From assembly GCA_905480215.1 (NCBI GenBank), contig CAJQPL010000034.1, positions 1 to 64,000 of the forward strand: a DNA stretch of 64,000 bases, given 5' to 3'. This DNA comes from an uncultured Woeseiaceae bacterium. GTDB taxonomy: Bacteria; Pseudomonadota; Gammaproteobacteria; Steroidobacterales; Woeseiaceae. Below, piece after piece: positions 1 through 64,000 of this stretch; the first letter of the stretch is position 1, and each line of letters opens with the position of its first letter. The notes under the pieces are model-generated. The model searched no databases. It saw only the letters and a program-made list of their open reading frames with translations, and was not told where the DNA came from. A program made the translations under genes and the position numbers.

Positions 1-240
1 TTTGGCGATATCGGTTTTACCGATGCATTCCGCACCTTGCCGCAGCAGGAGCAGCAGTACACATGGTGGTCCAATCGCGGCCGCGCCTGGGATAATAATG
101 TCGGCTGGCGACTCGACTATCATGCTGTGACCCCGGGCTTAAAGGACAGGGCCACAAGGTCTGACATTTATCGCGAGCAACGTTTTTCAGATCACGCGCC
201 GATAACCATGGACTTTGACTGGGACTACGGAAGCGAGTGA
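1..240 (+). CDS. xthA: Exodeoxyribonuclease III-like endo/exonuclease, 3' end only (5' part outside window)
   Basis: Frame 1 open from base 1; C-terminal motif WDNNVGWRLDYHAVTP...FSDHAPITMDFD typical of ExoIII/EEP nucleases. Confidence 0.8.
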   Translation, partial: FGDIGFTDAFRTLPQQEQQYTWWSNRGRAWDNNVGWRLDYHAVTPGLKDRATRSDIYREQRFSDHAPITMDFDWDYGSE

Positions 241-253
241 TCAGAAGCCTCTA

Positions 254-1498
254 ATGCAACAGCAAACCTTCAAAGACGCCATTCTGAATCGACGTACCTT
301 GATTTGCGTTTTTACGGGGTTTACATCCGGATTGCCGCTGTATTTCCTGATTCAACTGGTCCCATATTGGCTGGCAAAGGAAGGCGTAGGGCTTGCAGAG
401 ATAGGCTTTTTCTCGCTTATTGGACTGCCTTACACATGGAAGTTCTTGTGGGCGCCTGTGATGGATCGATACACCTTGCCATTTCTTGGCCGCAGGCGTG
501 GGTGGATGCTTGTAACTCAGGTGGCCGTCGCAATTTCAATCGCTGCTATGGGGTTTTTCAGACCCGAGTTTTCTATTTGGAGCATCGCCTTCATGGCGGC
601 CGCTGTTGCGTTCTTCAGCGCCAGTCAGGATGTCGTGCTAGATGCCTATCGGCGCGAGCTATTACCGGAAATAGAACTTGGCCTCGGCAATGCTGTTCAC
701 GTACAGGCCTACCGTATCGCCGGCCTCGTTCCCGGTTCACTGGCACTTATTCTGTCGGATCATCTCTTATGGCATGAGACATTCATTGTCGTCGCGGCTT
801 TCATGGCTGTCGGCATAATATTGACGCTCAATATTGCCGAACCAGATAGACATCCGGCGGCGCCTCGAACGATGAAGGCGGCGATTATCGACCCGTTCAA
901 GGAGTTCATCGGGCGGACCGGAATGGATCAGGCGTTGCTCGTCCTGGCCTTCTTGTTCCTGTACAAACTCGGCGACAATATGGCGACTGCACTGCAAACA
1001 CCATTCTATGAAAGTCTCGGATTTAGCGGCACTGAAATAGGGGTTGTTGCCAAATTCGCATCGCTGGTTGCAGTAATAGCAGGTGGTGCAGTTGGCGGTT
1101 TGGTGATGGTCAAGCTATCGATTAACAGGGCTTTGTGGTTATTCGGTTTCGTACAGATAATTAGTATCTTGGGTTTCGCCGCGCTTGCGGAGATTGGACA
1201 CAACCTATGGATGCTCGGAGCGGCTACTGGATTTGAGTATCTTGGTGTCGGGCTGGGATCTGCTGCATTGGTAGCATTCATGGCAAAGTCGACCAACCCG
1301 GCATTTGCTGCGACTCAATTCGCGCTCTTCTCAGCACTCGTTGCAGTGCCGCGGACGATTGCCAATTCGGTTACCGGCGTCATCGTGGAACAAGTCGGCT
1401 GGACAAATTTCTTCCTGCTTTGCACTGTATTGGCGATCCCAGGAATGCTGCTGTTGATCAAGGTCGCGCCGTGGAATGAAGAATTAGTGAATGACTGA
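254..1498 (+). CDS. AmpG-like MFS permease
   Basis: 12-TM hydrophobic ORF; TGFTSGLPLYFL, PYTWKFLWAPVMDRY and SASQDVVLDAYRRELL match the AmpG/MFS family. ORF track starts at 215, inside xthA; ATG at 254 preferred. Confidence 0.85.
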   Translation: MQQQTFKDAILNRRTLICVFTGFTSGLPLYFLIQLVPYWLAKEGVGLAEIGFFSLIGLPYTWKFLWAPVMDRYTLPFLGRRRGWMLVTQVAVAISIAAMGFFRPEFSIWSIAFMAAAVAFFSASQDVVLDAYRRELLPEIELGLGNAVHVQAYRIAGLVPGSLALILSDHLLWHETFIVVAAFMAVGIILTLNIAEPDRHPAAPRTMKAAIIDPFKEFIGRTGMDQALLVLAFLFLYKLGDNMATALQTPFYESLGFSGTEIGVVAKFASLVAVIAGGAVGGLVMVKLSINRALWLFGFVQIISILGFAALAEIGHNLWMLGAATGFEYLGVGLGSAALVAFMAKSTNPAFAATQFALFSALVAVPRTIANSVTGVIVEQVGWTNFFLLCTVLAIPGMLLLIKVAPWNEELVND

Positions 1499-1844
1499 TA
1501 TAGAGATTGAGGTCGGCCAGTTGAGTGAAATTGAAGATCCAGGATGCAGGGAATTTGCCATAGGTGACGGCGATTGGCCGTTCCGTGGCTTCGTTGTTCG
1601 CCAGGGCAACGAGGTATTCGCGTATCAAAATTTTTGTGTGCACGCCGGGCATCCGTTGAATTGGTCACCAAACCGTTTTCTTACAAAAGACAAGAACGCG
1701 ATTATGTGCGCTTCACATGGTGCGATATACACGATCGAATCGGGCGAGTGCTTTGCCGGCCCCGGATCAGGCAAGGCATTGCGAAAAGTTGACGTGGCTG
1801 TGCGCGACGGTGTGATCTACGTGAGTGGGCCGGACAGCATGTGA
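1491..1844 (+). CDS. Rieske [2Fe-2S] ferredoxin-like protein
   Basis: CVHAGH...CASHGA Rieske cluster motif; overlaps the permease stop. Confidence 0.8.
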   Translation: MTDIEIEVGQLSEIEDPGCREFAIGDGDWPFRGFVVRQGNEVFAYQNFCVHAGHPLNWSPNRFLTKDKNAIMCASHGAIYTIESGECFAGPGSGKALRKVDVAVRDGVIYVSGPDSM

Positions 1845-1865
1845 AATCGTGCTTTGCGATCGTCG

Positions 1866-2558
1866 CTATTCGAGCGCTTTAGTGCAGCACCAATCCCAGA
1901 TTCTGTGGCCCTTTTTGAGACCACGACGTTCGAATTTAGTCCGTGGCCGGTCGAGTGCTTGATCGCCGTCGTGTTCGCGCCGCTCTGTTATCTCGAACCG
2001 ATCTGACTGGGCAAGAACTTCGTCAATATGCTCTGCATAGTTCGCCCAATCGGTAGCAATATGGAGTGTCCCCGAATCGCTAAGTCTATCGGCAATCAGG
2101 CGCAGAAAATCGTGCTGTACGATGCGCCGCTTATGATGCCGTGCTTTCGGCCATGGATCGGGGAAATAAAGATTCACCCGAGCCAGGCTATCGAGTGGAA
2201 TCTGATCGCTAAGAACTTCAATGGCGTCATGGACAACGAGGCGTAAATTTTCGACTCCGGTTTCACGCGCTCTTAACAGGCAGTGTCCAACGCCAGGTTC
2301 GTGCACCTCGATGCCAATGAAGTTCTTGTTCGGGTTTTCCGCGGCCTGTTGCACCAGTGTTTCACCGTTGCCGTACCCGATTTCTAATACCAGCGGAGCC
2401 GATGTATTGAACACGGCATCGAGTTGCAGTATGTCGGGCGAATATTCGATTCCGTACTCTGGCCACAGATCGTCCAACGCTTTTTGTTGTGATGGGGTCA
2501 GTCGCCCACCACGTTTCACGAAGCTGCGAATGGTGCGTCTATTTTGCTGCTCTTCCAT
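1866..2558 (-). CDS. trmB: tRNA (guanine-N7-)-methyltransferase
   Basis: LEIGYGNGETLV, NFIGIEVHEPGVG, NLYFPDPWPKARHHKRR motifs; internal ATG at 2558 preferred over 2642. Confidence 0.93.
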   Translation of the reverse strand: MEEQQNRRTIRSFVKRGGRLTPSQQKALDDLWPEYGIEYSPDILQLDAVFNTSAPLVLEIGYGNGETLVQQAAENPNKNFIGIEVHEPGVGHCLLRARETGVENLRLVVHDAIEVLSDQIPLDSLARVNLYFPDPWPKARHHKRRIVQHDFLRLIADRLSDSGTLHIATDWANYAEHIDEVLAQSDRFEITERREHDGDQALDRPRTKFERRGLKKGHRIWDWCCTKALE

Positions 2559-2571
2559 TAGACTGAATGCT

Positions 2572-3129
2572 TCACTTTGCCAGGCGGGCCGGCGTTGCGT
2601 TCTCTGGCCATTTGCCGAGAATATTGTCGTAGTACTCAGCACAAATCTTCAAATCCACATCCCGATCGCCACTTAAATCAAGGCGATCGCCAATGCCAAC
2701 GCGTTTATTTCCATAGTCAATGACACCGAAGAAAATAGGCACGTTGGCAGCTTTCGCAATGCGATAAAAACCGGACTTCCAGTGGTCGCGCCGGCCACGC
2801 GTACCTTCGGGAGCAAGGACAAAGAAGAACTGTTCTTCCTGAGCAAACATTTCGACCGCAAGTCTCACCGAAGAAGCCGCCTTTGAGCGATCAAGTGGAA
2901 TACCACCCAAACCACGCAATATCGACCCAAGAGGAAACCAGAACAGTGATGCCTTGGCGAAGAAACGGATATCAACACCTTTCGCGACTTTGTACGCCAA
3001 GCCCCAAATACCATCCCAGTTGGAAGTATGTGGAGCAACGATGAAGACGGCCTTGGCGACATCCGGTGCCTCGCCAACTGGTGTCCACCCACCAAGCCAT
3101 AACAACGCCCTAGCGGCGTATCGCAACAT
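2572..3129 (-). CDS. 1-acyl-sn-glycerol-3-phosphate acyltransferase family protein
   Basis: VAPHTSNWDGIWG (HX4D-type) and APEGTRGR motifs. Confidence 0.85.
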   Translation of the reverse strand: MLRYAARALLWLGGWTPVGEAPDVAKAVFIVAPHTSNWDGIWGLAYKVAKGVDIRFFAKASLFWFPLGSILRGLGGIPLDRSKAASSVRLAVEMFAQEEQFFFVLAPEGTRGRRDHWKSGFYRIAKAANVPIFFGVIDYGNKRVGIGDRLDLSGDRDVDLKICAEYYDNILGKWPENATPARLAK

Positions 3130-3147
3130 TATTCGCTGTCCTCCGGT

Positions 3148-4776
3148 CTAAGGTCTAGCCATAACCGCCGCTACGCCGGTTGCCACGAGCAGCCCCAAAC
3201 CCATCGCTGGTACTGAAGCGAACGTCAGGATCAACGTGCCTGAAAGAGCCGTCGTTGCCGCGATCGTCAGCCAGAAATTCTGACGGCGCTGCAGCGCGGA
3301 TTGTTCACGCTGCAGCTGCAGCTCGGCTGATCTTGCTGCAACATCGGCCTGCCTGTCATTTGGTCTTTCACTGAGGTGCTCAATAATCGCAGGCAGCTCA
3401 AGCAGTGCATTGCGTAGTTGCGGCAAGTTGTTACGTAAATCATTCAGCATTGCTCGCGGACCGACCTGTTCGTCCATCCAGCGCTTGAGAACCGGGTGTG
3501 CAGTTTTCCATAGATCGAGCTGCGGATAGAGTTGTCGGCCCAGACCTTCAATATTGAACAGTGTCTTGTGCAGCAAAATCATCTGCGGCTGAATTTCAAC
3601 ATTGAAGCGCTGTGCGACCTTGAACAAGCGCATCAACATTTGCGCGAACGATATCTCGGCCAATGGTTTGTTGAATATCGGTTCGCAAACAGTGCGAATG
3701 GCCGTTTCCAATTGATCAATACGTGTTTCCGCCGGTACCCAGCCACTGTCCAGATGCAACTTTGCGATGCGGTGGTAATCGCGATCGAAGAACGCCAGAA
3801 AATTCTCTGCCAGGTAGCGCTGATCTTCCGGGCTTAGCGTACCGATGATGCCGAAATCGACAGCGGCGTATTTCGGCTTGTCTGGATCCGTCGTGATGAC
3901 GAAAATATTTCCCGGGTGCATATCGGCATGGAAAAAGTTGTGGCGAAAAACCTGGGTAAAGAAAATCTCGACGCCATTTTCGGCCAGCACTTGTATATCA
4001 GTACCTGCTTCAAGCAGCGCGTCCATATCGCTAATCGGTGTGCCGTAAATGCGTTCCTGAATCAGCACTTCTGGTCGGCAGTAGTCCCAGTACACATCTG
4101 GCACGTACAGCATCTCCGAACCCTGGAAATTTCGCTTTAGTTGCGCGGTATTGGCAGCTTCACGCATCAGGTCGAGTTCGTCGATGATAGTGTTTTCATA
4201 TTCGGCGACAACTTCGAGTGGCCGCAATCGCTTGCCATGTTGCCAATGTCGATCGGCGAGGCCGGCAATGCTGCGAAGCACTGCGAGATCGCCCTCGATT
4301 TGTTCCTGCACGCCCGGGCGCAGCACTTTAACGATGACTTCATGACCGGTTTTCAGTTTTGCAGTGTGGACCTGCGCAATTGATGCCGCCGCCAGTGGTT
4401 CCTGATCAAAACGCTCGAATACAACGTCAACAGGTTCGCCATAGGCTGCGTCGATAATGGCAACCGCCTGCTCTGCCGGAAATGGCGGCACGGCGTCCTG
4501 CAGCTTTGCAAGCTCATCGGCAATATCGGCTGGCAGCAGATCCCGACGAGTAGAAAGGGCTTGACCAAACTTGATGAAAATAGGCCCCAGCTCTTCAAGT
4601 GCGAGCCGTATTCGTTCGCCGATGGGCGCTGAGCTATCTCGCCGCCCCGGTAGTAGATAGAAAATGAATCGCAGCGGTCGCAGCAAGTGTGTTTCTTTAA
4701 TGATGTCGTCCAGCCCGTACTTCACCAGTACGCGCTGGATCGTGAGCATGCGACGCAACGTGCTGCGCTTGGCCAT
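3148..4776 (-). CDS. ubiB: Ubiquinone biosynthesis atypical kinase UbiB
   Basis: ABC1/ADCK motifs KFGQALSTRRDLLP, AAASIAQVH, HADMHPGNIFV; C-terminal TM segments. Confidence 0.95.
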   Translation of the reverse strand: MAKRSTLRRMLTIQRVLVKYGLDDIIKETHLLRPLRFIFYLLPGRRDSSAPIGERIRLALEELGPIFIKFGQALSTRRDLLPADIADELAKLQDAVPPFPAEQAVAIIDAAYGEPVDVVFERFDQEPLAAASIAQVHTAKLKTGHEVIVKVLRPGVQEQIEGDLAVLRSIAGLADRHWQHGKRLRPLEVVAEYENTIIDELDLMREAANTAQLKRNFQGSEMLYVPDVYWDYCRPEVLIQERIYGTPISDMDALLEAGTDIQVLAENGVEIFFTQVFRHNFFHADMHPGNIFVITTDPDKPKYAAVDFGIIGTLSPEDQRYLAENFLAFFDRDYHRIAKLHLDSGWVPAETRIDQLETAIRTVCEPIFNKPLAEISFAQMLMRLFKVAQRFNVEIQPQMILLHKTLFNIEGLGRQLYPQLDLWKTAHPVLKRWMDEQVGPRAMLNDLRNNLPQLRNALLELPAIIEHLSERPNDRQADVAARSAELQLQREQSALQRRQNFWLTIAATTALSGTLILTFASVPAMGLGLLVATGVAAVMARP

Positions 4777-4777
4777 G

Positions 4778-5383
4778 TTAGTTCGAAGCCTGCAATCGGT
4801 TCAGGCGCGCTTCTATGCGGGCAACGTCATCTCGCAAGATGCTGACATCGGATGAGAAGCGATCGACTTCGTAGCGACTTGGTACGTCGCGACTTTCTTC
4901 CTGCAAATACTCGCGAATATTTGCTCCCATGGTGGAACGCGCCTCCCGGCCCCAATTACCCAGACCACGAGCGAGCTCACCTAGCCGGTGCGCGGCAACG
5001 TCGCCAACAACGCCCGCGAGCTCTTCCTCGAGATCAGGCTTGGCAATTTCGAGCAATTGCTGAAAGCGACTGGCAATTTCTGCGTCGCCGGAAAGACTCA
5101 GCGAGCCGTCGCGAATCGCACTTTCGCCTGATGATCCGGCCATACGCGCAAGCGTAAGCAGTGAGCCTTCTATGCTGATGTCAGGGTCTTTGTTAGTTGT
5201 CGTGACCACATCCAGAGTATCGTCGCCGATGTCAAAGTATGCCGCCAGCGCGGTATCCCGAACGCGTATGGCAATGAGCACTCCCGATAATTCCTCGCAC
5301 AACTCACGTGCCGGAGTGTTTTCTCGAATATTGCGATTTAGTACGCTCGCCAGCGGACGCAGTGCGGCTTGCAGAGCATCCAT
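4778..5383 (-). CDS. ubiJ: Ubiquinone biosynthesis accessory factor UbiJ (SCP2 domain)
   Basis: SCP2-like N-terminus, C-terminal coiled coil, located between ubiE and ubiB. Confidence 0.88.
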   Translation of the reverse strand: MDALQAALRPLASVLNRNIRENTPARELCEELSGVLIAIRVRDTALAAYFDIGDDTLDVVTTTNKDPDISIEGSLLTLARMAGSSGESAIRDGSLSLSGDAEIASRFQQLLEIAKPDLEEELAGVVGDVAAHRLGELARGLGNWGREARSTMGANIREYLQEESRDVPSRYEVDRFSSDVSILRDDVARIEARLNRLQASN

Positions 5384-5389
5384 GCGGGT

Positions 5390-6142
5390 CTAGATCCTGT
5401 AGCCGATATGCAGCGCGACAATGCCGGCCGCAAGATTGTGGAAACGGCAGCGTTCAAACCCAGCCTCTTCCATCATCGATTTCAGTGTTTCCTGATCGGG
5501 ATGCATACGAATTGATTCAGCCAGATACTGGTAACTCTCGGCGTCATTGGCCACCAATTTTCCAAGCGTCGGCAAGACTTTGAAGGAATACAGGTCGTAA
5601 GCAGGCTTAACGGCGTCATCAGGCTTGGAAAACTCCAGAATCATGGCTTTGCCGCCAGGCTTCAAGACCCGAAACATTGATGCCAGCGCCGCGTCCTTGT
5701 CAGTTACGTTGCGCAGGCCGAAAGCCATGGTGATGCAGTCAAACGTGCCGCTATCAAACGGTAAGGCTTGAGCATCAACCTGAGCAATCGTCACATTTCC
5801 GGCAATACCAGCGTCAATGAGCCGGCTGCGCCCCTGCTGCAGCATCGCCGCATTGATGTCAGCCAGAATAACGTGCCCGTCTTTGCCGACCTTTCTGGAA
5901 AACTCCTTGGCCAGATCACCAGTACCACCTGCCAAATCAAGAACGACATTGCCAGGCTTAATGGCCGCTTGATCAATCGTAAAACGCTTCCACAGCCGAT
6001 GAAGACCGGCGGACATCAAATCATTCATGACGTCATAGTTTTCAGCAACAGAATCAAACACACCACGAACCATCCCGGCCTTATCTTCAGCCGAAACGGT
6101 CTTGTAACCAAAGTGAGTTTTATCGTCGCTGGTTGATGTCAT
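5390..6142 (-). CDS. ubiE: Demethylmenaquinone/ubiquinone methyltransferase
   Basis: [45 protein letters not shown] motifs. Confidence 0.95.
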
Positions 6143-6226
6143 GCCTAGAGAATACCTGTGCGCCAGATGCTGAGCCAGCCTTAAGACTGTTGCGTCGGGT
6201 TTAGCTGCGGCTCGGTATTCCTTAAC

Positions 6227-7561
6227 CTAGAGGATGTAACGGCTGAGATCTTCGTTCTGAGAGAGCTCTGCCAGATGATCATTTACATAACCGGCATCAA
6301 CATTGAGCTTGGTGCCGCTCTTATCCGATGCTTCAAAAGAGATGCTCTCAAGAAGCCGTTCCATAACGGTATGCAAACGCCGTGCGCCGATATTCTCTGT
6401 GTTCTCATTTACATGAAAAGCGACCTCAGCCAGTCGGCGGACACCGCTTTCTGTGAATTCAAGCTGCACACCTTCAGTGCTTAGAAGCGCACTGTATTGC
6501 GATGTGAGCGATGCATCGGGCTCAGTCAGAATACGCACAAAGTCCTCAGTAGTCAGAGACTTCAATTCCACGCGAATCGGGAAACGACCTTGCAGCTCCG
6601 GGATCAGGTCCGACGGTTTGGCAACGTGGAAGGCACCAGAAGCGATGAACAAAATGTGATCGGTTTTAACCATGCCGTACTTGGTGTTGATGGTTGAACC
6701 TTCGACCAACGGCAGCAAATCACGCTGCACGCCTTCACGAGATACATCGGCACCCTGTGTGCCTGAACTGCGCGCGACCTTGTCGAGTTCGTCAAGAAAA
6801 ACGATGCCGTGTTGCTCGACGGCCTCGAGCGCTTGCGCTTTGAGTTCCTCATCGTCCAGCATCTTGGCGGCCTCTTCATCCGTTAGATGTCGAAACGCTT
6901 CTTTGACCTTCAGCTTGCGCGTCTTGCTGTGGTTGCCGCCGAGATTCTGGAACATGCCCTGAAGTTGACTGGTCATGTCTTCCATTCCTGGAGGTGCCAT
7001 TATCTCTACGCCGACAGGCATGGACTGGATGTCGATTTCAATTTCTTTATCGTCGAGCTTCCCTTCGCGCAGCATCTTGCGAAATTTTTGCCGTGTGTCG
7101 CTATCCTCTGGCTTGCTATCGGCGGTAAAGCCAGCGCCAGCAGATGGAGGCGGTAATAATGCATCAAGAACACGCTCTTCCGCGGCGTCTTCCGCGCGAT
7201 GGCGGACTTTAGCCATCGCGTCTTCACGAGTCATCTTGATGGCTGTGTCCATCAGATCGCGCACGATGCTGTCCACTTCGCGACCAACATAACCGACTTC
7301 TGTGAATTTCGTTGCCTCGATCTTGATGAAGGGTGCACGTGCAAGACGTGCCAGGCGACGCGAAATTTCGGTCTTGCCGACGCCTGTGGGACCGATCATC
7401 AGGATATTCTTCGGTGTGATTTCGCTGCGCAACGGTTCGTCAACCTGAACGCGCCGCCAGCGATTACGCAATGCAATAGCAACGGCGCGCTTGGCGTCGT
7501 CCTGGCCGACGATGTGTTTGTTCAGTTCCTGAACAATTTCTCTTGGAGTCATTTGGGACAT
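6227..7561 (-). CDS. hslU: ATP-dependent protease ATPase subunit HslU
   Basis: [51 protein letters not shown]. Confidence 0.97.
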
Positions 7562-7605
7562 AGTTTGAGTTTGCGGTCGGAGACCGTTCCTAGGTAGTTC
7601 TGAGA

Positions 7606-8139
7606 TTAAGGCAGTTCTTCGATGATGATGTTTTGATTGGTGAATACGCAGATGTCGCCCGCGATCAGCAATGCCCGCTTAACGATGTCGGCGGCCTCGA
7701 GGTCTGTGTTGTGCAATAGCGCCAGCGCGGCGGCCTGGGCGTACGGACCACCGGAGCCAATCGCCATCAAGTCGTTCTCCGGCTCAATCACATCGCCGTT
7801 TCCGGAAATGATGAATGATGCCTCCGTGTCGGCAACACAGAGCAGTGCTTCGAGGCGTCGTAAGCGGCGATCCATGCGCCAGTCTTTCGCCAGCTCAATT
7901 GCGGCTCGTGTCAGGTTTCCATACTGTTCGAGCTTGCTTTCAAATAGCTCGAACAGTGTGAAAGCATCAGCCGTGCCACCTGCAAACCCAGCAATGACGC
8001 GTCCGCCGGCGAGTCGTCGGACCTTGCGCGCATTGCCCTTCATGACGGTATTACCCATGCTGACCTGTCCGTCACCGGCGATGGCTACTTTGCCATTGCG
8101 GCGAACCGAGACAATGGTTGTCCCTCGAAATTGTTCCAT
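7606..8139 (-). CDS. hslV: ATP-dependent protease peptidase subunit HslV
   Basis: [45 protein letters not shown]. Confidence 0.97.
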
Positions 8140-8166
8140 TTAATTGTTCCTGTAATAGCGCAGTTA

Positions 8167-9078
8167 CTAGTCTTTTTTTCGCGCCCGCGGATGGGTTTGG
8201 TCGTATATCTGGGCCAGATGTTGGAAATCAAGGTGCGTATAGACCTGAGTAGTTGAGATATTGGCGTGCCCCAGAAGTTCCTGCACACCACGCAAGTCAT
8301 GGCTCGATTCGAGCAGGTGGGTGGCGAAAGAATGCCGGAACAGATGTGGATAGACGTTGGTATCGATGCCCTGTCGACGGGCCCAGTGATTGACACGGGA
8401 CTGTACCGAGCGTGCGCTGATGCGCGTGCCGCGGTTGCTCACGAACAACGCCTTTTCGTCCGCAGCGGCCATTTGTGGCCGAGACTTATGCCACTTTGCG
8501 AGCGCTGCGAGCGCTTTCCGGCCAACTGGGATAATGCGGTCCTTATTACCCTTGCCGGTTACGTGGACCATGGCGGTGTTGCTGTCTATATCGTTGCAGT
8601 CAAGACCGGTGAGCTCGGACAGGCGTAATCCCGACGAATACAGCAGTTCGAGTATGGCGCGGTCACGGTCGACGAGGGGGCCTTTTCCTGGGATATTCAC
8701 CAGATGCGCCATCCGATCTGCATCCATGTTGCCCGGCAGTCTTTTCTTGCCCCTGGGTGCAGATACATCAGCGGTAGGGTTGGTCTTGACGTGTTTCTCC
8801 CGCAGTAAATAACGGTAGAAAGTTCGGCAAGCCGAGAGACGCCTTTGAATACTTCTCGCGCTCAGTCCTTTGCGAAAGCTTGAGGCTGAAAATGCCCGAA
8901 AATGTTCACTGTCCATGTCATCCCAGGAATCGATACCGGAATAATCACGAAATTCCCGCAGGACCAAAAGGTCGCGACGGTAGTTTTTACAGGTTTGTGG
9001 CGAAAGCCGGCGTTCGAACTCAAGGTGACGAATGAAGCGATCAATCCAGCCTTGGTCGTTCACGGCATTCTTATCCAC
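8167..9078 (-). CDS. xerC: Tyrosine recombinase XerC
   Basis: Tyrosine recombinase motifs LYSSGLRLSEL, HLFRHSFATHLLE, LLGHANISTTQVYTHLDF; neighbours DUF484 and dapF as in other gammaproteobacteria. Confidence 0.93.
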   Translation of the reverse strand: MDKNAVNDQGWIDRFIRHLEFERRLSPQTCKNYRRDLLVLREFRDYSGIDSWDDMDSEHFRAFSASSFRKGLSARSIQRRLSACRTFYRYLLREKHVKTNPTADVSAPRGKKRLPGNMDADRMAHLVNIPGKGPLVDRDRAILELLYSSGLRLSELTGLDCNDIDSNTAMVHVTGKGNKDRIIPVGRKALAALAKWHKSRPQMAAADEKALFVSNRGTRISARSVQSRVNHWARRQGIDTNVYPHLFRHSFATHLLESSHDLRGVQELLGHANISTTQVYTHLDFQHLAQIYDQTHPRARKKD

Positions 9079-9087
9079 AGCGTCGCG

Positions 9088-9798
9088 CTAGTAACGTTTC
9101 AGCGCACCTGCGATGAGATCGCCGAGACGCGTCAGAAAGTCGATGCTCATGCCGGGGTGGAAATGCTCAGCGTCGGCACTGCCGATGGCGAGAAAGCCGA
9201 TATCTGAGCCATCACTTAATGGTACGAGTGCTGCGGAGCCGATTTCTTCGGCTTCTTCCTGAAACAGGAAATTTCGCTGCGAATCGCGAATCTGGCCACA
9301 ACGTGCCGACTTGCCTTTGAGAAATGTTTTGAACGGCCCAAGTTCGTCGGATTTCTTGTCAATGACGCGAAAGAAGCGACCGGCCGTGATGTCAGAGAAG
9401 GATTCCGGATCGCCAAAGACGACCAATACGGCCTGATCGGCACCAAAGCCGCTGCGCATGCCGACTTCAAGAGCGATAACGGTTGAACTGAGGTCGGGGG
9501 CGGCAAGCAGTTGCAATGTTAGCTCATGGATTTTGGCGGCCAGCAAATCGTTTGCACGTGCTATACCGATCAAGTCCTTGAGCTGTTTTTCGAGCTTCAG
9601 ATCTTTTTGCCGGAGCACTGAGACCTGTCGTTCTACCAGGGAAACTGCGCCGCCCGTCGAGTGCGGCAGGTGTAAAGAACTCAGCAGCGACGCTTGGTTT
9701 TCGAAAAAATCCGGGTGTGAGGCCAGATAATCCTTAACGGACTGCTCTGAAAGTTGCTCGTCGCTGTAGTCGACTTCTGCTGGCGTGCTCATTGTCAT
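9088..9798 (-). CDS. DUF484 family protein (GAF-like)
   Basis: VKDYLASHPDFFENQASLLSSLHLPHSTGGAVSLVERQVSVLR is the DUF484 N-terminal signature. Confidence 0.9.
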   Translation of the reverse strand: MTMSTPAEVDYSDEQLSEQSVKDYLASHPDFFENQASLLSSLHLPHSTGGAVSLVERQVSVLRQKDLKLEKQLKDLIGIARANDLLAAKIHELTLQLLAAPDLSSTVIALEVGMRSGFGADQAVLVVFGDPESFSDITAGRFFRVIDKKSDELGPFKTFLKGKSARCGQIRDSQRNFLFQEEAEEIGSAALVPLSDGSDIGFLAIGSADAEHFHPGMSIDFLTRLGDLIAGALKRY

Positions 9799-9829
9799 CT
9801 CACCCGTCGTTTCATGCGTCGTTTCATTC

Positions 9830-10660
9830 CTATAAATCCATCAGTCCTGTGTCGATCAGTTCGGCATTGCCTTTGAGCCAGACAAGCGTATCGCCGCCGC
9901 GCCAGCTTACCACGACTTGGCCGCCGGGCAGTTGCACAGTGACTTCTTCATCGAGCAGTCCCAACTGTTGCCCGGAGACTACCGCTGCACAAGCACCGGT
10001 GCCGCATGCGGCCGTTTCACCGACGCCACGTTCGTGCACCCGCAATTCGATATTCTGGCGGTTGGCGATGCGCCTGAATCCAACATTGGCGAGCGCTGGA
10101 AAACGCTCATGATGCTCGATAGCGGCACCTAATTCAGCGACCCGTGCAGCTGCGACATCGTCAACGGTGAGCACACAGTGTGGATTGCCCATGGAAACCG
10201 CATTGACCTCAAAATTCTCGTCGCCGACGGTAAGTATGTAAGACTTTGCTTGAGCGTCAGCGACAAACGGAATTTTCGCTGGGTCAAATATTGGCGTACC
10301 CATACTCACGGCGACCTTGCCATCCACAAAAACTCTTGCTGATACAGGCCCGGCAGGGCTTTGCAGTACGAATTCAGAGTCCAGGTCGTCGGCATCCGAC
10401 AAATATTTCGCAACACAGCGAACGCCATTGCCACATTGCTCAACTTCAGAGCCGTCCGCATTAAAAACCCGGTAACTGGCAATGCTTTCTTCGTTTCTCG
10501 CAGGACCGATCCACATCATCTGATCAAATCCAGGGCCACTTTGCTCGTCGCCGAGTTCACGCAGCTTTTCGACTGTTGGCGGCGGCCGATCTTCCCTGCG
10601 TTGGTCAACAAGCAAAATCAGGTTGCCAGTGCCGTGCATTTTTGTGTAAGAAATTTGCAT
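9830..10660 (-). CDS. dapF: Diaminopimelate epimerase
   Basis: KMHGTGN start motif, ADGSEVEQCGNGVRC, RGVGETAACGTGACAA. Confidence 0.96.
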   Translation of the reverse strand: MQISYTKMHGTGNLILLVDQRREDRPPPTVEKLRELGDEQSGPGFDQMMWIGPARNEESIASYRVFNADGSEVEQCGNGVRCVAKYLSDADDLDSEFVLQSPAGPVSARVFVDGKVAVSMGTPIFDPAKIPFVADAQAKSYILTVGDENFEVNAVSMGNPHCVLTVDDVAAARVAELGAAIEHHERFPALANVGFRRIANRQNIELRVHERGVGETAACGTGACAAVVSGQQLGLLDEEVTVQLPGGQVVVSWRGGDTLVWLKGNAELIDTGLMDL

Positions 10661-10712
10661 AAAAAAATCTTTTATCGTGATGCTCTTTTATGGACTTTCC
10701 GATCCGTCAGTT

Positions 10713-10730
10713 GTAGTTTACATAAACTAC
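10713..10730. promoter_or_regulatory. Perfect 8-bp inverted repeat (2-nt spacer) in the dapF/parA divergent intergenic region
   Basis: GTAGTTTA CA TAAACTAC. Confidence 0.45.
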
Positions 10731-10764
10731 CAATCAAACAAATAAATCGCCCTTGGAGAGTGAC

Positions 10765-11403
10765 ATGCGGCACATAATGGTACTGAATGCGAAAGGTGGC
10801 TGCGGCAAGAGCACCCTCGCGACAAACATTGCATCTTATTATGCTACTCAGGGGGCGGCCGTCGCCCTGGCTGACTATGACCCTCAGAGATCAAGCCTCG
10901 ACTGGCTCGCCCGTCGTCCTGATGATCGCGCCAGAATCGCCGGTGTCGCAGGGTTTGAAGACGGTTTAAAGCATGCGCCACGCAATGCGGACATTCTTGT
11001 GATTGATGCCCCGGCACGGTCGCACGGTGCTGAGTTGGCTGACCTCGTTAAGCATGCGGAAACAATCGTGGTTCCGGTTCTGCCGTCTACTATCGATATG
11101 CAGGCTACATCGACTTTTCTTCAAGAGCTGAAGGACCTGAATAAAGTTGTCAAGAAGCAAGTCAAGATTGGTGCCGTTGCGAATCGGGTGCGTGACAATA
11201 CGCTAATTTACGACGATCTTGATGAGTATCTGACCAAAGCGCGAGTGCCGTATATCGCGGCTTTGCGTGACGCACAAAATTATGTGCGTGCGTACACTCG
11301 CGGATTGGGTATTTTCGAATTGCCCGAGTATCTGGCGTGGCCGGATTGGGACGAGTGGGCGCCGTTAACTGCCTGGTTACGCAGCGTCCGCAGTCAGCCC
11401 TGA
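10765..11403 (+). CDS. ParA/MinD-family P-loop ATPase (orphan)
   Basis: KGGCGKST Walker A, ALADYDPQRSS, ILVIDAPA; no adjacent ParB. ATG at 10765 preferred. Confidence 0.88.
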   Translation: MRHIMVLNAKGGCGKSTLATNIASYYATQGAAVALADYDPQRSSLDWLARRPDDRARIAGVAGFEDGLKHAPRNADILVIDAPARSHGAELADLVKHAETIVVPVLPSTIDMQATSTFLQELKDLNKVVKKQVKIGAVANRVRDNTLIYDDLDEYLTKARVPYIAALRDAQNYVRAYTRGLGIFELPEYLAWPDWDEWAPLTAWLRSVRSQP

Positions 11404-11434
11404 CGGTTGCGCTCTAAGGCCTGTGGCTCTGGGT

Positions 11435-12631
11435 CTATTTTCCGGGGGTATGTGCAAGTGCCGGCAGATTGTTGCCGGCCACCATACCAAGCCCTTCTCG
11501 ATAGGCCTCTGCAGCCGCGTCAGTGTCACCCATCTGGTTTAGTAACGTACCGTATTCCTGATAGGCCTCCGGCGTCGGCCGCAAGCTGATCACGGTTTCC
11601 AGGTAACTTCTCGCTTTGCCCCAAAGCTCATTTCTAAGGCAGAGCCGGGCGGCGGTGAGCAACAAATCCGGGTCTTCACTATGTTTGCCAAGCCAATTTT
11701 CGGCGCGCTTCAGCTGCTTGCTGTCGTTGGCACCCCTAACCAGGCCAAATATACGCACCAACGGGCCTCGCCAATCTACATTGAGCGCTGCCACCAGCTC
11801 CTTTTCCGCCCTGGGGTGCAGGTCCGCACGCAAAAGACCGGTGTAGTAGGCCTCCAGTAACGCCATATTGGATTTCAGTTTCTTGGGGACAGCTTTCCAC
11901 GCGGCTGAAATGCTTTCTTCGTCATCGGCTTGCTGCAACTCTACTTCGTGCGTGCGCACTTCCCACAGCGCCAATGTTTCAGGTTTGACCTGCGTGGACT
12001 TTTTAACACGCGGTAAGATTTTTTGTAGTGAGGGCCAGTCTTGCAATTTGTAGTAGAGCCGACCCATTAGCGCGAGGGCGTGAGCATGATCTTTCGAGTT
12101 TTCATCCAGACGCCTGAGGGTTGCCAGCGCCTGCTCATGTTGGCCACGATCAAGTTGAAATTCCGATTGTGTCAATAATATAGCGTTGGCGGCCTCCGGG
12201 ATTTCGCTGTAGGCAAGACGTAGCCACTCATCTCGGCGCTCGTCGCGACCCTGCAGATGAGCCGCACGCGCAGCCTGCAAATAATTAAACAATGGTGAGT
12301 CGCTGGTGCTTGCCGCACGTGCCAGCATGCGTTCACCCTTGGCGAAATTTCCCTCTGCTACAGCAATCATGCCACGGGTCATTTTTTGTCCGGAACGGGC
12401 CGAGCGGTAGCGCCCTGCGGCTTCGCCAATACGACGTGGGGCAATGATGATTTTCCGTAGCAGCCAGATCGTCGCAAACAGAGCTAAAGTTAGAAATACC
12501 AAAACAGGCACAGACATCTCAACGCGATAGCCGCGAAAATCAATTACGACGGCTCCCGGATCAGCCAATAGCAGGTGAGCCGCAAAGCCGCTTGCTATTA
12601 GAGCGAGTACGATTATGAAGCCGATCTTCAC
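11435..12631 (-). CDS. hemY: HemY-like TPR membrane protein
   Basis: N-terminal two TM helices, HemY_N-like sequence, TPR region; last in hemCDXY order. Confidence 0.88.
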   Translation of the reverse strand: MKIGFIIVLALIASGFAAHLLLADPGAVVIDFRGYRVEMSVPVLVFLTLALFATIWLLRKIIIAPRRIGEAAGRYRSARSGQKMTRGMIAVAEGNFAKGERMLARAASTSDSPLFNYLQAARAAHLQGRDERRDEWLRLAYSEIPEAANAILLTQSEFQLDRGQHEQALATLRRLDENSKDHAHALALMGRLYYKLQDWPSLQKILPRVKKSTQVKPETLALWEVRTHEVELQQADDEESISAAWKAVPKKLKSNMALLEAYYTGLLRADLHPRAEKELVAALNVDWRGPLVRIFGLVRGANDSKQLKRAENWLGKHSEDPDLLLTAARLCLRNELWGKARSYLETVISLRPTPEAYQEYGTLLNQMGDTDAAAEAYREGLGMVAGNNLPALAHTPGK

Positions 12632-13791
12632 TCGTTATTCTCGCGCAGAGTGCGGTACTGACGCAGCAAACGCAGCGACGCTGAAATATCGGGCATCGCG
12701 GTAGTCACTGCGCTGCTACGAATTTCGGCGATTGTTTGTTGAGCGCTTTGTACTTGAGTGCTCTCAACGTCGAAATAGGATTCGAGCAGCGCGCTGGTAT
12801 CGTCGAGCGTTGCCTCAAAAATTCTCTGCTCTCCACGCAGCAATGCCAGACGCGCAGCCTGCAATTGCAGAGCAATATTGCTGCGCAGGAAATACTCGGC
12901 ATCGGGGGTTACCAACGCCAGTTTTGCCTGATCGGGCGGTGTGACTTTTACGAGACCGGACATTGCGTCTTTGACAGAACTCCAGGCGCGGTCAGCGGCA
13001 CTTGCATCGATATTCTCCTCGCCAACGGCTCGCTCGCCGTCGACGAGCCCGCCAGCCAGCGGTAAGGACTCGACAACGCTTGCCAGACTCGCGAGCGTCA
13101 GAGTGGTGCCTTCGAGATCAGGCTTTTCCATCACCTCGAGTGCCGCAAGTTCGTCGGCAATGGCGCGCCGCACATCAGTTAGCGCCGGGTCGGATAGTTG
13201 TGTAATGCGCTCGTCCGCCATGCCCATCGCCAGAGTGGCAAGATGTGGGTTGTTGGCCAACTGCAATTGGGCATTCGCTATTTGCAAATAATATTCGCCC
13301 TCGGCCAACAAAAAGGTTTCTCGAGCGCCAGCTGAGATACCCGCCAGCGATGCAACCGAGTTCTCGATTGTCGACATGCGAGCGGGCAAGGAATTAAGTA
13401 ATCGTATTTGTTCGTCGACGTCGCGACGCACGGCGTCAAGATCGCCGCTGTAATCCGGCCGTGGAATATCGGCAATCTTCGTGTCCAGTGATGCCAATGA
13501 CATATCGAATTCGTCGATGCGCTGCTGCAGGGATTCGACATTGGCAACACTATCGAGCTCACTAGCATCGCCTGCGCCTGCTGAGCGCCAATCCATAAAT
13601 AGTGTGTAGCCAACCGCGGCCAGAGCGAGCAGCGATACGAGCACCGCCAACCATGCAGCCCCATTGCCGCGAGCTTTGTGTGCGACTTGGGGCTCGACTT
13701 GGGGCTCGACTTGGGGATCGATACCTGTTCGATCCTCGACCTCGAATTCCGCGTCTTCGGTAGTTTCAAGGTCGTTTTGCTTGTCGTTCAT
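12628..13791 (-). CDS. hemX: HemX-like uroporphyrinogen-III C-methyltransferase family protein
   Basis: Single TM, coiled coil, AEGEYYLQIANAQLQLANN typical of HemX; between hemY and hemD. Confidence 0.85.
   Translation of the reverse strand: MNDKQNDLETTEDAEFEVEDRTGIDPQVEPQVEPQVAHKARGNGAAWLAVLVSLLALAAVGYTLFMDWRSAGAGDASELDSVANVESLQQRIDEFDMSLASLDTKIADIPRPDYSGDLDAVRRDVDEQIRLLNSLPARMSTIENSVASLAGISAGARETFLLAEGEYYLQIANAQLQLANNPHLATLAMGMADERITQLSDPALTDVRRAIADELAALEVMEKPDLEGTTLTLASLASVVESLPLAGGLVDGERAVGEENIDASAADRAWSSVKDAMSGLVKVTPPDQAKLALVTPDAEYFLRSNIALQLQAARLALLRGEQRIFEATLDDTSALLESYFDVESTQVQSAQQTIAEIRSSAVTTAMPDISASLRLLRQYRTLRENNE
13683..13718. repeat. 12-bp tandem repeat x3 within hemX
   Basis: CGACTTGGGGCT CGACTTGGGGCT CGACTTGGGGAT; encodes QVEPQVEPQV on the minus strand. 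Confidence 0.85.
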
Positions 13792-14567
13792 GTGGCTTGT
13801 CCGGGTTCAGTCTGGTTTATGGAGATTATCGCATCGAGCATATCTGCCGTCCGCGGCCCAGCCGCAAGTATAGTCGTGGCGGACGGGCGCAGATTCTGTA
13901 TTTCTTTTATCACACGAAGCGCTGGCGTCACCAGCGTTACGCGATCAAGCTGTTGCAGGCACCAGGCTGGCAGCAATGCTGTCAAATTAGTCAAGGTTTC
14001 AACGCTCATGACGGTAACGGCATGAACCCCGCCAGCGCGCCAGATTGACTCGAGTTTTGCCAGCTCCCGCGCGCTGCTTGCCGGACGCTCGCGATCGTAA
14101 ACAGCAAGATAGCTCACGTTCGCCCCACGTTCGCGCAAGGTGTTTGCCAGCAATTCGCGTCCACCCGAACCGCGGATGATGCGTACGGCCTTCGCTCGGA
14201 CATCTTTGAGCATAGGATGTTGCAGCAGGCTTTCGCTGTCGAAGCCCGCGCCTGGCTCAATATCAACCGTATGGCCTGCGGCTTCGATTGCTGCAGCCGT
14301 GCCGCCGCCAATCGCGGCAATCAATGCGCCATCAGTGTGGGAGAGTCCATGCTGAACGGCGTTGCGGCTGGCGAAAATCGCGATATCTGGCGTCGTGAGC
14401 GCAGCGGCGTCAGCTGCCACCCTGGTCTGCTCTCTGGGGACGATTTCGATGGCCGGAAAATGGATTGCATTTCCGCCCTTGCTTTGAATTGCTGCGATGA
14501 GTTCCGCCGCTTGAGCCTTGGGACGTGTCACAAGAACTCCGAAGCCTTTCAGCGAGGGCTCAGTCAT
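13788..14567 (-). CDS. hemD: Uroporphyrinogen-III synthase
   Basis: GFGVLVTRPKAQAAELIAAI start motif; position after hemC. Confidence 0.88.
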   Translation of the reverse strand: MTEPSLKGFGVLVTRPKAQAAELIAAIQSKGGNAIHFPAIEIVPREQTRVAADAAALTTPDIAIFASRNAVQHGLSHTDGALIAAIGGGTAAAIEAAGHTVDIEPGAGFDSESLLQHPMLKDVRAKAVRIIRGSGGRELLANTLRERGANVSYLAVYDRERPASSARELAKLESIWRAGGVHAVTVMSVETLTNLTALLPAWCLQQLDRVTLVTPALRVIKEIQNLRPSATTILAAGPRTADMLDAIISINQTEPGQAT

Positions 14568-15486
14568 GCAATGCCTCGATCGAATCGAGCAATTCTCGCG
14601 CACCATTGTCTATGAGCCTGTTTGCCAGTGAAGCCCCCAGCTGCTCGGCATTGGTGGCGTCGCCACGAATGCTATCTTTCAGAAAGCGTGAGCCATCGGG
14701 AAATGCCACCAGCGCGCTCAAGTTTAGAGTTTTGCCATCGACGGCGGCGAATGCGGCGACCGGCGACTGACAGTTGGCCTGTAACACGCGCGCGATTGTT
14801 CTTTCCGCAGTGGTTGTTTGCAGGGTCACCGGATCGTCAAGCTGTTTCAGTATTGAGCGCAGCTCGGTGTTGCTTTCAGGGCACTCGATTCCAAGTACGC
14901 CCTGAGCAGCGGCAGGCAGCATTTCATCGACGGAAAACTGCTGGCTGATGTGCTGTTGCAACTGCAATCGCTCCAGTCCGGCCGCAGCTAGAATAATTGC
15001 GTCGTAGTCGCCGTTGTCGAGTTTTGCCAGGCGTGTATTTACGTTGCCACGCAGGGCTTCAATGCGCAGGTCCGGCCGTATCATCTTGATCTGTGCCTGA
15101 CGCCTCAGGCTCGAGCTGCCAATACGGGCATTCTCGGGCAACGATGCAATCGTTGTGGCGGGCGCGGCTACCAGCGCATCGCGGTGATTAGCGCGCTGCA
15201 ATGTTGCTGCAACACAAAAGCCATCGGGTAAGTCTGCCGGCAGGTCTTTCATCGAATGCACAGCGAGATCGGCATCGCCGTTCTGCATTGCGACTTCCAG
15301 TTCCTTGATGAACAAGCCCTTGCCGCCGATCTTTTGCAAACTACGATCGAGAATCTCGTCGCCTCGAGTCGACAAAGGGACGAGCGTGATATCCGTGATT
15401 GCCGGGATTGATTTGAGAATGGCTGCGACATGCTCTGCTTGCCAAAGCGCGAGTGCACTTTTGCGAGTTGCTATACGAATTTTCAA
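14560..15486 (-). CDS. hemC: Porphobilinogen deaminase
   Basis: MKIRIATRKSALALWQAEHV, HSMKDLPADLPDGF, IGSSSLRRQAQ. Confidence 0.97.
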   Translation of the reverse strand: MKIRIATRKSALALWQAEHVAAILKSIPAITDITLVPLSTRGDEILDRSLQKIGGKGLFIKELEVAMQNGDADLAVHSMKDLPADLPDGFCVAATLQRANHRDALVAAPATTIASLPENARIGSSSLRRQAQIKMIRPDLRIEALRGNVNTRLAKLDNGDYDAIILAAAGLERLQLQQHISQQFSVDEMLPAAAQGVLGIECPESNTELRSILKQLDDPVTLQTTTAERTIARVLQANCQSPVAAFAAVDGKTLNLSALVAFPDGSRFLKDSIRGDATNAEQLGASLANRLIDNGARELLDSIEALHD

Positions 15487-15491
15487 GCGGG

Positions 15492-16256
15492 CTAGCCTCC
15501 TGTCAGGCGCCGGCGAACTTCTGCTAAATGCCGGCGGCTAATTATCAGCTCTTTGTCGTCGACTTGCGAGTAATCGCTATTGTTATCGCTATGGCGGAGC
15601 ACGACCCGACTTTGGCCATCTTGTGTTTTCTCGATTCGACTGATGCAGCTAACGGCTACCAGCGCGCTGCGATGAATGCGAACAAAATCACTAGCGAATT
15701 CCTCGGCGAGCGATTTTAATGAATCATCGATCAGATTCTGGCCATTGACGTGATGGACCGTGACGTATTTTTGGTCTGCACGAAAACTGGATATCTCGTG
15801 CAGCGGAATTAACTTCAATTCACCGTGGGTACGCGAGCAAACGTGTCCGCGAACAGCGGTCATGTTGGCCTCTGATGCAACGCTTGCCAGTGTCGTGGGC
15901 GCGAGTCTCGCGGCATGTTGCAGCGCGGTGGTCAGTTTGGCGCGGCGTACTGGTTTGAGCACGTAGCCAACCGCACGAGCGTCAAAAGCGTCGATCGCGT
16001 ATTCATCGTAAGCGGTAGTAAACACAACGGCCGGAGGGTCGTCCTGACTGTTCAGATGGTGCGCTGTTTCGATGCCATCGATACCAGGCATACGAATGTC
16101 CAGCAAGACAATATCGGGCCGTAGTTCCGCAGAGAGCTTGATTGCGTCTTGTCCGTTGGCGGCATCGCCAACGCAGGTGTAACCCTCTTCATCGTCAAGC
16201 AACTGCCGCATGCGTTCGCGAGCCGGTTGTTCGTCATCGACAACAAGTACTTTCAC
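15492..16256 (-). CDS. algR: LytTR-family response regulator (AlgR-like)
   Basis: REC domain KVLVVDDEQPARERM, IVLLDIRMPGIDG; LytTR domain with FVRIHRSALVAVSCI; next to hemC. Confidence 0.88.
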   Translation of the reverse strand: MKVLVVDDEQPARERMRQLLDDEEGYTCVGDAANGQDAIKLSAELRPDIVLLDIRMPGIDGIETAHHLNSQDDPPAVVFTTAYDEYAIDAFDARAVGYVLKPVRRAKLTTALQHAARLAPTTLASVASEANMTAVRGHVCSRTHGELKLIPLHEISSFRADQKYVTVHHVNGQNLIDDSLKSLAEEFASDFVRIHRSALVAVSCISRIEKTQDGQSRVVLRHSDNNSDYSQVDDKELIISRRHLAEVRRRLTGG

Positions 16257-17314
16257 TCCGGGCCCTCATCGTGCGGAAAGCGCAGTGAAATAGTGAAGCG
16301 ATCACCCGCATCGTCAATACTGACAGCATCGCTATTGCCATAGGCAAGTTCAAAACGCTGCTGAATATTCGCCATCGCCATTTTGTTGCCGCCGGTGGTA
16401 CGTTTTTCACCCACCGCAACCGGATTTGATATCGAGAGCAATAGCTCGTCACCGTCCTTTTTTCCGGAGATGGTTACTTCGCCACCATCTGCCAGGAGTT
16501 CAATACCGTGATAGATAGCATTTTCCAGTAGCGGTTGAATAGTCAAACTGGGTATGCGAGCGCGCATTGGTAGTTCGGCGATATCCCAACGCACGGTCAG
16601 GCGATCGCCCAGTCGCAGCTTTTCGATGCGTTGATAAATAGCCGCGGTTTCGAATTCCTGCTTTAGCGTAGTGCGATTCGCCGAGCCACTGAGATTCGCG
16701 CGCAACAGGTCCGAAAGATCTTCCACCGCTTCTTCGGCAAGTTTGGGATCGGTCCGTGTAAGTGATGCAATCGTGTTCATGCTATTGAAAAGAAAGTGCG
16801 GACGTATGAGCGCTTGCAAAGCGCTGATACGTGACTGCGCTTCCAATACGATGCTGCGACGCCATTCGCTTGATATGTAGAGATAACGCATCGCGAGGGC
16901 CATCACGATTGAGCTAATCGCAAACGTTCGCAGAATAAAATCGGAGTGAGTGTCCTGAATAATGGTCGACTGACCAAATTCATTCGTCAGTCGCCAGGCT
17001 GCTTCTGCGACGACCAGGCAAATTATTTCGAGAACCACGAAACCCAGAACAAAGGCGCGAGTGGGTCCGGCGTTTTCCAGAAATGTTCGAAGCTGGCACA
17101 TCGCAAGAGTGCCAAGCAATGCTACCCACAGAATAAAGAATGATGTCGTCGACAAATCGAGCAGGAAAGGCTTGTCAGGATTATGCGATGCCAGCGCCAG
17201 CATTATGGCGATCAAAGCGGAAACGAGAACGATTATGAATAGGGTGCTCGCGGCACAAAAATCAGGCAGATAGGCCTGAGCTGATTCGTTCTCGGGGTCC
17301 TTGGCGGGATTCAA
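16253..17314 (-). CDS. algZ: LytS/AlgZ-type membrane sensor histidine kinase
   Basis: LQALIRPHFLFNSMNTIASL (His_kinase motif), IQPLLENAIYHG; overlaps the response regulator. Confidence 0.85.
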   Translation of the reverse strand: MNPAKDPENESAQAYLPDFCAASTLFIIVLVSALIAIMLALASHNPDKPFLLDLSTTSFFILWVALLGTLAMCQLRTFLENAGPTRAFVLGFVVLEIICLVVAEAAWRLTNEFGQSTIIQDTHSDFILRTFAISSIVMALAMRYLYISSEWRRSIVLEAQSRISALQALIRPHFLFNSMNTIASLTRTDPKLAEEAVEDLSDLLRANLSGSANRTTLKQEFETAAIYQRIEKLRLGDRLTVRWDIAELPMRARIPSLTIQPLLENAIYHGIELLADGGEVTISGKKDGDELLLSISNPVAVGEKRTTGGNKMAMANIQQRFELAYGNSDAVSIDDAGDRFTISLRFPHDEGPE

Positions 17315-17378
17315 TCCGGCGCTCCAGTGATTTCAGCGAGTATTGTAACGCCCGCGGTGGCACATCGCGATTGGGTAA

Positions 17379-17846
17379 TTAGGAGCCGCAGGATTCCTTG
17401 ATGAGCTCTTCTGCTTGTCGTCGCGCATCTGCTCTGGCTGCGTCATCGAGATAGGTACGCTCGCCAGCCTCGTTTTCGCGATATACGCGTGGCGATTCAA
17501 GCATGGTTTTCATTTTTTGACGGTAGTTTGCGCATTGGGCTGCTCTCTGCTCAGCCGCCTTACGCTCTTCTGTAGCTGTCAACTCAGCTTTCTTCGCATC
17601 TTCGCGCGCATCTTCACGCGCCGCCTCGTAGTCTCGTCGGCTTTGAACGCGACTCTGCACCACGGTGTTGTTGGTGCGATTGTAAGTAACCTGCAGCATT
17701 TCTTCCGAGGAATTGCCCGATGGACGATCCTCGTAGTGCACGTTGCCCTCGGCGTCAGTCCACTTATATATCTCCTCGCCAACCGCTGCAAAAGACAGGG
17801 TCAACGCGCATGCGGCGAAACAGATTTTCAGGTGTCGTATGTCCAT
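17379..17846 (-). CDS. DUF4124 domain-containing periplasmic protein
   Basis: Signal peptide followed by EEIYKWTDAEGNVHYEDRPSG; ATG at 17846 preferred. Confidence 0.85.
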   Translation of the reverse strand: MDIRHLKICFAACALTLSFAAVGEEIYKWTDAEGNVHYEDRPSGNSSEEMLQVTYNRTNNTVVQSRVQSRRDYEAAREDAREDAKKAELTATEERKAAEQRAAQCANYRQKMKTMLESPRVYRENEAGERTYLDDAARADARRQAEELIKESCGS

Positions 17847-17926
17847 GCCGCTATTAAACCATGGAGCGCACCTGGTTGTTGTGACCGTGATCACAGCGAT
17901 TATTTGTAATCGGGACCTGAGGCGGC

Positions 17927-17952
17927 AAAAAAAAACGGGCCCGAGGGCCCGT
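17927..17952 (-). terminator. Rho-independent terminator downstream of amtB
   Basis: ACGGGCC-CGAG-GGCCCGT hairpin (7-bp stem, 4-nt loop) followed by 9 T on the minus strand. Confidence 0.88.
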
Positions 17953-18004
17953 TAGTTTATTGATAATAAAAGAAAATATTAAATTTCTCGTGATTTTTAC
18001 GAGG

Positions 18005-19288
18005 TCACTCTGCTGCCGTAAATTCCGGGTAGGCTTCGAGGCCACATTCACTGATATCGACACCTTCATATTCCTCTTCCTCAGAGACGCGGATGCCAAA
18101 TATTTTCTTCAGGATGAACCAAATGACGAAACTGGTACCGAAAACCCAAGCGAATATGCTGCCAATACCCAACAGCTGGGCGCCGAGAGTTGCCTCCGGA
18201 TTGGAAAGGCAGACAGCTAGAAGCCCCCAGATTCCGACAACGCCGTGTACTGAGATAGCACCAACCGGATCGTCAATTTTTAGCTTGTCGAGCGAAACGA
18301 TTGAGACCACAACCAGTGCGCCGCCGATGGCACCAATCAAGGTTGCCAGGATTGGCTCAGGCGTTAGTGGTTCGGCGGTAATCGCGACAAGACCCGCGAG
18401 AGCGCCATTGAGCGCCATTGTCAGATCAGCTTTGCCGAGCCAGAATCGTGATATCAATAGGGCGAAGACCAAACCACCGGCGGCCGCCATATTCGTATTC
18501 ACAAACACCAGTGCTACAGCATTTGCTTCTCCGACGTCAGAGACCTTGAGTTCTGATCCACCGTTAAAGCCAAACCAGCCGAGCCACAGAATCAGCGTAC
18601 CGAGTGCTGCTAAGGGAAGATTGCAGCCGGGTATGGCATTGATCTGTCCGTTGTTGCCATATTTCCCCTTGCGTGCACCGAGCAACAGAACACCCGCGAA
18701 CGCCGCAGCGGCGCCGCAAAGATGTACGACTCCGGAACCGGCGAAATCAAGAAAGCCAGCCGCATCCAGAAATCCGCCGCCCCACTTCCAAAATCCTTGC
18801 ACTGGATAAATGAGTCCCGTCAACACAACGGTGAAGGCGAAGAAGGACCAAAGCTTCATGCGCTCTGCAACGGCACCCGAAACAATCGACATGGCGGTCG
18901 CAACAAAAACGACCTGGAAGAAAAAGTCCGACAAGTTCGAGTAATAGGTTTCGCCGCCGCTTGCGATTACATCGGCAGCTGCATTGTCGCTGGACGAAAG
19001 CAAACCAGTGCCAAGAGTGCCGAGGCTCTGGAAAACGCCGCCGGCAAAATCGCCTGGATACATGATCGAGTATCCGCACAGCATGTACATGATGCACGCA
19101 ATTGAATAAAGACCGACATTCTTGGTCAGTATCTCGGCGGTATTTTTGGCGCGAACCATACCCGCTTCGAGCATCGTAAAGCCGGCCGCCATCCACATGA
19201 CCAGTGCGCCCATTACCAGAAAATAAAAAGTATCGAGTGCGTACGAAAGTTCTGTGACTTGCGCCGCTACCTGAGTTGTTGTTTCCAC
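18005..19288 (-). CDS. amtB: Ammonium transporter
   Basis: Multi-TM Amt family: FFLVMGALVMWMAAGFTMLEAGMVRAKN, HLCGAAAAFAGVLLLGARKG; GTG at 19288 avoids the long overlap with glnK. Confidence 0.95.
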   Translation of the reverse strand: METTTQVAAQVTELSYALDTFYFLVMGALVMWMAAGFTMLEAGMVRAKNTAEILTKNVGLYSIACIMYMLCGYSIMYPGDFAGGVFQSLGTLGTGLLSSSDNAAADVIASGGETYYSNLSDFFFQVVFVATAMSIVSGAVAERMKLWSFFAFTVVLTGLIYPVQGFWKWGGGFLDAAGFLDFAGSGVVHLCGAAAAFAGVLLLGARKGKYGNNGQINAIPGCNLPLAALGTLILWLGWFGFNGGSELKVSDVGEANAVALVFVNTNMAAAGGLVFALLISRFWLGKADLTMALNGALAGLVAITAEPLTPEPILATLIGAIGGALVVVSIVSLDKLKIDDPVGAISVHGVVGIWGLLAVCLSNPEATLGAQLLGIGSIFAWVFGTSFVIWFILKKIFGIRVSEEEEYEGVDISECGLEAYPEFTAAE

Positions 19289-19310
19289 AATTCGCTCCTC
19301 CCTGAAAGTT

Positions 19311-19670
<360 letters not shown>

Positions 19671-20294
19671 TTAGTTGATGTCAAATGACTTGCCGATGCT
19701 CAATACCAGGGCTTGATCGGAGTCGCCATCACCGCTCAAGTCCTTGTCATTGAAAATGAGCGTCAGGCCAAGATCGATCTCGGCGACCGTTGTGCTATAG
19801 CCGAGTTCGAAGTACTCGCCGGAGAAATCCTGGGAAAATCCGGCGTACTTGCCGTAGAAGCCGTCCTTCTCGAGCGTTAATGCGTAGTAGGTGTAATCCT
19901 GTGTGGGGCCGCTAAAGTTTTCGTATTCGCCAATGGCGACATCAAGCGCTAGCAGTCCGAAGCTGCCGCCAAGATTTATTTCCTGATAGGTGTCGTCGAA
20001 ATCGCCAGTGTAGAAGTAGCCGGTGTAGCCAACGCTATAGGCAAAATCACCCACGTCGCCGCCGTAGCCGAAGTAGCCATCGATCTCGAGACCGTCTTTG
20101 ACATCAGCTGCCCATGTGCCGGCAAAGAAGCCGCCCTGCTCATAATCGACACCTGCACTGGCAGATGATTGCGCCTGAAAGATGCCGCGGTAGTAGTAGT
20201 CATTGGCAAAACCGATGTTTGCAGAAACGTCTGCATGTGCCGCGCAGGTGGATAAGAACAGGACTGACGCTATGGCGATTTGCGAGGTTTTCAC
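19671..20294 (-). CDS. TorF family putative porin
   Basis: Signal peptide then SANIGFANDYYYRGIFQ...; linked to glnK-amtB. Confidence 0.85.
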   Translation of the reverse strand: MKTSQIAIASVLFLSTCAAHADVSANIGFANDYYYRGIFQAQSSASAGVDYEQGGFFAGTWAADVKDGLEIDGYFGYGGDVGDFAYSVGYTGYFYTGDFDDTYQEINLGGSFGLLALDVAIGEYENFSGPTQDYTYYALTLEKDGFYGKYAGFSQDFSGEYFELGYSTTVAEIDLGLTLIFNDKDLSGDGDSDQALVLSIGKSFDIN

Positions 20295-20372
20295 TTTGAG
20301 TCTCCGATTGATTATTGGTCGTATTGGCCTTGTTCTTATGCCTATAGCAGGATGCGTGCCAAATATAAAAAA

Positions 20373-20386
20373 GTGATATTTATCAA
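20373..20386. promoter_or_regulatory. FNR/ANR-like box upstream of torF/ubiK
   Basis: GTGATatttATCAA matches 9/10 of TTGATN4ATCAA. Confidence 0.4.
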
Positions 20387-20535
20387 TCGATTACGTTTAT
20401 TGACTCGGGCTGAACGCGCTAATATGGTGCGCGAATAAAAGCTGACGCACCAAACTGGTGAGCAAGCTTCCAATCTCAGCGCACTGTCGTGATTTGTGGC
20501 TGGCATTTTGCCAAGCGCTCAGGTATCAATCCCTT

Positions 20536-20775
20536 ATGAATAAAGACTCAATAGAAAACCTGGCGAAAAAGCTCGGGGAAACCTTGCCCGAGGGTTTGCG
20601 TTCGGTACGCGATGATTTGGAGAGCAACTTTCGCAGCGTGTTGCAGACGGGACTTGGCAAGCTGGATCTTGTGACTCGAGAAGAGTTCGAGGTGCAGCAG
20701 GCGGTACTGGCACGTACGCGAGAGAAGCTTGAGGCACTTGAGGCGAAACTCGAGGACATCGAAAGCAACAGCTAG
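20536..20775 (+). CDS. ubiK: Ubiquinone biosynthesis accessory factor UbiK
   Basis: Short coiled-coil protein (LAKKLGETLPEGLRSVRDDLESNFRSVLQ...LVTREEFEVQQAVLARTREKLEALEAKL), adjacent to comM. Confidence 0.9.
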   Translation: MNKDSIENLAKKLGETLPEGLRSVRDDLESNFRSVLQTGLGKLDLVTREEFEVQQAVLARTREKLEALEAKLEDIESNS

Positions 20776-20822
20776 CTCCGTCCGCCGTTTGGGCGCGACA
20801 TTTGCCACGGAGGGCAAAAATC

Positions 20823-22325
20823 GTGAGCCTCGCAATACTCAATTGCCGAGCACAGTACGGCACGTCTGCGCCGCCGGTAACCATCGAAGTTTTTTTGTCC
20901 GGCGGGCTGCCGGCATTCACAATCGTAGGCATGGCTGAAACAGCGGTTCGGGAAAGCAAAGACCGAGTTCGCGGCGCGCTATTGAGTTCCGGATTCGAGT
21001 TTCCACAACAACGCATTACTGTCAGTTTGGCTCCGGCTGAAATGAAAAAATCGGGCGGCCGTTACGATCTGGCTATTGCGCTGGGCATACTCGCAGCGAA
21101 AAAGCAGTTTCCAAAAGAAGCGCTTGATGGTGTCGAGGTTTACGGCGAACTATCGCTAAACGGAGAGCTGCGATCCGTGCCGGCAATTCTGCCAGCAGCA
21201 CTAAGCGCTGCAACTGCCGGGCGCAAGATTATCGTGCCAAGGGATAACGAAGCTGAGGCGTCACTCGCCTGTGCAAATGTCTATCCCGCGAACTCGCTGA
21301 CCGAAGTTGCATCACATTTAGCCGGTCGTGAAGCGATCGAACCGGTCGACAATCTGCAGCTCATTAGCGTGGACTCGACGTCGAATGACATCAAAGACGT
21401 TCGCGGCCAGCAGCACGCAAAACGCGCCCTGGAAATTGCCGCTGCCGGCGGACACAACCTGCTGTTGATAGGCCCACCCGGCACTGGCAAGAGCATGCTG
21501 GCGCGCCGCTTGCCAGGCATTTTGCCGTTGATGACGCATCTTGAAGCTTTGCAAACCGCTTCCATCGACTCCGTTCTCGGCATGTCGGTGGCAATTGATG
21601 CCTGGCGGCAACGACCGTTTCGAAGTCCGCACCACACTGCGTCGGCTGCCGCGTTAGTCGGTGGTGGCCGTGGCCCACGGCCCGGCGAGATTTCGCGCGC
21701 ACACAATGGTGTGTTATTTCTTGATGAACTCCCCGAGTTTAATCGCAGGGCCCTGGAAGTCCTGCGTGAACCACTGGAGACGGGTAGCATCAGTATTGCG
21801 CGAGCGGAAGGACAAGCGGAGTATCCCGCAAAATTCCAGCTGATCGCTGCGATGAACCCGTGTCCCTGTGGGTATCTTGGCGATAAGTTTGCGGACTGCC
21901 GCTGCAGTGCCGATAGAGTCGCGGCCTATCGGCGCAAGATCTCCGGACCGCTGCTGGACAGAATAGATCTGCATGTAGAGGTATTGCGGCCGTCGACCAG
22001 AGAGTTAAGGGCGAGCAATTGCGACGCCGAATCAAGTGCTAGCGTTCGCGACCGAGTCGCAGCGGCGTGGCAGTTACAGATGCAGCGCAGTGGTATTTCC
22101 AATGCGCGAGTTGACGGTGTTGAACTGGATGAAATATGCGACGCAGACGATGCTTGCTGGTCGTTGCTGGAAAATGCCGCCGAGCGATTTAATCTGTCCG
22201 CGCGCTCGCATCAGCGAGTTCTTCGCGTAGCGCGGACAATTGCTGATCTCGGCAATCAGAAAAAAATAGCACCGCCCCATGTTGCTGAGGCGTTGTTGCT
22301 GCGCTGCCTGGACCGGCAGCCCTGA
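20823..22325 (+). CDS. comM: ComM / YifB-family Mg chelatase-like AAA ATPase
   Basis: FLSGGLPAFTIVGMAETAVRESKDRVRGAL, GPPGTGKSMLARRLPGILP; GTG start at 20823. Confidence 0.93.
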   Translation: MSLAILNCRAQYGTSAPPVTIEVFLSGGLPAFTIVGMAETAVRESKDRVRGALLSSGFEFPQQRITVSLAPAEMKKSGGRYDLAIALGILAAKKQFPKEALDGVEVYGELSLNGELRSVPAILPAALSAATAGRKIIVPRDNEAEASLACANVYPANSLTEVASHLAGREAIEPVDNLQLISVDSTSNDIKDVRGQQHAKRALEIAAAGGHNLLLIGPPGTGKSMLARRLPGILPLMTHLEALQTASIDSVLGMSVAIDAWRQRPFRSPHHTASAAALVGGGRGPRPGEISRAHNGVLFLDELPEFNRRALEVLREPLETGSISIARAEGQAEYPAKFQLIAAMNPCPCGYLGDKFADCRCSADRVAAYRRKISGPLLDRIDLHVEVLRPSTRELRASNCDAESSASVRDRVAAAWQLQMQRSGISNARVDGVELDEICDADDACWSLLENAAERFNLSARSHQRVLRVARTIADLGNQKKIAPPHVAEALLLRCLDRQP

Positions 22326-22345
22326 TCTGACGGCGCGGTCGAAAC

Positions 22346-22858
22346 CTACTGCAATTTGCTAAGCATAAACTCGACTGCGTCCGTTACCTCAGCATCTGAC
22401 AGGTCAACTCGACCGCCCTTCGGAGGCATGAAGCCGGTGGAGCCTGAGAAGCCTTGCAGAGCGTGTTGTTTGAGCATGTCTTCACCCTGAGCCAAACGTT
22501 CAACCCATTGCGCTGGATCACCCAGTACAGGTGCGCCACCGATGCCGGCACCGTGACAGGCACTGCAAGCCGCGTTGTATACCTGCGGGCCGGTCATTAC
22601 GGTCGCGACAGGTTCCGGTGCGTCCGGGGTATCAACGGTAGGTCCGGATGACGCATGTTCTTCGCCGGGCAAGTACACCTCGCCCACTGGTTTAATGCGT
22701 TCGGCAACAGCCGCCTGATACTCGCTAGCATCGCGTGTATAGATGCCCTGCGTCAGGTCGGACATTTTCATTGCCAACACGACGAATGCCAAAGCGACGG
22801 CGCCTATTACGCCGATTACGAGGGTATACATATCAAAGAATTTTTGATCCCGGCTCAT
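22346..22858 (-). CDS. c5-type monoheme cytochrome c
   Basis: N-terminal TM anchor; CSACHGAGIGGAPVLGDPAQW and GFMPPKGG. Confidence 0.88.
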   Translation of the reverse strand: MSRDQKFFDMYTLVIGVIGAVALAFVVLAMKMSDLTQGIYTRDASEYQAAVAERIKPVGEVYLPGEEHASSGPTVDTPDAPEPVATVMTGPQVYNAACSACHGAGIGGAPVLGDPAQWVERLAQGEDMLKQHALQGFSGSTGFMPPKGGRVDLSDAEVTDAVEFMLSKLQ

Positions 22859-22934
22859 TTACTGCTCCGCAGGGTTAGGAATATGGTTTGGCGGGCGATT
22901 ATATATCATCAGCCCGTCAGGAACAGTGTCCCGC

Positions 22935-23198
22935 CTACTTGAGTAGCTCGTGATCTTTGGGCAACTGATGAGTCGCCCACATAGCCAGACGATGCTTGAT
23001 GCTGGGCATCGAGATCTGCTCATTGGGAATGGGGCTGATCTTTTTGTCATGAACGAGCAGGCGATAGGCGTACTTGATCTTCAGATCGTGTGAGTCCGTA
23101 GAATCAAACTCGACCACGCCGCGCTTGACTGCTTCGTCCAGAACCAGTTCCAGTCCAATCTTGAGCAATGCTTTTTCGTTCTTGAGTTTTTTTGCCAT
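22935..23198 (-). CDS. Small conserved protein, DUF5062-like
   Basis: 87 aa, LKNEKALLKIGLELVLDEAVKRGV...YRLLVHDKKISPIP...LAMWATHQLPKDH. Confidence 0.5.
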   Translation of the reverse strand: MAKKLKNEKALLKIGLELVLDEAVKRGVVEFDSTDSHDLKIKYAYRLLVHDKKISPIPNEQISMPSIKHRLAMWATHQLPKDHELLK

Positions 23199-23213
23199 AT
23201 TGGCAACAGTCTA

Positions 23214-24569
23214 CTACGCGGGCTGCGGTTCCGCGACGCCGACCGGGGCCATTATCTTGCCCATCAGTCGGAAACCGTGCCATAGGATAATCCACAATCC
23301 GGCCATTAAAGTGACGCCACTTATGGTGAAGGTGACAAGAAACGGTCGAATACCCAGCATCATCTCTTGAAACGACGAGCCGTCATATGTTCCCTTGCCG
23401 ATACCGGCAAGTAGCAGGGCTACGAAGAAAATCGCGAGAGAAACATTGCTAAGCCAAAAGCCGGTGCGCAACTGCTTCGAGCATTTCGCATGAATTTCGT
23501 TGGGTAGTTCCTCGCGTATCACATAAAATACAGACGCGAGAAGAATCATCATGTTAATTCCGATGGTGCTGCCCATAGCGTGAGCTACGGTGATGTGCGT
23601 ACCGTGCGTAAATAGGTTCAACGCCGGGATCGAAATAATAAGAGCTAAAGCAAGGTTAACAAATATCCAGATATCGGCAGCTATCAGGAAGCGATAGGCA
23701 TTGCAGTGGCGGTTTTTTTGCCAGTCTGTAAGTGACGAACGCCAGTCCCAGATAATTTTTCCGAAAATATACAACTCGGTCATGCTAACCAGATAGGCGA
23801 AAGTGCGTATCCAGGGATCAGACGGAACAAGATAAGTGTGGTGTGCCCAGCCGAACATAAGATTGAACAGGCCGAGGAAGTAAAGGCCGAACGCCATTTT
23901 GGAGCGCGCATACTTATCGCAACCACTAATCTTCGTTGCCAGATATAAGCCGGTCCCGTAGACCAGCATGTTCCAGGAGCCGGTCAATGCGCCATACGAT
24001 TTCCACTGCACCATAATTTCGCGGACCATGGTTTCGCGAAAGTACGGGATCAAATAGAGATGCGATTCCGCGTAGGTGATGAAAAAGAACACAATGCCTG
24101 TGCCCCACATCCAGTAGTACACGGGCCATGGTTCTTTATCCTGTCGTGCGGTATTGAAGTAGTTGATACCGAACAAAAGCCAGGTAAGGAAGATCGGCAG
24201 GCTTAAGATAGGTGGAAACTCGAAGTACTCGCGACCGCCAAAGCGGCCCGACAAATAGCAGACGATGATTGCCAGGCCCGTTAGCAGGAATACCCAATAG
24301 TGGAGGTCGACTGACTTACTGGAAAAAAGCGGCAGATTGCATTGTCGTGGCAGGTAAAAGTAGATGCCGCCGATAGAGATAAGAAAAATTGACGAGACGA
24401 CCAGCGATACGTGCAGCGGCCGGGTTTTCGTGAACAAAAGTTCTTGCAGGAATTCCGGAAACAGAAACTGAAATCCGCCGATCACGCCAAACAGCATACC
24501 GCCGGCTAATGCCAGCATGCCGAGGCGCATGAATCGCAGACCACCAAAATGTGCGTTCGCGCTGCTCAT
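23214..24569 (-). CDS. NorB-like heme-copper oxidase superfamily subunit (divergent active site)
   Basis: 12-TM-like protein; RPLHVSL, GWAHHTYLVP, THGTHITVAHAMGSTIG correspond to NorB motifs. Confidence 0.75.
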   Translation of the reverse strand: MSSANAHFGGLRFMRLGMLALAGGMLFGVIGGFQFLFPEFLQELLFTKTRPLHVSLVVSSIFLISIGGIYFYLPRQCNLPLFSSKSVDLHYWVFLLTGLAIIVCYLSGRFGGREYFEFPPILSLPIFLTWLLFGINYFNTARQDKEPWPVYYWMWGTGIVFFFITYAESHLYLIPYFRETMVREIMVQWKSYGALTGSWNMLVYGTGLYLATKISGCDKYARSKMAFGLYFLGLFNLMFGWAHHTYLVPSDPWIRTFAYLVSMTELYIFGKIIWDWRSSLTDWQKNRHCNAYRFLIAADIWIFVNLALALIISIPALNLFTHGTHITVAHAMGSTIGINMMILLASVFYVIREELPNEIHAKCSKQLRTGFWLSNVSLAIFFVALLLAGIGKGTYDGSSFQEMMLGIRPFLVTFTISGVTLMAGLWIILWHGFRLMGKIMAPVGVAEPQPA

Positions 24570-25057
24570 CGTGGGTCATCCACTTGCGAGACATTGCCAT
24601 TCCATTCAATTTTGTACTCTTCTGGTGGATAGGTTCCGGTTTGATCCACAAAGGCTAAATACGCCACCAATGCTGAAACTTCATCCGTGTCGAGATTGAA
24701 GTTAGGCATGCTCACCGTACCGGCAGCAATAAAAGCGCCTGAATAAGCCTCACCACGTTTGGAGATGACATTGGTGAGGTCCGGCCCCATGTAGCCACCG
24801 AGGCCGTAAAACTGATGACATGCAATGCAGTTTTTGTCTTGAAAAAGCTCTTGGCCGTGTCGAGCTTCTGCCGACATTGGGCTCGCGCTGGTTGCTGCGG
24901 TGCCGGTCGTATAGACGGTCGCAGAATAGATTACGAACGCAATACACAGCGTCGTCATGATGGCTCGTTTGTTGATCAGGCTATCCCCAAAAGCATGCTG
25001 GGCACCTTTGTGCCGGAGCGGCCAGTCTAAACCAGCGATGTTAGAATTGGGTCTCAA
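24566..25057 (-). CDS. NorC-like membrane-anchored cytochrome c
   Basis: CIACHQFYGLGGYMGPDLTNV and VSMPNFNLDTDEVSALVAYLAFVDQTG; overlaps the NorB-like gene; start uncertain. Confidence 0.8.
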   Translation of the reverse strand: MRPNSNIAGLDWPLRHKGAQHAFGDSLINKRAIMTTLCIAFVIYSATVYTTGTAATSASPMSAEARHGQELFQDKNCIACHQFYGLGGYMGPDLTNVISKRGEAYSGAFIAAGTVSMPNFNLDTDEVSALVAYLAFVDQTGTYPPEEYKIEWNGNVSQVDDPR

Positions 25058-25087
25058 ATGTTCGCCTTTATCATTAAATAAAAGAAC

Positions 25088-25121
25088 TTTGTTTTATAAA
25101 ACGATATAATTATCGAACAAA
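25088..25121. promoter_or_regulatory. Nested inverted repeats between norC-like and lrp-like genes, candidate operator
   Basis: TTTGTT...AACAAA enclosing the palindrome CGATATAATTATCG (25102-25115). Confidence 0.4.
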
Positions 25122-25132
25122 AGGAGTGCAAT

Positions 25133-25591
25133 ATGGATAGAAAAGATAAATTGATACTGGCGGCACTGCAAGATGATGCTACCCAAACTGTCAGCGAGTT
25201 GGCGGATCGGGTTGGGTTGTCGAAATCGGCTTGCTGGCGGCGTATCCAGATACTCGAAGAAAAGGGTATCATCGGCGCGCGCGTCACCCTGCTACAGCAA
25301 GAGAAGCTCGGGCTCGACTTGACTGTGTACTCGGCGATTCGAACCCACGAGCACACGGCCGACTGGTTCGATGGCTTCTACAAGATGGTGTCGTCAATGC
25401 CGAACGTAATGGAAGTGCATCGACTCAGTGGTGACATTGACTATTTGATGCGATCAGTCGTTCCCGACATGCGCAGCTATGATGAAATGTATAAAGAGAT
25501 GATCTCCAATATTGATCTCTACGATGTCAGTTCGAGTTTCAGTATGGAGAAGATTAAATACACTACGGCACTGCCGTTGGATCACCTGTAA
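25133..25591 (+). CDS. Lrp/AsnC family transcriptional regulator
   Basis: DRKDKLILAALQDDATQTVSELADRVGLSKSACWRRIQILEEKGII. Confidence 0.93.
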   Translation: MDRKDKLILAALQDDATQTVSELADRVGLSKSACWRRIQILEEKGIIGARVTLLQQEKLGLDLTVYSAIRTHEHTADWFDGFYKMVSSMPNVMEVHRLSGDIDYLMRSVVPDMRSYDEMYKEMISNIDLYDVSSSFSMEKIKYTTALPLDHL

Positions 25592-25603
25592 GACAGAGAG
25601 CTA

Positions 25604-27685
25604 ATGACCTTAATTGAAAAGATATTTTTGGCGAGCTTCGCCGCGCTTGCCGCTTCGCAGCCAGTATCAGCGGATGCCATTTCTGGGTCAGATCAGTTCG
25701 ATGAAGTTGTCGTAACGAGCCAGCGCAAAGAAGAACTGCAGCAAACGCATGCGGGAAATATTGCTGTGCTTGGTTCAAGCGCTATTGCGAATGTCGCCCA
25801 TACTCATATTCATGAGTTGATGAGTCGTGTTCCTGGTGTGTGGGTGAGCCGTGGCAGCGGCCAGGAACACCTAACCGCTATTCGCTCGCCCGTCTTGACG
25901 GGCAACGGCTCTTGCGGCGCCTATCTGATGCTCGAGGACGGCATACCTGTTCGGCCCGCGGGTTTTTGTAACGTTAATCAAATGTTCGAGCTGCTGACCG
26001 AGCAAGCGGCTCGCATTGAAGTTATTCGTGGGCCCGCCAATGCGCTATATGGTTCCAATGCGCTGCATGGCGTCGTCAACGTCATCATGCCGCGCCCGGA
26101 CGAATCGTTTTCTCCAGTGCTGGCACTGGAAGCAGGCGCGAACGAGTTCTATAGAGTCCGGGCCGATCTACCATTCGACGATGACGCCAACTATCTCGCG
26201 TCGTTAGTTTTTGCCGACGATGGCGGATTTCGTGACGACTCCGGTTATCGACAGGCAAAAGCGCATCTAAAAGGAGCGTGGACAGCATTTGGTGGTGACC
26301 TGGTTGTTGGTTTCTCTGCAACCGATCTCGATCAGGAAACCGCAGGCTTCATTCTTGGCGAGGACGCTTACAAAGACGAGAACATACGGACAACTAATGC
26401 GAATCCAGAGGCGTTTCGAAATGCGTCGAGTCAGCGCCTGTATGGATTATGGTCCCGTGAGTTCGATGGTAAGAGAATCGATATTCGACCATACCTGCGG
26501 CACTCCGAGATGCAATTCCTGCAACACTTTTTGCCCGGTCAGCCGTTGGAAGAAAACGGACAAAAAAGTATCGGATTTCTTTCGTCACTAAGCTTCGAAG
26601 CGGCTTCATCAGACGTCATTGTAGGCATCGATGTTGAATTCAGTGATTCGTATCTCTTAGAAAACCAGGATGGCCCAACACAGGGCTCGCCTTTTCTCAT
26701 GGAAACACGACCGCAAGGGATGCACTACGACTACGATGTTGACTCGTTCGTAGTTTCGCCCTTCGTGCAAAGTTCATGGCAAATCAATGACAAGTTGCGT
26801 TTGCATGCGGGTGTACGCTTTGAGTACTTGCAGCACGATTACACCAACAACATGATAAGCGGAAATACCCGCGATGACGGAACCGTGTGCGGGTTCGGTG
26901 GTTGTCTCTACACACGTCCCGAGAGTCGTAGCGACGATTTCTCCAATACAGCGCCGAAATTTGCGGCCGACTATGCGCTGAATGAAACTACGACCCTGTA
27001 TGCAAATCTGGCACGTGGTTTTCGAGCACCTCAGGCAACCGAGTTGTACCGCTTGCAAAATGGTCAGCTGGTATCAGATCTGAACTCGGAGCAGGTAGAC
27101 AGCCTGGAGCTGGGCGTTCGGAAATCCTATGAACGTGTGAGTATCGATGCAGCGATTTACTCAATGAAAAAGAAAAACTCCGTTCTGCGAGACAGTGAGG
27201 GCTTCAATGTCAGCAACGGTAAAAGTCGACACAGTGGAATAGAGTTAGATGTCGATTGGCAGTGGCACGATAATTGGCAGCTGGCTGCCAACCTTAGCTA
27301 CGGCGATCATAAATACGATTTCGACCTGGTCGCCGCACGCGGTGAGACCTTCGTTTCGGGTCGTGAAGTTGATACTGCGCCGCGCTGGTTGGGGAGCGCG
27401 GAGCTGACGTACGATGCCGGCAAGAGATTCTATGCAAGTCTGCAGTGGACGATGATTGGCGAATATTTTCTCAATGCTGAGAATACGGCGAGCTATCCTG
27501 GCCACGAATTGCTCAATTTACGCTTTGCATACGACTTGTCAGAGGCACTTGCTTTGCGCGTGCGCCTCAATAATATTGCCGACGATTTTGTGGCGGACCG
27601 AGCTGATTTTGCCTTTGGCAACTACCGTTACTTCCCGGGGCGCGGTCGTGAAATTTTTGCAGAGATTCGCTACACACCAAGGTAA
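25604..27685 (+). CDS. TonB-dependent outer-membrane receptor
   Basis: DEVVVTSQRKEE, plug domain RIEVIRGPANALYGSNALHGVVNVIM, C-terminal barrel. Confidence 0.93.
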   Translation: MTLIEKIFLASFAALAASQPVSADAISGSDQFDEVVVTSQRKEELQQTHAGNIAVLGSSAIANVAHTHIHELMSRVPGVWVSRGSGQEHLTAIRSPVLTGNGSCGAYLMLEDGIPVRPAGFCNVNQMFELLTEQAARIEVIRGPANALYGSNALHGVVNVIMPRPDESFSPVLALEAGANEFYRVRADLPFDDDANYLASLVFADDGGFRDDSGYRQAKAHLKGAWTAFGGDLVVGFSATDLDQETAGFILGEDAYKDENIRTTNANPEAFRNASSQRLYGLWSREFDGKRIDIRPYLRHSEMQFLQHFLPGQPLEENGQKSIGFLSSLSFEAASSDVIVGIDVEFSDSYLLENQDGPTQGSPFLMETRPQGMHYDYDVDSFVVSPFVQSSWQINDKLRLHAGVRFEYLQHDYTNNMISGNTRDDGTVCGFGGCLYTRPESRSDDFSNTAPKFAADYALNETTTLYANLARGFRAPQATELYRLQNGQLVSDLNSEQVDSLELGVRKSYERVSIDAAIYSMKKKNSVLRDSEGFNVSNGKSRHSGIELDVDWQWHDNWQLAANLSYGDHKYDFDLVAARGETFVSGREVDTAPRWLGSAELTYDAGKRFYASLQWTMIGEYFLNAENTASYPGHELLNLRFAYDLSEALALRVRLNNIADDFVADRADFAFGNYRYFPGRGREIFAEIRYTPR

Positions 27686-27737
27686 ACGCTGCAAAAAGCC
27701 TATATAGTGAAGCACAGCAAATCAGAGGGGATTTGCA

Positions 27738-28787
27738 ATGACCGAAGACTCGCTTCATCAAAATTCATCTTATGGGCCGATTGCCGTCGCGATCTATCAG
27801 ACGCTCGAGTCCTACAACGTAGACGCCTCGAAAGTCATGCGTGATGCGGGCGTTGATCTCGCTCATCTGAAAGATCCAACCGCCCGACTGAATCCGGTAG
27901 TGCATCGTAAGATTGTCGCCGATGCCGTTAAACTAACCGAAGATCCAGCATTTGGACTGCGCTTTTCCGATTTCGTCCATCCCACGACATTCCACGCGCT
28001 TGGCTTTGCGCTCCTTTCGAGCAGCACCCTGCGTGCTTTCTGTAAGCGATGGGTTCGTTATCACTCCTTTATCACAACGACGGGAGAGGTATCGATCGAC
28101 GAGGGCGGAGAGGCCCCAGCTCTGGTGTTTCCGTCGGTCAATCCAAAATCTGAATCGATGGTGGGACGCGTCCTGATCGACGGGCAAATTGCGACCGTTC
28201 TTAAGCTAATCCGCTTTATGTATCGACCCGACTACAGCCCAGTGCGTGTGGATCTGACAAGCCCGAAGATTTCGGGTACGCACGGTATCTATCGAAACTA
28301 CTTCGGGGCGAACGTAAGCTTTTCGCAGAAAAGAAACTGCATTTATTTCGAGCAAGATGTTCTTGACGCTAAATTGCCTGCTGCGAATGCCGAGTTAGCG
28401 CGACAGAATGATGAAGCAGTATTGAATTTTCTCGCACGACTTGATCGAGCCAATGTCGTTGCTCAAGTGCATGCGAAATTAATCGAGCTACTGCCTTCTG
28501 GCGATTGCAGCAAGGCCAAAGTGGCCAGTGCTCTAAACATGAGCGTGCGTACCCTCCATAATCGCCTCTCGGATTCGAATACGACCTACCAGCAGCTCCT
28601 TGACAGGACTCGCCGCGAACTAGCGGAACAGTACATGCGCCAGCCGAATATTTCGGTGAGTGAAGTGGCATACCTGCTCGGTTTCTCCGATTGCAGTAAC
28701 TTTTCCAGAGCTTTTCATCGTTGGACGGGCCATTCGCCCAGTAATTTTCGCGATGCAGCGAATACGGAGCTCTACGCCGTTAAGTGA
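27738..28787 (+). CDS. AraC family transcriptional regulator
   Basis: C-terminal HTH: ISVSEVAYLLGFSDCSNFSRAFHRWTGHSPSNFR; Arabinose_bd-like N-terminus. Confidence 0.93.
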   Translation: MTEDSLHQNSSYGPIAVAIYQTLESYNVDASKVMRDAGVDLAHLKDPTARLNPVVHRKIVADAVKLTEDPAFGLRFSDFVHPTTFHALGFALLSSSTLRAFCKRWVRYHSFITTTGEVSIDEGGEAPALVFPSVNPKSESMVGRVLIDGQIATVLKLIRFMYRPDYSPVRVDLTSPKISGTHGIYRNYFGANVSFSQKRNCIYFEQDVLDAKLPAANAELARQNDEAVLNFLARLDRANVVAQVHAKLIELLPSGDCSKAKVASALNMSVRTLHNRLSDSNTTYQQLLDRTRRELAEQYMRQPNISVSEVAYLLGFSDCSNFSRAFHRWTGHSPSNFRDAANTELYAVK

Positions 28788-28874
28788 AGACCTGTCATTT
28801 GCCATCAAAGCACAGCGCATTGATATCGGCTGACGTTAAACTTTATGCATGACTCTGCCGTAGCCAGGATTTAG

Positions 28875-30032
28875 ATGGGACCTCTCCACGGATTCAAGAT
28901 TATTGAGATAGCGGGCATCGGCCCCGGGCAATTGTGCGGCATGTTGCTGGCTGACATGGGCGCGCAACTGATACGTATTGATCGGCCCGTCGATGCAGAT
29001 CTTGGTATTGCGATGCCAACGAAACTCAATCTTATGAATCGCAGCCGACCGACTTTGGCGGTCGACCTCAAATCGAAGCAAGGCGCAGACCTGGTACTGC
29101 GTCTTTGCGAGGACGCGGACGCCATTTTTGAAGGCTATCGTCCCGGTGTCATGGAAAAGCTTGGACTTGGCCCGTCGGAGTGCATGGCGAAGAATGCCAG
29201 GCTGATTTATGGACGTATGACTGGTTGGGGACAGACAGGTCCGCTGTCCGATTCCGTAGGGCACGATCCGAACTACATCGCAGTGACTGGTGCATTGCAT
29301 AGCATTGGCAATAAAGAACAACCGCCGCCTGTCCCGCTTAATCTTGTTGGCGATTTCGGGGGCGGCGCTTTGTATCTGGCAATGGGCATTCTGGCCGCAT
29401 TGCTGGAGGCTAGCCGATCCGGGGAAGGGCAAGTTGTCGATGCAGCGATCGTCGATGGCGTTGCTTCAATGATGACTATGTTTTTCGGTCTGAAGGCCGG
29501 CGGATTGTGGACCGACAAACGTCAAGCCAATTTACTGGATGGCGCAGCACCGTTCGTGCAGAACTACGAAACCAAAGATGGTGGTTACATCGCACTCTGC
29601 GCGTTGGAGCAACGCTTCTACAAGGCTTTGCTCGAAGCCATGGAGATCACCGATATAGATGTCGCCGATCAGTACAAGCAGGAGCTTTGGCCTCAGCATG
29701 AAGAGAAATTCAGGCAAACAATAAGCCAGAAAACACGGGATGAATGGGCCGACATCTTCGATGGCACAGATTCCTGCGCCGCACCGGTACTGACAATGAG
29801 TGAAGCGCCAGAACATCCACACAGTGAGGCACGAAACTCCTTTGTCACGGTAGACGGTATAAAGCAGCCAGCTCCTGCGCCGCGTTTTTCGCGAACCGCG
29901 TCAGTGATTCAACACGGTCCATCCGAGCCTGGCGAGCGAGATTTGGATGCCTTGTCTGAGTGGGGCTTGAGCGAGTCAGAAATTAGCCGCTTATCTAAAG
30001 ACGGCGTTTTGAAATCGAAGAGTGCCGCCTAG
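28875..30032 (+). CDS. CaiB/BaiF family CoA transferase (AMACR-like)
   Basis: MGPLHGFKIIEIAGIGPGQLCGMLLADMGAQLIRIDRP, GRMTGWGQTGPL. Confidence 0.92.
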   Translation: MGPLHGFKIIEIAGIGPGQLCGMLLADMGAQLIRIDRPVDADLGIAMPTKLNLMNRSRPTLAVDLKSKQGADLVLRLCEDADAIFEGYRPGVMEKLGLGPSECMAKNARLIYGRMTGWGQTGPLSDSVGHDPNYIAVTGALHSIGNKEQPPPVPLNLVGDFGGGALYLAMGILAALLEASRSGEGQVVDAAIVDGVASMMTMFFGLKAGGLWTDKRQANLLDGAAPFVQNYETKDGGYIALCALEQRFYKALLEAMEITDIDVADQYKQELWPQHEEKFRQTISQKTRDEWADIFDGTDSCAAPVLTMSEAPEHPHSEARNSFVTVDGIKQPAPAPRFSRTASVIQHGPSEPGERDLDALSEWGLSESEISRLSKDGVLKSKSAA

Positions 30033-31159
30033 TCGGACGGTAATTTTCTGTTGACCGCATCCAGCGCGTCAACGTATTCCTCAAGCAGTCGATAAATTAC
30101 ATCACGACATGACTCGACCTGGTTGAGTTGCCCGATGACCTGGCCAACCGGATTCATAGCAACTTCCTGTGCCTTTTCGACACCCGCGTAAATCTCGGTG
30201 CGCCGCCGTGCATCTGCACTGATCATAAATTGCATAGGCATGCCCAGAGGTGTGGGCGTCGAATCGTCGTCCCAGGCATCAGTCCATTTGTTCTTGATCA
30301 GTCTGGCGTGTTTTCCTGTCCAGGCACGGGAGCGAACAGTGTCCTCACTCGTTGCTTTCAGATAGGACTCCTTTTGCGCTGGTTGCCCTTCCGCTTCCTC
30401 AACCGTTAACCACAACGATCCGGTCCAAACGCCAGCGGCGCCCATAGACATTGCGGCGAGCATTTGGCGACCAGATCCAACTCCACCTGCCGCGAGCATC
30501 GGTAGCGGTGCGATCGCATCAACAATCTGTGGCCAAAGAACAATGCTGCCGATTTCGCCGGTATGACCACCACCTTCGCCACCCTGGGCGACAACGAAAT
30601 CGAGACCGGCATTCTTATGTGCAACGGCTTGTTTTACCTTACCGCACAGCGCGCCGATCAGACGGCCACTCTCGTGAACCATTTCGATAACGTCTGCTGG
30701 CGGTGTGCCGAGCGCATTCACGATGACCTTGCACTTCGGTCGCTTCAAAGCCTCCTTAACTAATGGCAGGGCAGTTGCATACGTTGCACCTGGCAATGTT
30801 GGCTCGGAATGCGATACGTCCGCAGGCATTTCGGGGACGCCGTGATCGGCCAAAAGATTATTCGCAAACTCGACATGTTCAGCGGGAATTTGTTGCCAAA
30901 GTTTTTCTTAGAGAACTTCTGCATCGACTTCCTCCATGCCCTCGTATTTCTGTGGAATGACGACATCGACGCCATAGCCACCTTCGACACGTTCATCGAG
31001 CCAGTTGAGTTCCTCAGCTAGTTGCTCAGGCGAAAACCAGCCCGCGCCCAAAACACCCATGCCGCCGGCGTTGCTGACAGCAGCGACGACATCACGGCAA
31101 TGGGAAAAGGCGAATATGGCATGGTCCATACCGAGTTTTTTGGACAAGACTGAGATCAT
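30029..31159 (-). pseudogene. Nitronate monooxygenase (2-nitropropane dioxygenase family), interrupted by in-frame TAA at 30908-30910
   Basis: ORFs 30908-31159 and 30029-30853 lie in the same frame; reading through gives ...DVVIPQKYEGMEEVDAEVL*EKLWQQIPAEHVEFANNLLADHGVPEMP..., continuous NMO sequence. Confidence 0.8.
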
Positions 31160-31169
31160 TACTAAATCG

Positions 31170-34100
31170 CTAAGCGGCCTTGTTTTGAGCTGATTCGCCC
31201 CGCCACGCCGACATCAAATCCGCTTCGCACAATTTCGCTGCAGCTACATGCTCTTCCTTGATGTGTCCGTATCCTCTGATCTGCTCTGGCACTGACGCAA
31301 TTTGGACGGCGAGCGAGTGATTGTCGTTATCCAAGCTCTTGAGCAACTCCGAAATCGTGTTCTCATAGTCAACAATAAGTTGGCGTTCCATCTTTCTTTC
31401 ATCAGTACGACCGAAGAAATCAAAAGCAGTGCCGCGTAAGAACTTGAATTTCGCAAGTAGTCCAAACGCCGGCATCATCCAGGCGCCGAAGGTCATTTTC
31501 TTCGGCAGGCCTGTTACTTTGTCTTTCGGTGCAATAGCCGGAGGCGAAAGATTGAATTCCAATTTGTAGTCGCCTTCGAATTGCTCGGCTAATTTTCGCT
31601 TGAATTCCGGGTCGGAGTGTAAGCGTGCCACCTCATACTCATCCTTATAGGCCATCAACTTGAAAGCATACTTGGCAACAGCATCGGCCAGTCCGGAGAC
31701 TGCAAACGACTGTTCAGCTGTTCGCGTCTTGTTGACCAAATCACGATAGCGACCCGCGTATGCTGCATTTTGATAGTTTGTTAAGTCTGCAGAGCGTCGC
31801 TCTATGACTTCGTCGAGGGTTAGATCGGCATAGGGCTTGGCGCCGGCCTTTCCGTCTACCAACTTAAGGACGGAGTCCAGGTTGTGCGCCGCCCGTCTGC
31901 CCCACTCAAAGGCATCTTGATTCCATTCAACTTTGACGCCGTTTAGGGCAATAGACTCGAAAATTGAGTTCCTGGCTAAAGGGATAAGCCCTTTCTGCCA
32001 TGCATAGCCAACCAGAAACAAATTGCTCGCGATTGAGTCGCCGAGCAACGCCGTAGCAATTCTCGTTGCCTCCAAAAAGGTCGCGTTGTTTCCCAGTGTG
32101 TTGATCAATCGGTTCTTCAACGTGACTTCCGGGTAAACAAGGTCCGGATCACGCGTAAAGTCGCCGGTGATCGTATTGTGGGTGTTGATGATTGCTTTGG
32201 TGCGCTCGGGGTGGCAGGTCTCGAGAATGCCGTCCCCACCGATGACCAGCATGTCGCAACCAATAAGCAGGTCAGCGGTGCCGGCATTGATACGTGCTGA
32301 GCTAATGTCGTCAGGCGATGTCGCGATGCGAATGTTTGCCGATACGGCGCCACCCTTTTGTGCAAAGCCAAGTTGCTCAACACTTGATGTGGCCTTGCCT
32401 TCGATATGTGCAGCCATGCCAAGCATTGCGCCGATCGTAACCACCCCGGTTCCGCCAACACCGCCGACCACGATGCCGAACGATTCGCCTTTCGGGATCG
32501 CGGCAATGCTCGGCTCCGGAATTACGGCCGCTACTGCTGATGTCTTGTCAATTCCTGCACCCTTACGCACGCTGCCGCCGAGCACCGTAACGAAGCTTGG
32601 GCAGAAACCGTTGTTGCAGGAGTAGTCCTTGTTGCAAGAAGACTGATCGATCTTACGTTTCTTGCCGAACTCGGTGTCTATTGGTAGCACTGAAACGCAA
32701 TTCGATTTCTTGCCGCAGTCGCCGCAACCTTCGCAGACGCGATCATTGATGAACATGCGTTTGGCGGGGTCCGGAAACGTTCCGCGTTTTCGTCGCCGAC
32801 GTTTTTCAGCGGCACAAGTCTGGTCGTAGACCATGATAGATACGCCTTCGACTTCTCGTAACTCGCGTTGCACCAAGTCGAGGTCATCGCGATGGTGCAC
32901 AGTAGTGCCGGATGCGAAATCGACATCGTTGCCGTATTTCTCAGGCTCGTCGGTTACGACACAAATTCGTTCGATACCTTCGTTACGCACCTGTCGGGTG
33001 ATTTGCGGCACCGTAAGCTGACCATCAACTGGCTGGCCACCGGTCATCGCAACTGCGTCGTTGAAAAGAATCTTGTAGGTAATATTGACCTTGGCGGCGA
33101 CCGCAGAACGAATAGCCAGTGTCCCGGAATGGTAATAGGTGCCATCGCCGAGTTGTTGAAAGATGTGCGGTGTCTTAACGAATGGCGCCTGTCCGATCCA
33201 GGTCGCGCCTTCGCCGCCCATTTGCGTATACGTATAGACCTCGCGGTCCATCCAGTTGGCCATAAAGTGACAGCCAACCCCACCATACGCACGACTACCA
33301 TCCGGTACGCGCGTCGATGAATTATGCGGACAGCCAGAACAGAAGTATGGCAATCGCGCAAGATCCAATGCCTCTCGATCTGCGACAGACTTTAGCTGTT
33401 TGTCCAGGAACGCAATGCGTGCACGTACGCGTTCGCTATCGTGAAACGGTTGTAAGCGCGCAGCGATTACCCGAGCGATTTTGTCGGGGCTCAGGTCGCC
33501 GATGTCATCGACCAGAATTTCGCCGGACTCATCGCGTCGGCCAACAATGTTGGGCCGGCGTCGCTCAGGTAGGCCATAACAAACATCGCGCAACGCGTTT
33601 TCGATTTGCTGGCGCTTGTCTTCAACGACCAGGATTTCATCGAGGCCTTCGGCAAATTCTGCGTAGGTTTCACGATCGACCGGAAACGGCATGGCGACTT
33701 TGAGAATACGAATCCCCAGCGCGGATAACATATCGTCATCAAGGCCAAGGTCTTTCAACGCCTGTAATGTATCCCGCCAGGTCTTACCCATTGCAGCGAT
33801 ACCAATGCGCGCCTTATTGCTGTCGTGACTAATGCGATTCAGCTTATTGGCGCGTGCGAAGGCAACAGCAGCGGGCAGCTTATAGCCGCGCATGCGAATC
33901 TCCTGCAGCGACCAGTTGTCTTGCAACCGCGCACTGACACCGTCAGCCGGAAAATCGAATTCGGGTAGCACAATCTTGATGTGATCGTGGTCCGCGTGAA
34001 TGGACGCTGCCGTTTCGATCGTTTCAGGCAATAGTTTGTATCCGACCCAAGCGCCGCAGAAGCGTGACAAGGCGATTCCAAACAAGCCGAGATCAAAGAC

Positions 34101-34634
34101 CTCCTGAATGTCGGCCGGATAGAGAATCGGCATCAACAAATCTTCGAACAAAAGCTCTGAATGGTAAGGGTCAACGGTAGAGCGCATCGCAGGATCATCG
34201 CCCGCCAGAATTAGTACGCCGCCGTGCTTAGATGAGCCGTGGAAGTTTCCCTGGCGCATTGCGTCCATGCTCTGGTCGAGTCCAGGCCCTTTGCCATACC
34301 ACATCGAAAATACGCCATCGTAGTTGGCGTCGTTGTAGTAAGTCGCTTGCTGCGTTCCCCATACGGCGGTCGCGGCCATGTGCTCATTGGTGGCCGGCCA
34401 GAAGTGAATGTGATCTTTCTTGATTTGCTCCTCGGCGCGCCACAGCTCGACATCGATTGCGGTCATTGGCGAACCGCGATAGCCGGAGATAAATCCGGCG
34501 GTATTGAGCCCTGCCCTTAGATCGCGGCGGCGCTGGATCATCAACAGTCGAAGAATTGCCTGTGTACCTGTCAGATAGATACGACCCTTGTCGAGTTCGT
34601 ACTTGTCGTTAAGGCTGACAACGCTGCTTTTCAT
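31170..34634 (-). CDS. Fused indolepyruvate:ferredoxin oxidoreductase (IorA-IorB type, 1154 aa)
   Basis: GFISGYRGSP, CSGCPHNSSTRVP, CEGCGDCGKKSNC Fe-S motifs, C-terminal gamma-type domain VVGGVGGTGVVTIG. Confidence 0.93.
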   Translation of the reverse strand: MKSSVVSLNDKYELDKGRIYLTGTQAILRLLMIQRRRDLRAGLNTAGFISGYRGSPMTAIDVELWRAEEQIKKDHIHFWPATNEHMAATAVWGTQQATYYNDANYDGVFSMWYGKGPGLDQSMDAMRQGNFHGSSKHGGVLILAGDDPAMRSTVDPYHSELLFEDLLMPILYPADIQEVFDLGLFGIALSRFCGAWVGYKLLPETIETAASIHADHDHIKIVLPEFDFPADGVSARLQDNWSLQEIRMRGYKLPAAVAFARANKLNRISHDSNKARIGIAAMGKTWRDTLQALKDLGLDDDMLSALGIRILKVAMPFPVDRETYAEFAEGLDEILVVEDKRQQIENALRDVCYGLPERRRPNIVGRRDESGEILVDDIGDLSPDKIARVIAARLQPFHDSERVRARIAFLDKQLKSVADREALDLARLPYFCSGCPHNSSTRVPDGSRAYGGVGCHFMANWMDREVYTYTQMGGEGATWIGQAPFVKTPHIFQQLGDGTYYHSGTLAIRSAVAAKVNITYKILFNDAVAMTGGQPVDGQLTVPQITRQVRNEGIERICVVTDEPEKYGNDVDFASGTTVHHRDDLDLVQRELREVEGVSIMVYDQTCAAEKRRRRKRGTFPDPAKRMFINDRVCEGCGDCGKKSNCVSVLPIDTEFGKKRKIDQSSCNKDYSCNNGFCPSFVTVLGGSVRKGAGIDKTSAVAAVIPEPSIAAIPKGESFGIVVGGVGGTGVVTIGAMLGMAAHIEGKATSSVEQLGFAQKGGAVSANIRIATSPDDISSARINAGTADLLIGCDMLVIGGDGILETCHPERTKAIINTHNTITGDFTRDPDLVYPEVTLKNRLINTLGNNATFLEATRIATALLGDSIASNLFLVGYAWQKGLIPLARNSIFESIALNGVKVEWNQDAFEWGRRAAHNLDSVLKLVDGKAGAKPYADLTLDEVIERRSADLTNYQNAAYAGRYRDLVNKTRTAEQSFAVSGLADAVAKYAFKLMAYKDEYEVARLHSDPEFKRKLAEQFEGDYKLEFNLSPPAIAPKDKVTGLPKKMTFGAWMMPAFGLLAKFKFLRGTAFDFFGRTDERKMERQLIVDYENTISELLKSLDNDNHSLAVQIASVPEQIRGYGHIKEEHVAAAKLCEADLMSAWRGESAQNKAA

Positions 34635-35119
34635 TCAACAAGCTCTAGTTCCGCCTCGACCTCGACCGGAATCGAGAACGGCAATTGCGCCACTCCTATG
34701 GCAGATCGGGCCGCCATACCGCACTCTCGCCCGAAGATTTCGATAATCTGATTCGAGAATCCATTGATGACTGGCGTTTGTTGATTGAAGCCCGGCGCCG
34801 AGTTGACCATGCCGAGCACTTTGACCCAGGACTGTATTCTGTCGAGGTCGCCCAACTCACGTTGCAGGGTCCCAACCATGGTTAACGCGGTCTTACGCGC
34901 GGCTTCGATACCCTGCTCCAAGGTGAGCTCGGTGCCCACCTGACCGAGCGGTTGCGCGATAGACCCGTCGGTTTCCTGCGGTCCATGCCCGGAGACAATG
35001 ACTCGGCGTCCGCTTATCTTGAGCATGACCAGTGGCACATCGACGCCCGGCGGTATTTGCAACGCCGCAGGTAATTCCAGTCCGAGTTCAGCAATTCGTT
35101 GCTCGATTTTTCCACTCAT
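34631..35119 (-). CDS. RidA/YjgF-family enamine/imine deaminase-like protein
   Basis: VIVSGHGP, ARKTALTMVGTLQRELGDLDRI, SAIGVAQLPFSIPVEVEAELE. Confidence 0.88.
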   Translation of the reverse strand: MSGKIEQRIAELGLELPAALQIPPGVDVPLVMLKISGRRVIVSGHGPQETDGSIAQPLGQVGTELTLEQGIEAARKTALTMVGTLQRELGDLDRIQSWVKVLGMVNSAPGFNQQTPVINGFSNQIIEIFGRECGMAARSAIGVAQLPFSIPVEVEAELELVE

Positions 35120-35283
35120 GCCAGTTGTCCATCAATTCCGAGAACTTGAGCCTTCAGTATTCATGATCCAGGCACCTTAGTCTGGTTATTTCGAGCAGAA
35201 ATTCAGTCCGTGTCGACGCTGATGATAGTGCCAATGCAGGATTCGATAGAGAATTAGTGCCATAGACTGCTAGTCTTGCCGCT

Positions 35284-36561
35284 ATGCATATCATCGTAAT
35301 TGGCGCGGGATTACTGGGTGTATCGACGGCCTATTTCCTGAAGCGCAACGGCGCGGAAGTTACTGTCCTTGAGAGCGACGATGCGCCGGCGATGGGTGCC
35401 AGCTACGGCAACGGCGGCTATGGACAGGCCAGCGTCGCAGATCCGTGGAATGCCCCCGGAATCAACAAAGTATTTCTTGCAGCGTGGATGAACAGTTTGA
35501 GCGGGCGCGCCGAGCAATCCGCATTCGTGGCTCGAACTCGCGCTCTGCCGGGCCTAATGCCGTGGGGTATAAAGTTCCTGCGCCACGCCAAAGCCGACAT
35601 CTATCTAAAGCACACGATCGAAAACTCACAGCTCGCGCGATATACGCGCGACGTGCTCGAAGAAATTGACGACGCCGAGCAATTTTCCTACGCAAAGTCC
35701 GACGTGGGTGGCCTCATAATTTTTCGGGATGACCAGTCGCTGGCGGGCTATGTTGAGTTAAGTAAAAAGGTTTGTGCAAACGACATGCCGTACGAGGTAT
35801 TGGATACAGACGCGTTAGTGAAAAAAGAACCGTCACTTGCTGGAATAAGAGATGTGCTCGTCGGTGCGGTGCATTTCCCTGACGATCCGGCAGGCAATTC
35901 TCGCGTGTTTTGCGAGCAGCTGGCAGAAGCCGCGACCAGTCGAGGTGCCACGTTTAAATATGGCGTGGCGGTGTCGAGCATCGAATGCAGGCAATCGGGC
36001 GTGAGCATTAAAACCCGTGGTGGCGAAATTCGCGGCGATGCGGTCGTAGTTGCAGCAGGTACAGGCTCCCGGCAACTCGTACGTCCACTTGGCATACGGC
36101 TGCCAATTGCGCCGGCAAAAGGTTATTCGATTTCTGTGCCGATGAATGATTGGCGAGAACGCCCGCGACATGTCATTGCTGACATGGGTGTGCATGCTGG
36201 CGTCAATCCGATGGGCGATATTCTCCGCGTTGCCGGTACGGCTGAGTTCGCTGGAATGAGGCCGGGCATCAGTAAGGAACGTATCGACTATCTCGTGCAA
36301 TTGACGGCGCAAATATTTCCGGAGTTTGCAATGACAATAAATCGTGACGAAATCGATCCCTGGGCAGGTTTTCGCCCGTTGAGCGCTGACGGATTGCCTA
36401 TGCTCGGCTCGACGAACGTTGATAACGTGTATCTTAATACCGGTCATGGCGGTCTCGGCTGGTCACAAGCCGCGGGTTCCGGGAAAGCGGTAGCCGATCA
36501 CATCTTTGGCAAGAGCGGTGCCTACGATATCTCCGAGTTTTCAGCAGGACGATTTAATTGA
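35284..36561 (+). CDS. FAD-dependent D-amino acid dehydrogenase-like oxidoreductase (DadA family)
   Basis: HIIVIGAGLLGVSTAYFLKRNGAEVTVLE, C-terminal GFRPLSADGLPMLG and NTGHGGLGWSQAAGSGKAVAD. Confidence 0.9.
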   Translation: MHIIVIGAGLLGVSTAYFLKRNGAEVTVLESDDAPAMGASYGNGGYGQASVADPWNAPGINKVFLAAWMNSLSGRAEQSAFVARTRALPGLMPWGIKFLRHAKADIYLKHTIENSQLARYTRDVLEEIDDAEQFSYAKSDVGGLIIFRDDQSLAGYVELSKKVCANDMPYEVLDTDALVKKEPSLAGIRDVLVGAVHFPDDPAGNSRVFCEQLAEAATSRGATFKYGVAVSSIECRQSGVSIKTRGGEIRGDAVVVAAGTGSRQLVRPLGIRLPIAPAKGYSISVPMNDWRERPRHVIADMGVHAGVNPMGDILRVAGTAEFAGMRPGISKERIDYLVQLTAQIFPEFAMTINRDEIDPWAGFRPLSADGLPMLGSTNVDNVYLNTGHGGLGWSQAAGSGKAVADHIFGKSGAYDISEFSAGRFN

Positions 36562-37712
36562 TGAATGATTCTTACTTTTATCGCGTCTTACTTGTGCCAG
36601 CGGCGGTGTTCCTGTCGGTTGTGTTTGGTGCGTCATACGGATCGGGACGCGAAGTCGTTCAATTCGTGAGTATCAACGGCCCAACAGGCGGGCTGGTCTC
36701 AGTTCTGACCGTCGCGACTGTCTACGCACTGTTGCTTGCTATCAGTTTCGAGATTGCAAGAATGTTCAAGGCGTTCGAATACGTTGGCTTTTTTAAAGTT
36801 CTTCTGCGCCGCGGCTGGTTTCTTTACGAAATCGTCATTCTTATCGGCATGATCATCGCGCTTTCAATAACGACAACTGTTGGCGGCACAGTACTCGAAG
36901 ACCATTTCGGCATTGCCGTGTGGATTGGCAGTCTCCTCATATTTGGATTCGTTGTTGTGCTTAATTATTACGGGCAAAAGATTGTCGAGAAATCGATGAT
37001 GCTGTCCGTAGCTGCGTTGTTCGTTGTATTGGCGATACTGGTCGCGCAACTTGTGTCAGGTCACGTCGATCGAGTTGTCGAGGCGTTCTCAACGCAGGAA
37101 CATATAACCGGCGGTGTCATGACAGGGTTGAAATACGCGGTAAGCAATGGCGGTTATCTGCCACTGTTGTTGTTTTGCGTCATTGGTCTTCAGTCTCGAC
37201 GTGAAGCATTTACGGCCGGCATTTTTGCCGCATCGATTGCTGTTATTCCGGCAATTGTTTTTCACTTTTCATTCATGGTTGGCTATCCGTCGATCATCGA
37301 TGAGCGATTGCCGGCCTATTGGCTGTTCCAGAATGTCAGCACGCCTTTCATGCTCAATGTCTACGTAGTCGTCATGTTCGTCCTGGTCGCGCAAACGGGT
37401 GTTGGGTTGCTGCAGGGGCTAATTCAGCGATTAGATAGTTGGCAGAGAAATCGCAGCGGCCAGCCGATGACCAAGCTCGGCCATGGCGGCGTTGCCGCAT
37501 TCATGATCGCAACCAGTCTCGCTCTAGGCAGTATGGGGATTGTCGCGCTGATACTGCGAGGTTATACGATCATGTTCTATAGTTTCATTGTCGTCTACAT
37601 CGTGCCGCTGATGACATACGGAATCTATTTGGTGGTTCGGGGTAAACCCACTTCCGACTCAACTATTACAGGTCCAAATATTCCTGAAACCAGGCCACTT
37701 GCTTCGCAATAG
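36561..37712 (+). CDS. Multi-TM transporter-like membrane protein (YkvI-like)
   Basis: About 10 hydrophobic segments, FGASYGSGREVVQF; ATG overlaps dadA-like stop. Confidence 0.65.
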   Translation: MNDSYFYRVLLVPAAVFLSVVFGASYGSGREVVQFVSINGPTGGLVSVLTVATVYALLLAISFEIARMFKAFEYVGFFKVLLRRGWFLYEIVILIGMIIALSITTTVGGTVLEDHFGIAVWIGSLLIFGFVVVLNYYGQKIVEKSMMLSVAALFVVLAILVAQLVSGHVDRVVEAFSTQEHITGGVMTGLKYAVSNGGYLPLLLFCVIGLQSRREAFTAGIFAASIAVIPAIVFHFSFMVGYPSIIDERLPAYWLFQNVSTPFMLNVYVVVMFVLVAQTGVGLLQGLIQRLDSWQRNRSGQPMTKLGHGGVAAFMIATSLALGSMGIVALILRGYTIMFYSFIVVYIVPLMTYGIYLVVRGKPTSDSTITGPNIPETRPLASQ

Positions 37713-38220
37713 CGGCCTTGCCTTCCTTGGAGTCCGGGTAGATATAGGGAAAGCAATGCGGCATGCCATCGTAGAGGTCCAACTTGGCTGTCTGTCCTGC
37801 GGCTTCCAGAGCCTGAAACATGACCAGCGAATCGCTGAGCAACATTTCCTTACCGCCAGTTTGAATGAGCGTTGGCGGCATGCCATCGGCGAGGTTTGGG
37901 TCCAGATTTGGCGAGATTACCGGATCGCGATAATTTTCAATGCCGAGAATCTTCAGCACCTTTCGCACATAAGCCTCGCGCGCAATAACCGGGTCCTGCC
38001 CCTCGAGTGTAATCCAGGTATCGTTGGTCATCGTGAAATCGATCATTGGTGAATTTGCCACGACAGAGCCAGGTATAGCTTTGCCACGATTGCGCAACTC
38101 ATTTGAAACAGCTAGTGCGAGATGCCCACCTGCGGAACAACCGAATAATCCGATGTCGTCGGCATCAAAATCATGGTCATCGACGAGATGATCAAAAACG
38201 GCGATATTCTCGTCGATCAT
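37666..38220 (-). pseudogene. N-terminally truncated alpha/beta hydrolase (acetyl esterase family)
   Basis: GLFGCSAGGHLAL (GxSxG), PPTLIQTGGKEMLLSDS, DGMPHCFP present, but the upstream HGGG oxyanion half is absent and stops lie immediately upstream of the ATG. Confidence 0.65.
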
Positions 38221-38240
38221 TCGTTATTGTTGAAAAGTCT

Positions 38241-38258
38241 TGCTATGGACTCATAGCA
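38241..38258. repeat. Perfect 7-bp inverted repeat with 4-nt loop next to the truncated hydrolase
   Basis: TGCTATG GACT CATAGCA. Confidence 0.6.
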
Positions 38259-38415
38259 GATAGTTATTCGTACTCCGAGCTTGTCAAAAAAAGTGAGCCA
38301 GGAATGAATCGATCAACTGTCCTGTAGGAATGTACGAACCTTTGGGACACTTCGTGTATTTTGATTCATACGGAGGGTTCAGCGATGAAAGCGAAGGAAA
38401 GAGAAATACGGCGCT

Positions 38416-38742
38416 ATGGAAGGCGTCGATGCGCCAGAGATTGAGTGTGAGAACAGTGGTTCAATCGTCGCGGCCCTTGAGCAACTGCTACCCGAGCAGG
38501 AAACCTACGGTGTGGTTGTCGAATATGGCGTTGTTGAACTCGCACAAGTCATCAAGGCTCTAATAGCCGATAACTGGCTCAATAACAAAGGTGATCCCGA
38601 ATCCGAACAGGGTCGTCGTATTAAGCGGGAGAATCTCGACACCTTGTACGGCAATAACACCGACTGGAAGAACCGTGTTTGGGCTCACAGTTCCTGGTTG
38701 TTGGAGAAAACTGTTGGCGGATTGAGAGCCCTGCCCGATTAA
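38416..38742 (+). CDS. Hypothetical protein (108 aa), no family recognised
   Basis: ORF free of a better-supported overlapping gene; acceptable composition. Confidence 0.4.
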   Translation: MEGVDAPEIECENSGSIVAALEQLLPEQETYGVVVEYGVVELAQVIKALIADNWLNNKGDPESEQGRRIKRENLDTLYGNNTDWKNRVWAHSSWLLEKTVGGLRALPD

Positions 38743-38777
38743 CGCCTCGTTTCAGTAATCGAGAAGGCACGATAAAA

Positions 38778-38803
38778 ACCGGAGCCAGCGAACTGGCTCC
38801 GGT
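38778..38803 (-). terminator. Rho-independent terminator downstream of TonB-dependent receptor
   Basis: ACCGGAGCCAG-CGAA-CTGGCTCCGGT, 11-bp stem, 4-nt loop, then TTTT on the minus strand; may also act on the plus strand. Confidence 0.85.
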
Positions 38804-38835
38804 CTGATTTCGAGACGATCGTTCCTTCTTAAAAT

Positions 38836-41226
38836 CTATTTGGTACCGAAACTGTAGCGACCTTGTAATGTGATCGTCCTTGGAGGTTCCAGGTATCCAA
38901 GTACAGTAGGGCTAAGGAATTGATTGAAAAAGGTTTGCGATGCACCCAGGACTTTCTCATCGCCGAGGTTGCGGCCAATAACTGCAAGGCTCCATTGACC
39001 ATCCTGCGTTTCGATACCGATGCGGGCGTCGACCTTGGTCCAACCGTCCTGTTCGCCAGCCGGTTCCAGTGCCGCATCAGTGAAATAACCGTCGCTAAAC
39101 GATACGCTCAGGTCTGCCACAAAATTCAGCGTGCTGCCCATAGGTACGCTGAAATTGGCGTACACGTTTCCGGAGGAATCGGCGGCAAGTGGTAACGGAC
39201 GACCGGATTGGTCGCATGGGCTTGCCAGTCCACTTTCGATGCTGCAAGTACCATTCACAAAAGAGTCGTACCCCACGTCCTGGAACGCAAGTGCGGCACC
39301 CAACAGCAGGTTGTCGCTCGCTGCGAAGCGCAAATCCATTTCTACTCCGCTTGAGGATGCGGTCGCAGCATTGGTAACTCGCTGAATAATAACCCCTGTA
39401 CCATCAGTAGCAGGGGTGAAAGTATTGACCTGAAGATCGTCAAATTCGGTGTCGTACGCTGCGATATTGAATTCGAGCCGATCATTCATCCAGTGGGATT
39501 TCATGCCGACTTCGTAGCCAAATACTTCTTCAGGCTGATAGGCCTGATCGGCTGGCGTCCAGGCCGCTGTTGGATTACGTGTTGCCGAAGTAAAACCACC
39601 TGCTTTGGCGCCTTCGCCTGCCTTTATATAGAACATGACGTCGTCATTCGCATCCCATTGAAATGCGATTTCCGGTAGCACATGATCGTCACTCTGGCTA
39701 AAGTCGATGCCCGGTAGGGCTGGATTGGAATTACAGAGACCGAGTGTTCCTGGTAACGGTGTCGGGGTGAAAACTCCGGTATCGATATTGATGAGACCAC
39801 AAGGAACTGTATAAGCCGACTTCTTTTCTTCATCGCTGTACCGTACGCCTGCCGTTATTCTGAACGTATCGCTAACATTCCAGGTCGCCTGGCCGAACAA
39901 TGAGACAACGTCTGATTCCTGGGTAAAAGTTGATGATGTAAAGACGCTGACATTTGCGCCGAATGGTCCGGCAGCACTCAAAAGTCCGCCGAACAGCCCA
40001 GGCTGATACGCCGCAGCGTTTTCGTTAAAATTCACCCAGTTATGAGTGTATGCGCCAATGAGCCAGTCAACCGTATTTCCCTGATTGGACGTCAGGCGAA
40101 CCTCAAATGCATCCTGGTCAAAATTCTCGTCGATGCTTGAATCCAGAAAAGCAACTGCCAGAGTATCCAGGTCAACCGTGATGTCGTACTCGAAATCAGA
40201 ATGTCCCGCCATAAAGCTGAGTGTTGAGTTCTCAAACTCGTAATCGACGTTTAACAATATGGTATCCAGCTGAGTGGATTGTCTTGAGCAAGTATGAGGG
40301 AACGTTCCTGCCACGGACATGGAGTTCGGGAAGCCCGATGAGTCGGTTTGGCAGCCGTTCGATGAACGTGTCCAGTTCAAAACTCCGTCAGTCGGTTCTG
40401 CAGCGTCTGCCGCGGCGAAGATTGCCCGGCCGTCACTAAATACCTCGCCAGTATTGCCATCCATATCCCGCTCGGCGGTCTCGTATTTCAGCGAGATTGT
40501 TGAACGATCACTCGGCGTCCATACGGCGGTGATTCTGGCAAGAGTGTCGTCGACGTCACCTTCGTCGGTGCCCGTGAAGGAATTCTCATAGTAGCCGTCG
40601 CGCTGGCCAACCTTCACTGCCGCCCGAATCGCAAACGAATCCGACAAGGAACCGCCGGCAATTGCCGATATACTGCCTCCACCGAACTCCATCTCGGCAT
40701 CAGCGGTAAGGTCGAGTGTAAACGGGTCTCCGGGCATTGCCTTGTTTGTAACAATGCTGATCGCACCTGCGGTCGAATTGAGTCCATGAATCGCCGATTG
40801 TGGACCACGCACAACTTCAACTTGTGATACGTCGAAGAATGGCGACTGATACTGGCGGCTTCGAGGCATGTAGAAACCGTCGATGAACATGCCCACTGAT
40901 TGTTCGAAGCTACGTTCCTGACCAGAACCAAGTCCGCGAATCGCGATCACCTGGGTCGTAATACCGTAAGCAACGTTCAGATTTGGGATCGTGCTCTGCA
41001 ATTCGGTAAAATCGGTAATTCCAAGGTTCTCCATGTATTCGCCAGACACAATTTCTATGGAAAGCGGAATATTCTGCGGACTTTCTTCGCGTTTGGTTGC
41101 TGTAACAACGATCTCGTCCAGCGCGGACTGCGCCGATGCGACCGACGGGCTTAACGCTACACTCGCAAACAGTCCTAGCAGTGACACGAATTTGAAACGA
41201 TTGTGTATCATTCGGATGACCCCCAT
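38836..41226 (-). CDS. TonB-dependent outer-membrane receptor
   Basis: Signal peptide, LDEIVVTATKREESPQNIPLSIEIVSGE, plug motif VEVVRGPQSAIHGLNSTAGAISIVTNK, terminal aromatic barrel motif. Confidence 0.94.
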   Translation of the reverse strand: MGVIRMIHNRFKFVSLLGLFASVALSPSVASAQSALDEIVVTATKREESPQNIPLSIEIVSGEYMENLGITDFTELQSTIPNLNVAYGITTQVIAIRGLGSGQERSFEQSVGMFIDGFYMPRSRQYQSPFFDVSQVEVVRGPQSAIHGLNSTAGAISIVTNKAMPGDPFTLDLTADAEMEFGGGSISAIAGGSLSDSFAIRAAVKVGQRDGYYENSFTGTDEGDVDDTLARITAVWTPSDRSTISLKYETAERDMDGNTGEVFSDGRAIFAAADAAEPTDGVLNWTRSSNGCQTDSSGFPNSMSVAGTFPHTCSRQSTQLDTILLNVDYEFENSTLSFMAGHSDFEYDITVDLDTLAVAFLDSSIDENFDQDAFEVRLTSNQGNTVDWLIGAYTHNWVNFNENAAAYQPGLFGGLLSAAGPFGANVSVFTSSTFTQESDVVSLFGQATWNVSDTFRITAGVRYSDEEKKSAYTVPCGLINIDTGVFTPTPLPGTLGLCNSNPALPGIDFSQSDDHVLPEIAFQWDANDDVMFYIKAGEGAKAGGFTSATRNPTAAWTPADQAYQPEEVFGYEVGMKSHWMNDRLEFNIAAYDTEFDDLQVNTFTPATDGTGVIIQRVTNAATASSSGVEMDLRFAASDNLLLGAALAFQDVGYDSFVNGTCSIESGLASPCDQSGRPLPLAADSSGNVYANFSVPMGSTLNFVADLSVSFSDGYFTDAALEPAGEQDGWTKVDARIGIETQDGQWSLAVIGRNLGDEKVLGASQTFFNQFLSPTVLGYLEPPRTITLQGRYSFGTK

Positions 41227-41458
41227 TTGTACAATATGACCCGGCGATTGTAGTCCGGTGCGTACTTTCTCTCAGACTAGATATTAGTCACCGTCCGATG
41301 CTGTCGCTGGTCATTTGCGACATCATGCCATTCTCTTCGTTCATGGCTGATTTGCCCTTGCTACTGTTTAATTGCCTCATTTGATAAGGTGAAATAAAGA
41401 AAAATAGGCGAGACTGACGGCGGTTAAGGCTACCCTTAGATTTCTCGTAAGGTCACAA

Positions 41459-42658
41459 ATGGCGAATAAAAAAGATAATCGAAGCCTTGGAAAGTTGACT
41501 CCGGCGATCAATGTCGATGATGTAAGGCTATTGGCTCAACGACGATTGCCGAAATTCATTTTCGACTATCTGGACGGCGGGGCTGACGACGAATACACAC
41601 GTCGAGAAAATCCTGATTCATTTAGGGCATTGTCGCTAATACAGCGCGTCCTGATCGACGTTGGTAATATCGACACGTCAACGACAATCCTTGGAATGCC
41701 GACGTCCGTCCCATTTATTCTGTCATCGACTGGAGCGAGCCGCTTCTACCATTCGGATGGTGAACTCGCAGTTGCGCGAGCAGCAGCCCAGTCTAATGTC
41801 ATCTATGGGACGACGTCGTCTGCAATGTATTCATTGGAAGACGTGGCGGCAGTCGCGCCGTCACCGCGGTTTTTTCAGGTTTATGTTTTTAAAGATCGAG
41901 AAGTTACACGAGAGATCATTTCACGCTGCAAGGCCTCAAATTACGACGCAATGTTTCTGACTGTTGATTGTTCGACGGCTGGAAACCGCGAACGCGACAT
42001 TCGAAATCAACTTTCTATACCGCCAAAGATTACACCGCGAATTCTGTGGCAATTACTGAATGCCATGCCCTGGACAATTGACTACTTGACGCACTCGAAG
42101 TGGCGTTTTCCAAATATAGAAGAGTATGTGGATAACTCAACGATGGGTGACTTTGATTCTGCTGCGGAGTGGTTTGCCGATCAGCTGGATACGAGCTTTA
42201 CCTGGGAAGACGCAGCTGCGTTGCGATCGGACTGGGGCGGTCAGTTCGTAATTAAGGGTATTACCAGTGTTGAAGATGCAAAACTGGCAGCCGAGATCGG
42301 CGCTACAGGTATTGTCGTCTCCAATCACGGCGGTCGTCAGCTCGATCATGCACCAACAACACTCGAAGTCCTTCCGGAGATTATCGAAGCAGTCGGCGAT
42401 CGTCTGGAGGTGCTTGTAGACAGCGGTTACCGTCGCGGTACCGACATCATCAAGGCATTAGCGCTAGGTGCAAAGGGCGTGTTACTGGGTAAGGCTTATC
42501 TTTACGGCCTTGGGGCCGGAGGCGAAGCGGGCGTAACTCGCGTGGTCGATATCCTGCGTGGCGAGCTCGAGCGCGATATGACTCTGCTGGGCTTGACGTC
42601 GATTGACCAGATCACAAGCGATTGCGTGCGTTGGCGAGATCCGCGATTTCTGCGTTAG
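41459..42658 (+). CDS. FMN-dependent alpha-hydroxy acid oxidase/dehydrogenase
   Basis: DDVRLLAQRRLPKFIFDYLDGGADDE, VVSNHGGRQLDHAPTTLEVLPEI, DSGYRRGTDIIKALALGAKGVLLGK. Confidence 0.94.
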   Translation: MANKKDNRSLGKLTPAINVDDVRLLAQRRLPKFIFDYLDGGADDEYTRRENPDSFRALSLIQRVLIDVGNIDTSTTILGMPTSVPFILSSTGASRFYHSDGELAVARAAAQSNVIYGTTSSAMYSLEDVAAVAPSPRFFQVYVFKDREVTREIISRCKASNYDAMFLTVDCSTAGNRERDIRNQLSIPPKITPRILWQLLNAMPWTIDYLTHSKWRFPNIEEYVDNSTMGDFDSAAEWFADQLDTSFTWEDAAALRSDWGGQFVIKGITSVEDAKLAAEIGATGIVVSNHGGRQLDHAPTTLEVLPEIIEAVGDRLEVLVDSGYRRGTDIIKALALGAKGVLLGKAYLYGLGAGGEAGVTRVVDILRGELERDMTLLGLTSIDQITSDCVRWRDPRFLR

Positions 42659-42724
42659 TAGACGCGACTGCTGTATTGCACCTATTGATAATGCGTTTCA
42701 TGAAAGTAGCGAGATAATCCCGAT

Positions 42725-44035
42725 ATGAATAAAATTCTATTGCTATGCATATTGGCTGCCTCGCCTTCACTGGCAGATTCTGTCGTCATTAACAACGTCA
42801 ACGTATTTGATGGCGAGTCAGAAGATCTAATTCTGGGTGTTAGTGTTGTCGTGACAGACAACAAGATTGTCGGTTTCGGTGGCGACGCCATAGCACCGAC
42901 CGATGCAATGGTAATTGACGGCGGTGGTCGAACGCTGATGCCCGGCTTGATTGACGGCCATACTCACCTTTCCATAGTTGCCGGCCCGCGTGAACTACAA
43001 CAAATGCAGTGGGACGAAATTGGCGCGAAAATGGGCGTACGCGCAACCGATACATTGATGCGTGGTTTTACAGCTGTTCGCGATCTTGGTGGTCCGGTGC
43101 AGGGATTAAAAATTGCTGTGGACGATGGCACTGTTGTTGGGCCGAGGATATTCCCCTCTGGTGCAATAATTTCGCAAACATCCGGCCATGGAGACTTTCG
43201 CGAACCGACTGACCCACACCCTTTCCTGGAGGGCGGTTCCTCACAGATGCAGGAGTTGGGGTACTACCGGATCGTCGATGGTACTGATCAGGTAATGGCT
43301 GCCGTTCGAGAGAATCTTCGCAAAGGTGCGACACAGGTCAAGCTGATGGGCAGCGGCGGTGTGGGGTCGGAGTTCGATCCGATTGACTCTGTGCAATTTC
43401 GGCCCGAAGAAATACGTGCAGCAACAGACGTGCTTGCTGACTGGGGCACCTACGCCGGGTCGCATTTGCACAATGACGCAGCGATAACGCGCGCGCTTGA
43501 GAACGGTGTTCGAAGTATTGATCACGCTTCGCAGATGACGGACGAAACAATGCGCCTGCTAAAGAAAAAGGGCGCATATATGAATCCGCAGTACGGATGG
43601 AATGTGTTCGTGATGTCGGCCGGCTTCCTGACAGAAGCACAGAAAGAAAAGGCAGCAATTGTCATCGACAACCTGGACAGCAATATTGCGCTAATCAAGA
43701 AGCACAATATTGAAATCACGTTCAATGTCGATGCGTTTGGCGGTTACGAACTTTGGTCGAACCTCTACGCAGCCGAACTGACGGAGCGACAAAAGTTTTT
43801 TTCCAATTACGAAATCATGCGGCAATTGACTTCGGTAACGGCCGGGCTTTTGGAGATGTCGGGTAAGCGCAATCCCTATCGCGGCAAGCTCGGCGTGATT
43901 CGTGAAGGCGCACTAGCCGACCTAATTCTTGTCAACGGTAATCCGATGGAAGATGTATCCATCCTGGCGGACCCGCAAAACAATATCCCGTTGATCATCA
44001 AAGACGGCAAAATCTACAAGAACACGCTGCGCTAG
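42725..44035 (+). CDS. Exported metal-dependent amidohydrolase (imidazolonepropionase-like)
   Basis: Sec-type signal peptide; LMPGLIDGHTHL, GSHLHNDAAITRALENGVRSIDHA, LGVIREGALADLILVNGNPMED. Confidence 0.9.
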   Translation: MNKILLLCILAASPSLADSVVINNVNVFDGESEDLILGVSVVVTDNKIVGFGGDAIAPTDAMVIDGGGRTLMPGLIDGHTHLSIVAGPRELQQMQWDEIGAKMGVRATDTLMRGFTAVRDLGGPVQGLKIAVDDGTVVGPRIFPSGAIISQTSGHGDFREPTDPHPFLEGGSSQMQELGYYRIVDGTDQVMAAVRENLRKGATQVKLMGSGGVGSEFDPIDSVQFRPEEIRAATDVLADWGTYAGSHLHNDAAITRALENGVRSIDHASQMTDETMRLLKKKGAYMNPQYGWNVFVMSAGFLTEAQKEKAAIVIDNLDSNIALIKKHNIEITFNVDAFGGYELWSNLYAAELTERQKFFSNYEIMRQLTSVTAGLLEMSGKRNPYRGKLGVIREGALADLILVNGNPMEDVSILADPQNNIPLIIKDGKIYKNTLR

Positions 44036-44042
44036 GCGGGTC

Positions 44043-45188
44043 ATGGACTTTCGACTCTCTGATGAACAGCAGATGGCGGTGGATTCGTTTCGCCGCTTTC
44101 TGGAGGACGTGATTCGGCCAGCGATTGCTGCACATGACGATACGTTCATTCCGAAAGATGAGATGCAAGGGCTGCTTAAGCAATTGCTGCAGTTTGGCAT
44201 GGGCAATGGTCTTGCGTCTGAAGCGGACGGCGGCATGGGTCTTGATCCCGTCACCTTCGGCTTGCTGTTTGAGGAGCTCTCGCGCGTATCGCCAGATGTT
44301 GCAATCGTTGTGCTTATTCAGGAAGAAACAGGTCTCTTGCTGTCGGCGGCTTCCGACGAGCTAAAGGCCCAATACCTCGGGCCACTTCTCGAAGGCGACA
44401 AGTTCGGCTCTATTGGCATTAGCGAGCCTGCGGTTGGCTCGAACATTGCCGACATCAAGTGCCGGGCGAAAGTCGATGGCGACGATCTGTTGATCACTGG
44501 TGAAAAGCAATGGATTTCTGGCGGCCACTATTCCGACTTTAACGTCACTGTTGCACGCGAGTCCGATGATGGTGCCGCTGGCATAGGCCTCTACCTTGTT
44601 GATCGAGCACAGGGCTATGAAAGCCAGAATATTCCGAAGCTAGCGCTGAACCGACAGTCCACAGCGCAGCTGTTCTTCGACAAGGTCCGAATTCCGAAAT
44701 CACAGGTGTTGTTTCCGCCCGGACAAGGCTTGAAAAGACTAATGACCTTGTTGGAAGGATCACGACCCCTGGTTGGCCTCATGGCAGTGGGTATTTCACA
44801 GGCCGCGCTCGACTATTCCATAGCCTATGCAAAAGAACGTAAACAACACGGCAAACCGATTGGCGCACACCAATTGATTCAGGCACGCATTGCCGAAATG
44901 GCAGTAAAGGTCGAGGCGTCGCGGTTGATGCTATTCAAGGCGCTTGACCAGGTGGGACGCGGTATTCGCAGCGACTTTCAAAGCGGCATGGCGAAATATT
45001 TCGCAGCCGAGGCTGCAATTGAAATTATTCGTCATGCGATGGCGATACACGGTGGCAATGGTGTAACTCGAGAATTTCCGATCGAGGAGTTGTATCGAAT
45101 TGCACCCATCTTGACGGTGACCGAAGGAACGCCAGAAATGCAGAAGTTAATTATTGGGCGCAGCCTGCTTGGCATGCCGGCGTTCTAG
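44043..45188 (+). CDS. Acyl-CoA dehydrogenase
   Basis: SIGISEPAVGSNIADIKCRA, C-terminal AMAIHGGNGVTREFPIEELYR. Confidence 0.92.
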   Translation: MDFRLSDEQQMAVDSFRRFLEDVIRPAIAAHDDTFIPKDEMQGLLKQLLQFGMGNGLASEADGGMGLDPVTFGLLFEELSRVSPDVAIVVLIQEETGLLLSAASDELKAQYLGPLLEGDKFGSIGISEPAVGSNIADIKCRAKVDGDDLLITGEKQWISGGHYSDFNVTVARESDDGAAGIGLYLVDRAQGYESQNIPKLALNRQSTAQLFFDKVRIPKSQVLFPPGQGLKRLMTLLEGSRPLVGLMAVGISQAALDYSIAYAKERKQHGKPIGAHQLIQARIAEMAVKVEASRLMLFKALDQVGRGIRSDFQSGMAKYFAAEAAIEIIRHAMAIHGGNGVTREFPIEELYRIAPILTVTEGTPEMQKLIIGRSLLGMPAF

Positions 45189-45196
45189 GAGATCGA

Positions 45197-46369
45197 GTGA
45201 GTTTAGCGATAATAGGCATTGCCGAAGTACCTACCAAACGTGATCCTGAGCGTACTCGCTGGGACATGCTGACAGAGGTTTGCATCGGTGCGATTCGTGA
45301 CGCCGGCGTTGATAAAGATGAAATTGAAGCCGTCATATCCGTGAACCCAATGGCACAACCGCAAATGGCGCTCGATATGGCGCTTGGTCGTGTTCCGGAA
45401 GTACTTGGACTAAAGGGCTGCAAAGACATCTGTGTTCTTAACGCAGGTGGAACGTCAACAACAAACTGTTTACGACTCGCGAAATATTTTCTTGAGAATG
45501 GCCAGGCGAAATTTGTGCTCATTCCTCACACCACCGTGCAGTCGGATATTCCGACTCAGGAATTGATCAATTTCTTTGCGACCGCGCCACTCGACATGCA
45601 GTGGGAGTATCCCTACGGCGTTACGTTTAACGGTGCGATGGGACTCATCACCAATCGCTACATGCATGACACCGGAGCTACCGCGGAAGAAATTGCTGCC
45701 GTAACCGTTTCGCTAAGAGCGTGGGGTGCTCTGGACCCGAATTCAATTTTCTATGGCAAGCCCGTAACGCTGGAACAGGTTATGGAATCGCGGATGATCA
45801 GCACGCCCTTACATGCGAAGGAGTGCAATCTTCTCGCCGACGGTGCCGGTGCAATGGTCGTTACCACACACGAGATCGCTCAGGAGTTAGGTAAATCAGC
45901 GGCCTATGAGCTTGGACATGGCGTCCGATTCACTGGCGCCACACCGGTGCTACGTAAAGATCCGTACTTTGTCGAGGCGTATCGCGAGTCCAGTCAGGAT
46001 GCATTGAAGCAAGCCAATCTGGGCATAAATGATATGGATCTTCGCCAGATATACGGCGCGTATCCGTTCACACAATGCAGTGCGCTCGAAGGTTACGGTG
46101 TTTGCGAGCCGGGTGAAGCCGCGAAAATCTGGGCCGAAGGTCGTTGTGGGCCAGGTGGCGACCTACCTTGTACGACAATGGGAGACGCGACCGGTCGAGG
46201 ACATACAGGCTCAGGCGTGAGCATGGCCTTCTATCTCGAGACAGTTCGGCAGTTAAGGGGCCAGGCCGGTGAACGCCAGGTAAGCGATTGCAATCATGCG
46301 TTGATTACAACCTCGGGTGGGTCAGTAATGAACACGGCGACGACAATCTTCGGGAGTGCACCGCGATGA
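45197..46369 (+). CDS. Thiolase-fold protein (SCP-x/Ltp2-like), no Cys at nucleophile position
   Basis: Thiolase-like N-terminus (LAIIGIAEVPTKRDPERT) and GDATGRGHTGSGVS; CVLNAGGTSTTN where the nucleophile loop should carry Cys. Confidence 0.8.
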   Translation: MSLAIIGIAEVPTKRDPERTRWDMLTEVCIGAIRDAGVDKDEIEAVISVNPMAQPQMALDMALGRVPEVLGLKGCKDICVLNAGGTSTTNCLRLAKYFLENGQAKFVLIPHTTVQSDIPTQELINFFATAPLDMQWEYPYGVTFNGAMGLITNRYMHDTGATAEEIAAVTVSLRAWGALDPNSIFYGKPVTLEQVMESRMISTPLHAKECNLLADGAGAMVVTTHEIAQELGKSAAYELGHGVRFTGATPVLRKDPYFVEAYRESSQDALKQANLGINDMDLRQIYGAYPFTQCSALEGYGVCEPGEAAKIWAEGRCGPGGDLPCTTMGDATGRGHTGSGVSMAFYLETVRQLRGQAGERQVSDCNHALITTSGGSVMNTATTIFGSAPR

Positions 46370-46776
46370 GTGACTACAAAAAGCCATTGCCGGTTGTACA
46401 GCCATATTCTCAGGCCTTCTGGGATGGTACAAAGCAAAACAAACTATTGATACAGACGTGTGGTGACTGCAAGGCGACGATCTTTTTCCCACGACAACAG
46501 TGTCCGGATTGTTGGTCTACCAATCTAGGTTGGATGGAAGCTAGAGGGACCGGAGAAATTTACGCCTTCTCCATCACCTACGAAGGTGTTGAAGCTGCAT
46601 TTGTAGAGGATTTACCTATTGTGCTCGCCTGGGTCGATCTTCCGGAAGGTATTCGCATGCAATCCAATATCATCGAGTGTGATCCGGACTCCATCGAGAT
46701 CGGCCAGCAGGTCGAAGTGGTCTATAAGAAGATCAATGACGATATTACCTTGCCATACTTCCGTCCGATTTCGTGA
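46366..46776 (+). CDS. DUF35 / OB-fold Zn-ribbon acyl-CoA-associated protein
   Basis: Zn-ribbon CGDCKATIFFPRQQCPDC then GEIYAFSITYEGV; start ATG overlaps thiolase-like stop. Confidence 0.9.
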   Translation: MSDYKKPLPVVQPYSQAFWDGTKQNKLLIQTCGDCKATIFFPRQQCPDCWSTNLGWMEARGTGEIYAFSITYEGVEAAFVEDLPIVLAWVDLPEGIRMQSNIIECDPDSIEIGQQVEVVYKKINDDITLPYFRPIS

Positions 46777-46779
46777 CCA

Positions 46780-47343
46780 ATGAGTGAAGCGTCGTGGGGG
46801 ATGTATGGCAGCTGGCAGGAAGCTGAGAATTTTCTCGGTAAGGTGATCGGCCAGGATGTTGCCGTTGATGCAGTCGAATTAGGTTCGATTCGCCGCTGGC
46901 TGGAACCCAAAGAATTCGCCTGTGAATTACACACCGATGCAACGGTCGCGAAGAGCGCCGGTTTTGATGATGTCGTGGCACCCAGCACAATGGTGTTTAC
47001 CTATGGCCTGCCTGCTTATTGGGCGCCCGGCGACGGACATGCGTCCATGGGCGACGAGCCGCGGCAAATTCCGATTCCGGTAATCTTTAATGTGCCAGCG
47101 CCGTGCACATTGAGCTTTGCATCGAATATTGATATGGAGTTTTTCGAGCCGATGACTGTCGGCGATGTAATCACCCGAACCAGTCGACTGAAGAGCATTG
47201 AGCACAAGGAGCTACGGGTTGGTAAAGGCGCATTCATGGCACAGGAAGACACGTATACTAACCAGCGAGGCGAGAATGTAGCGTTAGTCTTGCTGACTAT
47301 TTTTCGATTTACACCGCCTGAAAAGAGCCGTGACTCGGAATGA
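46780..47343 (+). CDS. MaoC/FAS1-type dehydratase-like protein (probable non-catalytic hot-dog partner)
   Basis: MaoC N-type sequence ELGSIRRWLEPKEFACELHTDATVAKSAGFDDVVAPSTM. Confidence 0.75.
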   Translation: MSEASWGMYGSWQEAENFLGKVIGQDVAVDAVELGSIRRWLEPKEFACELHTDATVAKSAGFDDVVAPSTMVFTYGLPAYWAPGDGHASMGDEPRQIPIPVIFNVPAPCTLSFASNIDMEFFEPMTVGDVITRTSRLKSIEHKELRVGKGAFMAQEDTYTNQRGENVALVLLTIFRFTPPEKSRDSE

Positions 47344-47768
47344 ATGCTAATACTCAGCGCAGCTTCGAATCGGTGTCGGTGGGTGACGAGTTATCGCCAA
47401 TCTCAATCCCGATAACACTACAAAGACTGGTTATGGAGGCAGGGGCAAACCGAGATTTCTCGTTGATTCACCACGACCGGGATGTGGCGAGATCAACAGG
47501 CGCTGCTGACGCCTACATGAACACCTTCTTTATTTCCGGCATGTTCGAGCGATTGTTGCGCGAATGGATGGGTTACACTGGCCGCTTGAACAAGATCACC
47601 AATCTGCGGATGAAGGTATTTAACGTGGTTGGCGATACGGTGACCTTTAACGGACGAGTATCTGAGCTACTCGCCGCTGAGCAGCAGGTAGTTCTGGACC
47701 TTTGGAGTGCATCCGAACAAGGAACGACCGTAACGGCACAAGCCACGGTGACGCTGACGACGGTATAA
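47340..47768 (+). CDS. MaoC-family dehydratase
   Basis: Hot-dog fold; RDFSLIHHDRDVARSTGAADAYMNTFFISGMFERLLREW with D/H dyad. Confidence 0.82.
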   Translation: MNANTQRSFESVSVGDELSPISIPITLQRLVMEAGANRDFSLIHHDRDVARSTGAADAYMNTFFISGMFERLLREWMGYTGRLNKITNLRMKVFNVVGDTVTFNGRVSELLAAEQQVVLDLWSASEQGTTVTAQATVTLTTV

Positions 47769-47778
47769 TCGCGCAGTT

Positions 47779-48654
47779 ATGACCTCGGAAATTCTTCAGC
47801 TTCTCATTAGCGGCATCTCGCAAGGCTGTCTCTATGGCCTCGTCGCGCTTGGCTTTGTCTTGATCTACAAAGCGACGGAGATGGTGAATTTCGCGCAGGG
47901 TGAGCTAATGATGCTCGGTGCGTTTGTTGCCTATACCTTTCTGGATATTCTGCAATGGCCTTTCTATTGGGCTGTTTTGGCGACCATCTTCGTAATGGCT
48001 GTTTTCGGCGTTGTGATCGAACGCGTATTCATGCGTCGCATGATCGGCGAGCCGCCGTTCGCGGCGCTTATGCTTACCATTGGTCTGGGTTTCTTGTTGC
48101 GCGCGGTGGCGGGCGCGATCTGGGGCAGTGATCCTCGCAGCATAACGACACCCTACGGCGGTGGTATTTTTTCGATCGGTGATGCTGTCCTGGGCTATGA
48201 AAATATTGCGATAGTGATCGGTACGGCGATCTTGTGTTTGCTGCTATATCTGTTTCTACGTTACACGAGAGTGGGTATCGCCATGCAGGCGGCATCGCAA
48301 AACCAACTGGCCGCTTATTACGTTGGTATTCCAGTCAAACGCGTATTTTCGCTAGTATGGGCAATATCAGCGATGATCGCAGCGGTTGCGGGCATCTTGA
48401 TCGCGCCGGTTTCACTGGTTGATCCGCAACTGGGATTCATAGGTGTGAAAGCGTTTGCTGCCGCCATTGTTGGCGGATTCGGTAGTTTGCCTGGAGCGAT
48501 TATCGGTGGCCTTATCGTCGGTGTTGCAGAGCAGTTTGCCGGACTGTATCTGCCGCCGGGTTTTGCCGACACCTCGGCCTACGTGATTTTGCTGCTGGTG
48601 TTGATCGCACGCCCCGAAGGGCTTTTTTCTACCATGCAAAAGAAGAAGGTCTAG
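47779..48654 (+). CDS. Branched-chain amino acid-type ABC transporter permease (LivH family)
   Basis: GISQGCLYGLVALGFVLIYKATEMVNFAQGELMMLGAF. Confidence 0.94.
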   Translation: MTSEILQLLISGISQGCLYGLVALGFVLIYKATEMVNFAQGELMMLGAFVAYTFLDILQWPFYWAVLATIFVMAVFGVVIERVFMRRMIGEPPFAALMLTIGLGFLLRAVAGAIWGSDPRSITTPYGGGIFSIGDAVLGYENIAIVIGTAILCLLLYLFLRYTRVGIAMQAASQNQLAAYYVGIPVKRVFSLVWAISAMIAAVAGILIAPVSLVDPQLGFIGVKAFAAAIVGGFGSLPGAIIGGLIVGVAEQFAGLYLPPGFADTSAYVILLLVLIARPEGLFSTMQKKKV

Positions 48655-48657
48655 CTA

Positions 48658-49734
48658 GTGCGCTTTATATTCAAAACGCAATATGAGCAGGACATCAGCT
48701 TGCTCAAGCACCGCGGGCAATTGTTCTGGTATGGCCTTTTACTCGCTGTACTGATTGCCGCACCGCTGTTTCTCGACCGTTTTTATCTCGGCGAAATATC
48801 CTTTGTTTTTATTTACGCCATTGCCGGACTCGGGTTGATGTTATTAACCGGGTTTACCGGTCAGGTAAGCCTGGGTCATGCGGCATTTCTCGCAATCGGC
48901 GCTTATGCACACGCCTATATGCTGTCCAAGGGGCTCGCGTTTGTCGTCGCGTTGCCGACTGCGATGATACTAACCGGCATCGTTGGCGCAATTGTCGCTA
49001 TACCGGCATTGCGATTGGTCGGTATCTATCTTGCGATAGCAACACTCGCGTTCTTGATCATCGTTGAGCAAATCATCATTCGCTGGGTGAGTGTGACTGG
49101 CGGCGGGCGCGGCATGCTAGTACCCCCAGTGGAAATATTTGGCCTGGCGGTTGCGACACCCGGACGTTTTTTCTATCTGTGTCTGGCGCTGCTGATTGTT
49201 GCACTGATATTTGTGATGAATCTTCTTCGTGCGCCAAGTGGCAGAGCTATGATCGCGGTTCGTGATTCGGAAATTGCCGCTCGCAGTATGGGTATCAATC
49301 TTGCTAAAACGAAAGCCACCTCTTTCGGTATTTCTGCAGCGTTGACGGGGCTCGCAGGCGCCTTAATGGCACACCATACGGGGTATATTTCACCAGAAGC
49401 GTTCACGCTGACGATCTCAATTCAGTTGCTATTACTGATTGTTGTCGGTGGGCTAGGCTCAATTCATGGCGCGATTCTCGGTGCTATTTTTGTTGGCTTC
49501 CTGCCGCAAGGAATCGCATTACTTCGGGATACTCTGCCGCCGGCGATCGGTGAAGTTCCGGGTCTCGAGCCCGGTGTTTTCGGCTTGATACTGATTCTCT
49601 TCTTGTTGTTCGAGCCGCACGGTATTTACGGACAGTGGTTAAAGGTCCGACAGTTTTTCTCAGAGTTCCCCTTATACCGCAGAGCAACAAACAAGCGACA
49701 AAAAACCTATCTTCGTACGGAGCGCGTGCGATGA
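48658..49734 (+). CDS. ABC transporter permease (LivM family)
   Basis: GLGLMLLTGFTGQVSLGHAAFLAIGAYAHAY, AVRDSEIAARSMGINLAKTKA; GTG start. Confidence 0.94.
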   Translation: MRFIFKTQYEQDISLLKHRGQLFWYGLLLAVLIAAPLFLDRFYLGEISFVFIYAIAGLGLMLLTGFTGQVSLGHAAFLAIGAYAHAYMLSKGLAFVVALPTAMILTGIVGAIVAIPALRLVGIYLAIATLAFLIIVEQIIIRWVSVTGGGRGMLVPPVEIFGLAVATPGRFFYLCLALLIVALIFVMNLLRAPSGRAMIAVRDSEIAARSMGINLAKTKATSFGISAALTGLAGALMAHHTGYISPEAFTLTISIQLLLLIVVGGLGSIHGAILGAIFVGFLPQGIALLRDTLPPAIGEVPGLEPGVFGLILILFLLFEPHGIYGQWLKVRQFFSEFPLYRRATNKRQKTYLRTERVR

Positions 49735-50504
49735 GTTTCTTTAGGGCTTCAAATCTGTGCTTAAGTTTTGGCGGCATACGCGCCGTTCAGGATGTGAGTT
49801 TTGAGGTCGAAAAGGGCGAAGTGTTTAGCATTATTGGTCCCAATGGCGCGGGAAAAACCACTGTCTTCAATCTCATTTCCCAATTCTACGATCTTGACAG
49901 TGGCAGTTTGCATTTAGGCGAAACTGATCTTGGAAAACTTCAGGCACACGATGTTGCGAACGTCGGTATTGCGCGGACATTTCAGAACACCGAGCTATTC
50001 GAGCACGAGACGGTATTGCAGAATCTGCTAATTGGTTGTCACGTCAATCGTCGCAGCGGATTGTTTTCAGAGCTGCTGCACTTACCGGGGGCGCGTAAAC
50101 AAGAACTTGAGTTTCGACAAACCGTTGAGGATGTTATTGATCTGGTTGACTTGCAGGCTTATCGCTACCAATCAATTGGCAGCCTGTCATACGGTGTGCG
50201 AAAGATGGTCGAGATTGCTCGCGCGCTTTGCGTAAAACCCAGGTTGTTACTGCTCGATGAGCCCGCATCCGGTCTGAACCCGGAGGAGACCGACGACCTG
50301 TCGTTCTGGATTGAGGATATCAGTCAGGATCTTGGTATCACGGTGCTGATGGTCGAGCACGATATGAGTCTGGTGTCGCGCGTGTCGAACCGTGTGCTTG
50401 CGATGTCGGAAGGTAAGCTGATTACGATTGGCAATCCTGGCGAAGTGCAGCGACATCCAGAAGTGCTGGAAGCCTATCTGGGTCAGTCTGAGGACGCGGC
50501 ATGA
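49731..50504 (+). CDS. ABC transporter ATP-binding protein (LivG family)
   Basis: GPNGAGKTT, GIARTFQNTELF, LLLDEPASGLNPEE. Confidence 0.94.
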   Translation: MSFFRASNLCLSFGGIRAVQDVSFEVEKGEVFSIIGPNGAGKTTVFNLISQFYDLDSGSLHLGETDLGKLQAHDVANVGIARTFQNTELFEHETVLQNLLIGCHVNRRSGLFSELLHLPGARKQELEFRQTVEDVIDLVDLQAYRYQSIGSLSYGVRKMVEIARALCVKPRLLLLDEPASGLNPEETDDLSFWIEDISQDLGITVLMVEHDMSLVSRVSNRVLAMSEGKLITIGNPGEVQRHPEVLEAYLGQSEDAA

Positions 50505-51289
50505 GCGAAGGGATGGCAAATAGTACGCCGATGCTCGAGCTCAAGAATATCGAGACCTACTACGGTCCGATCATGGCGATTCGCGGCGTTTCTTTGCAAG
50601 TGTTCGAGGGGCAGGTTGTATCGATCTTGGGCGCGAACGGTGCTGGCAAGACAACGGTGTTGAAGACAATCAGTGGCGCGATTGATCCACAGAAGGGACA
50701 GGTGATTTTCGAAGGTAAGGAAATCCAGGCCTGGGACCCGGATCGAGTAGCGCGACTTGGCATTGCGCACGTTCCGGAAGGACGCGAAGTGTTTCCATTC
50801 CTGAACGTTGAGAAAAACCTGCTAATGGGTGCGTATACGAGAAAGGATAGTGGTGTTAAAGCGGACCTCGCCATGATCTATGATTATTTTCCGGTCCTGG
50901 CAGAGAAAAAAGAGCAGGCGGCCGGATTCCTGTCTGGCGGCCAACAACAAATGCTCGCTATCGGCCGAGCGTTGATGTTGCGGCCGAAGCTCATGTTGCT
51001 GGATGAACCGTCACTGGGTTTGTCACCGGCCTTAGTTGCTGAGATCGCCGCAATCATCGTGCGTTTGAGGCATGAGCAGGGCGTGACGATTGTCCTTGTA
51101 GAGCAAAATGCACGAATGGCACTGGATATAGGCGATTTCGGCTATGTCATGGAGTTGGGGCGGGTCGTTATGGAGGACACTTGCGAGCGGCTCAAGGAAT
51201 CAAGCGACGTACAGGAGTTTTACCTCGGCATGAAGGACGAGGGCGTGCGTGAAGTCCGGCGTTGGAAACAGAGAAAGACGTGGCGATAA
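50501..51289 (+). CDS. ABC transporter ATP-binding protein (LivF family)
   Basis: GANGAGKTTVLKTISG, HVPEGREVFPFLNVEKNLLMGAY, LSGGQQQMLAIGRALM. Confidence 0.94.
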   Translation: MSEGMANSTPMLELKNIETYYGPIMAIRGVSLQVFEGQVVSILGANGAGKTTVLKTISGAIDPQKGQVIFEGKEIQAWDPDRVARLGIAHVPEGREVFPFLNVEKNLLMGAYTRKDSGVKADLAMIYDYFPVLAEKKEQAAGFLSGGQQQMLAIGRALMLRPKLMLLDEPSLGLSPALVAEIAAIIVRLRHEQGVTIVLVEQNARMALDIGDFGYVMELGRVVMEDTCERLKESSDVQEFYLGMKDEGVREVRRWKQRKTWR

Positions 51290-53115
51290 GCGACGAAGAA
51301 ATTAAGACGCAGCTAATTGATGGTTGCGACACGGTCGCGAAACTGTTTCGTAAACGAGTTCGCGACTTGCAGGGTAAAGTCGCGTTGCGTGAAAAAGACT
51401 TTGGTATCTGGAATGAGTACAGCTGGACGGATTACGGCAAGCAAGTACGACTTTGCAGTCTCGGTCTCAAGGCATTGGGACTTAAGCGTGGGGACGTTTG
51501 TTCTGTTGCCTCCGAAGTTTGCCGAGAGTGGTTTTTCGTTGACCTCGGCATTGTCTGCGCCGGCGGCATCACCAACGGCGTGTATCCTACCGACGCGCCG
51601 AGTCAGGTTGAGTATTTGGTCAACGACAGTGATACGAAATTCTATTTCGCTGAAGATGAAGAACAGCTAGACAAAATATTACAAGTTCGTGATTCAACGC
51701 CTACCTTGAAGAAAGTTATTATTTTCGACATGGAAGGCCTGCGTAAGCTGGACGACGCAATGTGCATTAGTTTTGAGGATTTCCTGGAGCTCGGCAGGAA
51801 ATACCTGGCGGATCATCCCGACGAATGGGATGAGGACATCGACGCCTCGATGCCTGATGAACTGATCACTCTTACGTATACATCAGGAACAACGGGAAAA
51901 CCGAAAGGCGCGATGATCAGCCATCGCAATATGGTTTACATGAGCCGCAATCTTCAAGAAATCTACGGCATCGAAACCGACGACGACCAGCTCGCTTTTC
52001 TGCCGCTCGCACACATTGCGGGAAAGATGTTCTATACCTTCGCTGCGATGGAGTCGTGTTCAGTCGTCAACATCATCGAGAGTCTTGAGACGGTAAATCA
52101 GGATATGCAGGAGGTAGCACCGACAATTCACTTCGCGGTGCCGCGAGTTTGGGAAAAAATGTATTCGACGATTGTGATTAAACTCAAGGACGCCACTTGG
52201 TTCGGTCGCGTCGCCTATGAATGGGCCATTGGCATCGGAGAGCAAGCAGCTAACGCCCGTCTTAGCGGCAAGCGGTTATCGCCCTTCTTAAGGGTTTCGC
52301 ATGCTATTGCAGATAAGGCTGTGCTTAGGAATGTTCGTGTTTTGCTGGGTATCGATCGCGCTCGTTGGCTATCGACCGGGGCAGCGCCTATATCACCTGA
52401 TCTGATACGTTGGTTTTTTGCACTTGGTACGCCAATGTACGAGGCCTATGGGCAAACAGAGTGTACTGGGCTCGTTACGGCCAATACGCCGCAAGCGATA
52501 CGGATTGGAAGTGTTGGCAGCTGTTGCGACGGGGCAACGGTTCAGTTGTCGGATGCGAGGGAAATCATGATCCGCAGCCCGGGTGTGATATCCGGCTATT
52601 GGAAGCAGCCGGAGAAGACAGCTGAAACGATTCGTGATGGCTGGCTGTACACGGGTGATGTCGGCGAAATCGATGACGATGGCTTTGTATTTATTCGCGA
52701 TCGCATGAAGGACATTATTATTACTGCGGGCGGCAAGAACATTACGCCGAGTGAGATCGAAAACCAGCTCAAGTTCTCTCCGTTTATATCTGACGCAGTT
52801 GTTGTTGGAGACAAGCGGCCATACTTGACCTGTCTGGTGATGATTGACCATGAGAACGTCACCAAATTTGCGCAGGACAACAACGTGCCATTTACCAACT
52901 ACGCGAGTTTATGTCACTCGAGTGAAGTACAGGACTTGATTGGGGATATAATCGAGACCGTTAACAAGCAATTCGCGCGTGTTGAGACGGTGAAGAAATT
53001 TCGTTTGATAGATCAGTTACTTGATCCTGAAGATGATGAATTAACACCAACGATGAAACTTAAACGAAAAGTCGTAAACGAAAAGTACAGCGATATGATT
53101 GAGGAGATGTACTGA
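51262..53115 (+). CDS. Long-chain-type AMP-forming acyl-CoA synthetase
   Basis: TYTSGTTGKPKGAMISHRN, YEAYGQTECTG, GWLYTGDVGEIDDDGFVFIRDRMKDIIITAGGKNI. Confidence 0.94.
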   Translation: METEKDVAISDEEIKTQLIDGCDTVAKLFRKRVRDLQGKVALREKDFGIWNEYSWTDYGKQVRLCSLGLKALGLKRGDVCSVASEVCREWFFVDLGIVCAGGITNGVYPTDAPSQVEYLVNDSDTKFYFAEDEEQLDKILQVRDSTPTLKKVIIFDMEGLRKLDDAMCISFEDFLELGRKYLADHPDEWDEDIDASMPDELITLTYTSGTTGKPKGAMISHRNMVYMSRNLQEIYGIETDDDQLAFLPLAHIAGKMFYTFAAMESCSVVNIIESLETVNQDMQEVAPTIHFAVPRVWEKMYSTIVIKLKDATWFGRVAYEWAIGIGEQAANARLSGKRLSPFLRVSHAIADKAVLRNVRVLLGIDRARWLSTGAAPISPDLIRWFFALGTPMYEAYGQTECTGLVTANTPQAIRIGSVGSCCDGATVQLSDAREIMIRSPGVISGYWKQPEKTAETIRDGWLYTGDVGEIDDDGFVFIRDRMKDIIITAGGKNITPSEIENQLKFSPFISDAVVVGDKRPYLTCLVMIDHENVTKFAQDNNVPFTNYASLCHSSEVQDLIGDIIETVNKQFARVETVKKFRLIDQLLDPEDDELTPTMKLKRKVVNEKYSDMIEEMY

Positions 53116-54317
53116 TGCGAAAGATGATGAGCAGTGTGATCGGCGGCTTCACTATTTTGTTGCTGAGTGCTTGCGGTTCGAAAGATGCTGCGGAATCAGA
53201 TAGCGGTGCGATGGCAGTTCAGGGTGTTACCGATACTGAGATACTTCTCGGCTCGCACACCGATTTATCGGGACCCACCGCGATTTGGGGTGTCGGTAGC
53301 ATTAATGGTGCTCGGATGCGCTTCGATGAGGTGAACGCGGCTGGTGGCATTCACGGGCGACAAATTCGTCTGATCGTAGAAGATCAGGGTTACCAGGTAC
53401 CGCGCGCAATTCAGGCGGCGAACAAGTTGCTGCATCGGGACAAGGTCTTCGCGATAATATTTGCCTTAGGCACGCAAATTAACAACACAGTGCTACCGAG
53501 CCAGATGGAAGCGGGTATCCCCAACTTTTTTCCGTATACGGGCGCTCGGTCGATGAACGAACCCTTTCATCGATTGCAGTTTACGCAACGCGGCGTTTAC
53601 TACGACGAGATCCGCGCCGGCTTTAGCTATTCTGTTTCGACACTAGGGAAAAAATCGCCCTGCGTCGTTTATCAGGATACCGACTATGGCTACGAAAACC
53701 ATGACGCTGTCATCGATCAGGCAGCAGAAATGAATATCGAGATCGTAGCGACAGCTGCTCATAAACCTACTGAAACAGAATTCACTGCAACGGTATTGCG
53801 ACTACGCAACGCCGGTTGCGATGTCGTATTCATGGGGACGGTGCATCGTGACACGGTGCTAATTCTGGAGGCAGCAAGAAAAATGGGCTGGGATAGCGTG
53901 TCATTTGTCGGCAACGATGTGACCTACGGTGATGTTGTTGCTCATTTGCAAAGTGGCGCATCAGAAGGCTTTTCAGCATTTGGCCATATCGCAGAATTGT
54001 ATCGTGACGATGACCTGAGTGACGAGGTTATTGCATGGTACGACCGTTACGCGGAACGCTTTGGCGAAAAACCGGTAGTTGCGGCGATCGAGGGTTACCG
54101 CGGCGCGGATATCTTCATTACTGCGCTTGAACGAGCGGGCAAGGAGCTGACGCACGATTCGTTAATCACAGCGATGGAGAGCATTACCGACTACGAAGAT
54201 ATGTTCGGTTACAAATTGTCGTTCGGACCCAACGATCACAAAGGTGTCAGCGAGTCGATATTGTCAGTTGTTGAGAACGGACGCTGGGTAACGAAAGCGG
54301 AGTCGGTTAGCTACTGA
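53115..54317 (+). CDS. Liv-type ABC substrate-binding protein, predicted lipoprotein
   Basis: Signal with lipobox LLSAC; LLGSHTDLSGPTAIWG, INGARMRFDEVNAAGGIHGRQIRLIVEDQGYQ. Confidence 0.92.
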   Translation: MRKMMSSVIGGFTILLLSACGSKDAAESDSGAMAVQGVTDTEILLGSHTDLSGPTAIWGVGSINGARMRFDEVNAAGGIHGRQIRLIVEDQGYQVPRAIQAANKLLHRDKVFAIIFALGTQINNTVLPSQMEAGIPNFFPYTGARSMNEPFHRLQFTQRGVYYDEIRAGFSYSVSTLGKKSPCVVYQDTDYGYENHDAVIDQAAEMNIEIVATAAHKPTETEFTATVLRLRNAGCDVVFMGTVHRDTVLILEAARKMGWDSVSFVGNDVTYGDVVAHLQSGASEGFSAFGHIAELYRDDDLSDEVIAWYDRYAERFGEKPVVAAIEGYRGADIFITALERAGKELTHDSLITAMESITDYEDMFGYKLSFGPNDHKGVSESILSVVENGRWVTKAESVSY

Positions 54318-54319
54318 TA

Positions 54320-55948
54320 ATGAAAACTCTGAGCACCGGTAGTTGCCTACTCGCGCTTGCGATATCAGTATTTTTGATAAGTGGCTGTAATGATGGTGGT
54401 GCGCAGAAATCTTACGACGTTGTGATACTGAATGGTCGCGTCATGGATCCGGAGACGAATTTTGATGGCGTGAGAAACGTCGGCATCAAGGATGGCCGAA
54501 TCCTTGCAATTACCGAAGAAGCGGTATTTGGCGATGAAGTGATTGATGCCAGAGGCCACGTTGTCGCAGCGGGATTTATCGACACAGAACAGCACGGGCT
54601 GGGTCCCTGGGGGATCAAGGTAAATCTGCGTGATGGTGTGACCACTCAAATGGACTTTGAGCTTGGCGCCGCCAACATCGATGAATGGTACGCGGCAAAA
54701 AAAGGCAATACACAAGCCAACTACGGCACGGTCGCCAGCCATGAATTCGCACGCATGCAAGTACACGATGAATTGACGTTGGCTGGACCGAATATCTCGA
54801 TGCCATTCGCGTTCGACTATCGAAGCAAAGCGGCTGAAGACGGAGTAGACGGATGGTCTGTTAGTCGCAGCACGGTCGCGCAGATGAACGAGATTTCAAA
54901 AATACTGGACGAGAGCCTGCGACTCGGTGCAATTGGCGTTGGTTCAACCGTTGGTTATGCGCAAAAAGGTGTCACCACTTACGAGATGTTTGAAGTTCAG
55001 CGAGCCGCGGCTCGCTATGATCGGATGACGTCGGCGCATCATCGATTTCACCCGAGTTCTGCAACCCCAACCGAGCAACCTACCGGTGTCAGTGAGCTGC
55101 TATCGAATGCCATGGTGTTAAAAGCGCCACTTCAAATACATCACGACAACGACTACGGGTGGTGGGAAAACCAGGAAAAAATGGCGCTCGCTCGAGAGCA
55201 GGGTTTTAATGTTTGGGCGACCTATTATCCCTGGATTGCCGGCTCAGGTAATTACGGATCCAACATTGTCGCACCCGATATCTGGGAAAAGGTGATGGGC
55301 TTTAAGTATGAGGAGACAATTTTTGATCCGCAGTTGCAGCGTTTCGTAACGAAAGAAGAGTTCTTAGAGATCAGCGCGGCGGAACCGGGTCGGATATTGA
55401 TTGCGTACAGCCCGCCGCGTCGTATTTGGTTACCCGAGTGGCTAAAAGTCGAACACTTTGTGATTGGCAGTGACGGAATGCCTAGTCTCAATGCTAATGG
55501 TGAGCATCTGGAGTGGGATGCACCTTATGAAGACTATGCAGGTCATCCACGTTCCGCCGGCTCACATGCCGTGACGCTTCGCCTGGCTCGTGAAGGCGGC
55601 GTGCCATTGATGCATACCCTTGCTCAACTCAGTTACTGGAGCGCGAAACATATTGGCGATACTGGACTCAGGGGCATGCAGGAACGAGGGCGTATGCAGG
55701 AAGGAATGATTGCCGACATTACTGTTTTCGATGCCGAAAATGTAACTGAGCATGCGTCCTATGAGCCAGGTACGTCAGGGCTGGCTTCGACCGGCATTCC
55801 CTACGTTCTTGTCAACGGAGTAGTGGTAGTCCGCGACTCGAAAATTGCAGAAGATGTGTTTCCAGGGCAAGCACTGCGATTCCCTGTTGAAGACAAAGGT
55901 CGATTCGAGCCACTAGGCGATGATGCATGGTCAGGATCGTACGACTAA
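54320..55948 (+). CDS. N-acyl-D-amino-acid deacylase-like amidohydrolase, predicted lipoprotein
   Basis: Lipobox LISGC; YDVVILNGRVMDPETNFDGVRNVGIKDGRI, VAAGFIDTEQHG, MQERGRMQEGMIADITVFD. Confidence 0.85.
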   Translation: MKTLSTGSCLLALAISVFLISGCNDGGAQKSYDVVILNGRVMDPETNFDGVRNVGIKDGRILAITEEAVFGDEVIDARGHVVAAGFIDTEQHGLGPWGIKVNLRDGVTTQMDFELGAANIDEWYAAKKGNTQANYGTVASHEFARMQVHDELTLAGPNISMPFAFDYRSKAAEDGVDGWSVSRSTVAQMNEISKILDESLRLGAIGVGSTVGYAQKGVTTYEMFEVQRAAARYDRMTSAHHRFHPSSATPTEQPTGVSELLSNAMVLKAPLQIHHDNDYGWWENQEKMALAREQGFNVWATYYPWIAGSGNYGSNIVAPDIWEKVMGFKYEETIFDPQLQRFVTKEEFLEISAAEPGRILIAYSPPRRIWLPEWLKVEHFVIGSDGMPSLNANGEHLEWDAPYEDYAGHPRSAGSHAVTLRLAREGGVPLMHTLAQLSYWSAKHIGDTGLRGMQERGRMQEGMIADITVFDAENVTEHASYEPGTSGLASTGIPYVLVNGVVVVRDSKIAEDVFPGQALRFPVEDKGRFEPLGDDAWSGSYD

Positions 55949-58281
55949 TCTCTCTTGCTGAGAACTGGCGCTGTCAAAACGCGAACAACGGGCAACTCGC
56001 CCTCAAACACCTCAGCTTCAACCAGACAGCTGTGCGCCGTCGGGCCTTGCGCGAGCTTTGATGTGCCCACGTCTCTCGTTAATACATTCGGGTTGCCGTG
56101 CACGTCCATGGAGTTTTCGTTGCTTGGGTCTTCCGGGTCATACCAGGCCCCGGTGGGCAATTCGAGAACACCTTCTCCCATCGACTCGCTGATGACAGCT
56201 GCGGCAAGACATGATCCGCGGTCGTTGTAGAGTCGAACAATATCGCCAGAGCTAATATCTCTCGCTTTCGCGTCTTTGGCATTCATGCGTACGATTTCGC
56301 GGTCTTTGATCTTTGCATTGCGGCTGTTGGCGGCATGATCATACTGACTGTGTAGTCTGGTTTTGGGCTGATTGCTGATCAGATGTAGCGGAAATTGCTT
56401 CGCGCGTTCTGCGCCGAGCCACTCCGTCTTGTCATACCAGGCTGGATGACCGCCGCAATCGTCATAGTCGTAGTTCGCGATAACGTCGGAAAAGATTTCG
56501 ATTTTCCCTGAAGGGGTTTCTAACGGGTTCGCGACCGGATCCAAACGGAAGTTCTCTAAACGAAAAACAGCGTCGGGTACTTTGTCGCTCAGGCGTATTT
56601 GTTCTCCAGCCCAAAACGTGTCGAAGTCCGGTATCGAAATATCAACTTCAGCGGCATTATTGCGTGTCGTTTCGTACAGGTGCTTGATCCACTGCATCTC
56701 ATCGCGCCCTTCGGTGAATTCCTCTTCGACGCCCATTCGTGTTGCGAGATCGGAAAACACATCGTAATCGTCACGCGCCTGCTTAAACTTCGATACTGCC
56801 TTCGGCATTGGCGAGAGGGCGTTGTCGTAAATGCCGCCCGCCATGTCGTTTCGTTCGAGTGGCGTGGTACATGGAAATACTATGTCCGCATGTCGTGCGG
56901 TTGCCGTCCAAAACGGTTCATTGACGATTATCGTTGCAGGTTTTGCCCAAGCATGTCGCAAGCGCCCGATATCCTGATGATGGTGAAACGGATTGCCGCC
57001 GGCCCAGTAAATGAGCTCGATGTCCGGATAGGTAATTGAACTGCCGTTGAAGTCGATTGTTTCGCCGGGGTTCAATAGCATGTCGGAAATACGAGCTACC
57101 GGGATGTGCGACTTCACCGGGTTTCTTCCCTGCGGCAATGCGCCAACTTTGAAGGGCAGCGCGCCGCGGCCGAAGAAACCGATGTTGTGCACGGATCCAT
57201 AGCCATACGCAACGCCCCCGCCAGGTTGGCCGTGACAGCCGATCATTGCACCCAGGGTTGTGGCCATCCAATAGGTTTGTTCACCATGTTCGGCGCGTTG
57301 CAACGACCAACTGATACCGAGGACGCATCGTTCGGCCGCCATGCGTCTCGCTATGCGTCGAATGTCTTCGGCCTTGATACTCGACAAGGATTCGGCCCAC
57401 TCGGCGCTTTTCGCTACACCATCGGATTCACCAAGCAAGTAGGGAGTGAATTTTTCGTAACCAACAGTGTATCGGTCCAGGAATGCTCTGTCGGTCAGTC
57501 CTTCTGTTTCCACTGTGTGCGCAATGCCCAACATTATCGCGACATCGGAGTTGGGGCGGCATGACCACCACTCGGCATTCAGGACCTCGGACATGTCATC
57601 GCGAATTGGACTGACATTAATGAAATCGATGTTCGCCTGACGCAATTCGTCGACTTGATCTGCCGCCGTATGCCCTCCAAGCCCACCTGCATTCACCTGT
57701 GTATTTTTCATAGCAATGCCGCCGAAGCAAACGGCGAGGCGCGTATGTTCTGTCATGTCTTTAACTGTTGGTGCCTCGAACATCACCTGGAAAAAATGCA
57801 TGCCAAGGACGTGAGGAATAATGACCTCGGCCGCACCAGCGGAATAGCTGGTTACAGAATAGGTGTAGCCGCCAATCGTATTCAGAAAGCGGTGCACCTG
57901 ACTTTGTGCATGATGAAATCGTCCGGCACTGGCCCAACCATAAGAGCCGCCGAATATGGCCTCGTTGCCATGCTCGCTGCGGGTGGTGCTGAGTGCTACT
58001 GCAGCAAGATCCAGCGCCTCGTCCCATGAGACGGCGATGAATGCTTCCTTGCCGCGTTGGCTGCCGTCGCTTTTTTGTCCGTCACGTAGATAGCCCTCGC
58101 GCACCATAGGTTGTGCAATGCGCGTGTTTGGATCTTTGGCTTCGAGCAGCGATTGCCCGATCGGGGTCGGGTTGGTATCGGCGTCGTAATTGTGAATCGC
58201 AACCAGCTCATCGTCTTTGACTTCGACTCGGTAGTTACCCCAATGCGAGCTTGTCGGTGTAATTTTTCCGTCATTGGCCAC
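55945..58281 (-). CDS. Molybdopterin oxidoreductase of the DMSO reductase/BisC/TorA family
   Basis: SSHWGNYRVEV, SYSAGAAEVIIPHVLG (Ser-ligand type), LISNQPKTRLHSQYDH; no Tat signal; GTG at 58281 fits the neighbouring stop. Confidence 0.88.
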   Translation of the reverse strand: MANDGKITPTSSHWGNYRVEVKDDELVAIHNYDADTNPTPIGQSLLEAKDPNTRIAQPMVREGYLRDGQKSDGSQRGKEAFIAVSWDEALDLAAVALSTTRSEHGNEAIFGGSYGWASAGRFHHAQSQVHRFLNTIGGYTYSVTSYSAGAAEVIIPHVLGMHFFQVMFEAPTVKDMTEHTRLAVCFGGIAMKNTQVNAGGLGGHTAADQVDELRQANIDFINVSPIRDDMSEVLNAEWWSCRPNSDVAIMLGIAHTVETEGLTDRAFLDRYTVGYEKFTPYLLGESDGVAKSAEWAESLSSIKAEDIRRIARRMAAERCVLGISWSLQRAEHGEQTYWMATTLGAMIGCHGQPGGGVAYGYGSVHNIGFFGRGALPFKVGALPQGRNPVKSHIPVARISDMLLNPGETIDFNGSSITYPDIELIYWAGGNPFHHHQDIGRLRHAWAKPATIIVNEPFWTATARHADIVFPCTTPLERNDMAGGIYDNALSPMPKAVSKFKQARDDYDVFSDLATRMGVEEEFTEGRDEMQWIKHLYETTRNNAAEVDISIPDFDTFWAGEQIRLSDKVPDAVFRLENFRLDPVANPLETPSGKIEIFSDVIANYDYDDCGGHPAWYDKTEWLGAERAKQFPLHLISNQPKTRLHSQYDHAANSRNAKIKDREIVRMNAKDAKARDISSGDIVRLYNDRGSCLAAAVISESMGEGVLELPTGAWYDPEDPSNENSMDVHGNPNVLTRDVGTSKLAQGPTAHSCLVEAEVFEGELPVVRVLTAPVLSKRD

Positions 58282-58285
58282 GAGC

Positions 58286-59488
58286 TTACTTGAGCAGCTC
58301 CTGCGCGATGATGATCTGGCGGATTTGGTTGGTCCCAGCACCGATTTCCATGAGTTTGCCAATTCTGTATAGCTGGTTTATTTCGCTTTCAAGGATATAA
58401 CCAGTCCCACCATGCACCTGCACGCCGTTGTCGACGACCTTCATTAGCGTGCGGCCAGCATGCAACATGCATGCGGACGAGCGCATGTGAATTTCACCGC
58501 GACCGCCGCCGCCAACTTTAAGGTCGTGCACTTCCTTGGCCAATTGATAGCTGAGCGCCCGCATCGACTGTATGTCGGTGTACATGTCGGCAAGAATGCC
58601 CTGCACGAGCTGGAAATTGGCGATTGCCTGCCCAAATTGTTTGCGTTGCGCGGCGTATTCGAGCGAAATATCCAAAGCGCGTTGTGCAACGCCGATCATA
58701 TGGAAGCACATCATGACGCGTTCCATATTCAGACCACTCATAAGGACACCTACGCCGCCGTTCTCTGGGCCAACTAGTCGGCTGGCAGGCACCCGGCAGT
58801 CGTCAAACACAAGTTCGGCTGTGGGAATGCCACGCCACCCCATCTTGTCGAGTACTTGCGCTACCTTGAACCCATCAGTTCTTGTGTCGAAGGCAAATGC
58901 GCTGACGCCACGCGATCCTTTCTCCGGATCCGTTTTGGCATACAGAAGAATAATCTGCGCAACCGGGCCCATCGTAATGAACATCTTTCGGCCGTTTATG
59001 ATGTAGTCGTCACCATCACCGTTACCATCACGTATGGCGGTTGTTGCCATCGAACCCAATGCGTCCGATCCTGCACCGGGTTCGGTCATTCCCAAAGCGC
59101 CAATGATGCTGCCGTCACAAAAGCCCGGCAAGATTTCCTGCTTTAGGTCCTCGCTCGCGTTGCGAACAATATTATGTGCGCAGATGCTATCGGTTCCGAG
59201 CCATCCAGCGCCAAAGGTTGGGTTCCAGTAGGACATTGCCTCAGCGATAAAGCATTGCTCAAGAAATCCCAGTCCCTGACCGCCGTAGGCTTCAGGGATT
59301 GATGTTCCTAGCAGACCGACCTCATGCAGTGTGCGAAAACGTTCTTCGGGAAACCAGTCCTCGCGATCCATTTTGGCGCACAGGGGATGCAGTTCGTCAC
59401 GACTAAAGCGGTACACCATGTCGTAGACCTGCTGCTGCTCATCGGTGAATCCGTAGTTGGCAAGATTAGGTTGCGTCATGAACGACAT
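58286..59488 (-). CDS. Acyl-CoA dehydrogenase
   Basis: LGTSIPEAYGGQGLGFLEQC, GALGMTEPGAGSDA, VHGGTGYILESEINQLYR; internal ATG 59488 preferred. Confidence 0.93.
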   Translation of the reverse strand: MSFMTQPNLANYGFTDEQQQVYDMVYRFSRDELHPLCAKMDREDWFPEERFRTLHEVGLLGTSIPEAYGGQGLGFLEQCFIAEAMSYWNPTFGAGWLGTDSICAHNIVRNASEDLKQEILPGFCDGSIIGALGMTEPGAGSDALGSMATTAIRDGNGDGDDYIINGRKMFITMGPVAQIILLYAKTDPEKGSRGVSAFAFDTRTDGFKVAQVLDKMGWRGIPTAELVFDDCRVPASRLVGPENGGVGVLMSGLNMERVMMCFHMIGVAQRALDISLEYAAQRKQFGQAIANFQLVQGILADMYTDIQSMRALSYQLAKEVHDLKVGGGGRGEIHMRSSACMLHAGRTLMKVVDNGVQVHGGTGYILESEINQLYRIGKLMEIGAGTNQIRQIIIAQELLK

Positions 59489-59529
59489 TCTCCGGTATTC
59501 GACGTGAAAGGCGCTATCAATTTCGGCAC

Positions 59530-59964
59530 TTATTCGTGTCGCTGCAACGCGCTGCGGAGTTCCTTGGGCAACTTTGCGATTGTCTTGGTTTCCGTATTCA
59601 CACAAACCTGTGTAACAAGGCCCGAGAACGCCGCAATCCCCGATTGATTGAGTGCGACAACCTGGGTTGTGTATGAGTGGGTGCGCAATTCATGTAATCC
59701 CGCACGAATCTCCAAGTCATCGTCCCAGGTTACTGGTTTGAGAAAATCTACATTTAGGTTGCGGGCCGGTAAGGTCATATTTCTTGCGAACACGAAGCGC
59801 TCGAAAGGCTCGCCTAGAGAGTCGGATACAAATTTGAGCGCACCTTCGACAATACACTCTGTAATGCGCGGTGTGTACATGACACCGGCCGGATCACATT
59901 CGCCGAATAGCACGCGTCGATTTTGCACAAAATGCTTAGCAATATCGATATTGTTGTCACGCAT
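59530..59964 (-). CDS. 4HBT-family acyl-CoA thioesterase
   Basis: RRVLFGECDPAGVMYTPRI motif of the 4-hydroxybenzoyl-CoA thioesterase family. Confidence 0.85.
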   Translation of the reverse strand: MRDNNIDIAKHFVQNRRVLFGECDPAGVMYTPRITECIVEGALKFVSDSLGEPFERFVFARNMTLPARNLNVDFLKPVTWDDDLEIRAGLHELRTHSYTTQVVALNQSGIAAFSGLVTQVCVNTETKTIAKLPKELRSALQRHE

Positions 59965-60427
59965 CATCCAAACCCCAATAGCGGTTAATGAATGTTGCGA
60001 CCGCAGCTGTTTCATTTGAATCGGCAAAAACGAATGAGATCGCGTAGTGCACCTCAATACCTTGATCGCGATCGAGGACTTTATCGACTACGGCACGCCC
60101 GACAATCTTCGAGCCGACTGTTACCGGTTTCAGAATGCGTATGCGATCAATACCCTTTACGATGATGCGAGGAATGTTGATTTCCATTTGTTGCCAGAAC
60201 ATGTGCGGGAATAGAGCGGGAAGAAAGAGTCCCGGCGCGATGATGCTTCCCAATGGTGACGCTTCACAGCGCTCCTGATCCCAATGAATCCATTCGTCGT
60301 TCAGTGTGCCACGGCAAAAGTCCTGAATGCCTTCGCTGGTGATTTCAATTGGGTCGGAGTCAATGATCTGCTGACCTTCCAATCGCCGAAAGTCGTCGTA
60401 GTTGTTGATAACTGTTTTTGTCGTCAC
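59957..60427 (-). CDS. MaoC-family dehydratase
   Basis: Hot-dog sequence TLNDEWIHWDQERCEASPLGSIIAPGLFLPALFPHMFWQ. Confidence 0.8.
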   Translation of the reverse strand: MTTKTVINNYDDFRRLEGQQIIDSDPIEITSEGIQDFCRGTLNDEWIHWDQERCEASPLGSIIAPGLFLPALFPHMFWQQMEINIPRIIVKGIDRIRILKPVTVGSKIVGRAVVDKVLDRDQGIEVHYAISFVFADSNETAAVATFINRYWGLDDA

Positions 60428-61071
60428 GCCGGCTGCCTTGTAGCTGCTATACCATTGAGAATCATATTACGCGCACCGTGCGCCAATGCGCGACCGTCGA
60501 GTTGATCGCCACGCCGATGCCATTCAAGCAACAAACCGTCTATAAGGGCTACGATGACGGCAGCCTGATATTCGGGCGGAATGTCGGACGTAAACTCTCC
60601 GCTCAATTGACCGACCCGGGTGACTTCGGCGATCGCATTCTGCAGGTCTTTGTAGGTCTTGCGCACCATTTCTTCTATTCTGTTTCCACGCCCATGCATT
60701 TCCAGCGACACGAGAACATGTAGCAGCGGTAGCTCCTTTCGCTCGGCGCCAACTATTGCGAACCAATTCGTGAGCATGATGATGCGGTCTCGAGCTGATC
60801 CATTCGATGCTCCAATCTTTGCAATGATGGGATCGATTAGCTCCTTGTCGGTTCTTAGCAGTAATGCTTCCAGTAGCGATAGCTTGTCTTTGAAATAGAA
60901 GTAAACGGCGCCCTTGGTCAGGCCGGCCTGACCTGCGATGTCGTCCATACTGGTCGCATCATAGCCACGCGTGACGAACAGACTAAGGGCGGAATCGAGC
61001 ACCGACTTGATGCTGGATCGTCGTCGCTCGGAGTTTGGAACTCGTTGTTTTTTAATAGTATTTGTTACCAT
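60424..61071 (-). CDS. TetR/AcrR family transcriptional regulator
   Basis: SVLDSALSLFVTRGYDATSMDDIAGQAGLTKGAVYFYFKDKLSLLEALL. Confidence 0.94.
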   Translation of the reverse strand: MVTNTIKKQRVPNSERRRSSIKSVLDSALSLFVTRGYDATSMDDIAGQAGLTKGAVYFYFKDKLSLLEALLLRTDKELIDPIIAKIGASNGSARDRIIMLTNWFAIVGAERKELPLLHVLVSLEMHGRGNRIEEMVRKTYKDLQNAIAEVTRVGQLSGEFTSDIPPEYQAAVIVALIDGLLLEWHRRGDQLDGRALAHGARNMILNGIAATRQPA

Positions 61072-61105
61072 TGCCGGTATTGATAAGAGTTTGGCCGCTG
61101 ATCAC

Positions 61106-61145
61106 TTGACCGCATCATGCCATAAACATACTATCCAGTCAGTAT
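61106..61145 (+). promoter_or_regulatory. Predicted sigma70 promoter overlapped by an inverted-repeat candidate TetR operator
   Basis: -35 TTGACC (61106-61111), 17-bp spacer, -10 TACTAT (61129-61134); inverted repeat ATACT-N8-AGTAT (61128-61145). Confidence 0.55.
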
Positions 61146-61161
61146 CTAATTGGAAGAAACC

Positions 61162-62100
61162 ATGGAAACGAGTGATCAGGTAGATGTCGAAGCGGCCATG
61201 CTGGCTCGTATTGACGATGGCGAACTGTTCGAAAGCATCGATGAGCTGTCGCCTCGATACCGGGAGATCCTGAAACAAACCGCTGAAATTGCCTCGATCA
61301 GCGAAGTCAGCGTATTGACGTGGGCCTGCACCGCCTACCCCACTGCGCCGGACATTGGTGCCAAGATCGCAGTGTGCGCCACTATTCTTGACGAGGTTGG
61401 TCATGCTTATCACCAGGGAGTTCTCGCTGAGCAATTTGGTGTGGATGTGCACGCCCGAGCCTTCCACGACGACATCAAGTTCATTTGGACCTGGCCGATC
61501 ATGGAATTTCCAATTCGAAACTATATTGAGTTCGTCGTTATGCAGTCGATGCTTGATCGTGCAGGTCTGCACTGGACCAAAGACCTCGAACTGCACTGCA
61601 GTTTTGCGCCGTATCGCCGCACGCTAAGAAAAGTGAATTTCGAAGAAGGCTTTCACATGCGTCACGGAAACTTCTGGACGGAGTATTACTGGAATCAGTC
61701 GGACGAATCGCGCGCGATGGTGCAACGCTCAATCGATTGGATTTTTCCCTTCGGCGTGATGTGGTTCGGAAAACCAGACAGTCTTAAGACGCGTCCTGAA
61801 CAACTCAAATACAAAGTGCGCGGATGGGGCAATGACTTCATGCGTGAGAAATGGCTGCAATCATCTTGTGCATTTCTTGATCGTCTGGGTGCAGATTTTC
61901 CCGCGGAGTTTGATGAGGAACAAAAGAAATGGGTTATCACTATGCCCTACCCAATGAAGTATGAGCCCGAGACTTATACCTGGACACAGGAAAAGTGTGA
62001 GCACGATGAGTACTGGGCTCATTCACGCAAGGGTGGACCGATGCGACCGGCTGCATACGATCGATTGCGACGCGAAGAGTGGGGCGATCAGTTGTGGTAG
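61162..62100 (+). CDS. PaaA-like diiron oxygenase catalytic subunit
   Basis: Ferritin-like Paa family: AKIAVCATILDEVGHAYHQGVLAEQFG, EEGFHMRHGNFW; ATG 61162 behind GGAAG. Confidence 0.88.
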   Translation: METSDQVDVEAAMLARIDDGELFESIDELSPRYREILKQTAEIASISEVSVLTWACTAYPTAPDIGAKIAVCATILDEVGHAYHQGVLAEQFGVDVHARAFHDDIKFIWTWPIMEFPIRNYIEFVVMQSMLDRAGLHWTKDLELHCSFAPYRRTLRKVNFEEGFHMRHGNFWTEYYWNQSDESRAMVQRSIDWIFPFGVMWFGKPDSLKTRPEQLKYKVRGWGNDFMREKWLQSSCAFLDRLGADFPAEFDEEQKKWVITMPYPMKYEPETYTWTQEKCEHDEYWAHSRKGGPMRPAAYDRLRREEWGDQLW

Positions 62101-62411
62101 CCGTATACGAAAATGTTACTGCTGCGGTTGGCAAGGTTCTTGATCCGCACATCAACGTACCGCTGACGGAAATGGGCATGTTGAGCAAAGTAGAAGTTGA
62201 TGCCGACGGTGACGTCGACGTTTCACTGGTATTTCCCTGTATGGGTTGTCCGGCATTCACGATGCTAAAAGAAAACGTCAAAACGCAGGTGCGGCGTGTC
62301 AGCGGCGTGAACAATGTTCGTGTGAAAGTTGACTGGGAAGCGAAGTGGGACCGGACAAAAATGTCGGACCGGGCAAAAGAATACGCCGCCAAGAGCGGCT
62401 ACAGAATCTAG
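62094..62411 (+). CDS. PaaD N-terminal domain protein (DUF59/MIP18), stand-alone
   Basis: VLDPHINVPLTEMGMLSKVEVDADGDVDVSLVFPCMGCPAFTMLKENV...VRVKVDWEAKWDRTKMSDRAKEYAAKSGYRI; GTG start. Confidence 0.83.
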   Translation: MVAVYENVTAAVGKVLDPHINVPLTEMGMLSKVEVDADGDVDVSLVFPCMGCPAFTMLKENVKTQVRRVSGVNNVRVKVDWEAKWDRTKMSDRAKEYAAKSGYRI

Positions 62412-62424
62412 ACGAGGAATTGTT

Positions 62425-62661
62425 ATGGCGCTTGGACGATCATCAGACCAGGACCAAATGTTCGAAGTGTTCGGCCGCGATCAGATTGAGCGACCACTAG
62501 CGCATATCGGTAGCATCGTGGCGCCAAATCAGGAGCTAGCGGTCGCGCGTGCAAGAATCCTGTATTCAGAGCGCCCCTGGGTTGAGCTTTGCGTCGCGCC
62601 TGCAGACGTCTTCATGGGCTGTCTTGCGCCGAACCAGAACGGCTCAATTGGAGTCGCATAG
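62425..62661 (+). CDS. PaaB-like oxygenase subunit
   Basis: MFEVFGRDQIERPLAHIGSIVAPNQELAVARARILYSERPWVELCVAPA. Confidence 0.85.
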   Translation: MALGRSSDQDQMFEVFGRDQIERPLAHIGSIVAPNQELAVARARILYSERPWVELCVAPADVFMGCLAPNQNGSIGVA

Positions 62662-62663
62662 CA

Positions 62664-62843
62664 ATGGCCAGAACAAAACCAACAGAAAGATATGATCGTG
62701 ATGTTCATTGCCCTTGGTGTGAATCAGACGATACTCGCCTGGTCAGCATCTATGGCCCTAGCGCGGCAGAAATGATGTTTAAGTGCCTTAGCTGTTTGCA
62801 GAGTTTTGGCTGGATGAAGTGGCAACAGAGGTTACCGGAATGA
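62664..62843 (+). CDS. PaaD C-terminal zinc-ribbon domain protein, stand-alone
   Basis: VHCPWCESDDTRLVSIYGPSAAEMMFKCLSCLQSFGWMKW; four-Cys ribbon like the PaaD C-terminus. Confidence 0.8.
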   Translation: MARTKPTERYDRDVHCPWCESDDTRLVSIYGPSAAEMMFKCLSCLQSFGWMKWQQRLPE

Positions 62844-63700
62844 GTATGTCGAGTTCAGTACGTGATGCCCTGAAGGGTGAATTGCTGTGCATTGCTGATA
62901 GCAATTGGATTCTCGGGCACTGGTATTGCAATTGCATGCTGAATGGTCGCGAGTTGACTGATTTTACGTCGATGGCCGGTATTGCTGAAGACAAGCTTGG
63001 CCATACACGTGCGTTGTTTCGATTCATGGAAGAGTACTTCGACCTTCCCGAGTACCAATTGGAGTTTGGAAGGGGTATCACCGAGATACATAGCATGCAA
63101 TTGCTGGATGCTCCGCCGCAGAATTGGGGTGACTTCATACTGACGCTGTATCTGGCCGATGCCGTGATTTGGCGATTCTCGAACACTTTACGGGAAGGAA
63201 GCTTCGCGCCGGTTGCGAATCTCGTCACCAAATTCGGAGAGGAGGCGTATTTTCACCAACTTTGTATAGACGGTTGGCTGAAGGCATTGGATGACACAGA
63301 GAAAGATGACCTTCTTAATGCATTGCCGAGCAGGTTGCCGCTCGCCTTAGCTTGGCTACAGGAAAACCCTACTGATCACCTGCTGGACGCAGGAATACGC
63401 ACGCAGGCGATAGCAGATGCAAGAGCTTCGACGACGGAGTTGGTGCTAAATAAGCTCGGGTCGATAGTCGACTTTTCTAGCGATCAACTAGAGGCATTGC
63501 TCGCGGCTGGTGAGACAAGCGACTGGGATCATCGCCGTCGCCGTCCTGTAGCAAGTGCTATGCCGCCACGACTATGGGAATCTGTCGTGCCGACCAGTGA
63601 GGCCGCGCAAATTGCTCGTCGGCCGCTGGCTGTCAGTGTGGATGACAACATCGATCTCTTTGTCACGGCCAAAAAAGACGAGACGGAACCTACTTTTTAG
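62840..63700 (+). CDS. PaaC-like oxygenase structural subunit
   Basis: LLCIADSNWILGHWYCNCMLNGRELTDFTSMAGIAEDKLGHTRALFRF. Confidence 0.87.
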   Translation: MSMSSSVRDALKGELLCIADSNWILGHWYCNCMLNGRELTDFTSMAGIAEDKLGHTRALFRFMEEYFDLPEYQLEFGRGITEIHSMQLLDAPPQNWGDFILTLYLADAVIWRFSNTLREGSFAPVANLVTKFGEEAYFHQLCIDGWLKALDDTEKDDLLNALPSRLPLALAWLQENPTDHLLDAGIRTQAIADARASTTELVLNKLGSIVDFSSDQLEALLAAGETSDWDHRRRRPVASAMPPRLWESVVPTSEAAQIARRPLAVSVDDNIDLFVTAKKDETEPTF

Positions 63701-64000
63701 TCAGTCGTTGGCGCCAATCACAACTTCAATTCCGTCTAATTCATCTGTCATGTGAATCTGACAGGTAAGTCGACTGTTTTCGCGCCTGTCTTCAACCATG
63801 TACAACATGCTGTCCTCCAGATCCTCGACGGGTGGTAATTTTGAGAGCCATCGTTCGCCGATATAAGAGTGACAGGTGCCACAAGCGGCGGCACCGCCGC
63901 ATTCGGCGACCATACCCGGAATCTGCTGATTGAACGCGCCCTCCATGAGCGTGTATCCGGGTTCAAGCTCAACTTCGTGGCGGTTACCATTTGGGTCAAT
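63701..64000 (-). CDS. Adrenodoxin/putidaredoxin-type [2Fe-2S] ferredoxin (5' end outside window)
   Basis: VAECGGAAACGTCHSYIGERW...LTCQIHMTDELDGIEVVI; frame remains open (IDPNGNRHEVELEPGYTL) to the window edge. Confidence 0.88.
   Translation of the reverse strand: MDPNGNRHEVELEPGYTLMEGAFNQQIPGMVAECGGAAACGTCHSYIGERWLSKLPPVEDLEDSMLYMVEDRRENSRLTCQIHMTDELDGIEVVIGAND

Follow-up and report, generated by a model that had tools for sequence, protein, structure and literature searches.

A PaaABC-like diiron oxygenase operon with PaaD encoded as two proteins in an uncultured gammaproteobacterium

The five-gene operon described here is real and conserved and belongs to a subfamily for which no name could be found. 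It is encoded in a window of 64,000 nt, i.e., the whole stretch analyzed, which comprises the whole contig minus 48 bases and originates from a 65% complete gammaproteobacterial assembly. With a probability of roughly 0.7, judged from sequence comparisons, its products constitute a PaaABC-type diiron acyl-CoA oxygenase of a distinct subfamily with a two-piece PaaD, which is probably fed by a ferredoxin and probably acts on a substrate other than phenylacetyl-CoA.

ORF calling in the window revealed five intact ORFs on the plus strand that are tightly coupled in the order A-D1-B-D2-C. A (61162-62100, plus strand, 312 aa; PF05138, 4e-31) resembles the catalytic diiron subunit PaaA and keeps six of six diiron ligand positions. 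D1 (62094-62411, plus strand, 105 aa; PF01883, 1e-14) corresponds to the DUF59 (FeS_assembly_P) half of PaaD and starts with GTG, B (62425-62661, plus strand, 78 aa; PF06243, 9e-8) is similar to the bridging subunit PaaB, and D2 (62664-62843, plus strand, 59 aa; PF23451 "PaaD zinc beta ribbon", 1e-14) corresponds to the Cys4 zinc-ribbon half of PaaD with a CX2C...CX2C motif. C (62840-63700, plus strand, 286 aa; PF05138, 3e-15) resembles the structural subunit PaaC. The PaaD domains are thus both present, placed on separate ORFs with paaB between them. A and D1 share 7 nt (GTGGTAG), the GTG start of D1 overlapping the stop of A, gaps of 13 nt and 2 nt separate D1 from B and B from D2, and 4 nt (ATGA) are common to D2 and C. 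The preliminary description had reported this five-gene arrangement with short or overlapping junctions, including the ATGA at 62840, and inspection of ORFs and junctions bore it out; the length of D1 had been given as 106 aa and is corrected to 105 aa. Its gene list had missed a 2Fe-2S ferredoxin gene on the minus strand, the stop codon of which abuts that of C (63701).

Profile searches confirmed the earlier proposal that both small ORFs are related to PaaD: besides the matches to PF01883 and PF23451, D1 aligns with 3-87 and D2 with 101-144 in the NCBIfam PaaD model TIGR02159, which has 146 positions. As these matches fall at opposite ends of the model, D1 and D2 represent the N- and C-terminal parts of a single known protein. 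The scores are 45.9 bits for D1 and 35 bits for D2 (cut-off 108.15), while the haloarchaeal half-PaaD models NF041868 and NF041869 give 55.1 and 31.2 bits (cut-offs 180 and 100). The Pfam matches of A, B and C all lie above the gathering cut-offs; toward the equivalog models A reaches 82.7 bits for TIGR02156 (cut-off 280), B 26.4 bits for TIGR02157 (cut-off 85.45) and C 37.1 bits for TIGR02158 (cut-off 133.35). B matches TIGR04031, a radical-SAM-partnered candidate RiPP family, slightly better than the PaaB equivalog, and this family may in part consist of PaaB-like proteins. A predicted model of C (pLDDT 76) matches both PaaC and PaaA structures, with PaaC as the best match. An AlphaFold model of A was discarded as its pLDDT of 43 is too low to judge the pocket. 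Sulfolobus solfataricus SSO1313 (PDB 4mud), which has a PaaA/PaaC-like fold, is similar to A in sequence and to C in sequence and predicted fold.

In PaaA the diiron ligands are Glu42, Glu72 and His75 together with Asp126, Glu155 and His158, and Lys68 forms a lysine bridge with Glu49, Glu72 and Asp126, which was proposed to relay electrons from PaaE (PMC7497051, PMC4498308). The diiron ligands are retained in all 24 sampled A proteins of the family with split PaaD, except for one E155Q replacement; this Gln is found in the Natrialbaceae A protein L085:6989-7975. Lys68 and Glu49 are present in 60 of 60 canonical PaaA proteins and in none of the 24 split-family A proteins. In the window, A carries Thr at position 68 and Ala at position 49, and across the family Thr, Ala, Ile or Val replace Lys68, and Ala, Tyr, Gln, Asp or Leu replace Glu49. 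Within the gammaproteobacterial clade, the pocket residue Phe108 is furthermore replaced by Met and Lys103 by Trp. In C of the window, three of the diiron ligands (positions 42, 72 and 155) are lost, as would fit a subunit without catalytic function. The PaaC encoded on the Haloferax mediterranei plasmid pHME505 (L090:6111-7046) keeps six of six diiron ligand positions, unlike bacterial PaaC, and may hold a second diiron site.

Phylogenetic trees rooted on PaaC paralogues placed the split-family A proteins in one clade (support 98/93 and 96/94 in two trees), sister to the canonical PaaA clade (100/99), and the C proteins mirror the same division (96/76 and 99/95). The canonical PaaA of H. mediterranei falls on the canonical side, and A of the window lies outside that branch. 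The divergent PaaABC-like oxygenase suggested in the preliminary description is therefore well founded in the TIGR02156 score, the sister position in the trees and the absence of the lysine bridge, and this divergence of A makes a substrate other than phenylacetyl-CoA plausible. The absent lysine bridge is a stronger sign of a different enzyme than the split of PaaD, although its loss by itself is no proof of another substrate.

A scan of GTDB genomes yielded ten loci (L044-L053), of which L053 lies on the same contig as L043 (genome G018) and was counted once; the comparison set thus comprises ten distinct loci besides the window, from Woeseiaceae, Pseudomonadales and Gammaproteobacteria MAGs. 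Identities to these loci range from 74 to 88% for A, 64 to 84% for D1, 67 to 79% for B, 65 to 74% for D2 and 59 to 69% for C. The order A-D1-B-D2-C is found in eight of eight loci with full coverage of the operon, and the contigs of L048 and L051 stop after B and D2. The arrangement, for which a survey had been suggested, hence recurs in the ten other loci, all from gammaproteobacterial MAGs, within the limits of their contigs, and because both the proteins and their order are shared, the operon is neither a chance assembly of genes nor an assembly artefact. It is nevertheless rare and patchy, as the gene is present in only three of 73 genomes of the genus and as scores in the range of the split family (491-534 bits) were obtained in just two of 399 Pseudomonadota genomes, the source genome and the Bradyrhizobium-like genome G623; the remaining Pseudomonadota matches score at most 157 bits and represent canonical PaaA.

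Outside this clade, a plasmid search with A and a haloarchaeal relative as queries identified clusters in haloarchaea (L085, L088, L089, L138-L140, L142), Thermus (L086, L087, L141) and Agrobacterium (L136, L137), and the search of the phylum Pseudomonadota added the cluster of G623 (L092). For groups other than Pseudomonadota, all evidence of the family comes from plasmid records. These clusters belong to the same clade, have a split PaaD and lack the lysine bridge, but they differ from the operon of the window in that D2 follows C and in their neighbours, and they are annotated in general terms ("phenylacetic acid catabolic protein") or not at all. The Thermus clusters additionally contain a second PaaB-like ORF between B and C, which is free of cysteines (L087:8441-8623, L141:15444-15626). 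A reading of the Thermus TF19 cluster as A-D1-B-D2-C was dropped, as the 60-aa ORF between B and C is this cysteine-free, PaaB-like type and the true ribbon follows C.

Profile searches detected a separate ribbon ORF, often unannotated, downstream of C in every plasmid-borne cluster and in that of G623, and the split is found throughout the 24 sampled family members apart from one whose contig stops first. All ribbons checked share the CX2C...CX2C motif with the same span of 29 residues. Two genomes, G458 and G530, gave candidates for standalone ribbons, but these are weak matches with no PaaA-like neighbour and were rejected. The split is thus not specific to this operon: it is a trait of the family, shared moreover by the canonical paa operon of H. 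mediterranei, and what sets the gammaproteobacterial clade apart is the placement of D2 between B and C. The haloarchaeal paaABCD'E' genes (NF041867, NF041868, NF041869; H. mediterranei pHME505) likewise encode a DUF59 protein and a 56-aa Cys4 ribbon on separate adjacent genes, where the halves are named PaaD (DUF59) and PaaE (ribbon), and NCBIfam already holds separate models for both. They differ in that the order is A-B-C-D1-D2 and that PaaA still has the lysine bridge and falls among the canonical PaaA proteins. No paper on split PaaD or on this clade was found in the open-licence literature. The preliminary description had treated a fused PaaD elsewhere in the genome as an objection to a two-piece factor; this has no force, as both forms coexist in the same-genus genome G018, which carries the split operon alongside a separate canonical paaABCDE cluster with fused PaaD and PaaE. 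No fused PaaD was found in the 65% complete source assembly.

The smallest number of changes between split and fused states on the tree is two. A fused Streptomyces row branches near Haloferax; as its placement is weak (86/76) and its branch long, the change between the split and the fused state could have run in either direction. The chances are about even that the family is an ancient and so far unnamed group of diiron acyl-CoA oxygenases across bacteria and haloarchaea, without a lysine bridge and with a two-protein PaaD, in which separate D1 and D2 are possibly ancestral and fused PaaD is derived.

The ferredoxin gene beside the operon (63701-64000, minus strand) is convergent with C and runs a few bases past the window but is complete on the contig; its product is a 2Fe-2S ferredoxin of the CX5CX2C type (PF00111, 2e-8; TIGR02007, 4e-10). 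A ferredoxin lies beside the operon in nine of nine gammaproteobacterial loci with coverage, the window included, and is likely the electron donor for the enzyme of this clade, as inferred from linkage. Of the seven haloarchaeal loci, six have a 2Fe-2S ferredoxin of the CX4CX2C type nearby. Searches around the Thermus, Agrobacterium, Bradyrhizobium-like (G623) and Natrialbaceae AArc-T1-2 members detected no ferredoxin; since the types differ between clades and some members have none nearby, the linkage may not mean electron donation. It had been stated that PaaE, PaaG/Z/J and PaaK are not adjacent, which holds within the window, ending 48 bp short of the contig end. The 65% complete source assembly gave no match to the PaaE model TIGR02160, and in G018 and G623 PaaE sits in separate canonical clusters. 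The joint absence of bridge and PaaE is suggestive but not strict, as canonical haloarchaeal PaaA keeps the lysine bridge in a cluster without a PaaE-type reductase.

Upstream of the operon, divergent from A, lies an ORF for a TetR-type regulator, named by reading of the sequence (60424-61071, minus strand) and kept in the two nearest relatives, followed by genes for a MaoC-like hydratase (59957-60427, minus strand; PF01575, 2e-10), kept in all ten other loci, and an acyl-CoA dehydrogenase (58286-59605, minus strand; NCBIfam ACAD models up to 302 bits), kept in eight of eight other loci with coverage. A TorA/BisC-type molybdopterin S/N-oxide reductase gene (55945-58362, minus strand) adjoins the latter; such a gene is also near the operon in five other loci and not in L049, L050 and L052. 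Further away, an island at 44043-53115 encodes an acyl-CoA dehydrogenase (ACAD), a thiolase, a DUF35 protein and two MaoC-like proteins; ABC-transporter-like genes and one for an acyl-CoA ligase come next. The island resembles the lipid-transfer-thiolase/DUF35 cassettes of side-chain degradation. The neighbours all speak for the breakdown of acyl-CoA compounds; no neighbour defines the substrate, which may differ between branches.

Several other explanations were considered. The operon could encode an ordinary phenylacetyl-CoA epoxidase in which paaD was recently broken into two genes. It does share with the canonical E. coli-type PaaABCE epoxidase and its PaaD the subunits A, B and C, both PaaD domains, the diiron ligand set and the fold family, but the scores fall far below all PaaA, PaaB, PaaC and PaaD equivalog cut-offs, Lys68 and Glu49 are missing, the neighbours are others, paaGZJK are not adjacent, a free ferredoxin takes the place of an adjacent PaaE reductase, and G018 possesses its canonical paaABCDE separately. 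The split is moreover not recent, as the halves are conserved in one clade over Pseudomonadota, Thermus and haloarchaea, making this explanation very improbable. It is also rather unlikely that D1 and D2 are independent of each other, D1 being a general SufT-like Fe-S assembly factor and D2 a protein that regulates the oxygenase or forms part of its structure. The genes are separate, and the best score of D1 is for the SUF-associated model TIGR02945 (70 bits, under the cut-off of 143); however, both halves align to one PaaD model, at opposite ends, co-occur in the operon family-wide and are fused in one ORF in 30 of 30 canonical paaD ribbon loci checked in Pseudomonadota, which suggests that they act together, presumably as a two-piece maturation factor.

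Concerning the substrate, at least the Thermus and haloarchaeal members of the family might take over the task of BoxAB and epoxidise benzoyl-CoA or another short aryl-CoA. Their clusters encode benzoate-CoA-ligase-family ligases, crotonases, aldehyde dehydrogenases and branched-chain-type ABC transporters, and PaaAC was crystallised with benzoyl-CoA according to the entry title of PDB 3pvr. The crotonases and aldehyde dehydrogenases match general models with no Box-specific one among the matches listed, however, nor was a Box model among the NCBIfam matches listed for A or C, and near its operon the gammaproteobacterial clade has no such set of genes but ACAD, MaoC, thiolase and DUF35 genes; this idea is rather unlikely. 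For the gammaproteobacterial enzyme, a role in a side-chain degradation island was considered, in which it would hydroxylate an acyl-CoA of alicyclic or isoprenoid/steroid-like structure. The ACAD-thiolase-DUF35-MaoC-MaoC set occurs at 44-48 kb of the window and beside the operon in L043, L044 and L052, the island thiolase matches lipid-transfer-type thiolases including 6ok1, and CoA-transferase family III genes lie near the operon in L045 and L049; the island is absent from the 10 kb flanks in L045, L046, L049 and L050, and this substrate assignment is doubtful.

For the distinct oxygenase subfamily favoured here, A would hold the diiron site and activate O2, with C as non-catalytic partner and B as bridging subunit, as judged from homology. 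D1 and D2 together would do the job of fused PaaD, delivering or assembling the iron cofactor in vivo, a role that the literature gives PaaD itself only as a proposal. Electrons would probably reach the gammaproteobacterial enzymes from the 2Fe-2S ferredoxin encoded next to them, which a reductase from another part of the genome would charge. The oxygenase probably oxidises a CoA thioester, though not phenylacetyl-CoA, and its product would then be processed by the MaoC hydratase, the acyl-CoA dehydrogenase and the thiolase encoded nearby.

The family comprises natural variants that lack exactly the two residues mutated in PaaA E49Q K68Q, as named in the title of entry 4ii4, and such enzymes offer a test bed for the proposed electron relay through the lysine bridge. 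PaaD is reported to be indispensable in vivo, by a mechanism that is unknown (PMC4498308), and a two-protein PaaD allows the halves to be deleted or purified one at a time. PaaA and PaaC were proposed as markers of phenylacetate degradation (PMC13186573); the family is a warning that the annotation "phenylacetic acid catabolic protein" need not mean phenylacetate degradation.
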